A DNA stretch of 64,000 nt from Candidatus Aquicultor sp. (GTDB lineage: Bacteria > Actinomycetota > Aquicultoria > Aquicultorales > Aquicultoraceae), in NCBI GenBank assembly GCA_036504445.1, contig DASXVE010000024.1, positions 1 through 64,000 on the forward strand. The letters are read 5' to 3'. This document shows, in pieces, positions 1 to 64,000 of this stretch. The translations under genes were made by a program, and so were the position numbers. Within the stretch, counting starts at the first letter, position 1; every line of letters starts with the position of its first letter. Below the pieces are notes generated by a model. The model did no database searches and was not told the origin of the DNA. It saw nothing but the letters and a program-made list of their open reading frames with translations.

Positions 1-139
1 GTGCCGACGCTTTTCATTATAGTACGAGAGCGCTTTGTTGATAAGCTTAATCACCTCACTTTCGCTCTGAGCGGCGGCAAACACGTCCGCCCACTCATCC
101 TTTAACCTGCCAAAGAAGCTCTCCATATCGGGGTTGTCA
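1..139 (-). mobile_element. IS3-type transposase, C-terminal fragment
   Basis: On the minus strand this stretch reads as the end of an rve-type DDE transposase. It contains a NPDMESFFGRLKDEW-like block, which includes the final acidic residue of the DDE triad in IS3-type OrfB, and a terminal YYNEKRRH motif typical of IS3 relatives. The reading frame runs off the left edge of the window. On its 5' side it is cut off at about 139, where the long direct repeat begins. It is therefore a remnant in this window; whether an inverted repeat and the stop survive outside cannot be seen. Confidence 0.75.
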
Positions 140-448
140 GAAGAATACTTAAGCTTATATTTGCTTGCGAGCTAACAGAGAACATTGTGATGAGATAACG
201 GGCAACAGATAAAGATCTACCTTCGAAAAGCCATAATCTAACATGTTGTTCCGCAGACCGAGTCACATATGATAGTTACAAACCACAAAATTATAAGACC
301 AAAGGCCCTAGTCATGAATAAACGGCGCCCCAAGAATAGTTAGTCATCAATTCTGACCCATTTTTGACCCATCGAGACGCAAGTTCTTCCATATAATAAC
401 AAAATAGCGAACCTCTCTAGGCTCGCTACCTGCTGTTTTAATCTGTGG
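139..448. repeat. Long direct repeat, copy A (flank of tRNA-Ile2)
   Basis: This stretch matches 22790-23100 in the same orientation at roughly 90 percent identity by eye. Both copies start with the last codons (KNT, stop) of the PaaK-like gene, carry the same hairpin and end with TGTGG, the complement of the tRNA 3' CCACA. Copy B continues into the tRNA-derived att core, while copy A does not. Copy A is thus a second, orphaned copy of the host DNA downstream of tRNA-Ile2. It abuts the transposase remnant on its left. No gene is evident inside. Confidence 0.85.
405..428 (-). terminator. Hairpin terminator in repeat copy A
   Basis: Two 10-base arms (TAGCGAACCT and AGGCTCGCTA, one G-T pair) are separated by CTCT. 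Read on the minus strand the stem is followed by a T-rich tract. It is the orphan counterpart of the tRNA-Ile2 terminator at 23057-23080. Confidence 0.6.
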
Positions 449-529
449 ACCTAATAGGACGTAATTGGAACTACGAATTAATCAGAAAAGCAGCAAAATA
501 TATCTCTGAGCTGCGGTAATATTATATCA
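444..529. repeat. 86-bp direct repeat, left copy
   Basis: This is collinear without gaps with 2750-2835, with about 12 differences in 86 positions. Both copies start with TGTGGACCT. On the plus strand both read as a short conserved peptide tail (WNYELI...ELR, stop), so they may be the 3' ends of a duplicated gene. The two copies bracket a 2.2-kb module with HigBA and two other genes. The first base coincides with the end of the long repeat copy A and with the position where the tRNA att core should begin. Confidence 0.7.
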
Positions 530-617
530 TGCTTTTAGAAAGTTGACAGAATTTTAATTGTTCGAAGCATCGTTATGGCCGCTAAGGCAAAATACCATCC
601 AAGGGAAGTCGCAAGTT

Positions 618-1226
618 TTAACCAAACGCCAGCTTCCAGCGCTTAGCGGGATCGTCAAATTCGACCTCTTCGATTGAGAAGTGTTCGGAGTCAAGCTCTC
701 CATCAAGCCATTCGATAATGTCTTCGTATTCCTTATGATTCGGGTCCCGGATGATCTCCAGTAAATCTTCATATCCCCAAACACCGCCGCAATCTTCTGG
801 CGGGCATGCTCGTTCACCAGTAAGGCATCTAGGATAGGTAAAGTCCTTTCCCCTTGACAAAATCTTTTCCAACCTAACATCGTGAACCCAGTCATCGCCA
901 AAATCATAGGTATACTTGGCAGTAGTATTTGTTTTTGAGAACCAGTCGGCAATCTTCTGATTTCTCTCTGGTAACACTTTATGTTCATAAGGAAATAGGT
1001 CAAAATCGTCAACAGGTATGCCTATCTTACTCTTTATTCCGTGCAAGGGATCTTTCATTTCAAACTCATGAAGATGGCTATCTGACCACCCCATAGCATC
1101 CTGTATGGCAACATGTAGATCCCAGAAATTATAGGTCTCAGGAACCTGAATACTTCGCCAGATTAATGGCTTGATCCCTTTTAATGCAATCTTAAACTGG
1201 TAAACATTGTCGAACTTCTTTTTCAT
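618..1226 (-). CDS. Plasmid pRiA4b ORF-3 family protein
   Basis: A protein of about 200 residues recognised by its opening (YQFKIALKGIKPLIWR), the VPETYNFWDLHVAIQDAMGW block and the YDFGDDWVH motif, all hallmarks of the IS1096/TnpR-like pRiA4b ORF-3 family. The biochemical role of this family is not established; members are common on plasmids, islands and next to transposons. I place the start at the internal ATG giving MKKKFDN, which aligns with the family start; an upstream ATG at 1250 would add eight residues. It lies inside the module bounded by the 86-bp direct repeats, with the zinc-ribbon protein and HigBA on the same strand. Confidence 0.8.
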   Translation of the reverse strand: MKKKFDNVYQFKIALKGIKPLIWRSIQVPETYNFWDLHVAIQDAMGWSDSHLHEFEMKDPLHGIKSKIGIPVDDFDLFPYEHKVLPERNQKIADWFSKTNTTAKYTYDFGDDWVHDVRLEKILSRGKDFTYPRCLTGERACPPEDCGGVWGYEDLLEIIRDPNHKEYEDIIEWLDGELDSEHFSIEEVEFDDPAKRWKLAFG

Positions 1227-1379
1227 ATCTACTATTTTTACACCACACATAATATCTGCGCCAGTTCATGGAAGCCCCGGTGGCCACGATAATGGCTTCG
1301 TATTCGGCCCGTCTTAGTATATTGCCATCCATACATTAATTGCCGCAATTTCTTATAAGGATAATGGGTTATGGGTCGG

Positions 1380-1913
1380 TTAATCACTTTCAGGTTCAAC
1401 TAACCGACAGACTTCATGCCCGCAGATTTTGCACGTTCCTCTTAGTATTAAATCGCGTTTTTGCATTTTCGCAGTTTCCAGGACAATGGAGACTGTACTT
1501 CTACACATTACGCAATAAACATTATCCAGGATTTTAGCCTGGGCCCATTTGGGTATCTTATTCCACCTCATCCTAGCATCCTTTGTGAAAGGATCGATAG
1601 GGTGAACGGGCAAGTCAAACGGCTCATTATCTTGATCATCATATGTATCTAAATAAACTTGCAGCTTATCGCTGAGGTGATCGAGCTCTTTCTGGAGTTT
1701 GAGATCTTCCGCGTGATTAGCCGCTGAAGCGACGTAGCCTTGAATATCTTCTATCTCATCAAGCGACAGATCAATTTTAATACCTTTGCCATCAACCACT
1801 GCAAGCTTAACATAACTGGGATCGCAGAATGTCTCATCACAAATGATATCCCGTTCGCGTAGGGTTAGCTTGACCGGTAATTTTGTCCCGAATGGTATCT
1901 TCTTTCTTTTCAT
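1380..1913 (-). CDS. Hypothetical protein with C-terminal zinc ribbon
   Basis: A 177-residue protein that I do not recognise. The C-terminal part contains two Cys pairs, CVMC (near residue 135) and CKIC (near residue 160), spaced like a zinc ribbon or rubredoxin knuckle. The middle is acidic and helical, with leucine-rich stretches that could form a short coiled coil. It ends just upstream of the pRiA4b-type gene and starts 4 bases after the higA stop, so the order higB, higA, zinc-ribbon, pRiA4b-type looks like a single leftward transcript. A nucleic-acid-binding role is a guess from the zinc ribbon alone. Confidence 0.65.
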   Translation of the reverse strand: MKRKKIPFGTKLPVKLTLRERDIICDETFCDPSYVKLAVVDGKGIKIDLSLDEIEDIQGYVASAANHAEDLKLQKELDHLSDKLQVYLDTYDDQDNEPFDLPVHPIDPFTKDARMRWNKIPKWAQAKILDNVYCVMCRSTVSIVLETAKMQKRDLILRGTCKICGHEVCRLVEPESD

Positions 1914-1916
1914 CGT

Positions 1917-2219
1917 TTATCCGACATCGGCATGTCTCTTAACTTCTCGCTCCAACCTCTCTCCCAGCGCTTCTGCTGTAACGTCAAGATCATACTGTGC
2001 CTGCAAGCCGAGCCAGAACTCAGCAGAGGTGCCAAAGAATCTTGCGAGCCTCAAAGCAGTGTCCGCGGTGATGCTTCGCTTGCCAAGGACGATCTCGTTT
2101 ATCCTTCTTGCCGGCACCCCGATATTTATAGCAAGCCTGTTCTGGCTTATTCCCATAGGCCTGAGGAACTCTTCTAAGAGGACCTCACCGGGATGTACTG
2201 GATGTAATTTTTTCTCCAT
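1917..2219 (-). CDS. higA: HigA-type antitoxin, XRE-family HTH
   Basis: A 100-residue protein with the typical HigA/VapI start (HPVHPGEVLLEEFLRPMGIS), a helix-turn-helix (SQNRLAINIGVPARRINEIV) and the FGTSAEFWLGLQAQYDL tail. By family knowledge it neutralises the adjacent HigB RNase and represses its own operon. It lies 19 bases downstream of higB on the same strand, the canonical toxin-first order of HigBA. Length is normal for the family. Confidence 0.9.
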   Translation of the reverse strand: MEKKLHPVHPGEVLLEEFLRPMGISQNRLAINIGVPARRINEIVLGKRSITADTALRLARFFGTSAEFWLGLQAQYDLDVTAEALGERLEREVKRHADVG

Positions 2220-2238
2220 GGTGTTCCCTTCCTACTTT

Positions 2239-2520
2239 CTAATGGTAATCTGTTATTTCAATTTCGTAGGCATCCTCGCCCTGCCAAAGAAAACAGATAC
2301 GCCATTGGTCATTAATTCTGATGCTTAACTGTCCTTCACGGCTTCTTTTAAGCTTCTCTAATCTGTTGGCTGGAGGAATTCGCAAATCGTTAAGACTCTT
2401 GGCGTTATTTATCATCCGTAGTTTTCGCAAGGCAACCTGCTGAATATCACGGGGTAACTTACTAGAACCTTCGCGGTTATAGACTTTTTCTGTTCCTTTG
2501 TCCCCGAATGATTTTATCAT
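2239..2520 (-). CDS. higB: HigB-type toxin (RelE superfamily)
   Basis: A protein of about 93 residues beginning MIKSFGDKGTEKVYN and ending with a DQWRICFLWQGEDAYEIEITDYH-type core, both standard HigB/RelE signatures. Members are ribosome-dependent mRNA interferases. I use the ATG at 2520, which matches family starts; an upstream ATG at 2556 would add 12 residues. It pairs with higA downstream. The Arg in the WRICF motif and the terminal YH are the expected catalytic region residues, so the toxin appears intact. Confidence 0.88.
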   Translation of the reverse strand: MIKSFGDKGTEKVYNREGSSKLPRDIQQVALRKLRMINNAKSLNDLRIPPANRLEKLKRSREGQLSIRINDQWRICFLWQGEDAYEIEITDYH

Positions 2521-2714
2521 CGGTCTCATGCTATAACGTATCGCGTTAAACGTCAATCGTTAAGTTTGAAATGTTATGTCTTCGCTTCGTCGTCACAGCA
2601 TAAGCGGCAATGCTGATATTGTCAGCAGTAAAAAGGGTTCAGAGGAAACGAGGGGTTCTTAGAGTACGGTTTCTCGGTGCCACAACCATACCCCATAACC
2701 ATAGGCAGAAATTG

Positions 2715-2740
2715 AAAAATGGCTTGCTAAAGCCATTTTT
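2715..2740. terminator. Perfect 10-bp hairpin with A/T flanks
   Basis: Arms AAAAATGGCT and AGCCATTTTT with a six-base loop. It is symmetrical, with A and T runs built into the stem, so it could act in either direction. It sits just left of the right copy of the 86-bp repeat. The surrounding 2557-2750 stretch shows no convincing gene. Confidence 0.5.
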
Positions 2741-2749
2741 GAGGAGCGT

Positions 2750-2835
2750 TGTGGACCTCATAGGACATAAATGGAACTACGAATTAATCAAAAAGGTTTC
2801 TAAATACGTCCCTGAGCTGCGGTAATATTATATCA
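2750..2835. repeat. 86-bp direct repeat, right copy
   Basis: Partner of 444-529 (about 86 percent identity, no gaps). Together they bracket the HigBA module. In the plus frame it encodes the end of a 71-codon open frame (2610-2825) with the tail WNYELIKKVSKYVPELR, but I see no supporting start signal, so I treat it as a remnant rather than a gene. Confidence 0.7.
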
Positions 2836-2859
2836 CGTTATTCATTTTAGTCGAGAGTT

Positions 2860-2991
2860 TTATGTAGGCCTGTCTTCTTGGGAAATGCTTAATGCATCCT
2901 GTTTGGCGGTAACAAGAAACTCAATTAGTCTATCAACATCATCCGGGTGAGCCACGATCATGTCGTCCCGCTCCGCTCCTCGAATAGTCAT
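2860..2991 (-). CDS. Possible small protein, 43 residues
   Basis: An ATG-started frame (MTIRGAERDDMIVAHPDD...) of acidic, helical character. A weak G-rich stretch (GGGG) precedes the ATG by four bases. I recognise no family. It may be the remains of an antitoxin-like or regulatory protein. It lies in an otherwise gene-poor stretch between HigBA and the coupled small frame at 3095-3193. Confidence 0.3.
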   Translation of the reverse strand: MTIRGAERDDMIVAHPDDVDRLIEFLVTAKQDALSISQEDRPT

Positions 2992-3094
2992 TTACCCCAA
3001 CTTTCGTCTGAAATTGCCAGTTTGGTTATCTAAATATGGCAAGGTAAGAATATTTCAAGTTTCAAGATGCGAACCATAGGCCTTAGGCAATAGC

Positions 3095-3193
3095 TCATTT
3101 CGTAATCGCAATTAATGCAGCTCGTCTAGCAGAAAGCCTTGCTGCGATTTTGGCATGCTTTGCCTGCAAGAAGGCCCCTCTATTCCTTTTCAT
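3095..3193 (-). CDS. Possible coupled micropeptide, 32 residues, strongly basic
   Basis: The start ATG overlaps the TGA of the upstream gene in an ATGA arrangement, the usual sign of translational coupling. The peptide is Arg/Lys/Ala-rich (starts MKRNRGAFLQAKHAKIAARL) and would form an amphipathic helix. No family is recognised. It could also be chance, since the frame is short. The stretch 2992-3094 to its left shows nothing further. Confidence 0.3.
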   Translation of the reverse strand: MKRNRGAFLQAKHAKIAARLSARRAALIAITK

Positions 3194-3816
3194 CGGGCAG
3201 AACGGCTTATGATTAATCTAACTAACGTCTCTGGCATCTTCCTTAAGACAACCCTGCCATTCTTGGCCCTCATCGCAGTACTTCCCTCATAATAGTTGGA
3301 GCCATTCTGATTAAAGACATAGGAAACAGATCTGCCTTCTCGCCATAGGACTAAGGTGAAGAACTTGATGTTATGAGAATCAAATTCATTAGCGTCATAC
3401 TGTTGTGGCGCGATAGCTTTTAGCTTATCGAATTCGCGAACAATTTCAATTAACTGTGCCTTATCGCGGATTGTGTTCACGATTTGCGGTTGTTGATTTC
3501 TTTCTGAGCAAGCCAGTCTTGCATAAAGCAGCTCGTTTTTAAGCTGGGCATACGGTCTCTTGTAAGTCGAGGAGACATCTGGGTCATAGGCAGCAGTCAT
3601 ACTATCAGCATCCTCTGTGATGCCTAGCGGCACCCCTTTATTCTTATCAGTGTTTAGTTGTTGTTTCAGGGGTGCTGCTTTAGATCTATTCTCAGCCTCA
3701 GTGAGCTTGTCGTGATTACCTTTTACTATAATCGCTACCGCCATATACACCAGGCAAACAATCACCAACGTAATGAAAGCACCACTAAACGCTCTTTTTA
3801 CGTTTATCTTTTGCAT
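3190..3816 (-). CDS. Membrane-anchored hypothetical protein
   Basis: About 208 residues. The ATG at 3816 follows GAAGGAG by six bases and is preferred over the TTG 18 bases upstream. An N-terminal hydrophobic segment (residues about 11-31, FSGAFITLVIVCLVYMAVAI) marks a signal anchor; the rest is soluble, with an acidic-basic region and a C-terminal domain ending VVLRKMPETLVRLIISRSAR. I recognise no family; the soluble part is predicted to face outward. It may form a two-gene unit with the basic micropeptide whose ATG overlaps its stop. Confidence 0.6.
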   Translation of the reverse strand: MQKINVKRAFSGAFITLVIVCLVYMAVAIIVKGNHDKLTEAENRSKAAPLKQQLNTDKNKGVPLGITEDADSMTAAYDPDVSSTYKRPYAQLKNELLYARLACSERNQQPQIVNTIRDKAQLIEIVREFDKLKAIAPQQYDANEFDSHNIKFFTLVLWREGRSVSYVFNQNGSNYYEGSTAMRAKNGRVVLRKMPETLVRLIISRSAR

Positions 3817-3905
3817 ACGATCTCCTTCAGCCAATATCTAGATATTAGAACATGCATCGCGATCCGGCAAAACATTTCGCCAAGCATTATGGATTAGACC
3901 ACGAT

Positions 3906-3937
3906 AGGCATATTTTGGCTCCATCCAAAATATGCCT
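3906..3937. promoter_or_regulatory. 13-bp perfect inverted repeat
   Basis: Arms AGGCATATTTTGG and CCAAAATATGCCT with a six-base loop. It lies between the membrane protein and the next leftward gene, upstream of the start at 3816. It shares the core CATATTTT with the next inverted repeat. It could be an operator, or a terminator for the gene ending at 4055. Confidence 0.5.
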
Positions 3938-3980
3938 CCTCCTATTTACTTTCTAGTTACAAAACAAGATATATGGTACA

Positions 3981-4037
3981 CATATTTTAGGCTTCCAGAA
4001 ACCTGAATATACAGTTCTCAAAGAAGCCTAAAATATG
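3981..4037. promoter_or_regulatory. 15-bp perfect inverted repeat, 27-base spacer
   Basis: Arms CATATTTTAGGCTTC (3981-3995) and GAAGCCTAAAATATG (4023-4037). It directly follows the gene ending at 4055 on the minus strand. The core CATATTTT recurs in the palindrome at 3906-3937, so the four half-sites may bind the same protein or fold into alternative RNA stems. Confidence 0.5.
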
Positions 4038-4054
4038 CTGATGCCTAATGGAGA

Positions 4055-4510
4055 CTATTGGCTCTGATCTGCGCAATTATCACTATCACTAAATTGACTT
4101 AGCATTTTTTCACACTTAGCGAGCATTTCTTCAAGTGTGTAGACATCCATGTTCTTTATCCCTAGCAGATCCGGCCTAGCGGTCACTGGAATTACGTACT
4201 CTTGGCCACTAGTTTTGACATAAATCCCATCAAAATATAGATTGGTTATCCTGCGTATTTTGCTGATTCCGGTATCGCCAAACTTGTTTTCTACAAGTTC
4301 CCTAACCGCTGTGTCGTCGGAATATACGGTCAATAATTCAGGACTGAATCGCAAACCTATATGAACGATCTGCCACTTGCTCTTTACTTTATCGACGATA
4401 ATGGCATTCGTTATATTTCCATTATCATCCTTAAGCGGAATTTCCCAGAAGTAGGAAGGCATTTTTGTAAGATTATACACCTTATACGGTGTTCCTAGGT
4501 TCTTGGGCAC
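4055..4510 (-). CDS. Hypothetical protein, probably 5'-truncated
   Basis: A 151-residue frame beginning with a GTG that lies exactly at the border with a truncated plus-strand gene. I recognise no family; the sequence is of mixed alpha-beta type (PSYFWEIPLKDDNGNITNAI, later VIPVTARPDLLG). No ribosome binding site precedes the GTG. Because the neighbouring plus-strand gene is also missing its N-terminus at the same position, a recombination junction near 4500-4510 probably removed the 5' ends of both. Confidence 0.45.
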   Translation of the reverse strand: MPKNLGTPYKVYNLTKMPSYFWEIPLKDDNGNITNAIIVDKVKSKWQIVHIGLRFSPELLTVYSDDTAVRELVENKFGDTGISKIRRITNLYFDGIYVKTSGQEYVIPVTARPDLLGIKNMDVYTLEEMLAKCEKMLSQFSDSDNCADQSQ

Positions 4511-5678
4511 ATCGTCAGAGGACTTAAACCCGAAGGTTTCAGGTTCTTTTGTTAGTGAAGACGGTCCCGTTTTCTACACAGACTTCGATGTATCAAAAGC
4601 AATCGAGAACGATTCTTTTGCAAACGGGCTCGGTCCTGCTTCTCCCGATGACATTGAACTCTTCGAGGAAAAAGTAGGGTCAGGTCCCGGCACGATCGTC
4701 ACTTTGAAGGGCCGCGATCGTCTTACCTATAAATCCATCGATACCTATGTCGATCGGCTGAAGCGTGAATTCGGGAGAATATATCGACACTTTCTCAAAA
4801 GCAACCTTCGCATTATGATAAACGGCGAAGCCGTCAAGCCCATTGATCCCCTGTATTGGGACCATCCCGATACCGAGCAGGTGATGGATAAGACGATAAC
4901 CTATGCACCGTACAAAGGCGCTTCTGCAGAGCATATCAGAATTAAAATCGCCAAGTTGCCAGATTTTGGTGCAGGCATGAACAGGGAGCTAAAAATCAAC
5001 CAGGCCAACCAAGGCATCTATATTTCGCGCAACATGCGAGAAATCGCCAAGGGTCTAACGCTCAACATGTGGACCAAGCACAACTCATATAACCGCATCA
5101 GAGCCGAGCTCGAAGTATCTGGAAGGCTCGATGAGCAACTAGGCGTCAACTTCATGAAAAGGGACATCAAGATTGAGCAAGGCCTCGAGCAGAAGCTGCA
5201 AAGCGTCATGGCCAGCGTCATCGAGACGGCCCACGATCAGCTGATAAGACGCGAGTCAAAAACTAAGGCTAAGGAACTTAAGCATGAAGGCAGCGAGAAG
5301 CTGATCGAGAGCAAATCAAGGGTACTGATCAAGCCTGAGCAGGTGACCAAATCGGAACCAAACGAGCCAAAAATCGCTTACCCGCATACGACTCTTAGGA
5401 CCAAGTTTGACCACGAGGGCCTTAGAAGCGAGGGGCCGATTTACTCTGTTGAGGTTCTGGCGGACCATATGAAAGTAATCTACAATGCGGACCACCCGTT
5501 CTTCAAGAGATTCCTCCTCGACAACAGCGACAATCAGAGTCTCGTAGAAGCGGTAGATGCCCTGATGACCTGTTTAGCCGCGGTCGAGGTCTCATACCCT
5601 CAAGGTTCTTCACAGCGCCAAATGTTCGACACGTTTAAAGCCATGCTCAACAACAACGTGCGTGTACTGTTGGGCTAA
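4503..5678 (+). pseudogene. HSP90/MutL-like ATPase lacking its ATP-binding domain
   Basis: About 391 residues, starting at best from a TTG with no ribosome binding site. The segment GTIVTLKGRDRLTY followed by a helical YVDRLKREFGRIYRHFL block and LRIMINGEAVKP resembles the transducer region that follows a Bergerat-fold ATPase domain (HATPase_c_3, MutL/HSP90-like). The E-N, DxG and GxG motifs of the ATP site are absent, so roughly 150-200 N-terminal residues are missing. The C-terminal half is charged and helical. It ends 56 bases before the AAA-DUF4435 gene on the same strand. MutL-like ATPases of this type occur in defence loci such as Mza; no other Mza genes are seen here. Confidence 0.6.
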
Positions 5679-5685
5679 CGATAAA

Positions 5686-5716
5686 AACGGAGCGGGCTAC
5701 GCTAGCCCGCTCCGTT
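5686..5716 (+). terminator. Strong 14-bp hairpin terminator
   Basis: Perfect arms AACGGAGCGGGCTA and TAGCCCGCTCCGTT with a CGC loop, placed right after the stop at 5678 and before the ribosome binding site of the next gene. The 3' T-tract is weak (CATCTTT), so it may attenuate rather than fully stop transcription into the defence gene. Confidence 0.65.
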
Positions 5717-5734
5717 CATCTTTGGGAGGACGAT

Positions 5735-7333
5735 ATGAAACATGAGCTGGTGTTACCGGATAGAAACGGTAACGGCTTAACTGAAACGATACAATGCGAC
5801 GGTCCCGTCGTCGTTATCGGGGCGAACGGCTCCGGCAAGAGTCGACTCGGTGCTTGGATTGAGATGGGCATGCCGAGCCCTAAGGTTGCCCATCGCATAG
5901 CAGCACAACGCTCGCTCGTAGTGCCAAAGTATGCTTCGCCGAAAAATCTCGAGCAAGCACTCAACGAATTGATCTACGGTAACAGCGAAAACACGAATAA
6001 TAAGGGTGCATATCGGTGGAACAACAACCAACTAACGACGAGTCTACTTAGCGACTATGACCAGGTCTTATCAACGCTTTTTGCAGAGGAGCATAAGCGA
6101 GACAACGACTTTGTAAAGGCTTGCAGAGATAGGGATGCCGCTGGCATGGATAGACAGATACCAATTCCTGATTCACCTATCGACATCCTCATCAGTATCT
6201 GGAACGATATCATGCCCCAGCGGAAGCTAGCTCTTAACGATGGAAAAGTGATGGTCGAGAATCCTGCTGGGGGCGAATACCATGGCCGTGAGATGAGCGA
6301 CGGTGAACGGGTCGCTCTATACCTTATGGGGCAGTGTCTCTGCGCGCCCGGAGGCGCAGTATTGATAATCGATGAGCCCGAGATACACCTTCATAGATCA
6401 CTTATGAGCCGCCTGTGGACGAAAATCGAGGAGGTGAAACAAGATTGCTTGTTTATATACATAACGCATGATATAGATTTCGCGGCATCACGCGTTGGCG
6501 CCTTCAAGATATGGGTTAGAAGCTTCGGCGGCGGCAATTGGGTATGGGATGAAGTGCCAGATGTCGATGACTTGCCGGAGCCGTTATTGCTCGAGATTGT
6601 CGGCAGCAGAAAACGCGTTCTCTTTACCGAGGGTGAGAGAGGATGTCTCGATTACTCGATATATCAGGCCTTATACCCAGATTGTCTCGTAATTCCGCGC
6701 GGTGGCTGCACCAAGGTGATCGAGTCGACAAAAGCTATGAGGGACAACCCCGCCCTGCATCATGTGGAAGCTTACGGAATAATCGATAGGGATTTCAGGA
6801 CGCAGGCAGAGATGGATGCTCTGACAGCTAACGGTGTTCATACAATCGATGTCGCAGAAGTCGAAAACCTGCTATGCGTAGAAGGTGTCGTGAGAGAGGT
6901 TGCTTCCTCCTTAGGGCTTGACCCGGACGACATATGCCACAAGGTTACCGATTTCGTCATCGACTGCTTGAAGGGTGAACTCGACGTTCAGGTCTCAAGT
7001 AGGGCGGCGGCAGAAATCCAGTTCAAACTGAACATGTTCGACGCAAAAGCTGTTGGTAAGGTGAATCTTAACACAGCCTTAACGGGGCTAACCAATGCGA
7101 TAGATGTGGACGGGGTTTATGACCAGAGCGAAGCCGTTTACCGGACAATAATCAGTAACAACGATCTAGATAGCGCTCTTCGCATATATAACAGAAAGAG
7201 CCTGCAAAGACGGATTGCCCCAATATTCGGCCTAAATGAGGGCGAGTTCGGAAAGCTGGTCATGAGATTACTGAAGTCCGACCATAAAGCGAACATCGTG
7301 TCTGCGTTAAGAATACATGCACCTACTATCTAG
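5735..7333 (+). CDS. AAA ATPase fused to DUF4435/TOPRIM (PARIS-like AriA-AriB fusion)
   Basis: A 532-residue protein. Residues about 1-270 form an ABC/AAA_15-type ATPase with Walker A VIGANGSGKSR (near residue 28), a signature-like MSDGERVALYL and Walker B AVLIIDEPEIHLH, followed by a D-loop/H-loop region (YITHDIDFAAS). Residues about 285-400 match DUF4435, a TOPRIM-like nuclease domain: RVLFTEGERGCLDYSIYQ carries the first Glu and YGIIDRDF the DxD pair. The pairing of AAA_15 with DUF4435 defines PARIS, in which the ATPase (AriA) holds the effector (AriB) until a phage anti-restriction protein is sensed; single-chain fusions are known. ATG start with GGGAGGACG upstream. A generic OLD-like nuclease is the main alternative. 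Confidence 0.75.
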   Translation: MKHELVLPDRNGNGLTETIQCDGPVVVIGANGSGKSRLGAWIEMGMPSPKVAHRIAAQRSLVVPKYASPKNLEQALNELIYGNSENTNNKGAYRWNNNQLTTSLLSDYDQVLSTLFAEEHKRDNDFVKACRDRDAAGMDRQIPIPDSPIDILISIWNDIMPQRKLALNDGKVMVENPAGGEYHGREMSDGERVALYLMGQCLCAPGGAVLIIDEPEIHLHRSLMSRLWTKIEEVKQDCLFIYITHDIDFAASRVGAFKIWVRSFGGGNWVWDEVPDVDDLPEPLLLEIVGSRKRVLFTEGERGCLDYSIYQALYPDCLVIPRGGCTKVIESTKAMRDNPALHHVEAYGIIDRDFRTQAEMDALTANGVHTIDVAEVENLLCVEGVVREVASSLGLDPDDICHKVTDFVIDCLKGELDVQVSSRAAAEIQFKLNMFDAKAVGKVNLNTALTGLTNAIDVDGVYDQSEAVYRTIISNNDLDSALRIYNRKSLQRRIAPIFGLNEGEFGKLVMRLLKSDHKANIVSALRIHAPTI

Positions 7334-7404
7334 GTATGCTGCATTAATAACAATTCGTAAGGTATGCGATGTCTCACCAGCCCTCTACTCTTAAGGGAGC
7401 TATC

Positions 7405-7740
7405 CGTTATGTTCGCCTCACTACCACATAACAAAGCGCTGATATTTAAGCCGCTAACACATCGTTCTCATAGCGGTGCGGATGTATTATTTTCGCAATT
7501 CCCTCGTTCTCCATTATCTTTGCCGCATGGCGTCCGCTCAAGCGATCGCGAAAGCGAATCTCGATGAAGCAGACATATTCTGCTGGTAGCGGTCTAAGAG
7601 CTTCTTTGGCGTCTCGCATTCATGCCGCTAAGTCGAACGCCTTCGCTGTCGCATCTTTGACCTTAAACTGGCATGTCTTCCCGACGAATACACCGATCAG
7701 GCTTGTCTGTAACTATAATGGCGTCTTTTTCACCTTGACC
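7405..7740 (-). pseudogene. Degenerate duplicate of the sigma-like regulator gene
   Basis: On the minus strand this stretch reads as a decayed copy of the gene at 8387-8779. It retains FIEIRFRDRLSGRHAAKIM and HPHRYENDVLAA, but TAA replaces the Tyr codon after LAA, TGA interrupts the FDLAA region, and the N-terminal part is in a different frame (DAIIVTDKPDR, corresponding to GIIIVLNSGDR). The decayed copy and the intact copy lie on either side of brnTA. This accounts for most of the otherwise gene-free 7334-7789 stretch. Confidence 0.75.
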
Positions 7741-7763
7741 TGTCCGTCCTGTGTCCGTACAAT
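7735..7763 (+). promoter_or_regulatory. Sigma-70-type promoter of brnTA
   Basis: TTGACC (7735-7740), 17-base spacer and TACAAT (7758-7763), followed 26 bases later by the brnT start with AAGGAG. By family knowledge BrnA binds the operon promoter; the flanking AATGTACATATA is locally palindromic (TGTACA) and may be part of its operator. Confidence 0.7.
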
Positions 7764-7789
7764 GTACATATAGAGACAAGGAGCGATGC

Positions 7790-8053
7790 ATGCGAATCGA
7801 TGACTTTGAGTGGGACGAAGGAAATATCGAGAAGAACCTTCTTAAGCACAACGTGACTCCCGAAGAGGCGGAAGAGGCGTTCTATAGTTACCCGCGCAAA
7901 GTCTTCAAAGCTAAGTATGGTCGCTACCATCTCTATGGCCAAACGGAGGCCGGGCGCTTGCTCTTCGTGGTTTTCGAACTCAAAGGGACGGTCGCTCGTG
8001 TCATCAGCACGCGCGATATGGATAAGAAAGAGCGCAAATTATTCAAAAGCTAG
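7790..8053 (+). CDS. brnT: BrnT-type toxin
   Basis: A protein of about 87 residues starting MRIDDFEWDEGNIEKNLLKH, the canonical BrnT opening, then EEAEEAFYSYPRK and a terminal RVISTRDMDKKERKLF. BrnT toxins have a RelE-like fold and cut RNA. Start chosen at the ATG that follows AAGGAG by six bases; an upstream GTG at 7751 overlaps the promoter and is unlikely. BrnA follows 14 bases downstream. The pair sits between an intact gene and its decayed duplicate, in phage-derived DNA. Confidence 0.9.
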   Translation: MRIDDFEWDEGNIEKNLLKHNVTPEEAEEAFYSYPRKVFKAKYGRYHLYGQTEAGRLLFVVFELKGTVARVISTRDMDKKERKLFKS

Positions 8054-8067
8054 TGAGGAGTGAAAAG

Positions 8068-8346
8068 ATGGAAGAACAGATGGGGCATATACCCGAGTTC
8101 AAGAGCGAAGAGGAGGAACAAGAATTTTGGGCGACGCACAGCGGCGCGGATTACGTCGACGAGCTGGAAGACGTCACGGAGTCGGTCGTCATCACACCTC
8201 CGAAAAGAAAAACCACCGTTCGCTTAGACGATGCGGCGATAGAGCGTATCAAAGCCTTAGCGGAACGCAAAGGTATGCCGTGGCAGACCCTAATGAGATC
8301 ATGGGTGTATGAGCGCCTTGAGGATGAGGAAAAACGGGCAGGATAA
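8068..8346 (+). CDS. brnA: BrnA-type antitoxin
   Basis: About 92 residues: an acidic N-terminal half (SEEEEQEFWATHSGADYVDEL, typical of BrnA) and a C-terminal ribbon-helix-helix (KRKTTVRLDDAAIERIKALA...MPWQTLMRSWV). It binds and inhibits BrnT and autoregulates the operon. The ATG at 8068 follows GAGGAG and fits the family better than the GTG overlapping the brnT stop. It converges on the gene ending at 8387. Confidence 0.9.
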   Translation: MEEQMGHIPEFKSEEEEQEFWATHSGADYVDELEDVTESVVITPPKRKTTVRLDDAAIERIKALAERKGMPWQTLMRSWVYERLEDEEKRAG

Positions 8347-8386
8347 TCACCTAAAACGGTTATACCTATCATCCCCTCAGAGTTTT

Positions 8387-8779
8387 TCACCTAACCACCA
8401 CATACCCAAGCGCCGATATATAAGCCGCTAACACATCGTTCTCATAACGGTGTGGGTGCGTTATCCTTGCAATCCTCTCGTCTTCCATGATCTTCGCCGC
8501 ATGACGCCCGCTTAATCGATCCCTAAAGCGAACCTCAATAAAGCGGACATATTCCGGCGGCAGCGCCTCCAGTGCTTCTTTCGTGTCCTCTATGCGCGCC
8601 ATCAAATCGAACACCTTTGCGGTAGTGCCCTCTACTTGCGAAGCGGAATGCCGATCTCCTGAATTTAGAACGATAATGATCCCGGTCGACTGCAACCCGA
8701 CATCTTGAGCGAATTCGAAGTCCTCAAAATAGCGTTCGAGCTTTTTTCTCGCTTCTTTGTAATTCATCTGCTGTTTCAA
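8387..8779 (-). CDS. Phage sigma-like/ArpU-type regulator
   Basis: A 130-residue protein. The C-terminal half (LEALPPEYVRFIEVRFRDR, then SGRHAAKIMEDERIARITHPHRY) has the spacing of a sigma-70 region 4 or ArpU-like helix-turn-helix; such proteins often switch on late genes in phages of Gram-positive hosts. The assignment is by pattern, not by a diagnostic motif. It is the most distal gene of the leftward early operon that starts with the replication initiator, and it exists in a second, decayed copy at 7405-7740. Confidence 0.55.
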   Translation of the reverse strand: MKQQMNYKEARKKLERYFEDFEFAQDVGLQSTGIIIVLNSGDRHSASQVEGTTAKVFDLMARIEDTKEALEALPPEYVRFIEVRFRDRLSGRHAAKIMEDERIARITHPHRYENDVLAAYISALGYVVVR

Positions 8780-8798
8780 TTGCTGCCTCCTGTTACGG

Positions 8799-9166
8799 TT
8801 ATAGATAGTCCTCTAGCTCAAAAAGCTGCGGTGCGCCGAATGTGTACTCGGCGGCGTTCTCCAGTGCCTGGCGCCGCTTTCTGATCTCGAGCTCGCGAGA
8901 GTAGAGCGATTTGATACCAGCATTGGCTTCCTCGCGGGTCTTGGGTATATATACACGCCGGCCGCCGCAGTAGTACAAATACACTTGAAATGATCCGTGA
9001 CAAGAGCTGTTAATCGTGCCTGAATGGTTCGCACGTTAATCCCAAACTTTGAGGCGAGCTCCTGCTGGGTTTTACCGTGTTTCATCCCGTAAGCATCTAT
9101 GCGCAGATAGTTATAGAGTGACTGAAGATCTGTAGGTATTTTTGTGGTTTCTGCTATTTGACTCAT
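8799..9166 (-). pseudogene. Small HTH protein gene split by a frameshift in a (TA)4 tract
   Basis: Frame one gives MSQIAETTKIPTDLQSLYNY, an HTH (KTQQELASKFGINVRTIQARL) and then runs out of conserved sequence after GVYI. The second frame continues sensibly (VYIPKTREEANAGIKSLYSR and a charged helix to the stop at 8799). The two join at a TA-dinucleotide tract at 8946-8953; one TA unit less restores a single protein of about 120 residues. The N-terminal ATG overlaps the 3' end of the dnaC-like gene by four bases. Likely role: DNA-binding phage early regulator. The break could be a real mutation, slippage or a sequence error. Confidence 0.6.
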
Positions 9167-10023
9167 GATCGCTTCAGCCTCCGGTCAGCTTCCTTGTAGG
9201 AGATCACTCTACACATACTTGCAAGACGAGAAGAAATGCGCGCATCGAACTTATCCTTGAGCTCGGCGAAGTTTAAGTTGCTCGTCGCGAAGATCGGCAA
9301 CTCCCGCCTATAGCGCCTATCAATTATGCGATATAGCGCATCGATGGCATAATCCGTCGTGCGCTCTACCCCAAAGTCGTCCAAGAACAATACGTCGATA
9401 GAGGCGAGCTCCTCGATGGCCTCCTCTTCGGTGATTGTGCTTGCATCCCGGAAACAGGAGCGAAGGTACCCCAGCATATCGGTGACCTTGTAGAAGGCGA
9501 CGCTTTTGCCGTGGGCCTTTAAGACTTTGAGCGTCGAAGCGGCCAGGTGTGTCTTGCCGATGCCGGGAGTGCCGATTAAGAATACGCCCCTGCTACCCGC
9601 TCCAGCGCTGAGGTCTCTCGCGAAATCGAATGCGGCCGTATGCGCTTTGCTGTTAGCATCCGTTCTCTCGTAATTACCAAAACGGCACTTAAGCTCAAGC
9701 TTCTCTAGACCAGCAACCCTAAGCTCTTGTTCAAAGCGCCGGCATTTCTCTTCTCTTCTGGCCGCATGGTGCGCTCGTGCTTTCACTTTAAGTTCGGCTT
9801 CGCTTAGGTGCTCGACCATAATGGGTGCCGGCTCGTAGTGCTCTTCGCAGAAGCGGTGGTAGACCCCAAAGGCCGCACGGCCGGGGATGAAGGGGTGTGC
9901 TATTCTTGGTTTGCACGGGTTTTCGCAACCGTGTATGTTACAGATCGGCGGCTCACTCGTAGACGCCTGCGGCTGTGTATTCGTCAGGCTCTGGTCCATT
10001 AGCACATCGCTTAGCTTTTGCAT
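9163..10023 (-). CDS. DnaC/IstB-type replication ATPase
   Basis: About 286 residues. The N-terminus has a possible zinc site (CNIHGCENPCKP and later FCEEHYEP). The C-terminal AAA+ domain carries Walker A LIGTPGIGKTHLA (near residue 150), Walker B DVLFLDDFGVER and sensor I FATSNLN, as in DnaC helicase loaders and IstB. In a phage early region it most likely loads the host DnaB helicase at the phage origin. The ATG at 10023 has AGGTG six bases upstream and is preferred over the GTG at 10032. It overlaps the end of the initiator gene and is followed by the frameshifted HTH gene. Confidence 0.82.
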   Translation of the reverse strand: MQKLSDVLMDQSLTNTQPQASTSEPPICNIHGCENPCKPRIAHPFIPGRAAFGVYHRFCEEHYEPAPIMVEHLSEAELKVKARAHHAARREEKCRRFEQELRVAGLEKLELKCRFGNYERTDANSKAHTAAFDFARDLSAGAGSRGVFLIGTPGIGKTHLAASTLKVLKAHGKSVAFYKVTDMLGYLRSCFRDASTITEEEAIEELASIDVLFLDDFGVERTTDYAIDALYRIIDRRYRRELPIFATSNLNFAELKDKFDARISSRLASMCRVISYKEADRRLKRS

Positions 10024-10750
10024 GTGTTTCACCTACCTTGTGTTTTCTATAGTTGCTGAAGGGGTCATTGATGGTTAGGAATTTATCGAGATTGTCCGGC
10101 TTAAGGAAATCGTCGAGTCCCCATTTGTATGACCAGAAGTATTCCTCGCCGGTTAGGACTGCGTGGTAGTTATCCATCGCCTCGGTCAGCTCTTGCTCTA
10201 TATAATCGCTAAGCCGTGCGGTGAGGGATGGTAAGAACTTATCCGCTTTGCGATGAACCATTATCTTTAGACTGTTCCAATGCTCAAATAAATGGTTAGC
10301 GGTTATATGTATTTCTTTTGTATTCTTATGATTTCTTTTATCTTCTTCTGACTTCTTAGCGGTTTGTTTACCCTGCTTAGGCCCTTGTGCCTCAGTACCC
10401 GGCTCGCTACTTACTACGGTACTTGGTGCTGTAGGTGCTTCGGTAGTTGGTGCTGTATTATTTACAGGGGCATATTTGATTATTTTTATATGTGAGTCGT
10501 GCCACTGATTCTTGGCCGGTTTGTAGGTGATGTATTTCATCGCAGCAAGTCGCAGGAGTGCTGAGTTAACCACCTTATTCGAGAGGTCGCACGTCTGGCA
10601 AATAGCTGCTATTGTGGTGCGCACCTCGCCCGTCTTAAAATCGGCACCCGTGAGCAGATCAATGTACACTTTAAGTTCTGTTGCGCTCATGATTTTAAGG
10701 TGCTCGCGGATGCCCCGACGCAGCTTTACATAGCTTTGGAATTTAGCCAT
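9953..10750 (-). CDS. Phage replication initiator-like protein
   Basis: A 265-residue protein with an N-terminal winged-helix region (FQSYVKLRRGIREHLKIM, AAICQTCDLSNKVVNSALLRL), a low-complexity linker of Pro, Thr and Lys (residues about 95-140) and a C-terminal helical DnaD-like domain (FWSYKWGLDDFLKPDNLDKF). This layout is that of phage initiators that act with a DnaC-type loader, which follows immediately and overlaps it. The last motif resembles the conserved WxxxFDWFLKxxNxxxIL-type ending of such proteins. It begins eight bases inside the nuclease gene. Confidence 0.7.
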   Translation of the reverse strand: MAKFQSYVKLRRGIREHLKIMSATELKVYIDLLTGADFKTGEVRTTIAAICQTCDLSNKVVNSALLRLAAMKYITYKPAKNQWHDSHIKIIKYAPVNNTAPTTEAPTAPSTVVSSEPGTEAQGPKQGKQTAKKSEEDKRNHKNTKEIHITANHLFEHWNSLKIMVHRKADKFLPSLTARLSDYIEQELTEAMDNYHAVLTGEEYFWSYKWGLDDFLKPDNLDKFLTINDPFSNYRKHKVGETHAKAKRCANGPEPDEYTAAGVYE

Positions 10751-11222
10751 TGGCTGCCCCCTGAAGGAAGTCCATTACTTCTTTGCCGCAGCGTGGCAAA
10801 TCACGGTAGAGTTCGCTTCCTGTGAAATGAAATACGGTGTAGCCTTGAGCTTGAAGAAAGCGGTCGCGCTGCTTGTCGCGACGCGCTTGCTCTTTTGTGC
10901 GCTCGTGATAGTTGTGCCCGTCGCACTCTATGATGCAGGACCTGTGGTGATGGTCCTCTCGCCAAAACTCGATGAAGAAATCAACCCGGTACGTCCCTAT
11001 GGCATGCTGCGGTATTATCTTTAGCCGCTCGTTGTAGCCCGCAACGCGAATAAGGAGTTTAACGTAGATTAGCGGCAAAAGCATTAAGCGCTCAATAGGA
11101 GAGTCTATGTTGTAGTCCGAGACTAGCTGCGCCAGCTCTTGTAGAAACTCCTTTTCAATGCGCCTATTTAAAGCCATCAAAGCGTGTGGCAGTTCGCGTT
11201 CGTACATTTCGATATTATTCAC
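10743..11222 (-). CDS. DUF559 endonuclease-like protein
   Basis: A 159-residue protein. The stretch IGTYRVDFFIEFWRED, then CIIECDGHNYHERTKEQARRD and DRFLQAQGYTVFHFTGSEL is the DUF559/Vsr-like nuclease pattern: D in RVDF, E-C-D and the later helix with basic residues. It is related to the PD-(D/E)XK fold. In this setting a role in phage DNA replication or recombination is likely, but unproven. The Glu before the Cys-Asp and the RVDF Asp are present, so it may be active. It overlaps the replication initiator by eight bases. Confidence 0.78.
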   Translation of the reverse strand: MNNIEMYERELPHALMALNRRIEKEFLQELAQLVSDYNIDSPIERLMLLPLIYVKLLIRVAGYNERLKIIPQHAIGTYRVDFFIEFWREDHHHRSCIIECDGHNYHERTKEQARRDKQRDRFLQAQGYTVFHFTGSELYRDLPRCGKEVMDFLQGAANG

Positions 11223-11279
11223 TACAACCCCTAATCTAAACTAAACGGCCACATCTGCATTCGCCAAGCAGCCACATCA

Positions 11280-11477
11280 TTACAATCTCCCCGACAGAAA
11301 CGCAGAAGCCGCCTCGACGGCGATAATTAACCCGGTGACGATAATGAACGGGATGAGGATGCGCTCCACGAATACGCCGAGCAGGCGCATAAAAGAATCT
11401 AGCATGCGATCCATACTCTCATAAGGATCGACCGGTAACGGCTCGTCATAGTGCTCTTCTGCGATGCGAACTGCCAT
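11280..11477 (-). CDS. Small single-span membrane protein
   Basis: 65 residues. An acidic N-terminal half is followed by one membrane segment (VERILIPFIIVTGLIIAVEA). The ATG follows AGGAG in the leader. I recognise no family. It sits between the SSB-like gene and the DUF559 gene in the leftward early operon, 17 bases after the former. Confidence 0.6.
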   Translation of the reverse strand: MAVRIAEEHYDEPLPVDPYESMDRMLDSFMRLLGVFVERILIPFIIVTGLIIAVEAASAFLSGRL

Positions 11478-11494
11478 GTCTGCTGCTTCTCCTT

Positions 11495-11935
11495 CTAAAA
11501 AACGACATCTTCGAGATCATCGGAAATTTCAAAATCCGGTTCCGGTTCCTGTTTTTGAGATCGACTTTGCTGAACGCTTCTTGCTGGAAGTACCGTCGAG
11601 ATATTGGTCCAGACACCTTGCTCGTTCTCGCTGTTTTCAACAAGCACCCGGCATTTGCGTCCGATAAACCACTCGGCGTCGAAACCACCATCCATGGGCG
11701 GCTCTTTGCGAAATGCTGCTTTTACGATCCCGAAGAGTTTGGATTTTTTCGAGAGCACATTGTTAACGCGCATAAAGAGCTCGACATCATCAACGGCGAA
11801 GACGATTCTTAGCTTGTCGGTCACACCCCACGGTGTCTCCTGGTTTTTCAGGAGCTCGACCGCCGTGATCTTCGCGTCGTATATGCCATCTTCAAGCTTC
11901 GCTTCATTGCTGATTACTTTCGGTTTGATTGACAT
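11495..11935 (-). CDS. Single-stranded DNA-binding-like phage protein
   Basis: 146 residues. The first hundred residues form a beta-rich OB-like domain (LEDGIYDAKITAVELLKN, DKLRIVFAVDD, RKCRVLVEN) of the DUF669/phage SSB type. A glutamine- and serine-rich linker leads to an acidic tail (DFEISDDLEDVVF) that resembles the C-terminal tip of SSB proteins used to recruit partners. A strong GGGAGGTGA precedes the ATG. It is translated with the preceding gene, whose stop overlaps its start region. Confidence 0.65.
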   Translation of the reverse strand: MSIKPKVISNEAKLEDGIYDAKITAVELLKNQETPWGVTDKLRIVFAVDDVELFMRVNNVLSKKSKLFGIVKAAFRKEPPMDGGFDAEWFIGRKCRVLVENSENEQGVWTNISTVLPARSVQQSRSQKQEPEPDFEISDDLEDVVF

Positions 11936-12259
11936 TTACTCACCTCCCTTGTAGCTGCCTTTTCACATTCCGCGGTCGCATGTACCTCCTGCCAACGAGC
12001 GCGGCTTCGCGCATTAAGTCGCTCGAGCTCGGATATAAGCTCGGCAAACCCTGCGATCGGCGGGCCCTCCCATTTGGCCATGAGCTCTTCGATATAAGCT
12101 TGGGCCTCGTCCGGCCAATCAAAGTCACGGGGCTTGGCGGCGCCGGCGTACTCGATTGCCACGCATGTCTTTCCGGAGAGGTGTACGTGTGTGGTAACCG
12201 AGAGTGTGAGCTCCTCTTTTCCAGCCGGTAAGCGTAAAAGAAATCGTCTCTTTAAGCAT
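11914..12259 (-). pseudogene. Hypothetical phage gene with a 1-base frameshift near its start
   Basis: The ATG at 12259 overlaps the stop of the excisionase-like gene in an ATG...TAA arrangement and opens MLKETISFTL. The downstream frame that is open to 11914 reads PAGKEELTLSVTTHVHLSGK and continues to a charged helical end. One surplus base near 12222-12226 separates them; removing it yields a protein of about 114 residues. I recognise no family; the beta-rich centre and helical tail could be a small DNA-replication accessory. It ends inside the start region of the SSB-like gene. Confidence 0.5.
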
Positions 12260-12479
12260 GAAATCCACGCCTCCCGTTGCCTGTTAGCATCAAGCCCCGA
12301 AGCTCCGCATCTGCCTTCGCTCGAGCATCGAGCCAGGTGTCGATGTCTGTCGGGCGAAAGCGCACCGAACGGCCGACTTTCACGCACGGGATACGCCCCT
12401 CGCTTGCAAGCCGATACACATAGCGCTCACTCACGTCGAGAAGCTCCGCGGCCTTGGCGGCTCGCAATAGTTGCTCCAT
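12252..12479 (-). CDS. Excisionase-like DNA-binding protein
   Basis: 75 residues with the MerR-type/excisionase (HTH_17) signature: LLRAAKAAELLDVSERYVYR, GRIPCVKVGRSVRF and FRPTDIDTWLDARA. Such proteins bend att DNA and bias tyrosine integrases toward excision, or act as early regulators. GGAGGC precedes the ATG. It is the first gene after the repressor-like gene in the leftward operon, and an intact integrase lies 1.3 kb away on the other strand. Confidence 0.82.
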   Translation of the reverse strand: MEQLLRAAKAAELLDVSERYVYRLASEGRIPCVKVGRSVRFRPTDIDTWLDARAKADAELRGLMLTGNGRRGFHA

Positions 12480-12510
12480 AGAATGCCTCCTTCATTGCTA
12501 TTGATAAACG

Positions 12511-12765
12511 TTAATCTTTGGTGATTAAAAAACAGCGCTCGAACGGCCAGCCGGTAAGCTCCATGACGCTTATCATCATCTTATTCGGCACTGGCAGATT
12601 CATGCCGCCATAGCGTCGAAGGTTCCAGTAAAGCGTCCAGCTGATGCCGATTGCTACTGCGAAGTCGCGCTCGTTCATGCCGGTTACATCCAAGTACTTG
12701 TCTATCTCATCCCAGTTCGGCACGATGCGTTTGCAGGCTTTGTTCCGCTCGATTGTTCTACTCAT
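12511..12765 (-). CDS. Phage HTH regulator (Cro-like position)
   Basis: About 84 residues. The segment ATG-led from MSRTIERNKACKRIVPNWDE contains a helix-turn-helix-like stretch (MNERDFAVAIGISWTLYWNL) of XRE type. An upstream GTG at 12807 would overlap the control region, so I prefer the ATG. Divergent from the CI-like gene across an AT-rich control region, it sits where Cro/early regulators of lambdoid-style switches lie. Confidence 0.62.
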   Translation of the reverse strand: MSRTIERNKACKRIVPNWDEIDKYLDVTGMNERDFAVAIGISWTLYWNLRRYGGMNLPVPNKMMISVMELTGWPFERCFLITKD

Positions 12766-12789
12766 ACTCGCCCTCCAATTTATCTTCGT

Positions 12790-12862
12790 AAATACCCTAT
12801 CACACAAATTTATCTAAATAAACCCTTTATTTATCAATATTTATTTAGTATCATAAATTGGA
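12790..12862. promoter_or_regulatory. Divergent control region of the lysogeny switch
   Basis: An AT-rich stretch between divergent regulators with several near-identical half-sites of the type TTTATC and ATTTATT, including TTTATCTAAATAAA, which is close to palindromic, and TTTATTTATCAATATTTATT. These look like repressor operators overlapping two back-to-back promoters. GGAGGTG for the rightward gene lies at its right end. Confidence 0.5.
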
Positions 12863-12875
12863 GGTGAAATAAACG

Positions 12876-13307
12876 ATGGCAATGGAAGTTAACGATTCCA
12901 ACTTTAGAAAAACGCTTTTGCGGCTCATAGACGAGCGCAGCATCGGCAACAACCAGATCGAGGCCAAAACCGAGGAACTCGCAAAGGCCACGCCCGAGCG
13001 CTACCAGAAAGTATGGGCGTCCGAAATCTCACAACTTCGAAACGAGGCTCGATCGGGGATGAATCCAAGAAAAGTCCGCGCACTCGAGCGCGTGCTCAAT
13101 GTGCGAGAAGGTACGCTAGGTGTGCTTCTCGGTTACGGGCCGCACGCCGCGGAAACCGAGAGGGCGTCCGAGGATATGGTCCTCGCCGAAGCGCTAAACG
13201 TTCCCCTTGAGGACTGGGAGTCGCTATCCGATGACGAGCGTGAATTTATCCTTAAAGACGCCAGGGACAAATTAGCATTCTTCCTGAAACACCGAGGAGG
13301 CAAATAG
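12876..13307 (+). CDS. CI-like phage repressor
   Basis: 143 residues. An N-terminal HTH-like domain (SNFRKTLLRLIDERSIGNNQ ... ALERVLNVREGTLGVLLGYG) is followed by an acidic helical C-terminus (DWESLSDDEREFILKDARDK). It directly precedes an ImmA-type peptidase gene, the usual partner that cleaves such repressors on DNA damage. GGAGGTG lies nine bases before the ATG. Very probably the lysogeny repressor of this element. Confidence 0.68.
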   Translation: MAMEVNDSNFRKTLLRLIDERSIGNNQIEAKTEELAKATPERYQKVWASEISQLRNEARSGMNPRKVRALERVLNVREGTLGVLLGYGPHAAETERASEDMVLAEALNVPLEDWESLSDDEREFILKDARDKLAFFLKHRGGK

Positions 13308-13731
13308 GTGTCGAAAAAGCACGATACGCAGTACGATCCCTACCAAGACGCTGAAGACCGAAACATCCTTATATTCGAAACGCCGATCAGCCAGATCAAA
13401 GGCTATTATCAGCGAACCGGTACCTACGCGGCGATTTTAGTGGACTCAGGCCTCTCGACCGCCGAGAAGCGTAGCGTTGTCGCGCACGAGCTCGCCCACG
13501 ACCGCTCCCATAGAAAAGCCGAAAACCCTGCGTGAGCGCCTCTACTACCAACAACACGAGAAGTTCATCGACAAAAAGGCGGCGGAAAGCCTCATGCCGG
13601 TGCACACGATGCGCTCTTTCTTGGCGAAAAATCCCGAAGCTTGCATTTATGACCTTGCAGAATTCTTCAATGTGAGCGAACATCTAGCACACGTAAGAAT
13701 CGAGGCATTGATTAACGAGGGATTGCTGTAA
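13308..13731 (+). pseudogene. ImmA/IrrE metallopeptidase gene with frameshift
   Basis: A GTG start immediately after the repressor stop (GGAGG upstream) gives ILIFETPISQIKGYYQ and the zinc motif HELAH within RSVVAHELAHDRSH. The frame then stops at about 13535. The continuation is in the next frame: TLRERLYYQQHEKFIDKKAA, ESLMP and a C-terminal winged-helix-like IYDLAEFFNVSEHLAHVRIEAL, ending 13731. One base change in number within the AAAACCCTG stretch near 13525 restores a full ImmA of about 140 residues. As written, the enzyme loses its third zinc ligand helix, so repressor cleavage would fail. Confidence 0.78.
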
Positions 13732-13744
13732 GGAGGAGAAATCG

Positions 13745-14854
13745 GTGGCAAGCGCATGGGTATGCCCACCCGTAACTAACCGGGACGGCTCGAAAAGCTA
13801 CAAGGTGTGCTGGCGTGATCATTCAGGAAGGCGATGCTCAAAAAACTTCCATAAGTCCCGTGAGGCAAGCATCTTCTGCACAGAAATGAACAGCAAACTC
13901 AATCGCCATGAGTTTACCCCGGCCGAGACCATTGCCTTCGCTAAACTCTGCGAGGAGTGGCTCGAGATTAAAGAGCCGGGTCTTCGTCCCGAGACAATGC
14001 GCAACTATCGCGACCAGATTCGACTGCGTCTTATTCCCGAGTTCGGCCCTTATCTTGTGACGGGAATTGCCCCAAGAGATGTTGAGCGCTATGCCGCACG
14101 CCTTTCAAAAAGCGGTCTTGCGCCAGAGACGCAGCGCAAGACGCTGATGACATTAAAAGCAGTTTTGGATAAAGCGGTCCAGTGGGGATATCTCGGTAAG
14201 AATCCAGCTGTCTTTGCAAAAGCACCAAAACGCACGAAAAAAGACATTGAGGTACTCTCACCCGCTGAGATGGCGCTTCTCATAGAGCACGCCGACCTGC
14301 GCTACCGGGCGATTATTGCGACCGGCTGTCATACGGGACTTCGTATATCGGAGCTCTTCGGGCTTAAATGGTGTGACATCAACCTCGCTAAGGGAATTTT
14401 GCACGTGCGGCAGAACCTACAGAAAGGCACATTCTTTGAGCCAAAGAGCAGAAGCAGTCGGCGCAGCGTGCCGATGCCCTCGTTTCTCGTTGATATACTG
14501 CTAAAGCACCTCGCTTGGCAGCGGGAGTGGATCGAGCACAACGAGCACGATCTTGCGTTCACCAATTTGCACGGTAGACATCTAAACTACCAGAACTTCA
14601 CCAAGCGATACTTTGAGCCGGCGCTCGAGAAAGCCGGGCTTCGTCGCATAACCCCACATGCGATGCGCCACTCCTATGCATCGGCCTTATTAACGGCCAG
14701 CGAGCCGATACAAAACGTCTCACGGCTCTTAGGCCACGCCGACGCAAGTATAACGCTTCGGGTCTACGCCCACGTACTGCCAGAATCAGCGTCGGATACT
14801 GCGAAACGCCTCGACGTGATCTTTACCCCCTGTGGGGCAAGCTCGTTACGGTAA
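13745..14854 (+). CDS. int: Tyrosine recombinase/phage integrase
   Basis: 369 residues, full length. It has an N-terminal arm-binding AP2-like domain (residues about 1-60), a core-binding SAM-like domain (residues about 65-155: FAKLCEEWLEIKEPGLRPET) and the catalytic domain with Arg in TGLRISELFGLKW, Lys in the beta hairpin KGTFFEPKSRSSRRS, H-x-x-R in HAMRHSYAS, His in LLGHADASITLRVY and the Tyr nucleophile in that last motif (RVYAH). GTG start with AAGGAGG. No tRNA or att-like sequence adjoins it. Its C-terminus closely resembles the truncated integrase at 56914-57360 (shared LNYQNFT, ITPH.MRHSYASALL, LGHAD.SITLR.YAHVLPES), so both derive from related elements. Confidence 0.93.
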   Translation: MASAWVCPPVTNRDGSKSYKVCWRDHSGRRCSKNFHKSREASIFCTEMNSKLNRHEFTPAETIAFAKLCEEWLEIKEPGLRPETMRNYRDQIRLRLIPEFGPYLVTGIAPRDVERYAARLSKSGLAPETQRKTLMTLKAVLDKAVQWGYLGKNPAVFAKAPKRTKKDIEVLSPAEMALLIEHADLRYRAIIATGCHTGLRISELFGLKWCDINLAKGILHVRQNLQKGTFFEPKSRSSRRSVPMPSFLVDILLKHLAWQREWIEHNEHDLAFTNLHGRHLNYQNFTKRYFEPALEKAGLRRITPHAMRHSYASALLTASEPIQNVSRLLGHADASITLRVYAHVLPESASDTAKRLDVIFTPCGASSLR

Positions 14855-15156
14855 ACGCAGCTACCAAGCTCAACAAAGTAAGAAGGCTGAGGCCTTCCGG
14901 TAAAACATTAAGATACCATTCTCTTGCCCGCTTACAAAAAGCCGAGCCCATAATGCTTATGGAATTATAAGCAATTAGATGATCCTGACGATATGGCGGT
15001 GACCAAGGACAACATCGCTGCCCTCTTCGGAAACCTGAAAAGTGGGTAAAAAAAGCGGCAGAAACCTTAGCCTCAAGATTTACCAAAGAGAAAATTGGCC
15101 GTTAGCGCTATGCACACGAACATAACCTCTATGCTTTGTAAGGAATGGTGTTAACC
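14855..15156. other. Gene-free stretch after the integrase
   Basis: No convincing gene. A small hairpin (GAAGGC/GCCTTC, 14882-14897) may end integrase transcription. A plus-strand fragment reads DDPDDMAVTKDNIAALFGNL before a stop near 15049, which looks like a gene remnant whose origin I cannot name. This is likely the border between phage-derived DNA and host DNA; no tRNA piece or repeat of the 45-bp att core is visible. Confidence 0.4.
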
Positions 15157-15390
15157 GTGAAATGGGTAATACCTGCGGCAATTATTTTAATTGTTATCCG
15201 CCTAGTCGGAGTCGTACTCTTTATGCTCCTTACACCGGCATCCCAACAGCCGGCGACACAAAGCACACAGGTTAACCCCAGTAGTTCAACAACCAGCACG
15301 ATGATGCCAAGAGGGCCGAACGACCGGGGACCGATGATGCCCAACCAAGGCACCGGCACCACCGGCAGCCCAATGATGCCGAGACGATGA
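15157..15390 (+). CDS. Small membrane/secreted protein, Pro-Met-rich tail
   Basis: About 77 residues: a membrane anchor (KWVIPAAIILIVIRLVGVVL) and an outward tail rich in Pro, Gly, Ser and Met with the repeats MMPRGPND, GPMMPNQG and SPMMPRR. The GTG at 15157 gives an N-terminus that matches that of the cytochrome at 15904 (KW..P.AIILI), suggesting that the two arose by duplication of the anchor. The Met-rich tail could bind copper; that is inference, supported only by the P1B metal pump nearby. An alternative ATG lies at 15145. Confidence 0.55.
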   Translation: MKWVIPAAIILIVIRLVGVVLFMLLTPASQQPATQSTQVNPSSSTTSTMMPRGPNDRGPMMPNQGTGTTGSPMMPRR

Positions 15391-15409
15391 ACAGGATTTA
15401 ACGAAACAA

Positions 15410-15435
15410 ATAGCGGGCTCAAAAGAGCCCGCTAT
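15410..15435. terminator. Bidirectional hairpin terminator
   Basis: Perfect 11-bp stem (ATAGCGGGCTC / GAGCCCGCTAT) with an AAAA loop between two convergent genes ending at 15390 and 15460. Confidence 0.75.
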
Positions 15436-15459
15436 AGTTATGTCGCGATATAGGCAATT

Positions 15460-15708
15460 CTAGCTTGCCAGCGCGCGTTTTTTCTCTTCATACTCCGCTG
15501 CGTCGATCTCGCCCTTCGCATAGCGCTCCTGCAAAACCTCAAGAGCCCTGTTGTGATTGTCTTGACGAGGACCGCCGACGTTAAAACCGGCTCCGCCCGC
15601 GCCTCTTACGAGATAGACGACTCCGAATATGATCAAGGCCCAGAAGAAGACCATTCCGAACATCATGAGAATTCCTCCCATTCCAAAAATTCCTCCGCCC
15701 CACATCAT
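15460..15708 (-). CDS. SHOCT-domain membrane protein
   Basis: 82 residues: a Gly/Met-rich start (MMWGGGIFGMGG), one membrane span (MVFFWALIIFGVVYLV) and a C-terminal SHOCT motif (ALEVLQERYAKGEIDAAEYEEKK). SHOCT proteins are short membrane or phage-associated oligomerisation modules of unclear function. ATG with GAGGTG upstream. A paralogue interrupted by a stop lies at 16423 on the other strand, with the cytochrome between them. Confidence 0.85.
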   Translation of the reverse strand: MMWGGGIFGMGGILMMFGMVFFWALIIFGVVYLVRGAGGAGFNVGGPRQDNHNRALEVLQERYAKGEIDAAEYEEKKRALAS

Positions 15709-15903
15709 CTTGGCTCACCTCTGTCTGTGATAGTCGGTGGGTATCCAACCGCTTAGATTATATATTCCATCTCATATTTAAGTTTAAACCCGTCCCGTAC
15801 CGAGTTCAACGGCGTGCGACCCCTCTTACCACAAGTAACCCCTCGGGGCACGTTTAATTAAGTCGCTGATGGGTACAAACTCTTAAAAGTTGGGAGGTTA
15901 AAA

Positions 15904-16401
15904 ATGAAGTGGCTTTTGCCCACCGCAATTATCTTGATCATTGTAGGAATTGTCGGCCTGGTCTTCTTTAACTACTACTCGTTCTCCTCGAGTCAGCCGG
16001 GAGTGGTGCGAGCGCCGCTTCGCGGCCCCGGCACCCCGTATAGCTCCGGGAGCTTTCGCAGTAATGGTGAGCAGATCTTTTTTACCGGCACGAGCGCCAA
16101 AGATACGGTTACGGTAACCGGTGGTCCCTTTTGGTTTCAGATGATGGGCGGCGGCTGTGCTAACTGTCACGGCCCGGACGGTCACGGCGGCAGAGTTACG
16201 ATGATGGGAAGCAGCTTCGTCTCAGCCAACATTACGTACAACCGGCTCAAGAAAGAGGGCTTTACCGATGCCCTCATTAAGCGGGCGGTAACGCGCGGCA
16301 TCGATGAGAAAGGCGGCCGTCTGAGTAGCAATATGCCAAATTGGCATATGTCCAACGATGATCTAAACGATGTAATTAACTATCTTAAAACTCTCGATTA
16401 A
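15904..16401 (+). CDS. Membrane-anchored monoheme cytochrome c
   Basis: 165 residues: an N-terminal anchor (MKWLLPTAIILIIVGIVGLV), a Ser/Pro/Gly-rich linker, a single heme motif GCANCHGPDGHGG (near residue 95) and a distal Met candidate in LSSNMPNWHMSNDDLNDVIN, the usual end of class I cytochromes c. Expected to face the outside and carry electrons; no oxidase or reductase partner is visible nearby. GGGAGG lies eight bases upstream of the ATG. It is followed 21 bases later by the SHOCT-type gene with an in-frame TGA. Confidence 0.88.
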   Translation: MKWLLPTAIILIIVGIVGLVFFNYYSFSSSQPGVVRAPLRGPGTPYSSGSFRSNGEQIFFTGTSAKDTVTVTGGPFWFQMMGGGCANCHGPDGHGGRVTMMGSSFVSANITYNRLKKEGFTDALIKRAVTRGIDEKGGRLSSNMPNWHMSNDDLNDVINYLKTLD

Positions 16402-16422
16402 TCACTAAAAGGAGGAAATTCT

Positions 16423-16686
16423 ATGTGCCCATTCTGAGGCGGTGGATTCTATGGCGGAGGCGGCGCCCTCGGCATCATTATTAGCCTCATCTTCTCCCTT
16501 ATTCTCCTTGTCGGACTAGGACTTTTAATCTGGTGGATCGTGCGCCAAGCAGGTGGGCCTCGAGCGGTGCCGCCTGGCCAAGGACCCTCAAGTCGCGCCC
16601 TCGACATCCTAAACGAGCGCTACGCTAAGGGTGAAATCAGCAAGGAAGAGTACGAGCAAAGAAAGCGCGAACTAACATCAGGATAA
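16423..16686 (+). pseudogene. SHOCT-domain membrane protein with in-frame TGA at codon 5
   Basis: An ideal AAAGGAGG lies seven bases before an ATG that opens MCPF, then TGA (16435-16437), then 82 uninterrupted codons: GGGFYGGGGALGIIISLIFS, a membrane span, and the SHOCT motif ALDILNERYAKGEISKEEYE. The body parallels the intact paralogue at 15460, whose start is MMWGGG, so TGG (Trp) to TGA is the simplest explanation. No in-frame ATG or GTG follows early enough to rescue the span. It may be a fresh nonsense mutation, a sequence error or a read-through product. TGA is used as a true stop elsewhere in the window, for example in rsbV. Confidence 0.7.
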
Positions 16687-16713
16687 ATTTGAGAAGGCAA
16701 GGGTGTAAATACA

Positions 16714-17742
16714 GTGCTCTCAATCGGAAAAATTAGGGGCTTTGAACAAATAGCAGATAGCGCTGGGATAATTCGAATCGCTGCGATGGACCAGCGCGGC
16801 TCCCTGCAAAAAATGCTCAATGTCGGCAAGCCGGAATCGGTTAGCTACGAAGAATTGAGGGATGCAAAGCTCATGCTTTGTAAGGTGTTGGCACCACACG
16901 CAAGCGCGGTGCTTATAGACCCCGAATACGGAGCGGCGCAGGCAATTGCGGCACATGTGTTGCTGGGTGATACCGGCCTCTTGGTGAGTTTGGAAAAAAG
17001 CGGCTATGCCGGCGATATCCATGCACGGCAGGCTGAAGTAATACCTGGCTGGACTATCGAGAAGATTAAGCGCATGGGAGCAAATGCCGTTAAAATTCTT
17101 GTGTATTACAATCCTGATGCTATGACCGCCAGGCAAATAAGGGATTTTGTAGCACGAGCGGCGGATGATTGCGCGCGCTATGATATCCCCTGCATCGTTG
17201 AAACCCTCGTGTACCCGTTGGAAGGCGATGAGCATTCACCGGAGTTTGCCGTTACAAAGCCGGGCCTCGTTTTACGAACCGCGCGGGATATAACCGCGTT
17301 GGGCATCGACCTCTACAAAGCGGAGTTTCCGGTGGTGCCAAGCCTCGATATGGACGAGAATGAGGCTTTGCAGTACTGCCTTGAGCTCACGAAGGTAAGT
17401 CGGGTACCCTGGGTGGTACTGAGCGCAGGAATGGACTTTCACTTGTTTACTCGAGTCGTTGCAATCGCCTGTAACGGCGGCGCATCCGGCTTTATAGCGG
17501 GCCGCGCCATCTGGAAAGACGCGTTTACATACACCTCCGAAGAAGAGCGGCTTAGTTATTTGGAAACCACCGGTGTCGCACACCTTCAGGAAATAAACGA
17601 CAACGCGTCAAAACTCGCTACGCCCTGGTTTAAGCGGTACGATATCGACCTCGAACTTGAATCGGGCGTGGGGTCGGACTGGCACACACTGTATCAAGGC
17701 TTTACCGGACCCGGGCCCGGGCCCCAGGTTGTTGGTTTTTAA
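16714..17742 (+). CDS. lacD: Tagatose-1,6-bisphosphate aldolase-like (LacD family)
   Basis: 342 residues. Family marks include AAMDQRGSLQKML near residue 25, VLIDPEYGAA, a VKILVYYNPD strand and the Schiff-base region DLYKAEFPV with the candidate Lys. LacD enzymes split tagatose-1,6-bisphosphate, and often other ketohexose bisphosphates, into DHAP and glyceraldehyde-3-phosphate. No lac or tagatose genes accompany it, so it probably serves as a general class I bisphosphate aldolase in glycolysis, consistent with a GAPDH gene 3 kb away. GTG start with AAGGGTG upstream. It converges on the P-type ATPase gene with 12 bases between stops. Confidence 0.88.
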   Translation: MLSIGKIRGFEQIADSAGIIRIAAMDQRGSLQKMLNVGKPESVSYEELRDAKLMLCKVLAPHASAVLIDPEYGAAQAIAAHVLLGDTGLLVSLEKSGYAGDIHARQAEVIPGWTIEKIKRMGANAVKILVYYNPDAMTARQIRDFVARAADDCARYDIPCIVETLVYPLEGDEHSPEFAVTKPGLVLRTARDITALGIDLYKAEFPVVPSLDMDENEALQYCLELTKVSRVPWVVLSAGMDFHLFTRVVAIACNGGASGFIAGRAIWKDAFTYTSEEERLSYLETTGVAHLQEINDNASKLATPWFKRYDIDLELESGVGSDWHTLYQGFTGPGPGPQVVGF

Positions 17743-17754
17743 TAACGCGAAGAC

Positions 17755-20109
17755 CTATCCCAAATTCCTCGCCTGACGGCTTAAAAGCAGTGAGTTTAGA
17801 GTGACCGTGATAGTGCTCGCCGACATAGCGATAGCGGCAATCTGTGGGCTCAAAAGCAAGCCGGTAAACGGATAAAGTATCCCGGCGGCAATCGGCAGGG
17901 CAACTGCGTTGTAGCCGATTGCCCAAGCAATGTTTTGTCTGATTTTACCCAGCACCAAGTGCCCAAGATGTATGGCCTTTACGACGTCTCGCGGATCGTT
18001 GCGCATGAGCACTATCGCGCCGGACTCTATCGCCACATCGGTCCCCGCCCCGATTGCGATGCCGAGGTCCGCCTGAACTAACGCGGGCGCGTCATTGATG
18101 CCGTCGCCCACCATCGCCACAAGCCTACCCTGCTGTTGCAGCTCCTTAACCTTCCGAGCTTTATCTGCTGGCAGTACCTCGGCAAACACCTTATCGATCC
18201 CCAACTCTTGTGCGACCGCATCGGCTGTCGCTTTGTTATCTCCGGTAACCATAGCGACTTCAATGCCCATGTTGTGAAGTTCTCTTACAGCTTCTTTCGA
18301 TTCGGGCTTTACGCGATCGGCAAGCCCCAATACACCTTCGATAGCTCCATTTACCGCCACAAAAATCATGGTTTTATGCTCATCCTCAAGTTTGCGAGAC
18401 CGCGCTTCGATTTTAGAAAGATCGATGTTTTCCTCCTTCATAAAGGCGATGTTGCCGACCATGGCCTCATTCGCTTCAATTGTTCCGACAGCTCCGCGAC
18501 CGGGAACCGCCCGGTAATCCGAAACCTGCGGAATATCAGTGATGCCACGCTCCTTGGCGGCGTTTACGACGGATCGGGCGATGGTGTGCTCAGAGCCTAC
18601 TTCGAGCCCGGCAACCAGGCGCAGGAGCTCATCGTGGCCATACCTGCCGACGGAGATAATGTCCTTTACCTCGGGGCGACCTTCGGTAAGGGTTCCGGTC
18701 TTATCGAACAAAACGGTATTGATGCGGGCCGAGTGCTCCAATGCCAAAGCGTTTTTCTCCAAAATGCCGTTTCTTGCCCCAACACCTGTGCCTACCACGA
18801 TGGCTATCGGGGTTGCGAGCGCCAAAGCGTCCGGGCAGGCGATAACGATTGTCGATATTCCCGCTGTTAAGGCAAACAACACGCCTTGCGTGCTAAAGCC
18901 AAGCCATAGCAAGAATGCGGCCAAGCCCCCGCCAAGGGCGACCGGCACCAAGTATGACGCCACCCGGTCGATAATGCGCTGAACCGGGGCGCGGGTCCGC
19001 TGTGCCGCTTCGACCAACGCGATGATTTGGCTAAGCGTGGTGTCTTCGCCGACTTTGGTCGCCCGCATCCGAAACGAGCCCTCTTGGTTGATCGTGGCGC
19101 CGATTACGTCGTCACCGGCTTTCTTTGAATCGGGGAGCGACTCGCCGGTTATGGCGGATTCGTCGATTGAGGTCTGCCCTTCGATTATCATCCCGTCGAC
19201 CGGGACCTTCTCGCCTGGCCGAACCAAGAGCAAGTCACCCTGCCTTACTTCATCCACCGGCACTTGCTTAACCTGGCTATCAACAACAAGATTGGCCGTC
19301 GGTGGTATGAGATCCAAGAGCGATCTTATCGCTTCGTTGGTGCGGCCCCTGGCAGCCATCTCGAGCCAGTGCCCGAGAAGTACAAAGGTTAAAAGCATGG
19401 TCGCCGCTTCATAAAATGTCGGCCCGCCAAAGATGAAGGTAGCGGCAACACTGTAGAGATAAGCAGCTAAGACGGCGACGGAAACGAGGGTCGCCATGTT
19501 GGTCGTGCGAAGCTTTAAGGCCCGCCAGGCGCCGGTAAAGAAGAACCATCCGCCATAGAGAACCGCCGGTGTGGCGACGATAAAGTGGAATAGGTTGATA
19601 TCAATCGGCAGCGTTATTGTGCGGCCGATAATAGTCTCACCAATCGGCGAGGTGGCGACGACAATGGCGGTTAGAACCGCCGTTACAATAAAAGCGTTTC
19701 GAAGCTGCTTGACCATTTCCGGGCCATGTCCGGCATGCTCGGTTTCGATGCCGTATTCGGACTGCCAGGCCGGTGCAACATGCTCATGCGCTTCATGGTT
19801 AACATGCTCGGGCTTTACTTGCGGCTCAATCTTGGTGCTGCCCAAGTGAATGTGACCGTGAACTTCATGACGTACTTCCTCATCGGCTGCATCGATTATC
19901 TGCTGCAGTTCTTCTTCAGTTATACCAGCCGGAGTATATGTGATGGTTGCAAGACTGTTTTCAAGGTCAACGCGCACACCGGTAACGCTCGGCTGGCTCA
20001 AAATCCGTTTTTCGAGAAAAGCGGCATACTCAGGATAATCAGGCAGCGGCTTGATTTTGAGTTGAACGGTTCGTTCTTCTTCATGTGGATGGGCTGCGTG
20101 CTGATGCAT
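17755..20109 (-). CDS. P1B-type heavy-metal ATPase with CPD motif
   Basis: 784 residues. A His-rich start ([13 protein letters not shown]) is followed by an HMA-like domain without CxxC (residues about 15-85), a second His-rich linker (HEAHEHV, EHAGHG) and the P-type core: TGES, the membrane motif [14 protein letters not shown], phosphorylation loop [11 protein letters not shown] and [12 protein letters not shown]. The usual CPC/CPH is CPD, and the nucleotide-site His-Pro is His-Thr (SEHTIARS). The length and Ala-Thr-Pro ending of the loop suggest a copper or related metal exporter, but substrate cannot be read from sequence. No CsoR or CopZ is adjacent. Confidence 0.88.
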
Positions 20110-20162
20110 GTTGGTACTTTATCACCTCACATTTGTATACCCATCAGTTAAGGTGCCAAACC

Positions 20163-21338
20163 CTAAGCGCTGCGTTGTTCCCTCGTCGGCTCGGCCTTCG
20201 TTGGCTCTTCGGCTCCCTTAAAGCCTTCTTCCATGAACCGTTCCCGGGCTTCTATGAGCGCCTTGCCTATCTCGAAATGAATGATCTCTTCGGGCATTGT
20301 CTTGGGAAGGAAGCTTTTCGTAATACCGAGCGATAGATTTGTTTTCTCTATAGATTCCATTCCATTCTGCATGATACCGGTTAAGGCGCGAATGCAATCA
20401 ACGCTCTCGGGTATGGTGATCGCTTCATTGTGAACCTGAAATGCCAAGTAAACTTCACGGTCATCTGCAGCTAAAGCATCTTCCCAAACAGCGACCTCCC
20501 ACATATCGTTTCTCGAGCGTTCCAGATCTCGCATGAGTTCGATTACTGAATTAAGTGCCACTAAGCCGTTGCTTGAGTGCACAAACGCAATTCGAGGTTC
20601 TTCCCATAATGCATGGCGCAGCTCATCTAGTTTAACCGGGCGATTTGTCTCGACCATCGCAAAGTGCAAGTGGCTTAAGTTATACGGGCCGGCTCCGGCA
20701 ATGGTTGTGATGTCTAGATCATGCATGACCGTCTGAGCATCAGGCCCCTGGTGGCTTGGTACTTTTGTCTCGGGTATCGCAGTATTGATCATGCCATCCT
20801 TATGACTTTCCCACGGGTCGGTACCCCGGCGCATCAAAACAGCGCGCGCCCGCTTTATCCAGCCATTCTTATTAAGCGCATTGAGTACACGACACAAACC
20901 CGTTGTATTGCACGAAACTACGCGTGCAAATTGTTTATTGAGCGCTTGATGGTAGTTGACTTGTGCGGTAAAAGACACACCGGTGAGTCCGTGTTCCTCC
21001 CCACCCTGGAAGATAGCCTTAACCCCCACATCCTCATAGATTGGTTTGTTTTTTAAGCCAATTCCTTTAGGCGTACAATCGACGACAATGTCGACTTGCC
21101 GCAATAGATCGTTGAGTGTACCGGCAACCGGGATATTGGCTTCCTCCATAGTTGATACTCTTTCGGGAACAGAAGCGTAAATCTGATATCCTCGCTCAGC
21201 CGCAACCCTAATTCGATAATCGTAGACGACATCCGAAACGCCGATGAGCTCCATATCGTCTTGCTTCGCTACAGCGTCGGCTACCCTTTTACCAATAACA
21301 CCGTAGCCGTTTACGCCAACTCGCACCTTTTCGGCCAT
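20163..21338 (-). CDS. gap: Type II (archaeal-type) glyceraldehyde-3-phosphate dehydrogenase
   Basis: 391 residues. A Rossmann start (VRVGVNGYGVIGKRVADAV), the catalytic Cys in VSCNTTGLCRVL (near residue 140) and a following RRGTDP motif identify the NAD(P)-dependent type II enzyme, otherwise mostly archaeal. It oxidises glyceraldehyde-3-phosphate to 1,3-bisphosphoglycerate. The C-terminus (from about residue 340) has an extension ending in Glu/Pro/Thr-rich sequence. GGAGAG lies eight bases before the ATG. It is convergent with nothing; the metal ATPase starts 54 bases downstream of its stop on the same strand, and the PaaK-like gene diverges from it. Horizontal acquisition from archaea in the lineage is plausible. 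Confidence 0.92.
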   Translation of the reverse strand: MAEKVRVGVNGYGVIGKRVADAVAKQDDMELIGVSDVVYDYRIRVAAERGYQIYASVPERVSTMEEANIPVAGTLNDLLRQVDIVVDCTPKGIGLKNKPIYEDVGVKAIFQGGEEHGLTGVSFTAQVNYHQALNKQFARVVSCNTTGLCRVLNALNKNGWIKRARAVLMRRGTDPWESHKDGMINTAIPETKVPSHQGPDAQTVMHDLDITTIAGAGPYNLSHLHFAMVETNRPVKLDELRHALWEEPRIAFVHSSNGLVALNSVIELMRDLERSRNDMWEVAVWEDALAADDREVYLAFQVHNEAITIPESVDCIRALTGIMQNGMESIEKTNLSLGITKSFLPKTMPEEIIHFEIGKALIEARERFMEEGFKGAEEPTKAEPTREQRSA

Positions 21339-21453
21339 GAGAATTCTCTCCTTTGAGCAGATTTGATGTTAAATATTCCCTTTAGGCATACTTTTTAAAG
21401 ATCGAAGAAAAGCGGGTAAGATAATCGCATCAACTCACCAAGAAAGGCTATCT

Positions 21454-22803
21454 ATGACTTTCAACCAAATAATCAAGTTGCTTGCGCTTCGCCGAAAATT
21501 ACATAGACGCGATACATGGGCAAGAGAGAAACTCGTTGAATATAAAGCAAACGCGTTGCTGGATTTACGCAGCTATGCCTATAAGTTCTCACCTTATTAC
21601 CAGAAGTTGCACAATGGCCTTTTTAAAGCACCGTTGCAAGAGCTCCCAGTATTAACAAAACGAATGCTTATGGAGAATTGGGATGAGCTTATTACCGACA
21701 GATCAATCAAACTTGCGGATGTCCAGAGTTTCCTTACCGATTTAAAAGACGTAAAGTTATTCAGGAACAAGTATTATGTTGCCTCTACCGCCGGCACAAC
21801 CGGCATGAGGGGTATCTTCATCTACAACCCTAAGGAGTGGCTATCAGTGTTAGCCTCTTATACAAGAGGCAATGATTGGGCGGGAGTAAAGGCAGGCCTG
21901 ACAAGAAGAACAAAGATAGCTATTGTAAGCACGACGACTCCCTGGCACCAATCGGCTGCAGTGGGTGCAACGTTAAAAAGCTGGTTCGTCCCTACTCTAA
22001 GAATTGATTCCACCGATACGATGGAGCACATCGTTTCTGCCCTTAACGATTTTCAACCAAGATCACTTGTTGCGTATGCAAATATGGCAAGATTACTCGC
22101 AAATGAACAACTTGCTGGCAACCTCAATATCTCACCTGAGGCCGTTTTTTGCGCATCAGAAGTTTTAACGCAAGATTCCAGAGAGCTAATAAAGAACGCG
22201 TGGGGTAAAGAACCGTTTAATCAATATGCTGCAACTGAGACGGCCGGAATAGCCTCTGATTGCGAGTATCATGACCTTCACCTCTATGAGGACCTAGTCA
22301 TAACTGAAATTGTTAACGAGAAAAACGCCCACGTACAGCCTGGAGAATACGGAACAAAGATATTGGTTACAGTTTTATTTAGCCGTACACTCCCTTTGAT
22401 ACGCTACGAAATGAGTGATAGCGTAAGGCCGTCTACTCGCCTTTCTCCATGCGGGCGCCCCTTTGCTTTAATAGAGGACATTCAAGGCAGAGCGGAGGAT
22501 ACGCTTTTTCTGTTTGATAATAAGGGAGACGAGGTTGCCATCCACCCAAATGTCTTTCATAACATAATGGAACAAGAGCCCGTTGCTGGCTGGCAGATTA
22601 TCCAGGAGAACGACAATAACTTAAATGTGCGCATCCTCAGTCCTGGGGCTGGCTTTCGCGAACAGCAGTTAGTAAATGCAGTTTCTTCTCAACTTGAAAT
22701 GCAAGGCATTCACGAACCCAAGATAAAAGTGGAGCGCGTTACATCGTTGCTCAGAGGTTCTTTAGGAAAAATATTTCTAATAAGAGCTAAGAAGAACACT
22801 TAA
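21454..22803 (+). CDS. PaaK-like adenylate-forming enzyme
   Basis: 449 residues. The P-loop-like STAGTTGMRGIFIYN (near residue 110), the QYAATETAGIASDCEYHDLH block and the late LIRYEMSDSVRP motif are those of phenylacetate-CoA-ligase-type acyl adenylating proteins (CapK/PaaK). Substrate is unknown; many relatives lie in polysaccharide or aromatic-acid loci, but no such genes are near. The start follows AAAGG and encodes MTFNQIIKLL. The last codons (KKNT, stop) form the left edge of direct repeat copy B, marking this as the native neighbour of tRNA-Ile2 before the island inserted. Confidence 0.82.
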   Translation: MTFNQIIKLLALRRKLHRRDTWAREKLVEYKANALLDLRSYAYKFSPYYQKLHNGLFKAPLQELPVLTKRMLMENWDELITDRSIKLADVQSFLTDLKDVKLFRNKYYVASTAGTTGMRGIFIYNPKEWLSVLASYTRGNDWAGVKAGLTRRTKIAIVSTTTPWHQSAAVGATLKSWFVPTLRIDSTDTMEHIVSALNDFQPRSLVAYANMARLLANEQLAGNLNISPEAVFCASEVLTQDSRELIKNAWGKEPFNQYAATETAGIASDCEYHDLHLYEDLVITEIVNEKNAHVQPGEYGTKILVTVLFSRTLPLIRYEMSDSVRPSTRLSPCGRPFALIEDIQGRAEDTLFLFDNKGDEVAIHPNVFHNIMEQEPVAGWQIIQENDNNLNVRILSPGAGFREQQLVNAVSSQLEMQGIHEPKIKVERVTSLLRGSLGKIFLIRAKKNT

Positions 22804-23100
22804 GCTTATATTTGCTTGCGAGCCAACAGAGAACATTGTTATGAGGTAACGAGCAACAGATAAATATCTACTTTCGAAAAGCCATAATCTAACATGTTGT
22901 TCCACAGACCGAGTCACATTATGATAGCTACACACCACAAAATTATAAGACCAAAGGCCCTAGTCACGAATAAACGGCGCCCCAAGAATAGCCAGTCATC
23001 AATTCTGACCCATTTTTGACCCATCGAGCCGCACTTTCTTCCATAAAATAACAAAATAGCGAACCTCTCTAGGCTCGCTACCTGCTTTTTTATTCTGTGG
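22790..23100. repeat. Long direct repeat, copy B (native flank of tRNA-Ile2)
   Basis: Counterpart of 139-448. It runs from the last codons of the PaaK-like gene to the TGTGG that belongs to the att core and includes the tRNA terminator. It also holds ATTCTGACCCATTTTTGACC, two TGACCC words 11 bases apart, a motif that recurs at 23251. No gene is present in 22804-23335; the stretch contains this repeat, the terminator, attL and the TGACCC words. Confidence 0.85.
23057..23080 (-). terminator. Displaced terminator of tRNA-Ile2
   Basis: Read leftward from the tRNA piece at 23096-23140, the order is tRNA 3' end, 15 bases, a 10-bp stem (TAGCGAGCCT / AGGTTCGCTA, AGAG loop) and TTTTGTTATTTT. That is a standard intrinsic terminator for the minus-strand tRNA, now separated from the intact tRNA by 34 kb. 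Confidence 0.7.
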
Positions 23101-23140
23101 GCCCTGTAGGATTCGAACCTACGACCAAGGGATTATGAGT
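23096..23140. other. attL: displaced 3' half of tRNA-Ile2
   Basis: 45 bases identical to 57394-57438: part of the anticodon arm, variable loop, T arm, acceptor and two flanking bases. To the right the sequence departs from the tRNA (GGCAACATGG), so this is a tRNA fragment and not a gene. Confidence 0.92.
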
Positions 23141-23250
23141 GGCAACATGGCCTCAGAATAGCCTGCATGCTGTGTCTTATAGTGCCCTGGCCTGCACATT
23201 TGCAATGCCCACTCTGCACTGGTTGTCGCCAAGTGAATGGCATGATGTGG

Positions 23251-23282
23251 GTTCTGACCCTTTTTTGACCCCTCGAGCCGAT
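23251..23282. repeat. Third copy of the paired TGACCC motif
   Basis: TTCTGACCCTTTTTTGACCC followed by a TCGAGCCG tail, matching the motif inside both long repeat copies (349 and 22998 regions). Two TGACCC words lie 11 bases apart, one helical turn, on both sides of attL. They could be integrase arm-type sites; on the minus strand they would also read as a short GSKxGQN peptide tail. Confidence 0.45.
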
Positions 23283-23335
23283 ATCTTGTTAAGCAATGTA
23301 AGACTATCTTGGCAGAAAGCAACGCGCCTATCTCA

Positions 23336-26300
23336 TTAAAGTTCCTGCTCGGCTTCATACCTTACTCTAAGCCCCGCCTCCTCAATTCTGAACATTTGCC
23401 GAAACCGTTTGTTGTAGGGGTTTGGTAAATGCTTCACCGTCGGACTTTCCGATAGGGCGTTCATGACATGAAAAATCGAAAATATTTCGTTTCGCTTGTC
23501 TGCCAATCTTACAGCAAGCTGGACTTCGGAGGAACCGAGTTCAAAGACCCCGTCTTCTCCTGTGCTAGCCTTCACTTCAATGAAATGAATCTTGCCGTCC
23601 ACTAAAACTTTAAAATCGTAACCATAACCATCATCCGTTCTATTCTTTGGAAACTTATGTTTGCTATTTTCCGAAACCCAACAATCTGGGGTGATAATAT
23701 CGGTACCGTAAGTCTGCTGCAATAGACGATATACATATATCTCGCCAGTTAACCCTACAAGGTTTTTCATCGCCTGAGTCATCCTTGGGGGCACTCCGCT
23801 TCTTTTACGGCCGTTTATCCCCGATCCATTACCAACACGTTTCTTTCTTTTAGACTTTAGCTGTTTTAGGTCGGTCCAATTTCTTATATCGAAACCCGAG
23901 ACTTCTTCAATGTGCAAATTCTGTTCCAGGTGGTCCCAGAGATTTGTAAGATTATCAGAGGTGTTCTCAAAAGGCTGGCCGCAAACTTGCACCATTCGCT
24001 TCTCCTTCTCCAACTTGAGTCGCTGCCTCTGCAAGCTTTCATCTGCCTGGTGCAAATCTTCCTCGAGGACCTTTAGTGAACTTATAACTCCTGACACATC
24101 GTACTCAGTATCGATAACATCCCAAAGCTCTATATGGTCGTCTTCCCTTGGAAGGCTCCGAATAGCATTTAGGCATGAAGATTCGCCCCAAAAATTGAGA
24201 AAGGCATGCTCATCCAAATATTCTTCTAGCTGGTTCATTAGGCTGTTTACACCATCAGCCCACATTCCCGGAAGAGCTTTGTTTCTCTCACACCAAACGA
24301 TGACTGCCTTCTGAAGCTTTACAAGCTCCTTTTTTACGTTTTCGTAATTCGCCGAATGAATCTCAATAGGATCAATTTTCGGCTCAAGTCCGCACTCGGA
24401 AAGCCTAACAAACAAATCATCTAGAGACTCCGCCTGTGTCACAGCATCAAGTTCTTCAGTCGATGCTCCGATCGCTTCGAGAGCTGGTGTTACTACCTCC
24501 ATCACCATTCTAAACTTAATATTCCAAAAACGTCTCGGCCAATCGTCAGGGCAACCAAATTCATGGATGCAATCCTCTAATTCCAAGAAGCGACCTGCCG
24601 CGTCGTTATCGTTAAGAATACGCCGAATAATGGCACGAAGCGGTTTCCGTGCAGAATCAAGGTACAGTTTAAATTGTTCCTCTATACCAGATATCTCGAT
24701 CGGACTCTCGCCAAATGGAGCAAGAACGGCATTCCACCGCTCAAGCTGAGCGCTCTCGCCTAGGATTTCAAAAAGGTATTCGCCGGTCTGCTGAAGTCCC
24801 CGCGAGGCTCGCGCAATCTCTAGGACCTTTTCCCACCCAAGAGATCTCAATTCAAGAGCTTTGAGATACGATTCCACTTGGTCATCAGTATTAAGCTCTA
24901 CAAGAGCAGCTGTATCAACTCCAGGTTCTAGGAGGTGTATGATTGGACGCAATACTTTTATGGTCCAAGAAAGATTACCAAGCCAACGTTGCTGCACCTC
25001 GGCATAGCGGTCCTGAGAAATTCCAACTTCCTGAAGAGCCTCGCATATTTCTTTCTGGCTAGGTTCAGCATTGTCAACAAGATTTCCTAGCACTAATTTA
25101 AGAGGGATAGGAAGATCAGCCCTTTCCACTACGGTAGATAGGGCTTCGCTAAAGAGGCTAATCTTTTGCCGCCCTATCTCTTCTGCTATCAGGGTATTCT
25201 CCCGAACATGCCAAAATGCCCTCACTGGCATGTTGGCAACCAAATAATCATCACGCCAGAGGCCAATCTCAACAGTATCGACCCATTGTACTCGCGCACT
25301 CCGAAGGCTATCCATAGCCTTTTGAAATGCTTTAGTCCCAGTTCCCCGATTCTGCTGTCCGGCATAGGCAAACACCGAGAGAACAACCGGCGGCAGCCAT
25401 TCCAAACCATTCGAGGCAAATGGTTGATCCGTGCCTTCGTTCCATGCTTTGCCATTAACTAGCGGTTGCATTTTGAGTTCAGATGCCAATTGCACTGCAT
25501 TCCCGTAAGAATCTAAGAAAAAATCTTTCAAACGTTTTGCATCTCTGAATTCAATGGCGATAATCGGCTTCGAATGCAATTCAAGGCTATCATGCAGAGC
25601 TTCAGTCGCATCAGGCAAGAATACCGGATCATCATCTGACGGCGCCGTAGCCTCTAATGTGTTAGACCCCCTGCGGACCACCAAAGTTTCTGGTAAACTG
25701 TTACCTTCCTTCGGATAAAGCTGTGTCCATGCGTTTCGCACCATTCCCAAGAACACATCCAGATTCGCAATGTCGACTGCCGGGTCGGCTAATGCATGCG
25801 CAAGGTCATCCAAGAGCCGGGCGTCAGGGGTCTGTATTTCAAGGTCAAATAGAGGCATACCAAGCTCTCGCATTGTACTAACAAGGGCTGGGTTCTTTTC
25901 CATGATTGTTATAATGGCAGAGGGAAGGGGCTTCAGGCAGTCATAATGATGTGAGCGTCCTGCAAGAACCGTAGAGGGCACAAGCCATCTCTCTCTAGGA
26001 CAAAAGAAATCGATGCTATCTTCCTGTGCGTCAGCTATCCATGCAGTTTCCTCGAAGAAAAACTTAAGGGGCGACTTTATCGTAAATCTATGCCTTTCGC
26101 CATCTAGTTTTTCGATTGCTAATTCCTCCCAGTCCTCATGGAGTTGTTGGAAAGGAATTGAATCTAGCAGAATCCTCATTAAGACCACTCGGAGACTGCC
26201 ATCAAAGTCTCCGTAGCGATCAAGACCGGGCAGAGAATATAGATGCTTGACAACATAGCGGAAATTCCCCGAGTAAGGCGATGCTATCTCTTTGGAAACA

Positions 26301-28903
26301 TATCTGCGATATCTTTTCCAGCAATCTTCCCAAAAGGTCTGAGGCCCCTTTTCAGGAATCATAACTTCTCGATACCCGCCGACCCAGAACACCGATGTCC
26401 AACCAGTGCTTTGTATTCTCTCGGGTCGAAGTCCTCTAAAAACACCTGCTTTCTTCAAAAGATCATAAGCCCTATCGGCTAATCCGCCCCAGTACTTGCT
26501 GTCTGGTGGCAATAAAAGCCTTTTCGATGCTTCTTGGCATTCAGAAGTATTAACCTTGCTCAGATATAGATCGAGATCTTTACCAAGGGTGCCATTGGAT
26601 TGATCATCCCAACCGGTGCCAAAGGTAGTCTCATCCATTTGGTACCAACCACTCCGACATGGAGCTGGCAAACGAGCAAGTAATTTTGTAGCATTTTCTC
26701 CTCTATCTCTTGCGACAAGGCTAAAGATAAGCTTTAGGCCCCACTGCAAAATGTCGCGACAGAGTTTGCCATTCTCAGATCGGAGAGAAACAGGAAGATC
26801 TGGAATTATAGGAATCAGAACACTTCGGAAAATATGTTCAACACCGAATTGCTTCACTAAGTCCGAGGAGAGAAAGGTGTGAATCGGCGTTGAAGCGTAG
26901 CCGCCGCGCTCGCGCGCTGTATGAGTAGTTATAGATTCGTTCAAGAAAGAGATGAACGGCCTTAAACTCACCGGAATTTCCTCAATCGCCTCCTCAGACT
27001 GGATCTCGTCATCCAATCCAAGCTTCATCGGACGGAAGAAAACCGCGCTCCTTTCCCCAACAGAATGTAGCTGACCATCTGTCCCCAAGAGCACCTTTTT
27101 GCCCTTCAGTAAAGAAGCCCTACCCTCAAGAATACTTTCAACGTCATGCCAGAATCCATTCCAATCTACCCTTCCGTCTGAGGCATGAAGAATAGTAGCT
27201 GCCTTTTCGATGGTGTCTGCAAGCTGTTGATCTGTAGCATAAGAACCGATACTGATCTTTCTGTAGATTTGTTTCACCAAGCCCATACGAGAAGAGAGCG
27301 CCTCAATGAAAGCGGGATAACAGGCGGATTCACGGAGAAGGCTGGGGGATAGAACCTCCGCGTCCTCAACAACACTGAGAATACTGGCTGTTTTTAGGGC
27401 TGCCCACCCTTTATCCGTCAAGCAGATATTCTGGTCTGCGATGTTAATGCCTTCTTCCTTCCAGAGCGTCGAGATTGTGGACCACCATCTTTCCCCAGCC
27501 GCTCCGTCAGCGTATGAGACCAAATCAATAATTGCAGCTGCCTCGTCCTCGCCCCGACCAACCAAACTATTAAATATCACGCCCGTTACTTTCCTGGCGA
27601 TAGACCTTAAAAGTAGCATGTTAAGTGGTTGGCTAAAGTCTACATCGGTTCTACTCATATCTCCATAAAACGGTGCACTGAAATGGGCTGAGCAACCACT
27701 AGACAAACCAGTAGGAAGGTAAATATTCAGGATTCCGTCTTCGGGGCTTTCCTCCAGGCGCACAGCAACTGAAATCCTTGCACTCGCAAGCTCTGGCCAT
27801 TTCCCTGGAAGTTCTACGACAGCAGCAGCTAAAGCCTCAGCGTTCGCTGACTTGTCGTCATCCCCAATACGCTCCTCCCACAACCAGAATCTTCTCTCGG
27901 TTTTTACGGCTTCATTATCGTAAGCTGATTCCTCACGAATAGAGACTTCCGAGCCATTTTCAGGATCATTTTCTCTCGAGGCCTCCAATCGGAGAAACTT
28001 GCGGTTATATTGATTTGTAACCAGCTGAAAAGCTCTAACTCTATCAAGAAAAAGCACCGTATTCTCATTGAGGTTTTTTAATTCAGTAAGCGCAAGTTCT
28101 CTTGCTTTTTCATTGATAAAAGGCAGTCTGATAACCGATGCATATCCCTGCTTCTCATATTCCAATACTTTTTGTGGTACCGCTTTGTCCCTAATTGGCT
28201 CAGGAAGGAGATACGGAGATAGATGCTTAAGTTCTTTACGCAGCCACCCCTTGCCAGACTTCTTGCACCGTCCCCGAAAAGCTATGTATTTCTCATTGGA
28301 CCACGACACTAATGGAATGTCGCGGTCAAGAGGGCAGCTAGGAGCGTTATTTCCTTCCAGCAAGGTGTCTATGGAGGTCTCAAATTCTTGCACTATGAAG
28401 GGGTTAAACCGGAAGCAAAATCCATCAAATAGAAGGCTTTCCTTCCTGCGCCTCGAATAGATTTCAGGTGATTTCGATATTTCAAGAACACTCCGGAAAC
28501 CTATGCCCTTATTGCCTATTGATTTTTCAGGATCTTTGTCGCTTTGGCCGAGATTAGATAGACTCTCAAAATTTGAGGCTGAGAAAGGTTTGCCGTCATT
28601 AGCAACATAAAGAGCGCCAAAAGGCGCCTCATTTTCCATAATACTGAGTTCTATTCTGCGCTCATCTTCCCCCTCTCCTCTCTCAAGAAGAGCATCATGT
28701 GCATTTTGTATCAATTCGATAAGGAACCGCCCGTGATATTGGTGTTCGACCTGTTCAGTCAAGTTGTGAAGGCTTTTGTAGTTGGACGTTCCATTAGCGA
28801 TCTCATCTAGGAAAGTGTGAATCTGACCAAGCGTCTTATGAAGAATTATCTCTTGAAATTCTTCATTCTTGGATGTCTTAATCTGATTCGTCACATTCTT
28901 CAT
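23336..28903 (-). CDS. Giant sacsin-like HSP90 ATPase with C-terminal NOV_C/DUF3883 domain
   Basis: 1855 residues. The N-terminus (about 40-140) is a Bergerat-fold ATPase of the sacsin/NO VEIN type: LIELIQNAHDALLE with the Glu/Asn/Asp set, YVANDGKPFS and GNKGIGFRSVLEIS. A very long middle (about 300-1600) has no motif I recognise and includes helical, coiled-coil-like segments near 1600-1650. The C-terminus holds a NOV_C/DUF3883 domain (GLTGEIYVYRLL, then YDFKVLVDGKIHFIEVKAST), whose D...ExK pattern suggests a PD-(D/E)XK nuclease. GAGGAG precedes the ATG. Standing first in a defence island, it is a candidate single-gene antiphage factor: chaperone-like sensor with a nuclease tail. Function is inference. 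Confidence 0.82.
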   Translation of the reverse strand: MKNVTNQIKTSKNEEFQEIILHKTLGQIHTFLDEIANGTSNYKSLHNLTEQVEHQYHGRFLIELIQNAHDALLERGEGEDERRIELSIMENEAPFGALYVANDGKPFSASNFESLSNLGQSDKDPEKSIGNKGIGFRSVLEISKSPEIYSRRRKESLLFDGFCFRFNPFIVQEFETSIDTLLEGNNAPSCPLDRDIPLVSWSNEKYIAFRGRCKKSGKGWLRKELKHLSPYLLPEPIRDKAVPQKVLEYEKQGYASVIRLPFINEKARELALTELKNLNENTVLFLDRVRAFQLVTNQYNRKFLRLEASRENDPENGSEVSIREESAYDNEAVKTERRFWLWEERIGDDDKSANAEALAAAVVELPGKWPELASARISVAVRLEESPEDGILNIYLPTGLSSGCSAHFSAPFYGDMSRTDVDFSQPLNMLLLRSIARKVTGVIFNSLVGRGEDEAAAIIDLVSYADGAAGERWWSTISTLWKEEGINIADQNICLTDKGWAALKTASILSVVEDAEVLSPSLLRESACYPAFIEALSSRMGLVKQIYRKISIGSYATDQQLADTIEKAATILHASDGRVDWNGFWHDVESILEGRASLLKGKKVLLGTDGQLHSVGERSAVFFRPMKLGLDDEIQSEEAIEEIPVSLRPFISFLNESITTHTARERGGYASTPIHTFLSSDLVKQFGVEHIFRSVLIPIIPDLPVSLRSENGKLCRDILQWGLKLIFSLVARDRGENATKLLARLPAPCRSGWYQMDETTFGTGWDDQSNGTLGKDLDLYLSKVNTSECQEASKRLLLPPDSKYWGGLADRAYDLLKKAGVFRGLRPERIQSTGWTSVFWVGGYREVMIPEKGPQTFWEDCWKRYRRYVSKEIASPYSGNFRYVVKHLYSLPGLDRYGDFDGSLRVVLMRILLDSIPFQQLHEDWEELAIEKLDGERHRFTIKSPLKFFFEETAWIADAQEDSIDFFCPRERWLVPSTVLAGRSHHYDCLKPLPSAIITIMEKNPALVSTMRELGMPLFDLEIQTPDARLLDDLAHALADPAVDIANLDVFLGMVRNAWTQLYPKEGNSLPETLVVRRGSNTLEATAPSDDDPVFLPDATEALHDSLELHSKPIIAIEFRDAKRLKDFFLDSYGNAVQLASELKMQPLVNGKAWNEGTDQPFASNGLEWLPPVVLSVFAYAGQQNRGTGTKAFQKAMDSLRSARVQWVDTVEIGLWRDDYLVANMPVRAFWHVRENTLIAEEIGRQKISLFSEALSTVVERADLPIPLKLVLGNLVDNAEPSQKEICEALQEVGISQDRYAEVQQRWLGNLSWTIKVLRPIIHLLEPGVDTAALVELNTDDQVESYLKALELRSLGWEKVLEIARASRGLQQTGEYLFEILGESAQLERWNAVLAPFGESPIEISGIEEQFKLYLDSARKPLRAIIRRILNDNDAAGRFLELEDCIHEFGCPDDWPRRFWNIKFRMVMEVVTPALEAIGASTEELDAVTQAESLDDLFVRLSECGLEPKIDPIEIHSANYENVKKELVKLQKAVIVWCERNKALPGMWADGVNSLMNQLEEYLDEHAFLNFWGESSCLNAIRSLPREDDHIELWDVIDTEYDVSGVISSLKVLEEDLHQADESLQRQRLKLEKEKRMVQVCGQPFENTSDNLTNLWDHLEQNLHIEEVSGFDIRNWTDLKQLKSKRKKRVGNGSGINGRKRSGVPPRMTQAMKNLVGLTGEIYVYRLLQQTYGTDIITPDCWVSENSKHKFPKNRTDDGYGYDFKVLVDGKIHFIEVKASTGEDGVFELGSSEVQLAVRLADKRNEIFSIFHVMNALSESPTVKHLPNPYNKRFRQMFRIEEAGLRVRYEAEQEL

Positions 28904-29128
28904 TAAATACGCTCCTCAACCTGAAGGCGATACTCAGAGGCTGCCCAGACGATTTCGTAATCTTTCTTTTCTGTTGTGGCGGTCAAACAGCACTTCATAG
29001 GTAATAGCTCGTTCGGTGGAACTGCTGAGCATTGTGTCGTCAATGCTGGCACGAAAGACTCTGCTTGACTTCATGCTCCTAATATCCCCCGGTTAACCGG
29101 CTCTTCTTTGCTATCCCTCGACAGGCGT

Positions 29129-29929
29129 CTAACGAATTTGGCATCGTTCTTTCATAGTCTCCCACTCACTTGATAATTCCTCGTTAAGTGAATTGTAGAT
29201 ATCAGTATTGAGCAAAATGCCAGACCAGGATAAGGTTGCTTCATATTCGATAACATTGATGAGTATCTCCGGGGTTTTGCTGAACTCCTTGTCTGGGGTG
29301 TTTTTTAGGTCTTGAAACAGACGTCGGTAGTTTTCATAAATCCTTTTTACTCGGCCAACAAACAATGTTTGGTTTACCGCTTGTGTAAATAGGATGATTG
29401 GAAGCACTAATTTTAATAGCATAATGAATGCATTGTTTTGGCCAGTAAATGCAAAGAGGATAAAAAGTACACCTATTAAGGCATTTTGTATCCATAGAGG
29501 CTTTAGCATGCGCTTAGAAACATTGTAAGTGAACAAAGCGTTTTCAAACCCGTTGACCGCCATCTTATAAATTCCCTGTTCAACTTCATCATTTGAAAAA
29601 TAGCCCTTAGAGCTTTCCTCCGAGTAAGTGGTTGCAAACGAGTTGTCTATAAAATCCATTCTTTTTTGAACGCTTGCTTCATAAATAATGTAGTTGGTGA
29701 TAATTACCAACAGACCGTAAGCAACGATAAAGATGGAATTTATGGAGTCGATAAGGTCGCTTACGGGTCTCCGGGCCTCATTATCCAGCTGAAAAAAGAA
29801 CGCGATGATTGCTAAAGCGGTAGCGATATACAGCACATACCTAGCAGCCTTATCAAAGGATCTCGCTTGCTCGAATGTGCGGCTAAATGGAACCACCATG
29901 TTATCATTATCCGTATTCTGGGAATTCAT
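29129..29929 (-). CDS. S-4TM family pore-forming CBASS effector
   Basis: 266 residues with four hydrophobic segments in two pairs (about 31-48, 67-86, 143-162, 166-188), a cytosolic helical part between the pairs and a soluble C-terminal region. The start (NMVVPFSRTFEQARSFDKA) and the NQTLFVGRVKRIYENYR stretch fit the S-4TM family, predicted membrane effectors next to CD-NTases. By analogy with CBASS, a cyclic nucleotide signal would open the pore and kill or arrest the infected cell. The ATG lies 23 bases inside the CD-NTase gene, so the two are translationally coupled. Confidence 0.82.
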   Translation of the reverse strand: MNSQNTDNDNMVVPFSRTFEQARSFDKAARYVLYIATALAIIAFFFQLDNEARRPVSDLIDSINSIFIVAYGLLVIITNYIIYEASVQKRMDFIDNSFATTYSEESSKGYFSNDEVEQGIYKMAVNGFENALFTYNVSKRMLKPLWIQNALIGVLFILFAFTGQNNAFIMLLKLVLPIILFTQAVNQTLFVGRVKRIYENYRRLFQDLKNTPDKEFSKTPEILINVIEYEATLSWSGILLNTDIYNSLNEELSSEWETMKERCQIR

Positions 29930-30896
29930 CGCCGAAAACTTCTCTCCATTTATTTATCGCTTTTTCCTGATCTGAATCTCGGGTTTCAAACTGATACGCT
30001 TCAAAACCTTTTTGGTTAGCCTCTGTGGCCTTAGCTGATATTTTCAGCTTATCCTCAACGGATAAATCATTTAGCTCTCCCTGAAAGCCTTTGGGATCGA
30101 GCACCGAACCGAAAATCGCCGTGCTCAAGTGGGCCCAAAACTCTATGAGGTTTGCATCAATCCAGTCACTAATGCTACTTCGAGTTGCGTAATAATTCAA
30201 AATTATGTTTTCGAATAGATACGAAGGTATCGTGGGCATGATTGGCCTTCTGTTCCAATACTTTAACGTGCGAATTATCTGTAGAATCGCCCCACTGTGC
30301 TGCTGGTTGATTTCGGTGACACGCGTTTGATCAACTCTTGGATCGGTAGCCTTCCAGCCGCCGCTGCCATCAGGGATGAGATAATAGCCTGTATCTGTGT
30401 AGAATGCCGGCACAATGTCAAAAACCCACTCGTAAGAAGTGAGCTGCAGCGTGGCGGCCTCTTGTCGTCTATGTAACTCCGCTTTCTTATAATGCTCTAT
30501 TTGAGCCAGGGAGCTAACTAGCTTATTTACCAACCGTATGGAGTTAAGCCTTCCATTGTCATCGCACAGCTTTCTTAAGTTGGTTGCTGTTTCCGGCACA
30601 TCAATCAAATAGCTCTTGCCGTAAGACTGCATATTGTAAGTCGACCCCTGGGCCGCAAACGTAAGGATCATATCGATGTCATCAAGCGGCCTAATTTTGG
30701 TATTTCGGGCAAACGAGCCGAACCTAATATGCATGCCATCGTATAACACCGGAAAATCCGATATCTTATTTGGGAGATTTTCTAATTGACCAAATAGCCA
30801 ATCACGGCTTGCTCTCGCAACCTTCGTTTTGTCAGATACAAGGTTTACAACGTCTTTATTGAACTCAGAAAATGCAGCATTTACACTTGTCGCCAT
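29907..30896 (-). CDS. CD-NTase of a CBASS system (SMODS nucleotidyltransferase)
   Basis: 329 residues. The nucleotidyltransferase core shows GSFARNTKIRPLDDIDMIL: the Gly-Ser helix and the D-x-D metal ligands near residues 70-85. A third acidic residue lies in EWVFDIVPAFYTD. A conserved YLIPDGSGGWKATDP block and the helical C-terminal OAS1-like domain (LKYWNRR) complete the family picture. It should make a cyclic di- or trinucleotide on phage infection. No Cap2/Cap3 (E1/E2, JAB), HORMA or TRIP13 genes are present, which makes this a type I CBASS with the S-4TM effector. GGTGG precedes the ATG. Confidence 0.9.
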   Translation of the reverse strand: MATSVNAAFSEFNKDVVNLVSDKTKVARASRDWLFGQLENLPNKISDFPVLYDGMHIRFGSFARNTKIRPLDDIDMILTFAAQGSTYNMQSYGKSYLIDVPETATNLRKLCDDNGRLNSIRLVNKLVSSLAQIEHYKKAELHRRQEAATLQLTSYEWVFDIVPAFYTDTGYYLIPDGSGGWKATDPRVDQTRVTEINQQHSGAILQIIRTLKYWNRRPIMPTIPSYLFENIILNYYATRSSISDWIDANLIEFWAHLSTAIFGSVLDPKGFQGELNDLSVEDKLKISAKATEANQKGFEAYQFETRDSDQEKAINKWREVFGDEFPEYG

Positions 30897-31074
30897 AGTC
30901 CACCTTCTTGGTCAAGGCTATGCTTATCTAACGCTTGGAGTGTAGAGCTAATTACTATTAAATACCAAGTACGACCACGGCGCAATTAGGGGTGATGTTT
31001 GCTTGGGGCTTAACCGTCGTTCTATGCCCGCGCACCAGTGTAAATACCCTTGAGAACGTAAGCGATTCAGCACA

Positions 31075-32319
31075 CTAGGCGATCTCCAGGAACTTAAGTA
31101 CTTTATTCAAATCCTGGATAGCTTGAGCGCTGATCGTGAGAAGTTGTTCTTTGTCGGCCAAGATGGGATTGCCCCGCGAGATCGATTTGCCAACATTAAT
31201 ACCTGGAAAATCGATCTCCTCGAGCGCTATTATAAGGTAGTCAATCACCGCATCGATCGCAACATCTAAAGAAAGTATGCTCTTTAAATGCCAGTATTCA
31301 TCACCTTGCCGAGGATACTCTCCACTGGCAGATGTGCGCTCATAAATTCGCAGCTCATAGTCAGGCGCCAACATTTTTAGAAGGGATGTAAACTCACCTC
31401 GATTAGCTTTGATGCCACTATAAAACCTTCCGATCGCCTTGTTCTTATCGGTATGCCGTCCATTTCGAATTACCGCACTAAGTCGCAGACCATCCTTGCC
31501 AAGAACAGCATTGAAGTTACACTGTTTAAAAATATCCGTATTCTCCTGCGGTTTGCGAAGCGCTACCCAGGCGTCCCGGTCATCGCCCGGTATGAGGCGC
31601 CCTACGTGTTGATCAGGGTAAGCTTTTGTGATTTCTGCCGGCAGTCTCGCACACAACTCCTCGGCAAACGCGCTAAGCTTTCCTTTAATGATGCGCTTGT
31701 AATCCTCATCGCGCATGATAAAGAAATCAAAATCGTCGCTCGTAAAACCTGTAAACGGTGCCAAGCCAATCAACTCCAAATAATCGATAAAGTGCCTTAA
31801 CAGAAACCAGTCGGTGTTGTTCTCGGGCTTTATGCTTGAGAAAAGCAAGTACAATTCGGCCCACATCATAACCCTTATATCTTGCTCAGTTGCGCCAATT
31901 GATGCCGCGTGCCTTTGTAGCTGTGCACAATTTAAGCGGGAGAACGTCTTGTTCTCAATAAGTACCACAAACGATGGCGAATAAAGCCACGCATCCGGTC
32001 TTCCCCTGCCGTTACTTGCATTACCTTCTTCGATGTCAGCCGTTGGCGCTAGAGCAAGAATAACCTTATGTTGCGCCCCTAAATCAGGCACATGGCTTCG
32101 CTGCAGCGCAAAATGCGTTCCGCCAGAGCTCAACCTTGTAATCCCAAGATAGTTAAGGAATTGCCGAAGGACCGCCTCGGATGCGCCCTCCAGTACGTTA
32201 ATAAGAGCCTTTGTCGTATTGTCCTCTATTTGCACGCGGTCGGCCGCCGTATACTCTTCGCTGGACGACTTATGCCTCGGACCGCGATAATAGTAAAAGA
32301 TATTCTTGTGTGGATCCAT
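31075..32319 (-). CDS. PD-(D/E)XK nuclease-like protein
   Basis: 414 residues. The segment NGRGRPDAWLYSPSFVVLIE followed by NKTFSRLNCAQLQRHA has the order Asp, hydrophobic strand, E-x-K and a helix with Gln, as in PD-(D/E)XK nucleases (residues about 100-140). The rest is unfamiliar: a central helical region and a C-terminal part ending in a helix with a conserved SLDVAIDAVIDYL block. It is on the CBASS strand with a 178-base gap and ends next to a divergent CD-NTase. It may be a separate defence nuclease or an accessory of either CD-NTase; nothing in the sequence decides this. Confidence 0.65.
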   Translation of the reverse strand: MDPHKNIFYYYRGPRHKSSSEEYTAADRVQIEDNTTKALINVLEGASEAVLRQFLNYLGITRLSSGGTHFALQRSHVPDLGAQHKVILALAPTADIEEGNASNGRGRPDAWLYSPSFVVLIENKTFSRLNCAQLQRHAASIGATEQDIRVMMWAELYLLFSSIKPENNTDWFLLRHFIDYLELIGLAPFTGFTSDDFDFFIMRDEDYKRIIKGKLSAFAEELCARLPAEITKAYPDQHVGRLIPGDDRDAWVALRKPQENTDIFKQCNFNAVLGKDGLRLSAVIRNGRHTDKNKAIGRFYSGIKANRGEFTSLLKMLAPDYELRIYERTSASGEYPRQGDEYWHLKSILSLDVAIDAVIDYLIIALEEIDFPGINVGKSISRGNPILADKEQLLTISAQAIQDLNKVLKFLEIA

Positions 32320-32408
32320 ATTTCTATCTTAAGCCATTAATAAGCGCTAAGATACGGATAATTTGGACGCCATTCATATAGAGTTTGATGAAATCGGTAA
32401 GGATGCTG

Positions 32409-33230
32409 ATGACTGTAAATTCTTATCTAACTAATTTAGCGAATAAGTTAATCCTGTCACCCACGGAAGTATCCAGCATTAATACTTCCATAGAGACGTT
32501 GGCCTCTCGTCTTGACCTCTACTTCGGCAATAACATCAACACCCACTATGAGTTTGGATCCAGCACCCGTGGCACCATCCTTCCCAGAAAGGCAGATGAG
32601 AATTCGGATATAGATTATATGATCATCTTTGGCACGGCAAGCGGATATATGAAGCCGCAAACGTATCTCGACCGCTTGCGGCGTTTTACTAATGATAGAT
32701 ACCCCATGTCAGAGATTTATCAGTCACACCCGACCCTAGTGTTGTCGCTTAACCATATAAAGTTTGAACTCGTTCCCGCGATCAATCATTTTTGGTATGG
32801 CCTACAGATTCCTTCGCCAGTGTCACAATGGTCTGATTGGATGGCTACAAATCCAAAAGGTTTAAACCAAAAGCTAACATCCGCCAACACCAATAACAAA
32901 TCTCTTATTAAGCCGCTTATTCGCCTGATCAAATACTGGAATGCTTGCAACGATTACCCTCTTAACTCTTACGAGCTTGAGAACTTTGTTATCTCCGCGA
33001 ACCTTTATGACGATATAGCGTTGTGGCTTAACTTTATACTCTGCAATTCGCTCGCAGACTATTTTTACGCTTTCTGGAATGCGTTTTCTTATCCCAGCAA
33101 CAAGGCGCAGTATCTAAGGGATAAAGTTGCTAAAACCAAGCAGCGTGTTAAGTATATTAAATCATGTGAGCGGAGCGGGAACACTCCTCAAGCGATTATA
33201 GAGCTGCAAGGCCTTTTGCCAAACCTTTAG
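32409..33230 (+). CDS. Second SMODS-type CD-NTase without a standard effector
   Basis: About 273 residues. YEFGSSTRGTILPRK leads to DENSDIDYMIIF: the Gly-Ser helix and D-x-D, with a third acidic residue in IKFELVPAINHFW, and a C-terminal helical domain (LIKYWNACNDYPLNSYELEN). It belongs to the same superfamily as the CD-NTase at 29907 but is clearly a different subgroup: it lacks the GSGGWKATDP block and has a shorter C-terminus. I start at the third ATG, seven bases after AAGGA. It is transcribed away from the CBASS pair. The only same-strand neighbour is the NERD nuclease 204 bases downstream. Confidence 0.82.
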   Translation: MTVNSYLTNLANKLILSPTEVSSINTSIETLASRLDLYFGNNINTHYEFGSSTRGTILPRKADENSDIDYMIIFGTASGYMKPQTYLDRLRRFTNDRYPMSEIYQSHPTLVLSLNHIKFELVPAINHFWYGLQIPSPVSQWSDWMATNPKGLNQKLTSANTNNKSLIKPLIRLIKYWNACNDYPLNSYELENFVISANLYDDIALWLNFILCNSLADYFYAFWNAFSYPSNKAQYLRDKVAKTKQRVKYIKSCERSGNTPQAIIELQGLLPNL

Positions 33231-33434
33231 TAAGCCATGCGTAATCTATTCATATCAATTAACAACGCGAACGTTTTACTTAATTAGCGATAGTTAATAA
33301 GCACATGAGAAAAACCGAGTCTCCCCATGAGAATCTTGAGTCGAAAACAGCTACCCCGGCAAGCTGATTCTTAGACATCGGCAGATTTGCCTCGGGCACC
33401 TTTGTAAATCAACCGATATGAATACTATCGTTTA

Positions 33435-34472
33435 GTGTTTGTGGGAGATTGGAAACAAGTTTTGGCTCGACTTTTAAAGCAAGACCCTGTCCTACGCAGA
33501 GAATTCAAAGAGCGAATCAATAAAAAGGTTCAAAACAAGAAAGAGCAGATGAAGCGCGAGATGGATGAAGAATTGCCGGCTGTTGCTGCATGGGTTGCAA
33601 AACCACTCGCCGGCCTCTTTTTCGACCGAATTAACGCAAAGAACATGGAAAAAGGTGACGCTGGGGAGTTTAACGTCTTTCTCCAGGCCAAGATGCGCTT
33701 ATCGGACGAGTGGTTTGTCTTTAACGACGTAGTTGTTGAGCCGGAACCGGGCAGACTCACCCAGATCGATCACATTATCATCGGCCCACCTGGTCTCTTT
33801 ATAATTGAGACGAAAGCATGGAAAGGCTCATATTCCGCATACAAGGATAATTGGAAATATCGCAACGGCACAGAATGGATTAAGTGCAAGAGCAGCCCTA
33901 CAAAGCAAAATACTTACCATGTAAAGGCCATCGCTGAGTGGCTTAAGGGAACAAAGATTTTGAGCATTGATGCTCCAGCAGAAAAATGGATAGTACCTAT
34001 TGTGGTTTTCACTCGAGCACAGTGGCTTAAAACAACGGATTGCTCAATGCCGGTATTTAACGGAATTTCAGAATTCATTGCTTATCTTAAAGCAAAGGCA
34101 GAGCGATACTTAGGCCAAGACGATATTGAGAGATTAACAGCGCTAATCCAGTATCCAACACTCAGTAAAGCGTTAAGGCAGGATCAAATCAAATGGTTTG
34201 GCGCGAGCGAAGCGTTGCTGCTTTCTGATGCAACCGAAAACAACCAAGACACTAGTGCTTTAGAAGTCGAAGAACGCATACAGACCAAGGTTTCTAGTGT
34301 GCCGGAATACACCGAAGGTGTTACTAAAAACGGCAAGCGATATGTGAGGATTGTCGGTACGATGGAACAAGCAACTATGGTGTATGAGCACTTTAGGACA
34401 CAGCATCCCGATCTTAAACCACCGCGAAAAGATCGATTCAAGGAAGGAATGTTCTTCTTTTACATATCTTAA
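33435..34472 (+). CDS. NERD-domain nuclease-like protein
   Basis: 345 residues. After a basic, helical N-terminus (ERINKKVQNKKEQMKREM) comes a NERD domain at about 70-190: KGDAGEFNVFLQAKM, QIDHIIIGPPGLFIIETKAW with the D...ExK catalytic pattern, then QNTYHVKAIAEWL. The C-terminal third is a separate small domain (GKRYVRIVGTMEQATMVYEH) of unknown type. NERD proteins are predicted DNA nucleases. GTG start; no clear ribosome binding site. As the only companion of the second CD-NTase it is the best candidate for its effector, though no nucleotide-binding domain such as SAVED is recognisable. Confidence 0.8.
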   Translation: MFVGDWKQVLARLLKQDPVLRREFKERINKKVQNKKEQMKREMDEELPAVAAWVAKPLAGLFFDRINAKNMEKGDAGEFNVFLQAKMRLSDEWFVFNDVVVEPEPGRLTQIDHIIIGPPGLFIIETKAWKGSYSAYKDNWKYRNGTEWIKCKSSPTKQNTYHVKAIAEWLKGTKILSIDAPAEKWIVPIVVFTRAQWLKTTDCSMPVFNGISEFIAYLKAKAERYLGQDDIERLTALIQYPTLSKALRQDQIKWFGASEALLLSDATENNQDTSALEVEERIQTKVSSVPEYTEGVTKNGKRYVRIVGTMEQATMVYEHFRTQHPDLKPPRKDRFKEGMFFFYIS

Positions 34473-34555
34473 GGTGCCTCTCCGCCTGCTCGGTTCGCAA
34501 TCACTTTAATCGCATGCTGGAGGCGAGAATCTCAGAGGGTTTGTGATTTGTAGTC

Positions 34556-35488
34556 TTACTTTCGATGAGCTTTATCATGACAAACAGTACATAGCGAAAC
34601 TAAGTTTTCCTTAGTATTCCCGCCGCCTTTTGCGTGGTGCTCAATATGATGTATTTCCAAGTGCCTTGCATCCGAAGGGTTCCACTCCTTATGAGACCAA
34701 TCACACTCTTGACACGCATAACCGTCGCGACGAAGGACGTCTCTCCGGACATCGTCTGGAATATGCCGGTCATGCTCGGGGCTTTGCCGATCGGCCTGAA
34801 GCACGTATTCCCCGACACTAAGGTCCGGGCGCCCCGTCGATTGCGTCGCGACCGGCCAACCATACTCCGTCCGTAACTCTCGCACCCGCCGAGCCCACTC
34901 CGTTTTGTCGCCTGCGACGTAGCGCAACTCCTCATTCGTAATCGGTTTGCCGACATTTGCTCGCAGATATTTAAGAATTTTATCCCGCACCGAGTCTTCG
35001 CCTTTACGAATCGTATTTGCAACATTCCAGCGGTGTGCGGCATCGCGATCCTGCTGCGTATTAAGCAAGACATAATCGCTTGTCTTCATAGCCGTCAATT
35101 CGTGCGGAACTTCTACGTCTTGATCCTCACTCATCTCTTTGACGGTTACGCCGCTGGCAATAGACCAGCCGAATTGAACCCTCAACTCACGCACGCGTCG
35201 CGCGTATTCTTGAATCCCCGAGACGACAAGGAGTTCGTCGCCGTCTATGACGATCCCCGGATGCTTGCGAAAGTAGTAGAGAATCCGCTCCCTTGCGGAC
35301 GATGCATATTCCGAAGGAATTAGCGCCGCACCCAGATCGCGCAAGGTATTAAAAACCGGTACGAGCGCGAGCACTTTAGGCCGAAGCTCTTCGGTTTGAA
35401 GCTCGGCTTTGAAGTTTGCTATCAGCTCCTCGACTCGGCGCCGCGCCGCTTCGGGATCAATATGTTTTGATTTTTCATTATTCGCCAT
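34556..35488 (-). CDS. HNH restriction endonuclease
   Basis: About 310 residues. The C-terminus is a full HNH/McrA-type domain: RDGYACQECDW, HLEIHHIEHHAKGG and NLVSLCTVCHDKAH, with the four zinc cysteines and catalytic His. Upstream are two similar winged-helix-like units (SSARERILYYFRKHPG...YARRVRELRVQFGW and SVRDKILKYLRANVGK...WARRVRELRTEYGW, about residues 60-120 and 165-225) that could form the sequence-reading part. It starts 11 bases inside vsr at an ATG. With the neighbouring C5 methyltransferase it makes a plausible type II restriction pair. Target site cannot be deduced. Confidence 0.82.
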   Translation of the reverse strand: MANNEKSKHIDPEAARRRVEELIANFKAELQTEELRPKVLALVPVFNTLRDLGAALIPSEYASSARERILYYFRKHPGIVIDGDELLVVSGIQEYARRVRELRVQFGWSIASGVTVKEMSEDQDVEVPHELTAMKTSDYVLLNTQQDRDAAHRWNVANTIRKGEDSVRDKILKYLRANVGKPITNEELRYVAGDKTEWARRVRELRTEYGWPVATQSTGRPDLSVGEYVLQADRQSPEHDRHIPDDVRRDVLRRDGYACQECDWSHKEWNPSDARHLEIHHIEHHAKGGGNTKENLVSLCTVCHDKAHRK

Positions 35489-35891
35489 GTAGGAACCTCT
35501 CCAACTTTCGCATGAGTTCTTCAGGATTCTTGGTCTCGCACTCCCAAACAACTAATACATTCCAGCCCAAGGCCTTTAATTCCTCTTCTACCTTTATATC
35601 ACGTCTCATCGTTTTGTCGATTTTCTCGTTCCAGAATTGTGTGTTGGAAGAAGGTCGTTTTGAGCGTTTACATCCTTCGTGCCCGTGCCAAAAGCAACCA
35701 TGCACAAAGACGATCTTCTTATGGCGAGTCAATACGAGGTCGGGATGACCGGGCAGGTTTTTGCCGTGCAGGCGATAGCGATACCCAAGACCGTGAACGG
35801 CTCTTCGCACGACCATCTCGGGCTTGGTATCTTTGCCGGTGACACGAGACATTATCCAACTGCGTTTTTCTTTATCGAAAACATCGGGCAT
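35478..35891 (-). CDS. vsr: Very short patch repair endonuclease
   Basis: 137 residues. It shows the full Vsr pattern: RSWIMSRVTGKDTKPEMVVR, YRLHGKNLPGHPDLVL with the catalytic Asp, and KIVFVHGCFWHGHEGC with the zinc ligands. It nicks at T-G mismatches produced by deamination of 5-methylcytosine. The ATG is two bases after the dcm stop, and the gene overlaps the HNH gene by 11 bases, so all three are one transcript. It limits the mutagenic cost of the cytosine methylase. Confidence 0.93.
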   Translation of the reverse strand: MPDVFDKEKRSWIMSRVTGKDTKPEMVVRRAVHGLGYRYRLHGKNLPGHPDLVLTRHKKIVFVHGCFWHGHEGCKRSKRPSSNTQFWNEKIDKTMRRDIKVEEELKALGWNVLVVWECETKNPEELMRKLERFLHGE

Positions 35892-35893
35892 GC

Positions 35894-37090
35894 CTAGAGT
35901 CTGGCACACAGGAGCGCATAAACGCAATCAGCGATGCGAGCGGCGAGCATCGGAGGGACCGCATTGCCGATTTGCTTCGCAATCTCCGTCTTTGATCCAG
36001 TAAATCTGAACTCATCAGGAAACGACTGCAAGCGCGCGGCCTCACGGTGCGTGATGGGCCGGTGCTGCTGTGGATGCAGGTAGCGACCTTTTTCCGGTTT
36101 GAAGAATTCGGTCCGTATTGTAAAGGAGGGCTTATCCCACCACAGGCGACCAAAAAGGTCCGTGCCGCCGGAAGTTTTGCGAATCCAGCAATCCGGTGTG
36201 ATCTCCGGTGCTCGCTCCTGCAGATCGAAGCGATTCATGCCCTCTTCGGGTATCGCCATATAGCGGGCTATACTTTTCGGGGTCGGTTTGCGGCCGAAAT
36301 GAAGATCTAGCGGACCTGGTTCGATACGAATCTCGGTTCCGACCGGTATCGGTAGATCGCTTATTGCGTCTCTAACGGTTCGCCACGGCTTGGCATCGCT
36401 GATGTATTCGTCGAAATCTTGCGCAAACATTTTGCGGTAGCCGTTGCCGCTTGGAACAACATGGGTCTTCTTCGGCGGAAATATCTCCTTTGGATCGGCA
36501 AACTTGCATCCGAGGATAAAGGCGCGCCAGCGAGTTTGCGGCACACCGTAGTCTGCAGCGCACAGGCGCTCCCATGCCAACTGAAAGCCCATCGATTCCG
36601 CTTTTTCAATGATTTGTTGGTGCTCGTCGGAGCCGATAAGCTGCGGCACGTTCTCCATGACGAATATGTCAGCATTTGAACGCTCTACGACCTCCATATA
36701 AGGAAGCCATAAGTGCTTTCTTGGATCGTTGTCTCGGTTCTTGTTTAGCAAGCTAAAGCCTTGACAGGGAGGACCGCCTACAACAACATCGGCTTTCGGA
36801 ATTTTGTTATGAGGATTATCTAGAATATCAATTATATCGCCATAGACACAGTGATTACCGAAGTTCATGTTGTAGGTATTGGCAGCATATTTATTAATAT
36901 CGTTAGCCCAGGCCGGCTCGAAGAAGTGCCCGAGAAGCTCCGTAAAGCCAAGCGTCATACCGCCCGCTCCCGCGAAGAGGTCGATGAGCTTCGGTCGCGG
37001 AGTAAACGGCGCGAGCTGATTATTTATCCTCGCGTTAAAAATCGTCTCGTTATCGATAATTGCTCGGTCCGCTGCTTTTGCCTGTGCCAT
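35894..37090 (-). CDS. dcm: DNA cytosine-5 methyltransferase
   Basis: 398 residues with all main C5 motifs: I LIDLFAGAGGMTLGF (near residue 35), IV VVVGGPPCQGFS with the nucleophilic Cys109, VI MENVPQL, VIII near residue 190 (YGVPQTRWRAFILG), IX ITHREAARLQSFPDEF and X QIGNAVPP. The target recognition domain lies between about 200 and 330. GGAGAAATG precedes the ATG. First gene of the dcm-vsr-HNH unit. Confidence 0.95.
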   Translation of the reverse strand: MAQAKAADRAIIDNETIFNARINNQLAPFTPRPKLIDLFAGAGGMTLGFTELLGHFFEPAWANDINKYAANTYNMNFGNHCVYGDIIDILDNPHNKIPKADVVVGGPPCQGFSLLNKNRDNDPRKHLWLPYMEVVERSNADIFVMENVPQLIGSDEHQQIIEKAESMGFQLAWERLCAADYGVPQTRWRAFILGCKFADPKEIFPPKKTHVVPSGNGYRKMFAQDFDEYISDAKPWRTVRDAISDLPIPVGTEIRIEPGPLDLHFGRKPTPKSIARYMAIPEEGMNRFDLQERAPEITPDCWIRKTSGGTDLFGRLWWDKPSFTIRTEFFKPEKGRYLHPQQHRPITHREAARLQSFPDEFRFTGSKTEIAKQIGNAVPPMLAARIADCVYALLCARL

Positions 37091-37498
37091 GCTTTCATTT
37101 CTCCGGGTTGGTTACCATTTTAGTCGTTTTAGTGCGCCGAGCCAACGACTTAAGAGTCTATATGTCACCTTACTTCATTATTCCCATGGAGGCGTCCTAT
37201 AGCAACACGAACATCCCCTCTTCTAAGTTTCTAGCATGTTTATATCGTTTTGTCCATAAGAGCATTTGCATATATTAAATCGTTTTTGACTGCAATTAGA
37301 CTGGCGCTTAACTCGCATAAGAAAATAATGATTAGCAGCGAGACACTTTTCACCGTAGTTTGCCGCATATTTAATTGCAAACCGCTCAGGCAACCGATAT
37401 GTCAATTACGCTTCAGATTAAGATGTACTTCGGGATATCACGTCTAGTGTTGGATTACTACGCTCGCTTGTGGACTAACTCCTGAGGATTATGCCGAT
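37091..37498. other. Gene-free stretch between defence modules
   Basis: About 400 AT-rich bases between the start of dcm and the end of the subtilase gene. I see no gene or RNA. A short inverted repeat (AGTCGTT at 37122-37128, AACGACT at 37144-37150) lies upstream of dcm and might be part of its control region. The drop in GC relative to both neighbours fits a join between separately acquired cassettes. Confidence 0.4.
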
Positions 37499-40006
37499 CT
37501 ATCTTCCGTTGCGTTGTGTTGTTATCGGAACGATTAAGCCGACCTGTTGAGCAACAGGAGTGTAAACATCTATTTCTTGTTCCGGAGTTCTTATTGTTAC
37601 GACTAAGGCGTAACGCGTTCTGTTGTCAAACTTGCCGAGGTGTTTCCGCTCTCGCCACCAACCGATTCTCGGAGATACTGCGATAAAGTGAGATTCCGCA
37701 AGCTCTGCCGCCGACCCTCTCCAAATATCGGAATGAATTGAGCCTTTATCACGGGCCTGCCCAATAACCCAATGATCCGACGCACTGGCTGTTCCGGGAT
37801 GCCCTTCATCCTCATCGCGTGCAGCGGCATTAATTCTCTGGACGAACTGGTCTTCCGTTTCATACGGTGAGTTGATGTCGAATCGTAAGGCGTGCGAAGC
37901 ATACCGATACCTGTCTTTCCAACCGATTTCGCCGGGGCCCGGTTCTATAAAGTAGGAGAGTGTTATGCGCATTTCAACCTGCGTATCATGCAATCCCAAC
38001 AGCACCTCACGCGGCCAAGGTAAATCGTAGAGATGCATATCGCACGTCTTCCCCCTGCCTCCTTGAACTTCAAACGGTTTGATTTCCGCCTGTGCTATCA
38101 GCGTCAGCGAGTTTGATGCGCTATACAGCGCGGCCTCTTCGTTCGGAACACCGTATCCGCAAATACGCAGCAAGTTCTTGAGTTCGGTTTTCGTATCGTT
38201 CTGCACGAATTGCCTTTTGAGTTCATCCGGCCATTCGGCGGAATGCACCATAAGCGCGCGAATCGTCTCCGGCCAATAATCGGGATAGCGGGCTTGAATC
38301 TTGGCGGCGAGGTGGGCGGCTTGCGCCGTCGCCGCACTCGTCATATTAAAGCAATCGAGTAGCCGAGATTGCGGCTGGTAATGTGTGGACAGCAAAGAAA
38401 GATCCGCACATTCCGTCGCGAAGTTGCCGTCATCGACCGCCATGTTGCCGCCCTCCATGACAATCTCCGGCTTGATAGGCCATCTATCATTCCATGTTAG
38501 AGACGTTGTTGTAAAAGGCGAAAGCTGGTTTCTTCGGGCTATTACAGTATAACCATTTAATGTAGGATCAGTAATCGTATCTAATTGCGTGTAGGCACCA
38601 ACAGTAAGCACGTTCCATGATTGGGCCGGATCATGGATGGAATCGGTAATTTGGTTTTCGGGGTAATTCGCTACTTGATTAAAATCGGTGATGTTGCCGG
38701 CGCTTACTACCATTAGCCGTTTTACGCCATCGTCTACACCTGATGTGAGTTGATCCAACTCGCCCGACCACGAAGACGGCCTCCCCCGATCACGTGTATC
38801 TTCAGCAGTGATTGCCATACAATTGATGCGTTTGCGTTCTGGGGCCCTGATTTCAGCTAAATATACGCACTGAGCATTAATATCGCCCCAAAGCTTCGGC
38901 TCATTCTGTCCTTGCGGCGGGAGCATCTTCACGGACTCAAGCACATGGTTAACGATAATGGGTTCACTGCCGGAAAGAAGTTCCGCAATGTTGCCGTAAC
39001 CGGAAATGCCTGCCATCAGAGTGCCGTGACCCTCGTGATCATGTGTACCCCATGCCGAATCATAGCAATGACAATCATTACCATCGAGCAGAGGCGATAG
39101 CATAGGATGGCCTGTATTAACGCCTGTATCGATCATGCAAACAGAAGTATTGGCTTCACCGTCTACATGCAGACGCTCGCTAAAATCTTCGACCCACTCT
39201 GCTTGCTCCAGATTCGGTAGCTCATCCCAGAAAGCCGCGGTGTCCTTTGCCTTGCGATACTCGGCTATCTCATCCGAGTATCGTGTCAAGTCCTCAAGCT
39301 GGCGGCGGTTCACATGCACGAGTTTAACCGCACGTTCCGGGAACTTTATAGAACCTGTTTTTGAATTTACCTGCTGTTGCACGAGCAATTCTTCGAACCG
39401 TCGAATGGCTTCATCGCTATCGCTGCTAAGCCAGACTTCACACCACTCCGGCTCTTCACCGGGCATTAAATCATTATCGTCTTGCCAGAACGATTCGACG
39501 AGCAAGGCCTTACGCAGATCTTCTATACTGTTAACGAGATCGGCATTCCGCGGTTTACCCGATTTGCTCTCCTCGTTTGCATATTGCTCGAGCTTTTTGA
39601 AGAAATCCTGTCGCTTATCGTTTGCTATAAAAACGGTTGCATAGATTACGCGCAAATACTCGTCTTCACCGGTCTCGTCATTTCTTACTAGTTCTTCCTC
39701 GATTCTGACGTTGCATAGCCTGGCTTTCTTCGACCGCATGTCCTCAAGGCTTTTGGTCACCAAATCATATCCGGGTGCACCCCGAAATTCAAGGTAAATC
39801 CCCTCTCGATCCGCATGAGTGACGACGAACTCGTTTTCCGCCTCTTCCCAAGCTTGACTAAGGCGCTCCCGTAAAAAGTCGGCGTGCCCTTGTCGATTGC
39901 CGCGCCCAGGTATGCGTTTTTTCGCACCCATTTGCGTTACACTCGTAAACCCCAACCGTGACGGCGGATCTTCAAGTTTGATATGCGAAAGATTTGTCTG
40001 CGGCAT
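37499..40006 (-). CDS. ietS: Subtilisin-like S8 protease (IetS-type)
   Basis: 835 residues. The catalytic triad is readable: Asp in SVCMIDTGVNTGHPML (near 283), His in HDHEGHGTLMAGISG (near 330) and Ser in FNMTSAATAQAAHLAA (near 557). The N-terminal 270 residues are an extended domain of unknown fold, and the C-terminal 270 are beta-rich (ITLSYFIEPGPGEIGW). No signal peptide, so it is cytoplasmic. The ATG overlaps the stop of the AAA ATPase gene by one base. ATPase-subtilase pairs of this kind are the IetAS antiphage system, originally described as a plasmid stability locus. The protease probably cuts a target when the ATPase senses infection. Confidence 0.85.
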   Translation of the reverse strand: MPQTNLSHIKLEDPPSRLGFTSVTQMGAKKRIPGRGNRQGHADFLRERLSQAWEEAENEFVVTHADREGIYLEFRGAPGYDLVTKSLEDMRSKKARLCNVRIEEELVRNDETGEDEYLRVIYATVFIANDKRQDFFKKLEQYANEESKSGKPRNADLVNSIEDLRKALLVESFWQDDNDLMPGEEPEWCEVWLSSDSDEAIRRFEELLVQQQVNSKTGSIKFPERAVKLVHVNRRQLEDLTRYSDEIAEYRKAKDTAAFWDELPNLEQAEWVEDFSERLHVDGEANTSVCMIDTGVNTGHPMLSPLLDGNDCHCYDSAWGTHDHEGHGTLMAGISGYGNIAELLSGSEPIIVNHVLESVKMLPPQGQNEPKLWGDINAQCVYLAEIRAPERKRINCMAITAEDTRDRGRPSSWSGELDQLTSGVDDGVKRLMVVSAGNITDFNQVANYPENQITDSIHDPAQSWNVLTVGAYTQLDTITDPTLNGYTVIARRNQLSPFTTTSLTWNDRWPIKPEIVMEGGNMAVDDGNFATECADLSLLSTHYQPQSRLLDCFNMTSAATAQAAHLAAKIQARYPDYWPETIRALMVHSAEWPDELKRQFVQNDTKTELKNLLRICGYGVPNEEAALYSASNSLTLIAQAEIKPFEVQGGRGKTCDMHLYDLPWPREVLLGLHDTQVEMRITLSYFIEPGPGEIGWKDRYRYASHALRFDINSPYETEDQFVQRINAAARDEDEGHPGTASASDHWVIGQARDKGSIHSDIWRGSAAELAESHFIAVSPRIGWWRERKHLGKFDNRTRYALVVTIRTPEQEIDVYTPVAQQVGLIVPITTQRNGR

Positions 40007-40980
40007 TAGGAGCTACCTCGCAATCCCCTTCGCGCGATTTGTCTATTTTGTAAAGCCTTGAGCAGTATCGCCGAGCTTACTTTATCGACATCTCCCAAAA
40101 TTGCTTGCTTAATGGCATCGCGACAGGCCAGATCGATTTCTGCGTGACTTAAACCCTCGCTGCTTTCGATAACCGGCTTCCAAGCGAACCGGCTCTCCTT
40201 AAAGGTTCCGAGCACATTTTTGATCAACCGCTTTCGCGCATCCTTATCAGGAGCCTCATAATAGAGAACATCGTCGAAACGACGAAACAAAGCCTGATCC
40301 AACAATCCCGGATTATTCGTGGCTGCAATTATTATACTCTCGGACGTATCTTGCTCAATAAATTGCAGAAATGAGTTCAGCACTCGACGCATCTCGCCGA
40401 CGTCGTTGTCCATCGAACGTTCGCCGCCGATGGCATCGAATTCATCAAATAGATAGATGCCGTGCGCTTGCTCTATAAGATGAAAGATTTGGCGCAGCTT
40501 TGCGCTGGTCTCACCCATGAATTTCGTCACAAGTCGGTCTACCTGGATGGTATTTAAGGTTAAGTGCAGTTCATTCGCCAAAACGCGCGCAGTCATGGTT
40601 TTCCCTGTTCCGGGAGGGCCGATCAACAATAACTTGCGCCGGTGTGAGAGCCCGTGGTGCTTGAGCTTTTCTTGTTGGCGATACTCATGAATCACTTGTT
40701 GAATCCGTTCCTGCAGCACAGCAGGAATTACAAGCTCGCTTTTAGAGACCTGCGGCCTGTCGATAAGCACTAAGCCTTTTAAGTCTTGCGGAAAAGGAAC
40801 AACGCGAGAACTGCTTTTTTTCCGCTCACTGTCTACGATTTCTCGAATATCATTAGCAAGGGCTGAATGCCCCTGCTTAGCCTCATGAGCAGCAACTTGC
40901 AGAGCGACCGTATAAAACCTTTCAGGTTGATCGCTGAAATGCGATCTAATTAATGTCTTTAATTGTTCTGCGGTTGCCAT
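40006..40980 (-). CDS. ietA: AAA+ ATPase partner of the subtilase (IetA-type)
   Basis: 324 residues. An N-terminal helical region (1-70) precedes an AAA+ module of the FtsH/katanin-like class: Walker A LLIGPPGTGKTMTARVLA (121-128 core), Walker B GIYLFDEFDAIGGE (175-182 core), sensor 1 IIAATNNPGLLDQAL and arginine finger FRRFDD. The C-terminal lid holds AEIDLACRDAIKQAI. GGAGCAG precedes the ATG. Coupled to the subtilase gene by a one-base overlap, it likely acts as remodelling sensor or gatekeeper of the protease. Confidence 0.88.
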   Translation of the reverse strand: MATAEQLKTLIRSHFSDQPERFYTVALQVAAHEAKQGHSALANDIREIVDSERKKSSSRVVPFPQDLKGLVLIDRPQVSKSELVIPAVLQERIQQVIHEYRQQEKLKHHGLSHRRKLLLIGPPGTGKTMTARVLANELHLTLNTIQVDRLVTKFMGETSAKLRQIFHLIEQAHGIYLFDEFDAIGGERSMDNDVGEMRRVLNSFLQFIEQDTSESIIIAATNNPGLLDQALFRRFDDVLYYEAPDKDARKRLIKNVLGTFKESRFAWKPVIESSEGLSHAEIDLACRDAIKQAILGDVDKVSSAILLKALQNRQIARRGLRGSS

Positions 40981-41196
40981 ACTGCTCCTTCTTTGGTCGA
41001 TGAACGAGTTCGAATAATCACCACCATCGGTTTGGAAACAGACCTAAGGTGCAAGCTGAAACCTATCCTCGTCTGTATCAATAATATATGAAGATGCATG
41101 GTTAGGGAACGAGAAGAAAGCTCGCAATTTCTTTGCACACGATACTTTCTACGAAATATTACGAAGTCAGCCAATTCCTCGATGAGCTCCATCATA

Positions 41197-41463
41197 TCAG
41201 CTCGACTTCAACAAATCCTTAATAGGCTTTACGATAGCATCCTGACTAAACTTGGCGCCAAATAGAGCAACTATCATATCTAAGACCGACTTAAAATCCA
41301 TCGTAAGATAACCACTTGCCATAGCGACAGGTGTTAATACGATGGCGACACATAACGCCAAAAATGATGAGTCGGTTCTCTTAAGTACGCTATTCTTAAG
41401 AACTGCAGTAATTAAGAAAATTGTGAGTGCCATATACGTTACATTTGCAGATAGCGTTAACAT
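41197..41463 (-). CDS. Holin-like small membrane protein
   Basis: 88 residues with three hydrophobic stretches (about 8-24, 34-52, 58-72: YMALTIFLITAVL, FLALCVAIVLTPVAMASGYL) and a short basic tail, as in phage holins. Its ATG overlaps the stop of the preceding gene (GCATGTTAA). Lysis genes amidase and an XhlA-like protein lie just upstream in the same transcript, which supports the role. The 40981-41196 gap to the ATPase gene holds no gene. Confidence 0.65.
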   Translation of the reverse strand: MLTLSANVTYMALTIFLITAVLKNSVLKRTDSSFLALCVAIVLTPVAMASGYLTMDFKSVLDMIVALFGAKFSQDAIVKPIKDLLKSS

Positions 41464-41732
41464 GCGATCATTTCCTTTATTTGCGGTTTGATTAACAAGA
41501 ATGATTCATCTAATGAGAAGCGTTGTTTCCATACTACGCGCCAGGCGTTTGCAAGCGCCCAGTAGGTGGCTTTGAGCATCGCCTCCGGCTTGTCCTCGGT
41601 GTGTGCCAGGATGAGCCTTTCGCCAAAGAGAGTGGTCCGAACAGTCTCGGTGCTCATGAGCGAGATCTCGTAGCCAGCCGCTTTGCGAGAAAACCCTCGA
41701 AGAGCCGGGGCTGGCACTTTTATTTCGAACAT
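41457..41732 (-). CDS. Small phage hypothetical protein
   Basis: 91 residues, beginning MFEIKVPAPALRGFSRKAAG with GGAGATAGG upstream of the ATG. Mixed alpha-beta, no motif I recognise. It lies between amidase and holin, overlaps the holin start, and is probably a lysis-module accessory. Confidence 0.5.
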   Translation of the reverse strand: MFEIKVPAPALRGFSRKAAGYEISLMSTETVRTTLFGERLILAHTEDKPEAMLKATYWALANAWRVVWKQRFSLDESFLLIKPQIKEMIAC

Positions 41733-41743
41733 ATGCCTATCTC

Positions 41744-42472
41744 CTAAACGCGCTTTTCTAGTTTGAGTAGGTTGTGAATCACAATAGCGAGGTCTTTGCG
41801 CTTGATGGGGTCATCCGGGTGAACATTACCCTTTGCGTCTCCGTGAAAGATACCTAAGTTCTTAAGCGTCTTGAATGCCTCGGCACTGTAATCGTTATCA
41901 TCGAGGTCCTTGAAAATCGTTCCCAACTTCGTCACCACCTTTTGTATTGGAGTCTGTTTCGAGCGCTCTACCCGTAGACTCGACATCGTGCGCGAGACCG
42001 CCCCGACGAAGTTAGCCCATGTATGCCCGTACTTTACGAAGTAGCCGATGGGATCCGTATGGTTGGTTTCGTGCCACTTCTTGGAGACCGCATCGTGGCT
42101 TAAGATGTGGTCTGCTCCCCATCCGTAGCGCAGGCAGCAATCGGCTACAAACCAGACCGCTCGGCCCCACACCAGGGCGAACTTCACAGGGTCGTAACCC
42201 GACGGTTCGCACATCTCTATTGAGAGGAACTTGGCGTTAGCCGTGGGGCCGGCGTGCCAGGCGCGCTCGTTTTCAGGAATACAGCGCGTAATTGAGTCCC
42301 AGTCGGCGAAGTAGTGCGCCGAAGCACCGCGCTCCGCTTTGTCGAAATACAGTTGCTCTGCCTCATCGGTCGCTCCGGGTGTTACCGTCGAGTGGACGAC
42401 CAATCCGACTGGCTTTAACGGCTTATGGCCGCGGTTGTGGTGGATGAGACGCTCCGTGACTGCGTATTTCAC
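41744..42472 (-). CDS. N-acetylmuramoyl-L-alanine amidase with SLH-like tail (endolysin)
   Basis: 242 residues. The N-terminal 150 form an Amidase_2/PGRP domain: GLVVHSTVTPGATDE with the first zinc His, a central ENERAWHAG, FLSIEMCEPSGYD, and ILSHDAVSKK with the second His region. The C-terminal 60 residues resemble one S-layer homology repeat (AFKTLKNLGIFHGDAKGNVH, then PDDPIKRKDLAIVI). SLH repeats bind pyruvylated secondary wall polymers, so the endolysin appears tailored to a host with an S-layer. GTG start with GGAGGTGA. Cuts the amide bond between muramic acid and the peptide. Confidence 0.85.
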   Translation of the reverse strand: MKYAVTERLIHHNRGHKPLKPVGLVVHSTVTPGATDEAEQLYFDKAERGASAHYFADWDSITRCIPENERAWHAGPTANAKFLSIEMCEPSGYDPVKFALVWGRAVWFVADCCLRYGWGADHILSHDAVSKKWHETNHTDPIGYFVKYGHTWANFVGAVSRTMSSLRVERSKQTPIQKVVTKLGTIFKDLDDNDYSAEAFKTLKNLGIFHGDAKGNVHPDDPIKRKDLAIVIHNLLKLEKRV

Positions 42473-42493
42473 GTTATCACCTCCAAATAAAAA

Positions 42494-42512
42494 AACCGCT
42501 GGCTAAGCGGTT
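42494..42512 (-). terminator. Intrinsic terminator
   Basis: Seven-bp stem (AACCGCT / AGCGGTT, five-base loop) followed on the minus strand by TTTTTTT. It lies between the XhlA-like gene and the amidase start and would partly separate the tail genes from the lysis genes. Confidence 0.75.
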
Positions 42513-42587
42513 AATTAATGCCTATTTATGAAGCTATGAGAGCCTTTTTAAGCCACTTTTTAGCACGTGGTAATGGTTTCCTATGGC

Positions 42588-42806
42588 CTAATGCGTCACG
42601 ATATAGACTATCAAAGCGCTGCACAGCGAGCAGAGCGCCGCCCATGTGATCGTCGTAATGGGTGAGTACCTCTTCAGCGTCACATTTGTGATCTCATCAA
42701 GCTTTGTCCATATCTTATCCAGGCTCCCATTGAGTTTTACGTGATAATTCTTATTTTGTTCCGATTCTGCTTCGAGCGTTGCGATCCGCTCTGCCATTTC
42801 TGCCAT
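42588..42806 (-). CDS. XhlA-like holin accessory protein
   Basis: 72 residues: an N-terminal coiled coil (MAEMAERIATLEAESEQN, heptads of Ile/Leu) and a C-terminal membrane anchor (TTITWAALCSLCSALIVYIV). This is the layout of XhlA/hemolysin-type proteins that work with holins. GGGAGGCGG precedes the ATG. Confidence 0.65.
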   Translation of the reverse strand: MAEMAERIATLEAESEQNKNYHVKLNGSLDKIWTKLDEITNVTLKRYSPITTITWAALCSLCSALIVYIVTH

Positions 42807-42850
42807 ACCGCCTCCCTTAAAATAAAAACATCCGTTATAGCCGCGTAGGT

Positions 42851-43006
42851 TTATTTTTTCTCAATCCCTTGCGACGCTTTCACTTTTTCCACGTCGGCTT
42901 TAACCCCGCTGATTTTCTTGCGAAGCTCGCCTATAGCAAGCCTCTCTTGGCTCGTGTTGTGCGGCGCAGGGACAAGCTCATGGATGGGCTTTGCAAACCG
43001 TTTCAC
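42851..43006 (-). CDS. Small phage protein, 51 residues
   Basis: A GTG frame with AGGGGG upstream; Lys/Glu-rich and helical (LAIGELRKKISGVKADVEKV), fitting a short coiled coil. It fills the gap between the XhlA-like gene and the tail protein gene on the same strand, as expected in a compact phage operon. Family unknown. Confidence 0.5.
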   Translation of the reverse strand: MKRFAKPIHELVPAPHNTSQERLAIGELRKKISGVKADVEKVKASQGIEKK

Positions 43007-43017
43007 AGTAACCCCCT

Positions 43018-43875
43018 TTACCCGATGCGCGGCTGGCGCGTCACCGGAGGCTTGAGTAGATGAATAATGTTTTGTTCCTTCTTTTCGAATATCGCGTAGA
43101 TATCGTTTGCAAGCGTGCGGTAGTCCGGTGGTTTAACCGCCATGTCGTCGGCAACCTCAGGGAAACCGGAATCGGCGATTCTTTTGTACCTGGCGCCGCT
43201 TGCGCAGGAGTACGCCGCAGAAAGCGCGAGCACTTCGATAGCCGCTGGTTCCGTCGGGAAAGCGGTGCTAAGTGTGCTCGATGCCGTGGTAAGCCCGGAC
43301 GTTGAGAAAGCTACCGTGTGTTTGATGCGAAGCGGTATAGCGCTTGCAAATTTGTACTTAAAGAAGAGCGTTCGCGGGTTGTGCGCCGTATCTGGTTTCC
43401 ACCACCTAGCGGGTTTCCATACCGGTTCCGTTGCTGTTCCGACGTTAAACTCGACGAACGTAATCCTAAGCGCCCCGAGGGTAGATACGCCCACGCTGTC
43501 GGCGCCGGACGTAGCCGACAGAGTTTTATCGATAGTTTCATAATAGTAGGGAGATAGGGCGTTTTTGATGCCGCGAAGCATCGCCGCGTGAGAAAAACGA
43601 AGCGTTGAGCAATCGCACGTTATGGCTTGTCCGTTGGTCGGGACATTACCCGTCGTAAAAGTTATCTCTCCGGTCGTGTCGTCAATCGTATATTGCGTGC
43701 CCCTGGTTTTCGTAACCGTCGCTACTTTGACCACATCGGATGATGGCACGATAGGCGTTAAGAGCCCGTAGACCGTTTTAACGCCGTCTGCCGTCCAGCT
43801 TCCTTGCCCGTAGCGCGGGTAGTTGTCGAGCTGGTCTGCCATAATGTCGAATATATCTTGCGCGGTAATCGTCAT
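43018..43875 (-). CDS. Phage structural protein (tail or baseplate), hypothetical
   Basis: 285 residues. It begins MTITAQDIFDIMADQLDNYP with GGAGATG upstream. The N-terminal 75 residues contain a duplicated beta motif (TRGTQYTIDDTTGEITFTTG), common in phage neck and tail proteins; the C-terminal half is alpha-beta with Ser/Thr-rich loops. I cannot assign it to a named family. Its position between the SGNH hydrolase and lysis genes points to a minor tail or adaptor protein. Confidence 0.55.
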   Translation of the reverse strand: MTITAQDIFDIMADQLDNYPRYGQGSWTADGVKTVYGLLTPIVPSSDVVKVATVTKTRGTQYTIDDTTGEITFTTGNVPTNGQAITCDCSTLRFSHAAMLRGIKNALSPYYYETIDKTLSATSGADSVGVSTLGALRITFVEFNVGTATEPVWKPARWWKPDTAHNPRTLFFKYKFASAIPLRIKHTVAFSTSGLTTASSTLSTAFPTEPAAIEVLALSAAYSCASGARYKRIADSGFPEVADDMAVKPPDYRTLANDIYAIFEKKEQNIIHLLKPPVTRQPRIG

Positions 43876-43887
43876 GTTCGCATCTCC

Positions 43888-45396
43888 TTAATTAAGCTTG
43901 CGAGGGTTCGCACGTCTGAGCCCCGTACTTTTTGGCTGGCTCTGCTTCGGTGCGGAATCATCCAGGGCGGCTCTACTGGTATCCATGCTGCCGGGTATGG
44001 CGCGAATCATGCCGCCCGGTGCCCCTATTACGCCCGGCAATGCTGCGCGATTTAGCGAAATACCGATAGGTATCTCTGCGGCCTCCGCTCTTTTCATCGC
44101 TGTTTCTGCGGCATCTATTTCCTGTCCTGCTGCTGCGACAGAGGGTTTGATAGAATAAAGCCCGCCCTGGTAGAGCGCCTCAGGGATTTCAAAAGCGGTT
44201 GAGTATGCCGATAGCCGCGCACTCGCACCCACGCTCACCGTCCCGCTGAATGGCAACGAGTGAGCGGACGCATAGCCGGTTTCGCCATGCGTGATATTTG
44301 AGGAAAACGTTAGTGCGTGTACGTTCGCTTCGCCTGCACCGCCAAAAGTGATGTTCGGGGCAAGCCCTACTATGCTCGGAACAATTACATTACCGACCGT
44401 TCCAACCGGATACACGGCTACTTTAGACTCATACGAAGTAGCCCCACGTGTTGCCCGCGCCTTAAAGCTCACATCATCGACCGCCACTGCGTAGGGCACA
44501 CTTGATCGGTATGTTCTGCCGCTTACGAGTTGCGCTGTCGCCATCGGCAGCCATGCCCCCGCACCCACCTTATACTGAAATACCATAGTGTCGGTGAGGC
44601 TGATGAAATTTGCGATATCACAGTCGAATTGCAGGGTTTCGCCGACTTTGGTGACGGTTGGTGCGGTGAACCCAAGCGCTAACGGTTGGTTGAACCATTC
44701 CTCGTAATCGGCAAAGCCTAAATAGTGACCTGCCTGATTACGGTGCAAACTATCATACATAATGCCGCTTGCGGTAAGCGTTGACGTGTAGGTATCAAGA
44801 AGCCCTATCCCTTGTACCGCAAATTCATCCGCAACCACGTCGTATTCCGCGATATAGTCGGCGTAGGACTTCCCATCAGCGGTTCCCATAGTTACGTTGC
44901 CCTCTTTAACGAGAACCGGAACCATGCCATTATCTAAGCATTGCTGTACCATGGTTCGCGTATTAGCACAATACATAGTCCAATTGATGTGCCCCGCTCC
45001 AAGACCGATGCGATGGTTTAGGTCGTTGATGTTGAGAGCGATAAAAACAATATCGGGTTTGGGGTTCATGGCGGCAAGCGCCGTTATAGTGGGGATGCCT
45101 TCTATGACTCCATGCGTACCCCTGCCTAAATGGTCCTCAGTACACCACCCATCACCAGAGAGGTTGTAGAGGTCGCTTTGGGCGTTTTTCGCTTTAAGCA
45201 TTGCCCTCAGCTGTATCGCCATGCTCTGCACTCGCGTATCAATCCTGCTTGCCGTTGTAAGCTGCATATTGAGCTTTTCAACAAGATAGTCCCAATTATT
45301 TGCATAGTATCCACAGCCTACCGAATTACCAACAAAACCGGCAATAACCCGCTCATTATTCTGGTATTTCTCTAGTATGCCAAGATAGGTAGACAT
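43888..45396 (-). CDS. SGNH/GDSL hydrolase on a phage tail protein
   Basis: 502 residues. The first 240 form an SGNH hydrolase: GFVGNSVGCGY (Ser in block I), a central GDG region, IVFIALNINDL (Asn of block III) and MYDSLHRNQAGHYLG (Asp-His of block V). Such domains in tail proteins deacetylate host surface glycans during adsorption. Residues about 250-345 look like an immunoglobulin-like or FN3-like beta domain, and 350-410 contain a repeated Gly-rich motif (NITFGGAGEANVHALTFSSN, next to similar units). The C-terminus is helical and Pro-rich. It starts at an ATG without a strong ribosome binding site. Confidence 0.72.
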   Translation of the reverse strand: MSTYLGILEKYQNNERVIAGFVGNSVGCGYYANNWDYLVEKLNMQLTTASRIDTRVQSMAIQLRAMLKAKNAQSDLYNLSGDGWCTEDHLGRGTHGVIEGIPTITALAAMNPKPDIVFIALNINDLNHRIGLGAGHINWTMYCANTRTMVQQCLDNGMVPVLVKEGNVTMGTADGKSYADYIAEYDVVADEFAVQGIGLLDTYTSTLTASGIMYDSLHRNQAGHYLGFADYEEWFNQPLALGFTAPTVTKVGETLQFDCDIANFISLTDTMVFQYKVGAGAWLPMATAQLVSGRTYRSSVPYAVAVDDVSFKARATRGATSYESKVAVYPVGTVGNVIVPSIVGLAPNITFGGAGEANVHALTFSSNITHGETGYASAHSLPFSGTVSVGASARLSAYSTAFEIPEALYQGGLYSIKPSVAAAGQEIDAAETAMKRAEAAEIPIGISLNRAALPGVIGAPGGMIRAIPGSMDTSRAALDDSAPKQSQPKSTGLRRANPRKLN

Positions 45397-45434
45397 GGTG
45401 TTATCCCTTGTTGTACATATGCTATAATCGTTCT

Positions 45435-45692
45435 ATGAACAAGCTATTGTGTATCGTCACCTCTGGCCTTACCGCCTTACTGAACACTTTTTTTGGTGAT
45501 TACGAGGTTGACGTGTGCTCGCACTATATCGAACACGACTATGGCCCCGAATCTCCGGGCGTTCCTGCTTGCACGTATCCACAAGATAGCCCTCACTTCT
45601 CAGCAGTGGTCAATCACGGCCTTTGCGACGCCTCTTGCCCTGGCCACAATCCAACAATTAAGATGTATTACCGCGAAGTGCTCAAGCGATAG
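45435..45692 (+). CDS. Possible small protein opposite to the tail operon
   Basis: About 85 residues starting MNKLLCIVTSGLTALLNTFF, which resembles a lipoprotein-like or membrane leader, then a Cys/His-rich body. TATAAT lies at 45423-45428 just upstream of the ATG, with a poor -35. It lies on the plus strand between two minus-strand tail genes, so it could be a moron, but the frame may be chance. Confidence 0.3.
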   Translation: MNKLLCIVTSGLTALLNTFFGDYEVDVCSHYIEHDYGPESPGVPACTYPQDSPHFSAVVNHGLCDASCPGHNPTIKMYYREVLKR

Positions 45693-45704
45693 TATTGCTT
45701 CATG

Positions 45705-48359
45705 CTAACCCGTAACATAGGTTTTAAAGAGCAAGGGGTCTTGTGCCGCATCCTCTGCCCACGATCCATTGGTTGTTGTGCGGGTATAGTTCACCCCCAC
45801 TGCGGTGCCAATGTTGTTCACCCACCCATAAAACGTGTCACCGCTTGGCACCCGCAGCGACACCCAATACACTTGTCCGTTGGTAACGCTGGCCCCCGAG
45901 ATAACGGCGGTTCGCGGTGAAGATATCCCGCCAGCTTCGTCTATGGGGCTGGTAAATGAGGGTATAGTCGTTCCGCTACCGATAACCGGTCCGGGAGTGC
46001 CGGAGCTATCAGCGCGTATCTCTGCTACCAAATTAGCGGCGGTTCCCTGGTAGTAGTAAACAGGAATGTCAACCTTGCTTAGTTTCCCGGTCTTACCACA
46101 GGTGAATTTTACCGCACGCTCTCTGTAGCCGCTGCCGCTAGTCGGGCCTATTACTCCGTTGGCCCCACGCGTTCCCGCCGCCCAATAGTTAGCATCCAGC
46201 GTTTCAACGCCGGGGGTCGCAACAACTGCGGTGCTCTTAGCACTTATAGCACTATAATTATCAACCGCCTCACAGCACAGGTCATAACTCGCTCCATTGG
46301 TAAGGCCGCTAAACGTATGCGGAGCAGATCCAGTTCCATCTGATACCCAGATACTTTGCCCGGTTTCGCGCTTATACCAGTTATATGCCGAGAGCGTCGC
46401 ACTATCTGAGAGCGTCGTAGCCGTTGTTACGGCGACTTGTAGCGTTGTTGAGCCTACTGTCGGCGTACCTAAAACCGGGGCGGTCGGTGCGGTGTGGGCA
46501 AAGGTGATCGGCGTTGGTGTCCACGCTCCATAACCTGCAATAGTATCGAGCCCATCCACCCACGCCTTATACTGGTTGACTCCTGATATCGTCAACCCGG
46601 TCGCCTGGATGGTAAAACTTCCACCGTTAGCGATATTAAGGCCGGTAAATTCCTGTTGGATGCAGCCTATGTTAGTCGGGTCGTTATCTGCTATCGTAGC
46701 AGCACCAATAGATGACTTTAACTTGGTTACGTTCGGGCCGTCCGGGTTGCTGATTGTGCCCTGGATAGTTACTGCGGTCGGCGAGTTAACCATGACACTT
46801 GCCAACGTCTCTGTCGGAGATATGTAAGCGATAGTTGCAGCAGCCGGTACCCAATTTCCCCACTGTGTTCCTCCTTCGGATTTCGTTTCCTCAATCTTGG
46901 CGCTTGGCGTATAGGTCGTATCGTGGATGAGCCCAAGAGCGGTCTTAGTGTAGCCGGAGCCACCTTGAATCGCAGTAATTGCCGCATCGCCAACGCCGAC
47001 AACAAGCTCAAATGCTCTGCCCTCGGATAGCGCAGTCGCGTAAGCCGCGTCTTTGTCTAACAGTTCAGTATTCTTAAAGAACCCGATACGGATTGTCTTT
47101 AGAATATCGGCGTTCGATATCGCTCCTATTTTGATATTGACGCTATCGACCGTGCCCGGCGTCGTAGCGGATGCCGATGCAATCAAGATATTTGCCGGGA
47201 CAACACTAGGGGGCATATTGGTTGGGAAATTAATAACTAAAACAGCTGACTTTACGCTCTCATTGTCAGTATCATCAACTGCAGTAACCCAGAAATATAC
47301 AGTGGAGCCTGGCGTTTGAGCAGATACGTTAAATACGGTCGACGGCGGCGAGCCTAGCGTCCCCCCGGTGTTTGCAAGGTATTGCGTAGCCGTGCTCGCG
47401 TCATTAACCGAATTGCTGTAAAGCCGATACGTTCTGACATAGCCGTCGATATCGCTTGAGCCGGTAAAACCAATCGCGCAGCTGTTGATAGTCTTATTGT
47501 AATCATACAGACCGGTGGGAACGGTCGGCGGCTGGTTGGCGGGGATGGTGATGGTTTTCGTTATATACGCACCCGCGCCGGATTCAGCGGATATGGCGCG
47601 TAAAGATACCGTTACCTGCCCCGCGCTGTTCGCTTTGACGATGAATACACCGCTACCGGTCGAATTAATTTCAGTACCGGTAAAGAGCGTGGTTCCTGCT
47701 CCGTCGCCGACAATATTAGCCGGGTTGGAGGTACTACCCTGGCACATCTCAAAATAGATGCTGGCCCCGGCATTGTCGGGATCGGTTACGCTTGCCGCGC
47801 CGACGTATTTAGCAAGGTAGCCACCCTGGGTAATACCGGTGATTGAGAAATTAGCAAGAGAAAGCGTGGGCTTTCTGTCTGTTGAGGCGCTCACGCCTAA
47901 ATTGTAGTAACCGTCGCTGCTAAAGACAACGCCCCAGGCAAGCCCGCTATCAGCTTTTTTCTCCTGGTAGTCGAGTATACCATGAACAATCGACAAACCA
48001 GGGTCGTAAGGAAATCCGCCCGTTGCGACGCCTCGCGCCTCGACGACTACGATATAGCGCATGTTGCTAAACGTGGCGTTATTAAACGCAAAAGCGGGCA
48101 GCACGGCTCGGACTCGATTGTTGTATTTGTCAACGGTCATGTTTGAGAGCAGCATCCCGCCCTTGGTGTACCAGTTGCCCACGACTGCCGGGTCAAGCTC
48201 ATTGCCCGATATGCTGGAGACGGTGCCGTTTGCCGTTGTGCTCTTGCCGTAAGCGGAGCTAAGCATCATAGCGTAGAAGTGTCTGCTTGCACCCTCGTAG
48301 TAGGCTTTGACCATCTCGTATTGGCCTTCAAGATGATGCTCAATTGTAAAGTCTGCCAT
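45705..48359 (-). CDS. Large phage tail protein with FN3-like repeats
   Basis: About 884 residues; the ATG at 48359 follows TGGAGGGG and is preferred over 48383. It begins MADFTIEHHLEGQYEMVKAY. The middle holds several fibronectin type III-like units (NQPPTVPTGLYDYNKT ... VYFWVTAVDDTDNESV; PTAPVLGTPTVGST ... YDLCCEAVDNYSAI). The C-terminal 170 residues are a jelly-roll-like beta domain (AVKFTCGKTGKLSKVDIPVY), probably carbohydrate-binding. A side tail fibre or host-recognition protein is the best reading. Confidence 0.68.
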   Translation of the reverse strand: MADFTIEHHLEGQYEMVKAYYEGASRHFYAMMLSSAYGKSTTANGTVSSISGNELDPAVVGNWYTKGGMLLSNMTVDKYNNRVRAVLPAFAFNNATFSNMRYIVVVEARGVATGGFPYDPGLSIVHGILDYQEKKADSGLAWGVVFSSDGYYNLGVSASTDRKPTLSLANFSITGITQGGYLAKYVGAASVTDPDNAGASIYFEMCQGSTSNPANIVGDGAGTTLFTGTEINSTGSGVFIVKANSAGQVTVSLRAISAESGAGAYITKTITIPANQPPTVPTGLYDYNKTINSCAIGFTGSSDIDGYVRTYRLYSNSVNDASTATQYLANTGGTLGSPPSTVFNVSAQTPGSTVYFWVTAVDDTDNESVKSAVLVINFPTNMPPSVVPANILIASASATTPGTVDSVNIKIGAISNADILKTIRIGFFKNTELLDKDAAYATALSEGRAFELVVGVGDAAITAIQGGSGYTKTALGLIHDTTYTPSAKIEETKSEGGTQWGNWVPAAATIAYISPTETLASVMVNSPTAVTIQGTISNPDGPNVTKLKSSIGAATIADNDPTNIGCIQQEFTGLNIANGGSFTIQATGLTISGVNQYKAWVDGLDTIAGYGAWTPTPITFAHTAPTAPVLGTPTVGSTTLQVAVTTATTLSDSATLSAYNWYKRETGQSIWVSDGTGSAPHTFSGLTNGASYDLCCEAVDNYSAISAKSTAVVATPGVETLDANYWAAGTRGANGVIGPTSGSGYRERAVKFTCGKTGKLSKVDIPVYYYQGTAANLVAEIRADSSGTPGPVIGSGTTIPSFTSPIDEAGGISSPRTAVISGASVTNGQVYWVSLRVPSGDTFYGWVNNIGTAVGVNYTRTTTNGSWAEDAAQDPLLFKTYVTG

Positions 48360-48379
48360 GTGCCCCTCCAAATAAAAAC

Positions 48380-48394
48380 GCACCCAATAGGTGC
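48380..48394 (-). terminator. Short hairpin terminator
   Basis: GCACC / GGTGC with a five-base loop; on the minus strand it is followed by GTTTTTATTT. It lies between the propeller-like tail gene and the FN3 tail gene. Confidence 0.6.
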
Positions 48395-48421
48395 TGGTTA
48401 ATCATCAAGATATGTATGCTG

Positions 48422-50206
48422 CTATATCTCTTTGAGTTCAAGATAGATAAACTTCTGCTTGCCTTTGTCGGATACGATTTCGCGGTAGAGCTTCTTGGTC
48501 AGGCGAACCGTACTTGCAGTATTGGAATAATTACTATCCCTATACGTAAAGGTAGGGTAGACTAATACCGCCTCTAGCGCCGCTATTATCTGCCCCCCGG
48601 TTCGGGTGTCCTTCTGCCCTTTAATAAGCGTATCCGCGTAATCATGCGAGGCAAGCGCCACTTTAAATGTGTGCTTAAGCGGCAGTTTCGGCGCGAAGAA
48701 ATACCCCAAAGAGGTCACTATCGGGGAAACGGTAGTGTCTGTGGCTCGGTACAGTTCCACCTTAAATTCAATGCCTTTGCCTATTAAATAATCCCCGCTT
48801 CCGCCAACGAGGTTGTAGGTTTTCGAAGTCGCATTGGTATCGTCGTGCCGATCAACGGCGGAAAGCTCGGTAAAAGACAAATCAGAATCAAGCCGGTAGT
48901 AAACGCGGACAGAAGAACCGACGGGCAGCGGCTCGGTCAAAAGCTTTGCGGTGGTGTACACCTTGTCTTGCGTCGGCATGTCGTAGTAGTCCATACCGGA
49001 TGTGAGATAGCCCGAGGCTACCTTATTAGTGCTCTCACCGTAAATGCCGCTATCAACTATAACGACATGCTTTACTCCGTTCTTTACCAGCACTGCGCTG
49101 ACATAACCGGCGGACTGTCCTGATACTGTAGTTTCTTTACTTATGCCGCCGTAGCCCTGTATCGCAAAATATACGTTATCTAAATAGCCGTCGCATCTGC
49201 GAACAAAACCGCTTATATCGTCATCATAGAACAGCTGCGTAGGCCCGATAGCGGCGACAAACGCCAGTACGCACGGGTGCCCCCCGATGCTGCCGCACAC
49301 ATACAACACACCCATATAGCCGGTGATGCTCCGCCCGACAAAACCTTTTGGGAGCCGTGCGAACAGTGACGTAGTGGAGCCGTCATATGCGTACAATAAA
49401 CATTCGTCGTCAGAATACGTGCTTGCCAGCACAATAGGTTGGTTCTGGTGCAGGGTGATATCGATAAAATAGTAGCCGGTCATATTTGTTTTTAGGCTGG
49501 TAGCGGTGCCGCTGGTCGTAACTTTAGTAAACTCTGGGGAACTACTTACAAGGTATAAGTCGCCCTCCCACGCGACCATGCGATACCCCCCTGTCGTGTT
49601 ATTTACAATCGTGTAGCTTGAAATATTAAAGTTGATCGCACCTTTATATACTCCTGCGTCTGTGGTTATATACGGCACCGACCCGATAAAGCAAATATCT
49701 GTCGCGTTGTAACCCCCGTTCTCCGGTGCGAGCGCTTCGGAATACGTCCCGGCGCTTGTATCGTATTTTCCGATATACCACTTACTATCACTTGATTTCT
49801 TATAACAAATCCAGATAGTGTCCCTGTGGATACGGGCTACGCTTATATGCGACCAGAAAGGATTATCGGACGTGGTAACTCCAGTTATCGCTTGCTTTAG
49901 CGTATTGTCGGCGATTAAGCTGATTTTCCCCGCATCACTGATATTGATACCGCTTGAGGTGTTGAACCTGTTCGGGCTAAATGGGGCATCGGTTCTATAT
50001 ATATCCTGACCCATGCCCTCTTGCCATGCGGAATAAACCCGCGCGGTAAGTTCGTTAAAGTCCTGGATGCCCCGGTTGGCCGCTGTCGTGATTTTCGGCG
50101 CGACTGTTTCCTCGGCGATGATGTCTTTGGGCAAGTTTGGGCTGGTCGCGCTACGAAACAGCACTCCCCCTATTTCGATATCAAAGTCTACGCCAAACGT
50201 GGGCAT
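48422..50206 (-). CDS. Phage tail protein, possibly beta-propeller
   Basis: 594 residues. It starts MPTFGVDFDIEIGGVLFRSA after GGAGCGAG. Most of the protein is a series of short beta repeats with YKKSSDSKWYIGKYD-, VAWEGDLYLV- and YMGVLYVCGSIGGHP-like strands, as in a propeller or other blade-type tail receptor protein. The last 120 residues are alpha-beta. I cannot name a family; place and composition indicate a tail spike or fibre component. Confidence 0.55.
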   Translation of the reverse strand: MPTFGVDFDIEIGGVLFRSATSPNLPKDIIAEETVAPKITTAANRGIQDFNELTARVYSAWQEGMGQDIYRTDAPFSPNRFNTSSGINISDAGKISLIADNTLKQAITGVTTSDNPFWSHISVARIHRDTIWICYKKSSDSKWYIGKYDTSAGTYSEALAPENGGYNATDICFIGSVPYITTDAGVYKGAINFNISSYTIVNNTTGGYRMVAWEGDLYLVSSSPEFTKVTTSGTATSLKTNMTGYYFIDITLHQNQPIVLASTYSDDECLLYAYDGSTTSLFARLPKGFVGRSITGYMGVLYVCGSIGGHPCVLAFVAAIGPTQLFYDDDISGFVRRCDGYLDNVYFAIQGYGGISKETTVSGQSAGYVSAVLVKNGVKHVVIVDSGIYGESTNKVASGYLTSGMDYYDMPTQDKVYTTAKLLTEPLPVGSSVRVYYRLDSDLSFTELSAVDRHDDTNATSKTYNLVGGSGDYLIGKGIEFKVELYRATDTTVSPIVTSLGYFFAPKLPLKHTFKVALASHDYADTLIKGQKDTRTGGQIIAALEAVLVYPTFTYRDSNYSNTASTVRLTKKLYREIVSDKGKQKFIYLELKEI

Positions 50207-50215
50207 ACTCGCTCC

Positions 50216-50701
50216 TTACTGCTGGCTCTTGCCGAATGACTTCAGCGCTTCGATGATTGTTTCCGTTTTCATGCCGAAGGGGTTAATGCCCCTCGCTTTA
50301 GCTGCATCTTGCAGATCTTTGTAACTCATATTGATGTAGCCGGACGCGTCGATTTCTTTGACCACCGGCTCTTTAGCTTCGTCGGCGCGCTCCTCGTTGG
50401 GATCGGCGACGTTTGGAGTAGGCGCTACCTTTACGTACATCTCCTTGGGTGCGCCTTCGGCCTCGCAGCCCTTCATGAGGTGCCGGGCGAGCTTTTCCGG
50501 GGTTGCGCAGTCGAGCCCGCACAGCGGGCATATAAATTCAGGTTGTGGCGCCACAGGGCGTTTGTCGTAACCAAGGCTTGTAAGAATTGCAATCGTTCGT
50601 TCATCTTCGCTGCGGTATATACCGTTCTCGAATTTGCACAGCATTGCACCCTTCTCTTTGTCCCACACGCACTGAGACGGGTTTTTTGAATAAAATCTCA
50701 T
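50216..50701 (-). CDS. Phage protein with Cys2-His-Cys finger and HeH/SAP-like tail
   Basis: 161 residues. The centre has FICPLCGLDCATPEKLARHL followed by a Cys, a C2H2-type finger. The C-terminus (MSYKDLQDAAKARGINPFGM) is a HeH/SAP-like helix-extension-helix used in nucleic-acid binding and frequent in phage head genes. GAGGAA precedes the ATG. Possibly a head-tail connector or packaging-associated protein. Confidence 0.55.
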   Translation of the reverse strand: MRFYSKNPSQCVWDKEKGAMLCKFENGIYRSEDERTIAILTSLGYDKRPVAPQPEFICPLCGLDCATPEKLARHLMKGCEAEGAPKEMYVKVAPTPNVADPNEERADEAKEPVVKEIDASGYINMSYKDLQDAAKARGINPFGMKTETIIEALKSFGKSQQ

Positions 50702-50736
50702 ATAAATTCCTCGCTTTTCTAAAAAGTAAAAGGTAG

Positions 50737-50764
50737 ATAGAGGAGCCGGTTAAGGCTCCTCTAT
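50737..50764 (-). terminator. Intrinsic terminator, 11-bp stem
   Basis: Perfect stem ATAGAGGAGCC / GGCTCCTCTAT with a six-base loop, just past the stop of the gene ending at 50770; downstream on the minus strand is a T-rich stretch. Confidence 0.75.
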
Positions 50765-50769
50765 ATTGG

Positions 50770-51426
50770 TTATGCCGCGTCCGCCTCGGTATAGGTGATT
50801 TCTATAATTACACCGGGCAGGTTAGCCGTAGCGCCATTAGTTACGGTCAGATATAGCTTTTCTCCTGCCGATAGTACTTTGTAAGTGCTATCAAGCGTCC
50901 CGAGCGACGTAACTGCATTTGCTGCTGGGAACCCCGGTGCGGTGTCATAGGTGTCGGTTACGATGGTGTTGGTTCCATCGGTCAACGCCCACACGCTCGT
51001 ATTGGCGTCATCAACGCCTGCCGCAGCCCCTTGTGGGATAATCTTTGCACTCGTAAGGGTAATATCAATACCAGTCGGCGCCGACAGAATACAGCGAGCC
51101 GCGATGTCCGCTCCTGCGGCTAAATCCTCAACCTGGTAGCGATACGTTTTTGCCTTCGCGCTTGCGGCGAGTTTTGCAAGGGTCACGTTTGCATCAGTTA
51201 TCTTGACAGTGGTTACTGCACCGGCTGCAAGTTTGGCTTCCGTTACCGCAAGCGCGTTAATCTTGGCGGTCGTAATAGCGTCATCCGCTACAGTGCCGAC
51301 CGTTACGGCCTTCGAGTTGGTGCCGTCGTGGTTGTGTCCGCTCGTCACATCGAAAATCGTTTTAAATAACGTCCTGACGACGACCCGCTTTATGCGGGTG
51401 AAATCATATCCTGAATATGTTGCCAT
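50770..51426 (-). CDS. Phage head/tail decoration-like protein
   Basis: 218 residues. The stretch VTSGHNHDGTNSKAVTVG is a motif common in phage fibre and decoration proteins; it is followed by several degenerate Ala-rich repeats (ITTAKINALAVTEAKLAAGA and relatives) predicted to form a trimeric helical or beta-helical shaft, and then a beta-sandwich C-terminus. Its location next to the major capsid gene favours a head fibre or decoration protein. Confidence 0.6.
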   Translation of the reverse strand: MATYSGYDFTRIKRVVVRTLFKTIFDVTSGHNHDGTNSKAVTVGTVADDAITTAKINALAVTEAKLAAGAVTTVKITDANVTLAKLAASAKAKTYRYQVEDLAAGADIAARCILSAPTGIDITLTSAKIIPQGAAAGVDDANTSVWALTDGTNTIVTDTYDTAPGFPAANAVTSLGTLDSTYKVLSAGEKLYLTVTNGATANLPGVIIEITYTEADAA

Positions 51427-51445
51427 GTGATTATCCTTTCAAGTA

Positions 51446-51469
51446 CGGAGGGGTTGTTACACCCCTCCG
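51446..51469. terminator. 9-bp GC-rich hairpin after the capsid gene
   Basis: CGGAGGGGT / ACCCCTCCG with a six-base loop, within longer AGTAC...GTACT flanks. It lies between capsid and decoration genes and may tune expression downstream of the capsid. Confidence 0.6.
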
Positions 51470-51491
51470 CCATTTTGTACTTGAGTATTAC

Positions 51492-52439
51492 TTACGATGT
51501 TGCAAGAGACGTCAGGCTCCCGTGCAGGTATGCCGGGCCGTGGGCCAGTCCGAATTGGCCGAATATCTGGCCTTCCTCAGCCGCGCCGCTCTTTGAAAGT
51601 TCCTCATAGAAGAAATTGCCTTTATCCGGTACCGGCTGGAACACCGGGGTGCAGACGCTCATCTCGGCGACCAAAACGGTGCCTGCAGGCATGAAGCGGT
51701 TAAGCTTAATACCGAGCGGGCCGAAGTCGGTTTCGATGGTCTGGATGTTCACGCCGCCGATGGTGCGATGGTCCGGCGCGTAGCCGTAAACGTCCGAGAT
51801 TTTCTGCTTCTGGAAGCCGTTGCACCAAATGACGCAATTCTTGAATATAGCGCCGTTGGTGTACATCACAAGGAGCAATGAATCCATGAGCGCCTTGGTA
51901 AGCGTCGCACTTGAAGCATTGACCGTGTTCACCGTACAAAGCTCGATTAGGCCGCGGGTCTTATTCGCCACAGCCGCACTCGTTGCGATCTGGTACGCAC
52001 CGTTAAGGCAGGTGTACTCGGCGTCGCGAGCGATATGCTCAAGCGCACGGGCAATTTGGAAATCTTTTTCGTTGGGTACGTTGTTTTCTTGCTCGACGGT
52101 GTTGATGCCGCTCATGCGGGACTGGTTCGAGAGGCGCGCATAGCTTATTGAGACTTTCTCATGGAAAATCTGCGTGACGTTTTTGCTCTGGTTGCGCAAA
52201 AAACTAATCGCGGTCGGCGCGGTCAGGCTCGCCGTTTCCGTAATCGCCGGTTGCGCCGCCGTCGGGAAGTCGTACTGGCTGTCTGTCGGGAACTCGAAGT
52301 TGTGCGTTTCAAGCCCGCCACCGGTCAGCCCGCCGATCATACTCAGAAACGGCGTGTTTGTCTCATCGGCGGTGAAAAGCTCCCCGGCGTAGTTAACGTT
52401 ATTCCACACTGTTGAAGGTGCGGAAATATTAATAGGCAT
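51492..52439 (-). CDS. Major capsid protein, SU10/DUF5309 type
   Basis: 315 residues. The block SKNVTQIFHEKVSISYARLS, the preceding QPAITETASLTAP and the HIARDAEYTCLNGAYQIA segment are characteristic of the SU10-like (DUF5309) HK97-fold capsid family. AAGGAG lies before the ATG. Scaffold gene upstream and decoration gene downstream support the call. Confidence 0.85.
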   Translation of the reverse strand: MPINISAPSTVWNNVNYAGELFTADETNTPFLSMIGGLTGGGLETHNFEFPTDSQYDFPTAAQPAITETASLTAPTAISFLRNQSKNVTQIFHEKVSISYARLSNQSRMSGINTVEQENNVPNEKDFQIARALEHIARDAEYTCLNGAYQIATSAAVANKTRGLIELCTVNTVNASSATLTKALMDSLLLVMYTNGAIFKNCVIWCNGFQKQKISDVYGYAPDHRTIGGVNIQTIETDFGPLGIKLNRFMPAGTVLVAEMSVCTPVFQPVPDKGNFFYEELSKSGAAEEGQIFGQFGLAHGPAYLHGSLTSLATS

Positions 52440-52452
52440 GTAATCTCACTCC

Positions 52453-53100
52453 TTATGTTCGCTGCTTTTGCTGCAGCTCGTGAATCTGTCTCTTGATTGC
52501 AACGGCCTGCACGGTCGTGCCCTTGGTCCTGGCGTCTGCTAGTTCGGCCTCAAGCTGGGCGAGTTTGCTGTTGCCGGTAACGACATCGATATGCGGCTGG
52601 CCGTTTTGTGCGTATATTTCTTCGGTCGCCTTTTTAACGGCGGCTTCTATGACCGGCTTAGCGGATCCGGCGAATCGCTGCGCCGCCCGGTTAAACGCTG
52701 TCTGGTCGCGCCTGGCCTCAACAAAGAGGCGCTCTTTATTGGCCCCGTCTTTGGCAAGTGCCACTAGGCGTTCATGGTCGGCGTCCGGGTATTCTTTCTT
52801 AATGCTCTTAAGCGCTTGTCCGGTCATATGCTTCTTGGCGGTACGCTCGTTTTTAAGTAAACGCGCCAGCTCCGCCTTGCTGATTTCAACTTTCTCGTCA
52901 TCTTCGTCCGGCTCCGACGTGTAATCATCCTCATCGTCATCGTCGTCGCTCTCGCTTGTTAATCCTTCCGGCTTGGTGACGCTTAAGAGAATTTCATCAG
53001 CCAGCGCCGAAGTATCGATGGTTTGTGTTTCTTCACCGGTTGGGGTGGTTGTGGTTTCTTCCTCGCCCGTCTGGACGGTGGTTGTGGTTTCTTCTGCCAC
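52453..53100 (-). CDS. Phage scaffolding-like protein
   Basis: 215 residues. A Thr/Glu-rich start, a very acidic segment (SDDDDDEDDYTSEPDEDDEK, residues about 52-71) and a long helical, charged C-terminus (LAQLEAELADARTKGTTVQA) with a basic end (IKRQIHELQQKQRT). This is the usual build of scaffolding proteins, and the gene directly precedes the capsid gene. GTG start after GGAGAG. Confidence 0.7.
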   Translation of the reverse strand: MAEETTTTVQTGEEETTTTPTGEETQTIDTSALADEILLSVTKPEGLTSESDDDDDEDDYTSEPDEDDEKVEISKAELARLLKNERTAKKHMTGQALKSIKKEYPDADHERLVALAKDGANKERLFVEARRDQTAFNRAAQRFAGSAKPVIEAAVKKATEEIYAQNGQPHIDVVTGNSKLAQLEAELADARTKGTTVQAVAIKRQIHELQQKQRT

Positions 53101-53137
53101 GGTTAATCTCTCCTTTTAAAATTAAGGGAATTAAAAA

Positions 53138-53155
53138 AGCACCCTCATGGGTGCT
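53138..53155 (-). terminator. Intrinsic terminator
   Basis: Seven-bp stem AGCACCC / GGGTGCT, four-base loop, and on the minus strand six Ts directly after the stem. It separates the gene ending at 53197 from the scaffold-capsid unit. Confidence 0.8.
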
Positions 53156-53196
53156 TTCATATGCGCTTACAGTTTATCGTCATGCAAGGTGGACGC

Positions 53197-53988
53197 TTAA
53201 ATGTAGGACTTGGAAAAGCCCGGTGTTCTTAGCCCGGACTCGTCAAATATGGTTTGCGGACGCGCTTTTTCTTCACGGGTGGCCCCCTCTCGCATTTTGA
53301 CTAAATCATCCCATTGCTTCTGCAACGATTCAGCGCCGGTCTTGCCTTGGAACATGTTCATGAGCGTCTCGTCGTTTACGCTTATCCCGCCCCAGTTGAA
53401 TAAGTCTTTAATCTCAACGCCGTGGGCCGCTAGCTTGTCGCGTGCGTTAAAGAAGTTCTGCACTCCCTGCGGGTTGGAATAGGTATTTTCATACTGCTTG
53501 GCCGTCTCAAGCGTAAATGGGGTATCCGGGTTGTAGAACTTGTGAACGTCGGCGAACCCTTGCAGCCGCTCCATGTCGTTGATTTGCCGCCACAAACTTT
53601 CTGTCCCTTCGGCGTTTCGGTAGAGCTTATCCGCTATATCGCCGGTGTACCCCATATTAAAATCGGCAAAGAGCTTGTGGTACTTTTGCGGGTCCTGGCG
53701 AATGTTTGCCGCTACTTCCCAGTTTTTAATGATGTTGTCGTCGCTGGTCGGCTGCGGGCTCATCTCAAGTTTGCCCGGTGAGTTCTCGGTAATCGATTTG
53801 CCAAAAGCCGCCGGGTCGACGACGGTAACATAGCCGCCCGCGTTATACTTTAAGAACGGGTACTTGCCCGTAGCGATGTCTTTTACCGCATACTCGGACC
53901 CATCAATGATGATGGTGTTGCGGGCCTCATCATAACTAAACGCTCGCCCTGCGGCCGCCACCCAATCTCTAAGCCTTGTTTCCGCCAC
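53197..53988 (-). CDS. Phage structural hypothetical protein
   Basis: About 263 residues. I choose the second GTG (53988), which follows GGAGGTGG by eight bases, over the first at 53997, which overlaps that signal. It begins with a short N-terminal segment that resembles a putative repeat found in some phage internal proteins (YDEARNTIIIDGSEYAVKDI, resembling the copper-amine-oxidase-like N-terminal strand motif). The rest is helical. Its overlap with the M23 gene suggests a joint virion-internal or tail role. Confidence 0.5.
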   Translation of the reverse strand: MAETRLRDWVAAAGRAFSYDEARNTIIIDGSEYAVKDIATGKYPFLKYNAGGYVTVVDPAAFGKSITENSPGKLEMSPQPTSDDNIIKNWEVAANIRQDPQKYHKLFADFNMGYTGDIADKLYRNAEGTESLWRQINDMERLQGFADVHKFYNPDTPFTLETAKQYENTYSNPQGVQNFFNARDKLAAHGVEIKDLFNWGGISVNDETLMNMFQGKTGAESLQKQWDDLVKMREGATREEKARPQTIFDESGLRTPGFSKSYI

Positions 53989-55381
53989 TGGATCCACCTC
54001 CGGTTAGCGCTCGCAGGTCATCTGCATTGTTCCAGGGGTCGAAGGAGACGCCCCGATACTCATGCGAAGCCGCGTTTAACTTTGCAACTCTGGCATCCCA
54101 CCCATCGATAGATTCGTCGTCGCGGATGCCGGGATAACGGTTCTTAAAGTCGTCAAGCGAGCGGAAATACTCGGTCATTTGCCGCTGCTGCCATCCTTGC
54201 TGCATCTTGTTTACGGCAAACGCTCTATTCGCCTCGCTCACCGTCGCCAACCCCAACTGTTCTTTCGCTAAATTATCAAATTGCTGGCCGAGCTGTGACT
54301 TGGCGTAGTTGGTAGCCTGCGGGGATTGCATGATGAAGTTTTGCGCCTGCTTGGTATCCCACTCGCCGTGCGCGATTTTACCCATAACATAGGTAAACCC
54401 CGGTGTTTTAGAGGCATCGGCAAGTCCGGTGTACTCCTGGTAAAACTGTAAGATTTGCGGCGTGCTCTCTTGCGTTACCTTTTGCTGATATTCTTTGGAG
54501 TTTGTGACTAAGAGTTTTACATCGTCGAGGTTGATGTCCGTTCCCATCGTGGTATCGAACTTCGTCAAGTATGAATTGAGTTGCTTGGCATCCGGTTCGC
54601 GCCCGAGCATATCCTTATACGTCGCCTTGATGTTGGTTTCAAAGTCATGGCGCTGGTTTGCCAGGGTTAATCGCTCTGATGCTGTAAGCCCCTGTCCGCT
54701 GGTTTGCGCAAGGGTATTGGCTGAGATACCGTTAAGTAGCGCATACGCGATAAACTCATTGTCACTCGGCCCTTTATAGCCGAGCTGGTTGAGTTTTATA
54801 TTATACGCCGCTACATCCGCTGTGGCCTCTTTGCCGCGCTCGCGCTCAAGCGTCGCATAGTTTCCGATGTAACCTTTGGGAGTGCCGACATCCTGTAGTT
54901 TTACCGCAGCAACCTGCTTGTACCAGGTAAACGGGTTATAGCGCTTCTTTTTGTTGTCCGGCGTGCCATCGTAGACCTCGAAATGAACGTGCGCCGGGGT
55001 CGTTTTCGCGTTGCCGGTTTTGCCGACACGGGCAAGCATCTCCCCCTCGTTCACCCTCGCGCCCGAGTTAACCACAATGGAATTTTCTTGCAGGTGCCCG
55101 TACAAATACGATTTGCCGTCGTCACCGATAAGCCAGACCCGCCAGCCGATGGTTCCCTTGGAATCGCCGTACCATCTTGCATAAATCCGACCTGAGGTAA
55201 CCGCAACGACCGGGGTGCCCTCTGCCGAGAACACGTCATTGCCTTGGTGGGTGTGCCCGACACGGGCATTGCCGTAGTCGTCTGAATACTTGGCGTTTCC
55301 CGTCACGGGGAAGTAATACGATTTCTGTTGTTTTTGCGCTGTGGCCCCGACTTGCGGCGCGTTACTGACCGGTCGTGTCAT
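53969..55381 (-). CDS. Virion-associated M23 peptidase protein
   Basis: 470 residues. The first 145 are an M23/LytM-like metallopeptidase: ARVGHTHQGNDVFSAEGTPV with the first His and Asp, VAVTSGRIYARW, YLYGHLQENS and PAHVHFEVYDG with the H-x-H pair. The remaining 320 residues are helical, rich in Gln and Asn, as in phage internal or tape-measure-like proteins. It probably cuts peptidoglycan cross-links during DNA injection. GGAGAT precedes the ATG. Confidence 0.8.
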   Translation of the reverse strand: MTRPVSNAPQVGATAQKQQKSYYFPVTGNAKYSDDYGNARVGHTHQGNDVFSAEGTPVVAVTSGRIYARWYGDSKGTIGWRVWLIGDDGKSYLYGHLQENSIVVNSGARVNEGEMLARVGKTGNAKTTPAHVHFEVYDGTPDNKKKRYNPFTWYKQVAAVKLQDVGTPKGYIGNYATLERERGKEATADVAAYNIKLNQLGYKGPSDNEFIAYALLNGISANTLAQTSGQGLTASERLTLANQRHDFETNIKATYKDMLGREPDAKQLNSYLTKFDTTMGTDINLDDVKLLVTNSKEYQQKVTQESTPQILQFYQEYTGLADASKTPGFTYVMGKIAHGEWDTKQAQNFIMQSPQATNYAKSQLGQQFDNLAKEQLGLATVSEANRAFAVNKMQQGWQQRQMTEYFRSLDDFKNRYPGIRDDESIDGWDARVAKLNAASHEYRGVSFDPWNNADDLRALTGGGSSGGNKA

Positions 55382-55434
55382 TTTTAGTATAATCTCCTTA
55401 AAATAGTGATAAGCTGTTCAAAAAGAGGTCTAAC

Positions 55435-55557
55435 GTGAAGCTTATCGGAGAAATAGTCTTAGGTATCGTTTTTTTAGTGTTTGGCGGCTTTATCGTTGAG
55501 CTGGTGTATGACGCTATCTGGCTTGGCGTACTGCAAATACTAAAAGCCCTGTTTTAA
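55435..55557 (+). CDS. Possible 40-residue membrane peptide
   Basis: A GTG frame with AGAGG upstream, encoding a single hydrophobic helix (IGEIVLGIVFLVFGGFIVEL) with few charges. It lies on the plus strand between two minus-strand phage genes and overlaps the 3' end of one by four bases. Short TM frames can be chance; no family is known. Confidence 0.35.
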   Translation: MKLIGEIVLGIVFLVFGGFIVELVYDAIWLGVLQILKALF

Positions 55558-56912
55558 TACTTAGCCCATGCCGCCGCCGGATAGCGCTCAAACTCTTTTG
55601 CAAACTCCGGGTTGTCCGCTTTAGTGACGCGTACCTCGTCGTTGTACCATGCCCGTACTTTTGCCATCTTCTCGGAGTCCCAGGCAGCATCATTTTCAAC
55701 CATAATCTGCTGTAATTGCGACCATACCTCGTAGAAGCGCTCCCATCCCGCCTTTGATTTTCCCTTAGCGGATGGTATAACCTCTTGCTTAAGCGTCGCA
55801 TCGATTTCGCCTAAATACCATTCACGAAGCGCCGTAGAATCATCTCGCGTCAACTTATAGTCGCGCTTCTTTGCCTCTGCTTTGAGCTCGCGCACCTGCG
55901 TGTTCATAGTTATAATCGAGTTGCCGCCAGGTAGTTTAGGTAAAAGTGCGGCATATCCGACTTCTTGGCGCGCCTTAGTAATGGTCTGTTGAATCATGCT
56001 CTCTTTTTCAATGACGGAGGCCGCTCTGTAGTCGTCTGCTGCGACTAATTTATCAAGCCTTTGCTTTGCGAGCTTGCCGCTTAACACCTGGTAGCCATAG
56101 TATTGTCCCTTGTCCAGACTAACGCCCGCTATGGTTTTTCCCGGTTGGTGAACGACTAGCCCAAGTTCTGCGATTTCATTTTCAACCGCATCGTCTACAA
56201 CACGCGTCGCTTTTGATGGCGAGAGCGCCCGAAACACGGCGCTTCCTTGCGTCTTAATCTGCCTACCCCAAACGTCAACCTTCGGCAGTACTGAGCTTGA
56301 CATGCCGGGGATGTGCGCTTTAATCGCCTCTGCCGCCCCTTGGGGGTTTCTAAGCGTCGGGTCTTTGAGCTTTGCCGCCCAACTAACGATGCTTGCCACA
56401 GTTGTTCCAACGAGAGATTCCGTCCAATTCTCAGCATACTGCACCGGGTCGGCGATAGCGTTTAAGAGATCATAGAGTCCCTTCATAAAGGTTTTACTGA
56501 TTAAGTTTCTACTAATTGAAAGCGACACCTTACCGGCTATTGAGGCAATATCGTTTTCGTCCATCGTCTCGGAAAGCTCAGCGTAATCGGCGGCAAGCCC
56601 TATTACGCTCCCAAGCGGCTCAAGGCGCTGGTATGAATAATAGGTATCGCCGATTTTAACGCTGTACGGCTGCCACCCACGACGGTACATCTGGTCGCGC
56701 TGTGCCTTATCCGTCGGGCCGCTTCCGGTAATTAACCCCTGCTTTGCGTATAGATAGACCCCGGCCCCGATAAGCGAACCCATAGTGGCGCGGGCGAGCT
56801 TGTCAATCGCCTCATCGGGGAGGTTCTTAAAATCGTTTCGGCGCACCATATTTAAAAACTCTAAGGGTGTGCGCTCGATTGCGAATTTGGCGATATTAAC
56901 CGGCGTGCGCAT
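55554..56912 (-). pseudogene. C-terminal part of a large phage polyvalent-type protein
   Basis: About 450 residues are left. TPVNIAKFAIERTPLEFLNM, the hydrophobic ATMGSLIGAGVYLYAK, WQPYSVKIGDTYYSYQRLEP and the later WGRQIKT block are typical of large polyvalent phage proteins (LPD38-like) that usually exceed a thousand residues and are injected with the DNA. The first ATG lies at the junction with an integrase fragment on the other strand, so the N-terminal part is missing. The C-terminal 200 residues are helical and charged. Genes that would follow upstream in a complete phage (portal, terminase) are lost. Confidence 0.65.
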
Positions 56913-56913
56913 A

Positions 56914-57360
56914 AACGGTACATTCTATGAACCTAAGAGCACGAAATCGCGACGCACTATCCCCATACCATCAGATACGGTTGTCCTGCTCTTAAAACAC
57001 CTATCCTGGCAGCGGCAACACATCAAGGAGAATAAGGACAATTTAGTCTTTACAAACACGAAGGGCAACCACTTAAACTATCAGAATTTCACACGGCGCT
57101 ATTTCTTCCCCGCATTAGATCGAGCGGGGATACACCGCATTACACCCCACGATATGCGCCACTCCTATGCTTCAGCACTACTCAATGCTGGCGTTCCTAT
57201 TCAAGAAGTGAGTAAGCTTTTAGGCCATGCCGACCCCTCCATTACGCTCCGCATCTACGCCCACGTCCTCCCGGAGAGTGAAAAGGGTACCGCTAAAAAG
57301 CTTGACGAGATTTTTGCTACCATAGCGCTACCACGAAGCCCCGTAAAAGAAGAAAGGTAG
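56914..57360 (+). pseudogene. int: Tyrosine integrase, C-terminal fragment
   Basis: About 148 codons resemble the last part of the integrase at 13745: the catalytic hairpin Lys region (NGTFYEPKSTKSRR), HDMRHSYASALL, LLGHADPSITLRIYAHVLPE with the Tyr nucleophile. The catalytic Arg of box I and the whole N-terminal half are missing; the frame joins phage polyvalent-protein DNA at about 56910. The gene points at the tRNA, whose 3' end lies 34 bases downstream. A hairpin (GGTAGCAAGC / GCTTACTACC) covers its stop. It is the remnant of the integrase that placed the island here. Confidence 0.88.
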
Positions 57361-57393
57361 CAAGCATATAAGCTTACTACCAGGTGTTATAGT

Positions 57394-57438
57394 TGTGGGC
57401 CCTGTAGGATTCGAACCTACGACCAAGGGATTATGAGT
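57394..57438. other. attR within tRNA-Ile2
   Basis: 45 bases identical to 23096-23140, spanning the tRNA 3' half from the anticodon loop through the discriminator base plus two flanking bases. The crossover must lie inside this stretch. Confidence 0.9.
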
Positions 57439-57469
57439 CCCCTGCTCTGACCAGCTGAGCTAAGGGCCC
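57396..57469 (-). tRNA. ileX: tRNA-Ile (CAU, lysidine type)
   Basis: 74 bases that fold into a standard cloverleaf on the minus strand: 7-bp acceptor GGGCCCT/AGGGCCC, D arm GCTC/GAGC, anticodon stem GGGGA/TCCCT with loop CTCATAA, five-base variable loop, T arm GTAGG/CCTAC with TTCGAAT. Discriminator A; CCA is not encoded. The anticodon is CAT. The body, including GACTCATAATC and the TTGGTCG after it, follows bacterial tRNA-Ile2 (lysidine-modified) rather than elongator tRNA-Met, but Met remains possible. It is the integration target of the island. Confidence 0.93.
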
Positions 57470-57696
57470 AGTTTTATGAAATTATCTCAAAACCAGATAT
57501 TCACTCTATCAAAACTCGCACTTAGAATCAAGTGTGGTGCGCTTCCTAGCTTACGCATCAAGAGCGTATTCATGGCAACCTTTAGAATAACTATTCCCAA
57601 GCATCGACAATATCAATAATCACGAATAAGAAAGCGGGGTGATTACGCATACGTGATAATTGGGAGAGTACGGGGCTCATAATCCTTTGGTCGTGC

Positions 57697-58164
57697 TTAC
57701 GCCAAGAACGCTGAGAGATCGGGTTCTTTGCTGGATTCTTTGAATTTTACCAGGCGCACGACCGTGCCTTCCTGGTGCTCGGTGATGCTGACCTGGTCCA
57801 TGAGCGCGGTCATGAGGAAGATGCCCCTGCCGCGGTGGCTTGGGCGTCCGTCGGTTACCGGCAAGCGGGCTTTGAATACGCCTTCATCGGCAATTTCGAT
57901 GACGATTTTCTCCGCATCGCAATCAACGGTGACATGGATTTTGCTCTTATTGCCAAGCGGCGACCCGTGCTCGATAGCATTTGCAGCAGCCTCGCTGACA
58001 GCGACTTTCATTTGATAGATGTCGTTATCGGTAAAACCGCAGCCACGCGCAATGTCTTCGACTTCTTCTCGAATAACGGCAAGGTTTTTGCGATGGCTTT
58101 GCATATCGAGTTTCCTATGGATTTTTTCGGTTGTCCCCTCGTTGCCTCTTATGTCATTCTCCAA
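57697..58164 (-). CDS. rsbW: RsbW-like anti-sigma factor/serine kinase
   Basis: 155 residues from the TTG at 58164, which overlaps the rsbV stop region; an ATG at 58104 would cut into the first beta strand. The GHKL ATPase motifs are present: KVAVSEAAANAIEHG (N box), IEIADEGVF (G1) and HRGRGIFLMTALMDQV (G2). Such proteins bind a sigma factor and phosphorylate the STAS antagonist encoded upstream. No sigma factor gene is adjacent in this window, so the target is unknown. The operon runs rsbV-rsbW leftward toward tRNA-Ile2. Confidence 0.87.
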   Translation of the reverse strand: MENDIRGNEGTTEKIHRKLDMQSHRKNLAVIREEVEDIARGCGFTDNDIYQMKVAVSEAAANAIEHGSPLGNKSKIHVTVDCDAEKIVIEIADEGVFKARLPVTDGRPSHRGRGIFLMTALMDQVSITEHQEGTVVRLVKFKESSKEPDLSAFLA

Positions 58165-58567
58165 GGCTACGCTCTCCCGTCATATCTGCTAAGGCTTCGT
58201 CCACGCTGGAGTACAAAGAAAAAGCTTCGGCCAACTTGGTTATGCCGACTATCTCTAGAATCCGTAGCACGTTTTTATTTGTAACAACCAGCCCAACTTT
58301 TCCACCCATGGGACTGCTTTTCTGAATACTCAAAATTATTAGGGCGACGCCCGCGCTATCGATGTAGCTTACATCTGAAAAGTCCAGGATTATCGACCGG
58401 TTTCCCTCATCTATAAAGGCCATTATCTTGCTCTCTAATTCAGGAACAACATAATGATCGATCTCTCCATTAACATCAATAATAGGAATGCGGCCGGGCA
58501 ACACTTGTACCTCCAAATTGCCATCCCCTTTCTCGAGCATCAGCGCGCAAATATCAGAATACTCCAT
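58154..58567 (-). CDS. rsbV: RsbV-like anti-anti-sigma factor (STAS)
   Basis: 137 residues with a STAS fold: IPIIDVNGEIDHYVVPELES, then SIILDFSDVSYIDSAGVALI with the phosphorylatable Ser in the IDSAG motif. When unphosphorylated it sequesters the RsbW-type kinase and frees a sigma factor. The gene ends with TGA, which shows that UGA works as a stop in this genome. Overlaps rsbW by 11 bases. Confidence 0.9.
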   Translation of the reverse strand: MEYSDICALMLEKGDGNLEVQVLPGRIPIIDVNGEIDHYVVPELESKIMAFIDEGNRSIILDFSDVSYIDSAGVALIILSIQKSSPMGGKVGLVVTNKNVLRILEIVGITKLAEAFSLYSSVDEALADMTGERSLGE

Positions 58568-58781
58568 GGTTCAACATGTAGGCAACTAACGAGCATTGCA
58601 TAAGAGACGCGCTTTGTATATATTCCCAGATTTACCACAAAATAAGCAGGCGAACCTTAAATTACTGCACGAACGCATATTTAAAGACCTGGTACGCTAC
58701 TTAGCACAAGAACGGCGCTTATGCGAGTACTAAGCTTATAATTATAAAGGAAACCCAGTGCTTGCGAAACACTCACTCGTG

Positions 58782-58979
58782 CTATGCGGCTCGACAGTAT
58801 TCACATACCGCTTCCTGTACTCCCGCCATGCTGAAGTATTTGCTGTCCGGAAGTTGCCTGAGCGCTCCTAATACGTCCTGCGGTGCGCCCTGATCTTGTG
58901 CATAACTAAGAATATCCTGCTTATTTGCAGGAAATGCAATACCTTCCAAAAACTGTGAAATTTTCGATGTAGAAACCAT
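58782..58979 (-). CDS. DUF2795 protein
   Basis: 65 residues: VSTSKISQFLEGIAFPANKQ, DILSYAQDQGAPQDVLGALR and LPDSKYFSMAGVQEAV match the DUF2795 domain, a small helical protein frequent in actinobacteria and of unknown function. GGGAGGT precedes the ATG. A single-gene unit. Confidence 0.85.
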   Translation of the reverse strand: MVSTSKISQFLEGIAFPANKQDILSYAQDQGAPQDVLGALRQLPDSKYFSMAGVQEAVCEYCRAA

Positions 58980-59071
58980 AAAAATACCTCCCGTTTAGGT
59001 GCTACTTTCGGGATACCCTGGGATATGCATCTTAAACGTAGCAAATCTGGGAGGCGTATCTGGGGAAGAGG

Positions 59072-59407
59072 CTACCTTTTCTCGTACACGACAATGCCGT
59101 TTTCTTTGATCTCACTGGAAAAACTAAGCGGGCTTTCCGCCGCGTACTCGGCTTGCGTGTAGCCGAGCGCATCTATCTCTGTAACCTGCTGTTCCCAGGC
59201 GATCTTATTGAGAAGCATGAGGCGCTGGCGCAAATCGATACCTTCGAAATCGTCCGATATTACGGCGATATCGATATCGCTCCACTCGTCGACATCGCCG
59301 GTTATCTGTGATCCGTAAAGGACAACCTTCTCAATATCGAACCGGTTCTTGGCTTCCAAAATGAAGCGGTTTATCGTTTTTATAATATCAGTTCTTGTTC
59401 TAGCCAT
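59072..59407 (-). CDS. Minimal nucleotidyltransferase (MNT antitoxin-like)
   Basis: About 111 residues. VVLYGSQITGDVDEWSDIDI holds the Gly-Ser and D-x-D of the MNT family; a third Asp follows in VTEIDALGYT. The ATG at 59407 lies 28 bases inside the upstream HEPN gene. HEPN-MNT pairs act as toxin-antitoxin modules in which MNT adds AMP groups to the HEPN RNase. Length and motifs are intact. Confidence 0.87.
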   Translation of the reverse strand: MARTRTDIIKTINRFILEAKNRFDIEKVVLYGSQITGDVDEWSDIDIAVISDDFEGIDLRQRLMLLNKIAWEQQVTEIDALGYTQAEYAAESPLSFSSEIKENGIVVYEKR

Positions 59408-59844
59408 CGGTATGCCTTTGTCGCTTTGTAGAGGTAGTCGCGCGCTTCCTCTTGGCTTAACGCACACATCGTGTTCTTGTAGCCTGGATACCTTGTCGAC
59501 GTGTAGCACTGGTCGAGCTCAAGGATATCATCAATGAATTCTTCGGGCGGATCAAGCTTCATGATCGCTACCAGGCGTTCAAGCTTGTGGACATGCGGTG
59601 GAATTTTGTGACGCGATCTTACGTATCCGGCTTTTAAGAGCTTCTCCAGAGCTTGCTGGCAGGCAAACGCCGCCCAACTGTAGTGCCCGGCTATAAAGAG
59701 CGTGTCCGCAACCTCGAGATCGTGGGATGCGTTATCGAGCCACTGGCCGGCGACAAGCTCGGGGTTGGGATACCTGAAGTTGTGATCGTTGTTTTGCTCG
59801 TGTGTATGCGCATGTGTATGCGCATGGTTATGACGTTTCCCCAC
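59380..59844 (-). CDS. HEPN-domain protein with His-rich leader
   Basis: 154 residues from a GTG with GGAGCA upstream. The first 22 residues are a His/Ala/Thr-rich leader (HNHAHTHAHTHEQNNDHN). The HEPN core follows: VAGQWLDNASHDLEVADTLF, YSWAAFACQQALEKLLKAGY and TSTRYPGYKN. The Rx4-6H RNase motif of toxic HEPNs is not obvious, although the RYPGY segment is typical of the HEPN_DUF86/minimal HEPN group. The His-rich leader could bind Ni or Zn. Partner MNT gene overlaps it by 28 bases. Confidence 0.85.
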   Translation of the reverse strand: MGKRHNHAHTHAHTHEQNNDHNFRYPNPELVAGQWLDNASHDLEVADTLFIAGHYSWAAFACQQALEKLLKAGYVRSRHKIPPHVHKLERLVAIMKLDPPEEFIDDILELDQCYTSTRYPGYKNTMCALSQEEARDYLYKATKAYRWLEQELIL

Positions 59845-59902
59845 GTGTGCTCCTTAATTAAAAGCCTACCTACATAATCGGCATTTTAAGGAGCGCACTT
59901 AA

Positions 59903-60898
59903 CTACTTACCCGCCTCTTCGAGTTGCGGTTGAACCTGGGCGTCATCGGCGGCTTCGGCCGCCTGCAGATACGCGGTCGAAGCGCGAATCCGCGAAATGA
60001 GCTGCTTGTATTCACCGTACGCATTGGTGATCATGGTGTTGGCGCGGGCCAGCTTATTCTCAAGGATTTGCTCCATTTCATCGAGCTGGCGCCCGATGGT
60101 GATAAGGTGCGCCTGTAAATTCTCCATATCGACCGAGCGTGAATACTGCAGGTGAAGGCTATAGAACGTCAGGATGTAGGGGACGGTCATGCTGTATGAC
60201 ATCAGAATTACCTGCCGCTTATATGCATCCAGATAGGCCCGCTTGCAGATCGAAAACACCGAATCGGGAACCGCGGCAATCGCCCACGGCGAGGTGACGT
60301 CGGGGTCGATGTACTGGCATACCTCCCGAATACGCCTGGCGACTTCCCTTTCGACCTGGTCGGCCAGCCCGAGCTTTACTTTTTCGTCCGTTTCTTCTTC
60401 CATCGCAATGAGCAAACTTGTGGCGGGCCACTTCGAGTCGATCGGCAGCACCTTGCGATCGGACAGCACCAGCCCGAATTCAACCACTTTACCGTTTACC
60501 GGGAAGTTGTAGGCGATCATCTCACGGGGGAAGAGCTTAAATATCTCGTTAAGGATATTTTCGCCTGCGTGCCCTTTGGAATAACTGCCCACGATAACGT
60601 TTTCAAGCCGCTTAACCACTTGGCGGCTTTCTTCTTCGAGGTGCTTGCGCGCGTCGTATTCCGCTTTTAAACCATGCACCGCAATTTGGGTTTTTTGGAT
60701 TTCTTCTCGAAGGATATCCTGGTTGTGCCCACCGAACTCCAAGCGCGATTTTACATCTTGCATCAGCAAATTCTGCCGCTCGAGGGTGTCTCGAAGCACG
60801 GAGGCGTCGGTTGGAACGTGCTTTTTAAACGCAAGCAGCACGACCGCTACGATTAATATGATAACGAGTGCAAGTAAAACTGCTGCAAATAAATCCAT
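59903..60898 (-). CDS. rmuC: RmuC-family DNA recombination protein
   Basis: 331 residues from the ATG at 60898. An N-terminal membrane anchor (LFAAVLLALVIILIVAVVLL), a coiled-coil segment (residues about 45-105) and the RmuC domain: KGHAGENILNEIFKLFP, VEFGLVLSDRKVLPIDSKWP with the predicted nuclease Asp/Lys, and DVTSPWAIAAVPDSVFSICK. RmuC limits DNA inversions and is thought to be a nuclease of the restriction-like fold. Normal length. Confidence 0.88.
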   Translation of the reverse strand: MDLFAAVLLALVIILIVAVVLLAFKKHVPTDASVLRDTLERQNLLMQDVKSRLEFGGHNQDILREEIQKTQIAVHGLKAEYDARKHLEEESRQVVKRLENVIVGSYSKGHAGENILNEIFKLFPREMIAYNFPVNGKVVEFGLVLSDRKVLPIDSKWPATSLLIAMEEETDEKVKLGLADQVEREVARRIREVCQYIDPDVTSPWAIAAVPDSVFSICKRAYLDAYKRQVILMSYSMTVPYILTFYSLHLQYSRSVDMENLQAHLITIGRQLDEMEQILENKLARANTMITNAYGEYKQLISRIRASTAYLQAAEAADDAQVQPQLEEAGK

Positions 60899-61021
60899 AG
60901 CTACTCCATTGGTCAGCCGGTTGCTTAGCACTAGAATATACGAAAATATGTTCGGGGTCTAGAACCTTGGCCAAAGTTCTCCGGGCCTTCGGGTGCTTCG
61001 ACTGGAAGCCATTCGCCGCGC

Positions 61022-61816
61022 TTAACAACATTGCGACTCGGCGCGGCTTAAGCACTCGACCGAAATTCTGAGGTGCTCATCGACTATGAGCAGGCTGTCT
61101 TCGGGAAGCTCAACCCAGTTGTCATCGGTCAGCGTCTCCGAGGCGACCACTACGACGCGAACCGGTTTGCTATCCGGGCGGGTACCGCCCTCGTCTATAC
61201 TGAGAACATCTACGCCCTCACACGGTAGCACTTCGCGAACCGTATAGTGCAGGTCGCGCCCGCATCGATAGGCGTAAAGCGACCGTCCGTCGGACATAAG
61301 AAAATTTCGCCCGCCTTCAAGACCGTGAGCTTTGATCCAATCGATCGCGGAGATAATACCTTCCCTGACGCCGCCTTTTTCTCGTATATGTTTCAAGGCG
61401 AAGTGAAAGTAGCGCTCGGAATCGGTCTGCCCCTTAAACGTAACACCGGGCAGCTCTTTTTCCATCTCCTGATATCGCTCTATGGTGCCGTTATGCGCGA
61501 AAACCCAGCCGTCCGCTGCAAACGGATGCGTGTTTTCAATCGTTTTTTCACCGAGCTTGGCCTCGCGCAGGTGGACGATGATAAGGCGGGTAATCAAACC
61601 TTTAATGAGGTTGAAGAACACTTCATCGCCGATAGCCGGACCGGGCGCTTTCACGGTTATCGGGCGCTCTTCACCGGGCATGTCTTCGTCAACATAACTG
61701 ACTCCCCAACCATCCTGGTGTTTGAGGGAAAGTCATATAAACGGCTTCGGGCCTTCAAGAATCGGGTATTCGATATTGACCGGGCAATCCGCGCTTACCG
61801 CGAACAATCTACACAT
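61022..61816 (-). pseudogene. Class II glutamine amidotransferase with in-frame TGA
   Basis: The true start must be the ATG at 61816, because it opens MCRLFAVSADCPV and thereby supplies the N-terminal Cys nucleophile required in this family. Codon 28 is TGA (61733-61735), directly after EGPKPFI; the frame then runs cleanly for 236 codons (LSLKHQDGWGVSYVDED, FAHNGTIERYQEMEKELPG, GQTDSERYFHFAL). The segment HQDGWG and AHNGTI are conserved glutamine-site motifs of YafJ-like amidotransferases. CGA (Arg) to TGA is a one-base change. Translation from the downstream ATG at 61681 would lack the catalytic Cys. Mutation, sequence error or read-through cannot be told apart here. Confidence 0.78.
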
Positions 61817-61979
61817 TCCACACCTCTTACGCGTATCTACCCGTGAAATTCTAGCAAGTAACGGTTTCACTTGGGCTTACTTTACCGGCCATACTTCCAA
61901 TCTATGGGTTATTTAACGATACAACAGGACGGTGGTTGAATGTAAGTGAGGGTGCTTGTGCTAATATATTGCGCAGGTT

Positions 61980-62471
61980 CTAAGTGCTTATCTCTTCGGT
62001 ATAATATGCCGCTTGACCGGGTGATTCCTCGACGCCGACGCGAATCAGCGTTACGTTTTCGACATCGGTGTCTTCGAGGTCGGCTTTAATCTTCTGGCAC
62101 AGGTAACAGGCCAGAAGCTCTGCGGTACAATTCATGATCGGCAGGATTAAGACGTCAGCTTCCGGCAACGAGAATTTTTTATCCCTGAACATAACTTCGA
62201 TAAAAGTATCCTTCTCGTTTATGGTTACGTTTTTATTCTTCGCCGGAATGATTGTCTTATGATCGAGCGCGTTGCAGTGGTGCTCGGCAAATTCTTTGAG
62301 CGCGATGAAATCGAAGATATAGCCGATATCCTCGTCGAGCTCCCCTTCCAGGTACACTGAGACAGCATAGTTGTGCCCGTGAAGGCGCTCGCACTTCTCA
62401 CCAAAGATAAGAAAATGCGCGGCACTGAAGCGTAAGTAGTCTTTTTCAACATGCATAGAGTATTTACCCAT
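61980..62471 (-). CDS. queD: 6-carboxytetrahydropterin synthase (QueD/PTPS family)
   Basis: About 163 residues. LRFSAAHFLIFGEKCERLHG with HNYAV contains the three zinc His residues and the catalytic Cys; YIFDFIALKEFAEHHCNALD and the late PTAE-like CTAELLACYLCQ complete the family pattern. It converts dihydroneopterin triphosphate for queuosine or a related pterin. Start at the ATG 62471; the TTG at 62507 would overlap the acuC stop. It follows acuC by 36 bases on the same strand. Other que genes are not in the window. Confidence 0.85.
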   Translation of the reverse strand: MGKYSMHVEKDYLRFSAAHFLIFGEKCERLHGHNYAVSVYLEGELDEDIGYIFDFIALKEFAEHHCNALDHKTIIPAKNKNVTINEKDTFIEVMFRDKKFSLPEADVLILPIMNCTAELLACYLCQKIKADLEDTDVENVTLIRVGVEESPGQAAYYTEEIST

Positions 62472-62507
62472 GCTCAAAAGAGTATTGCGTTGCGGCGGTT
62501 TTGTCAA

Positions 62508-63686
62508 TTAAGAAACGGCATCCTTCGAGAGACCGAAATAGGGGAATACTTTTTCATGCACTTTCTGCACGACACCGGAAACCCTGCGCTCTAGCGAATC
62601 GGGATGCCCGAGCGTCAGCAGCGTCTTATCGCGAAGTTTGACGGGGCACGCAGCCATGGCGCTCTTGGAACATACCGACTGCCACGACACCGGCGTGTAA
62701 TCATCCAGATGAATATCGGCCAAACCGGCCGAGAGCAATGCCCACGCCCGGGGCACTACCTGAAACGCCTGATAACCGCCGCCGCCGAGAGCGACGAGCC
62801 TACCATCGCATACCTCATGGGCAAGATGATGAATCATGGCGTATAGATACTCATACGCATCCGTAGTAAGGCTTAAGCCGGCAAGCGGATCGGTGTAATG
62901 GGTATCGCAGCCGTTTTCCGAAATGATAAGGTCGGGTTTAAATGCCCGGATAATCTGCGGGACGATTTGCTTAAAAGCTGCGATGTAGAGCCTATCGTAC
63001 GTGCCGGGTTCGAGCGGACAGTTAACCGAGTAACCCTCTCCCTCGCCGGTGCCGACCTCATTAACAAACCCGGTACCGGGGAATAGAAACTTGCCGTCTT
63101 CATGGAGCGAAATCGTAAGGACATCGGAGCGGTCGTAAAACGCAACCTGCACGCCATCGCCGTGGTGGGCGTCGATATCCAGGTAGGCTACGCGCGCGCC
63201 GTAAGCCTTAGCCGCATGCTCGGCCGCCATGGCGCAATCGTTGTAGATGCAAAAACCCGACGCCCTGTCGCGCATAGCGTGGTGCAGACCCCCCGCGATA
63301 TTGATCGCATGGTCGGCCTCACCGCTCATCACCAGGTCGACCGCGACGATGGAGCTGCCGGCAATCAAACTCGATGACTCGTGTATCCCTTTAAACGCGG
63401 GATTGTCGCCGTAGCCGATGCCGTATTCATAGGTATCCATACTCTCTTCGCCGGTTTCGCTTATACGTCTGATCGCATCGACATACTCGGGCGAGTGAAT
63501 AAGCATGAGCTCGTCATCGCTCGCTTCCCGGCCTTCCACCACTTGCAGCTTAGGGCCATCGAACACGCCGTAATCTTTAAGTAGATCGTAGGTAAGCTTG
63601 AGGCGAATCGGCTGCATGGGATGCGTGGGTGAGAAATCGTACCCCGCAAACCTATCGCTGTATACGAATTTAACGCGCGCGCCCAT
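62508..63686 (-). CDS. acuC: AcuC-like histone-deacetylase-family protein
   Basis: 392 residues. The deacetylase core is intact: GGLHHAMRDRASGFCIYND (His-His pair), YLDIDAHHGDGVQ with zinc Asp and His, SLHEDGKFLFPGTG, and ISENGCDTHYTDPLAGL with the second zinc Asp; GGGGYQ closes the site. In bacilli AcuC removes acetyl groups from acetyl-CoA synthetase. GGAGGC precedes the ATG. Upstream gene of queD on the same strand. Confidence 0.92.
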   Translation of the reverse strand: MGARVKFVYSDRFAGYDFSPTHPMQPIRLKLTYDLLKDYGVFDGPKLQVVEGREASDDELMLIHSPEYVDAIRRISETGEESMDTYEYGIGYGDNPAFKGIHESSSLIAGSSIVAVDLVMSGEADHAINIAGGLHHAMRDRASGFCIYNDCAMAAEHAAKAYGARVAYLDIDAHHGDGVQVAFYDRSDVLTISLHEDGKFLFPGTGFVNEVGTGEGEGYSVNCPLEPGTYDRLYIAAFKQIVPQIIRAFKPDLIISENGCDTHYTDPLAGLSLTTDAYEYLYAMIHHLAHEVCDGRLVALGGGGYQAFQVVPRAWALLSAGLADIHLDDYTPVSWQSVCSKSAMAACPVKLRDKTLLTLGHPDSLERRVSGVVQKVHEKVFPYFGLSKDAVS

Positions 63687-63835
63687 GATGCCTCCAAACT
63701 ATAGTGCCCGATGATCGTGTGTAGCACAATTCCGGTTCCAGCATAGCTCATATTATAAAGGTTAAAAGAGCGTGTTGGTAGGGTAATGCTTACCGGCAAA
63801 CAATAGTTCCCCGAAATGCGGAAAGGTAACCGGAA

Positions 63836-64000
63836 TTAGCCTTTTTTGAATACGAGGTATGTGCCCCCGACAAGCGCCAATGCGCTTAAGAGAAGCGGTA
63901 TGTAGATTGGAACGATTACCGGCATGGGGAATAGCACGATGACGTCTTTTGCAAGCAATGACGTAGGCCAGTGAAGCAGCATGAATTGGAATACTACCGA
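63836..64000 (-). CDS. C-terminal end of a membrane protein (partial)
   Basis: Open to the right edge of the window. The last 54 residues contain a hydrophobic Pro-rich stretch (VIVLFPMPVIVPIYIPLLLS) and a final membrane helix (ALALVGGTYLVFKKG) with a short basic end, so the C-terminus is on the inside. Family cannot be determined from this piece. Confidence 0.6.
   Translation of the reverse strand, partial: SVVFQFMLLHWPTSLLAKDVIVLFPMPVIVPIYIPLLLSALALVGGTYLVFKKG

Follow-up and report, generated by a model that had tools for sequence, protein, structure and literature searches.

The 1855-codon open reading frame at 23336..28903 (-) of the window, the whole 64-kb stretch of Candidatus Aquicultor sp. 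DNA that was analysed, almost certainly encodes TmtA, a member of Tiamat; we take TmtA to be the PADLOC name for the single protein of that system. The product matched the PADLOC TmtA model PDLC03971 with 875 bits (E 3e-263), residues 8-1851 of 1855 aligning with positions 5-1780 of the 1782-position profile, and a second TmtA model, PDLC03966, with 656 bits. Taken as a whole, our observations are probably best explained by a horizontally acquired TmtA that acts through an ATP-driven clamp licensing DNA cutting by its C-terminal NOV_C domain.

Surveys attribute Tiamat, a published single-gene defence system, to Millman et al. (2022) and give its mechanism as unknown; in Pseudomonas, one survey found it concentrated in defence hotspots on genomic islands. 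The present protein resembles known Tiamat proteins in its length class, its encoding by a single gene, its sacsin/GHKL N-terminus and its NOV_C C-terminus, but is divergent, even its nearest known relative in our searches being only 44% identical. The sequence-only reading had put it forward as a candidate stand-alone antiphage protein; this is most likely right, the protein being a full-length TmtA and so a member of a published single-gene system, but the candidate is not new, the family having already been named and described as antiphage. Since the family and its antiphage role have been described, the present gene is a divergent copy, not a new kind of system, and it adds little beyond a testable mechanism. 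That mechanism can, however, be framed precisely and down to exact residues in an intact divergent copy in which the catalytic residues of both end domains are kept.

Reading frame and end domains of tmtA

The tmtA gene runs on the (-) strand from an ATG start at 28903 to a TAA stop ending at 23336, and the strand, coordinates and length first read from the letters proved exact. A stop-free frame of this length is not due to chance (log10 P about -48 given the base composition). The start codon is preceded by a strong Shine-Dalgarno sequence, GAGGAG (28912..28917, (-)), at a normal spacing of 8 nt, and a consensus scan placed a terminator-like stem of 13 pairs with a T-rich tail 3' of the gene (23054..23083, (-)). 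The copy is complete and appears to be intact.

At the N-terminus, residues 56-163 (28415..28738, (-)) form a sacsin-type GHKL ATPase domain (SACS), recognized by Pfam with 43.0 bits against a curated cut-off of 32.8, and residues 59-149 matched the NCBIfam sacsin N-terminal ATP-binding domain with 75.7 bits against a cut-off of 50. All three boxes of a GHKL/Hsp90-type ATPase domain are intact. The N-box, ELIQNAHDAL (residues 63-72; 28688..28717, (-)), follows the pattern of the Hsp90 N-box; it supplies a candidate general base, E63, and a candidate Mg ligand, N67, and in the alignment it is kept in those homologues whose sequence reaches it. In the G1 box, ANDGKPF (residues 101-107; 28583..28603, (-)), A101, N102, G104 and F107 are invariant in homologues, as are nearly all positions of the G2 box or ATP lid, IGNKGIGFRS (residues 129-138; 28490..28519, (-)). 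The chaperone-type ATP site that had been proposed for this end was therefore borne out by a SACS match above cut-off together with E63/N67, ANDG and IGNKGIGF. AlphaFold models were built as two overlapping halves from a 6-sequence alignment and are of low confidence overall (pTM 0.41 for the first half and 0.35 for the second); the N-terminal half-model resembles the ATPase structures of TRAP1 and MORC2 (best E 4e-5, prob 1.00), some of the matched MORC2 structures being with DNA.

The C-terminal NOV_C (DUF3883) domain, residues 1750-1824 (23432..23656, (-)), scored 33.9 bits in Pfam against a curated cut-off of 22.1 and contains the motifs GYDF (1761-1764) and IEVKAS (1775-1780). Together with E1721 just upstream of the domain, D1763 and E1776-x-K1778 are invariant in the aligned homologues, even where identity over the C-terminal part drops to 28-34%, so that the D...ExK domain read earlier from the sequence holds. 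In the C-terminal half-model the NOV_C region reached a pLDDT of about 80-90 with the element order alpha-beta-beta-beta-alpha-beta, and nearly all of the top PDB matches of this model were PD-(D/E)XK enzymes, namely archaeal Hjc resolvases (prob up to 0.99) and HincII, with weak E-values of about 0.05-0.7. A sequence search of the PDB for a NOV_C relative found none (best E 0.26, unrelated). The modelled domain has the topology of a PD-(D/E)XK nuclease, into which an E...D...ExK site would fit, and this supports a nuclease assignment but is not conclusive. NOV_C occurs also in the plant protein NO VEIN, and a nuclease role is for that reason not guaranteed. More broadly across the homologues, the catalytic positions of both end domains are kept at overall identities of only 21-44%, those of NOV_C invariantly. 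All of its catalytic motifs are intact, as had been noted for the ATP site, and the protein may be active. DUF3883 has been termed a novel REase domain in the context of RM operons (PMC3710099); TmtA shares this domain, above cut-off, with the RM-operon proteins, in which it is fused to SNF2 helicases, whereas in TmtA it is fused to a GHKL ATPase.

The N-terminal domain of TmtA is nearest to sacsin by sequence and to TRAP1 by model, and the repeats of sacsin possess ATPase and chaperone activity (PMC3629688), both of which would suit a sacsin-like chaperone or unfoldase in which the ATPase would serve to remodel some protein or complex of the phage while NOV_C merely binds DNA or acts as a scaffold. 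We regard such a role as distinctly improbable, given that even divergent homologues never depart from the E, D and ExK of NOV_C, a constraint stricter than mere binding would call for, and that Pfam showed in TmtA neither the three-repeat structure of sacsin nor its ubiquitin-like, DnaJ and HEPN domains; comparison of the protein with itself likewise revealed no internal repeat of the ATPase module. The ATP-binding N-domain of human sacsin (SACS) is detectably homologous to that of TmtA (PF25794; PDB 5v44, E 0.005), but TmtA carries a single ATPase module and a NOV_C end in place of the repeats and the DnaJ, HEPN and ubiquitin-like domains. True sacsin orthology was rejected on the single SACS match and the lack of repeated SIRPT modules and of DnaJ/HEPN.

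A proposed ATP-gated nuclease

On balance, we favour the view that TmtA works as an ATP-gated nuclease, by analogy with VcSduA, in which a GHKL ATPase is joined to a Shedu nuclease and both sites are needed. VcSduA lost its protective effect when the Glu of its ATPase site was mutated, and likewise on mutation of the Lys in its nuclease site; infected cultures were protected at all multiplicities of infection tested, which is consistent with direct restriction (PMC12137116). Like TmtA, VcSduA (type I-D Shedu, paraMORC3-like) consists of an N-terminal GHKL ATPase, a middle region and a C-terminal PD-(D/E)XK site, this last being predicted in TmtA. The two differ in that the nuclease of VcSduA is DUF4263 (Shedu) and the putative nuclease of TmtA is NOV_C, and VcSduA is far shorter, its nuclease Lys being residue 557. 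Membership of TmtA in Shedu (SduA) was itself rejected, as neither Pfam nor PADLOC scans gave a DUF4263 match.

In the mechanism that we propose, TmtA would dimerize via the GHKL domain in the manner of MutL, MORC and Hsp90, and its large middle region would recognize a phage-specific form of DNA or a protein-DNA complex. Binding of ATP would then close the clamp around or onto the recognized DNA or complex, and clamp closure or ATP hydrolysis would free the C-terminal NOV_C nuclease to cut DNA, most likely that of the phage.

The middle region, residues 164-1749 (23657..28414, (-)), begins as a continuation of the GHKL module and passes into a conserved part that is partly all-helical (about 1280-1640) in low-confidence models. 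The sequence-only reading had described about 1300 residues without recognizable motifs here, and a Pfam scan of residues 163-1750 indeed found no domain above cut-off; the region is, however, spanned by the full-length TmtA profile of PADLOC and is about as conserved among homologues as its flanks. The second half-model is poor in this part of the protein, and the models are too weak for the middle region to be read from them. The roughly 1300-1600 residues might constitute an undescribed sensor fold that recognizes a phage structure and couples recognition to ATP-gated DNA cutting, a speculative suggestion that we hold to be more doubtful than not by a wide measure. If it were true, Tiamat would be a giant single-chain MutL-like restriction machine with no need for sequence-specific methylation.

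Homologues of TmtA and the surrounding defence island

The closest relatives of the present TmtA, 39-44% identical, were found in a Methylococcaceae assembly, where the homologue lacks its 5' end at a contig edge (L002), in an IMG/VR contig (L047) and on a Desulfosarcina plasmid (L033). A homologue from the same phylum (L003) scored 1707 bits with the TmtA model, yet is only 23% identical to the present protein, and a search of ten genomes from the family to which the window belongs gave no match. This pattern points to horizontal acquisition of the gene. Full-length homologues at 21-23% identity are carried by plasmids of Roseovarius, Rhizobium, Burkholderia and Sphingobium. In viral contigs, an alignment-based search retrieved homologues on L047-L050 and L052 and a partial match on L051; a search of these contigs with the single TmtA sequence gave no match, and two further scans yielded no additional contigs. 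The Desulfosarcina plasmid homologue (L033, 14932-22214) is split by an antisense gene for a group II intron reverse transcriptase, and this copy looks broken.

Several phyla contain full-length homologues, each encoded by a single gene, and the neighbours of these genes vary. The neighbourhood evidence is based on about a dozen loci collected by hand. Among them, tmtA is flanked in L047 by a Type IIG RM gene on one side and a DruE-like gene on the other, preceded by a helicase gene; it lies near a Type I restriction subunit in L049 and beside conjugation-type genes in L002, and plasmid genes also occur among the neighbours. The neighbours of more distant TmtA-like genes, tallied by family and not by locus, include DrmA and DrmB (DISARM), Type III RM and Type IIG RM, and several homologues, including plasmid copies, have no recognizable defence neighbour. 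Neighbours thus change from locus to locus, and across the loci examined none of them recurred as a constant partner, as would be expected of a stand-alone gene. These comparisons agree with the single-gene arrangement proposed at the outset, with no obligatory partner, and support the placing of TmtA as a putative stand-alone mobile defence gene.

CapP-type regulators are usual for toxic effectors, and in L048 (6476-7899) a gene for a CapP-type peptidase and one resembling a methyl-directed REase (DUF6998) run directly into tmtA; L050 (6473-7911) carries genes that match this upstream pair in size and order, the match being one of sizes and order only. A regulated three-gene variant of Tiamat is possible in these two loci. 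Such a regulator, found in L048 and indicated in L050 by gene sizes and order, would also suit abortive infection, in which the triggered ATP-gated nuclease would attack the DNA (or RNA) of the host, so that the infected cell dies or stalls, instead of restricting the phage; the sequence leaves the target of the nuclease unfixed, and the systems adjacent to the present gene (CBASS and RM) include both kinds. We nevertheless think this outcome unlikely, since VcSduA, the nearest tested analogue, protected at all multiplicities of infection and TmtA is accompanied by neither an antitoxin nor a modification partner.

In the window itself, tmtA forms the left edge of a defence block, in keeping with the position at the edge of a defence island suggested earlier, and genes for CBASS, a second CD-NTase, RM and IetAS lie to its right. 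Immediately upstream is a CBASS pair that is a neighbour and not part of Tiamat, consisting of a 4TM effector (29129..29929, (-); PADLOC 257 bits) and a CD-NTase (29907..30896, (-); 457 bits) whose genes overlap by 23 nt. The effector gene is on the same strand as tmtA at a gap of 225 nt, and a consensus scan of the gap detected nothing on the (-) strand that resembles a terminator or promoter, so that co-transcription with tmtA is possible. This would be the setting expected if TmtA were a component of the CBASS operon switched on by its cyclic nucleotide, but we give that arrangement hardly any credence, as that pair comes with a 4TM effector of its own and no CD-NTase gene stands beside homologues in the loci examined. 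A functional unit of TmtA and CBASS was rejected on the differing neighbours of the homologues.

Further to the right, a gene (31075-32319, (-)) whose 414-aa product fell just short of the PDDEXK_4 cut-off and matched nothing in PADLOC lies between the two CD-NTase genes. The second CD-NTase (333 bits, TTG start) is followed by a NERD-domain protein (32385-34472, (+)), and the two might make up a further CBASS-like pair whose effector would be unusual. A cytosine methylase, for which DruM2 was the best PADLOC match, and a downstream HNH endonuclease gene (34556-37090, (-)) are a probable Type II RM pair, and beyond them the genes of the IetA/IetS antiphage pair, an AAA ATPase and a subtilisin-like protease, overlap by one base (37499-40980, (-)). 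To the left of the island are a tyrosine-type phage integrase (13745-14854, (+)) and, 16 kb from tmtA, a fused AriA-AriB gene of the PARIS type with DUF4435 (5735-7333, (+)), which matched PADLOC AriAB with 503 bits over residues 13-526.
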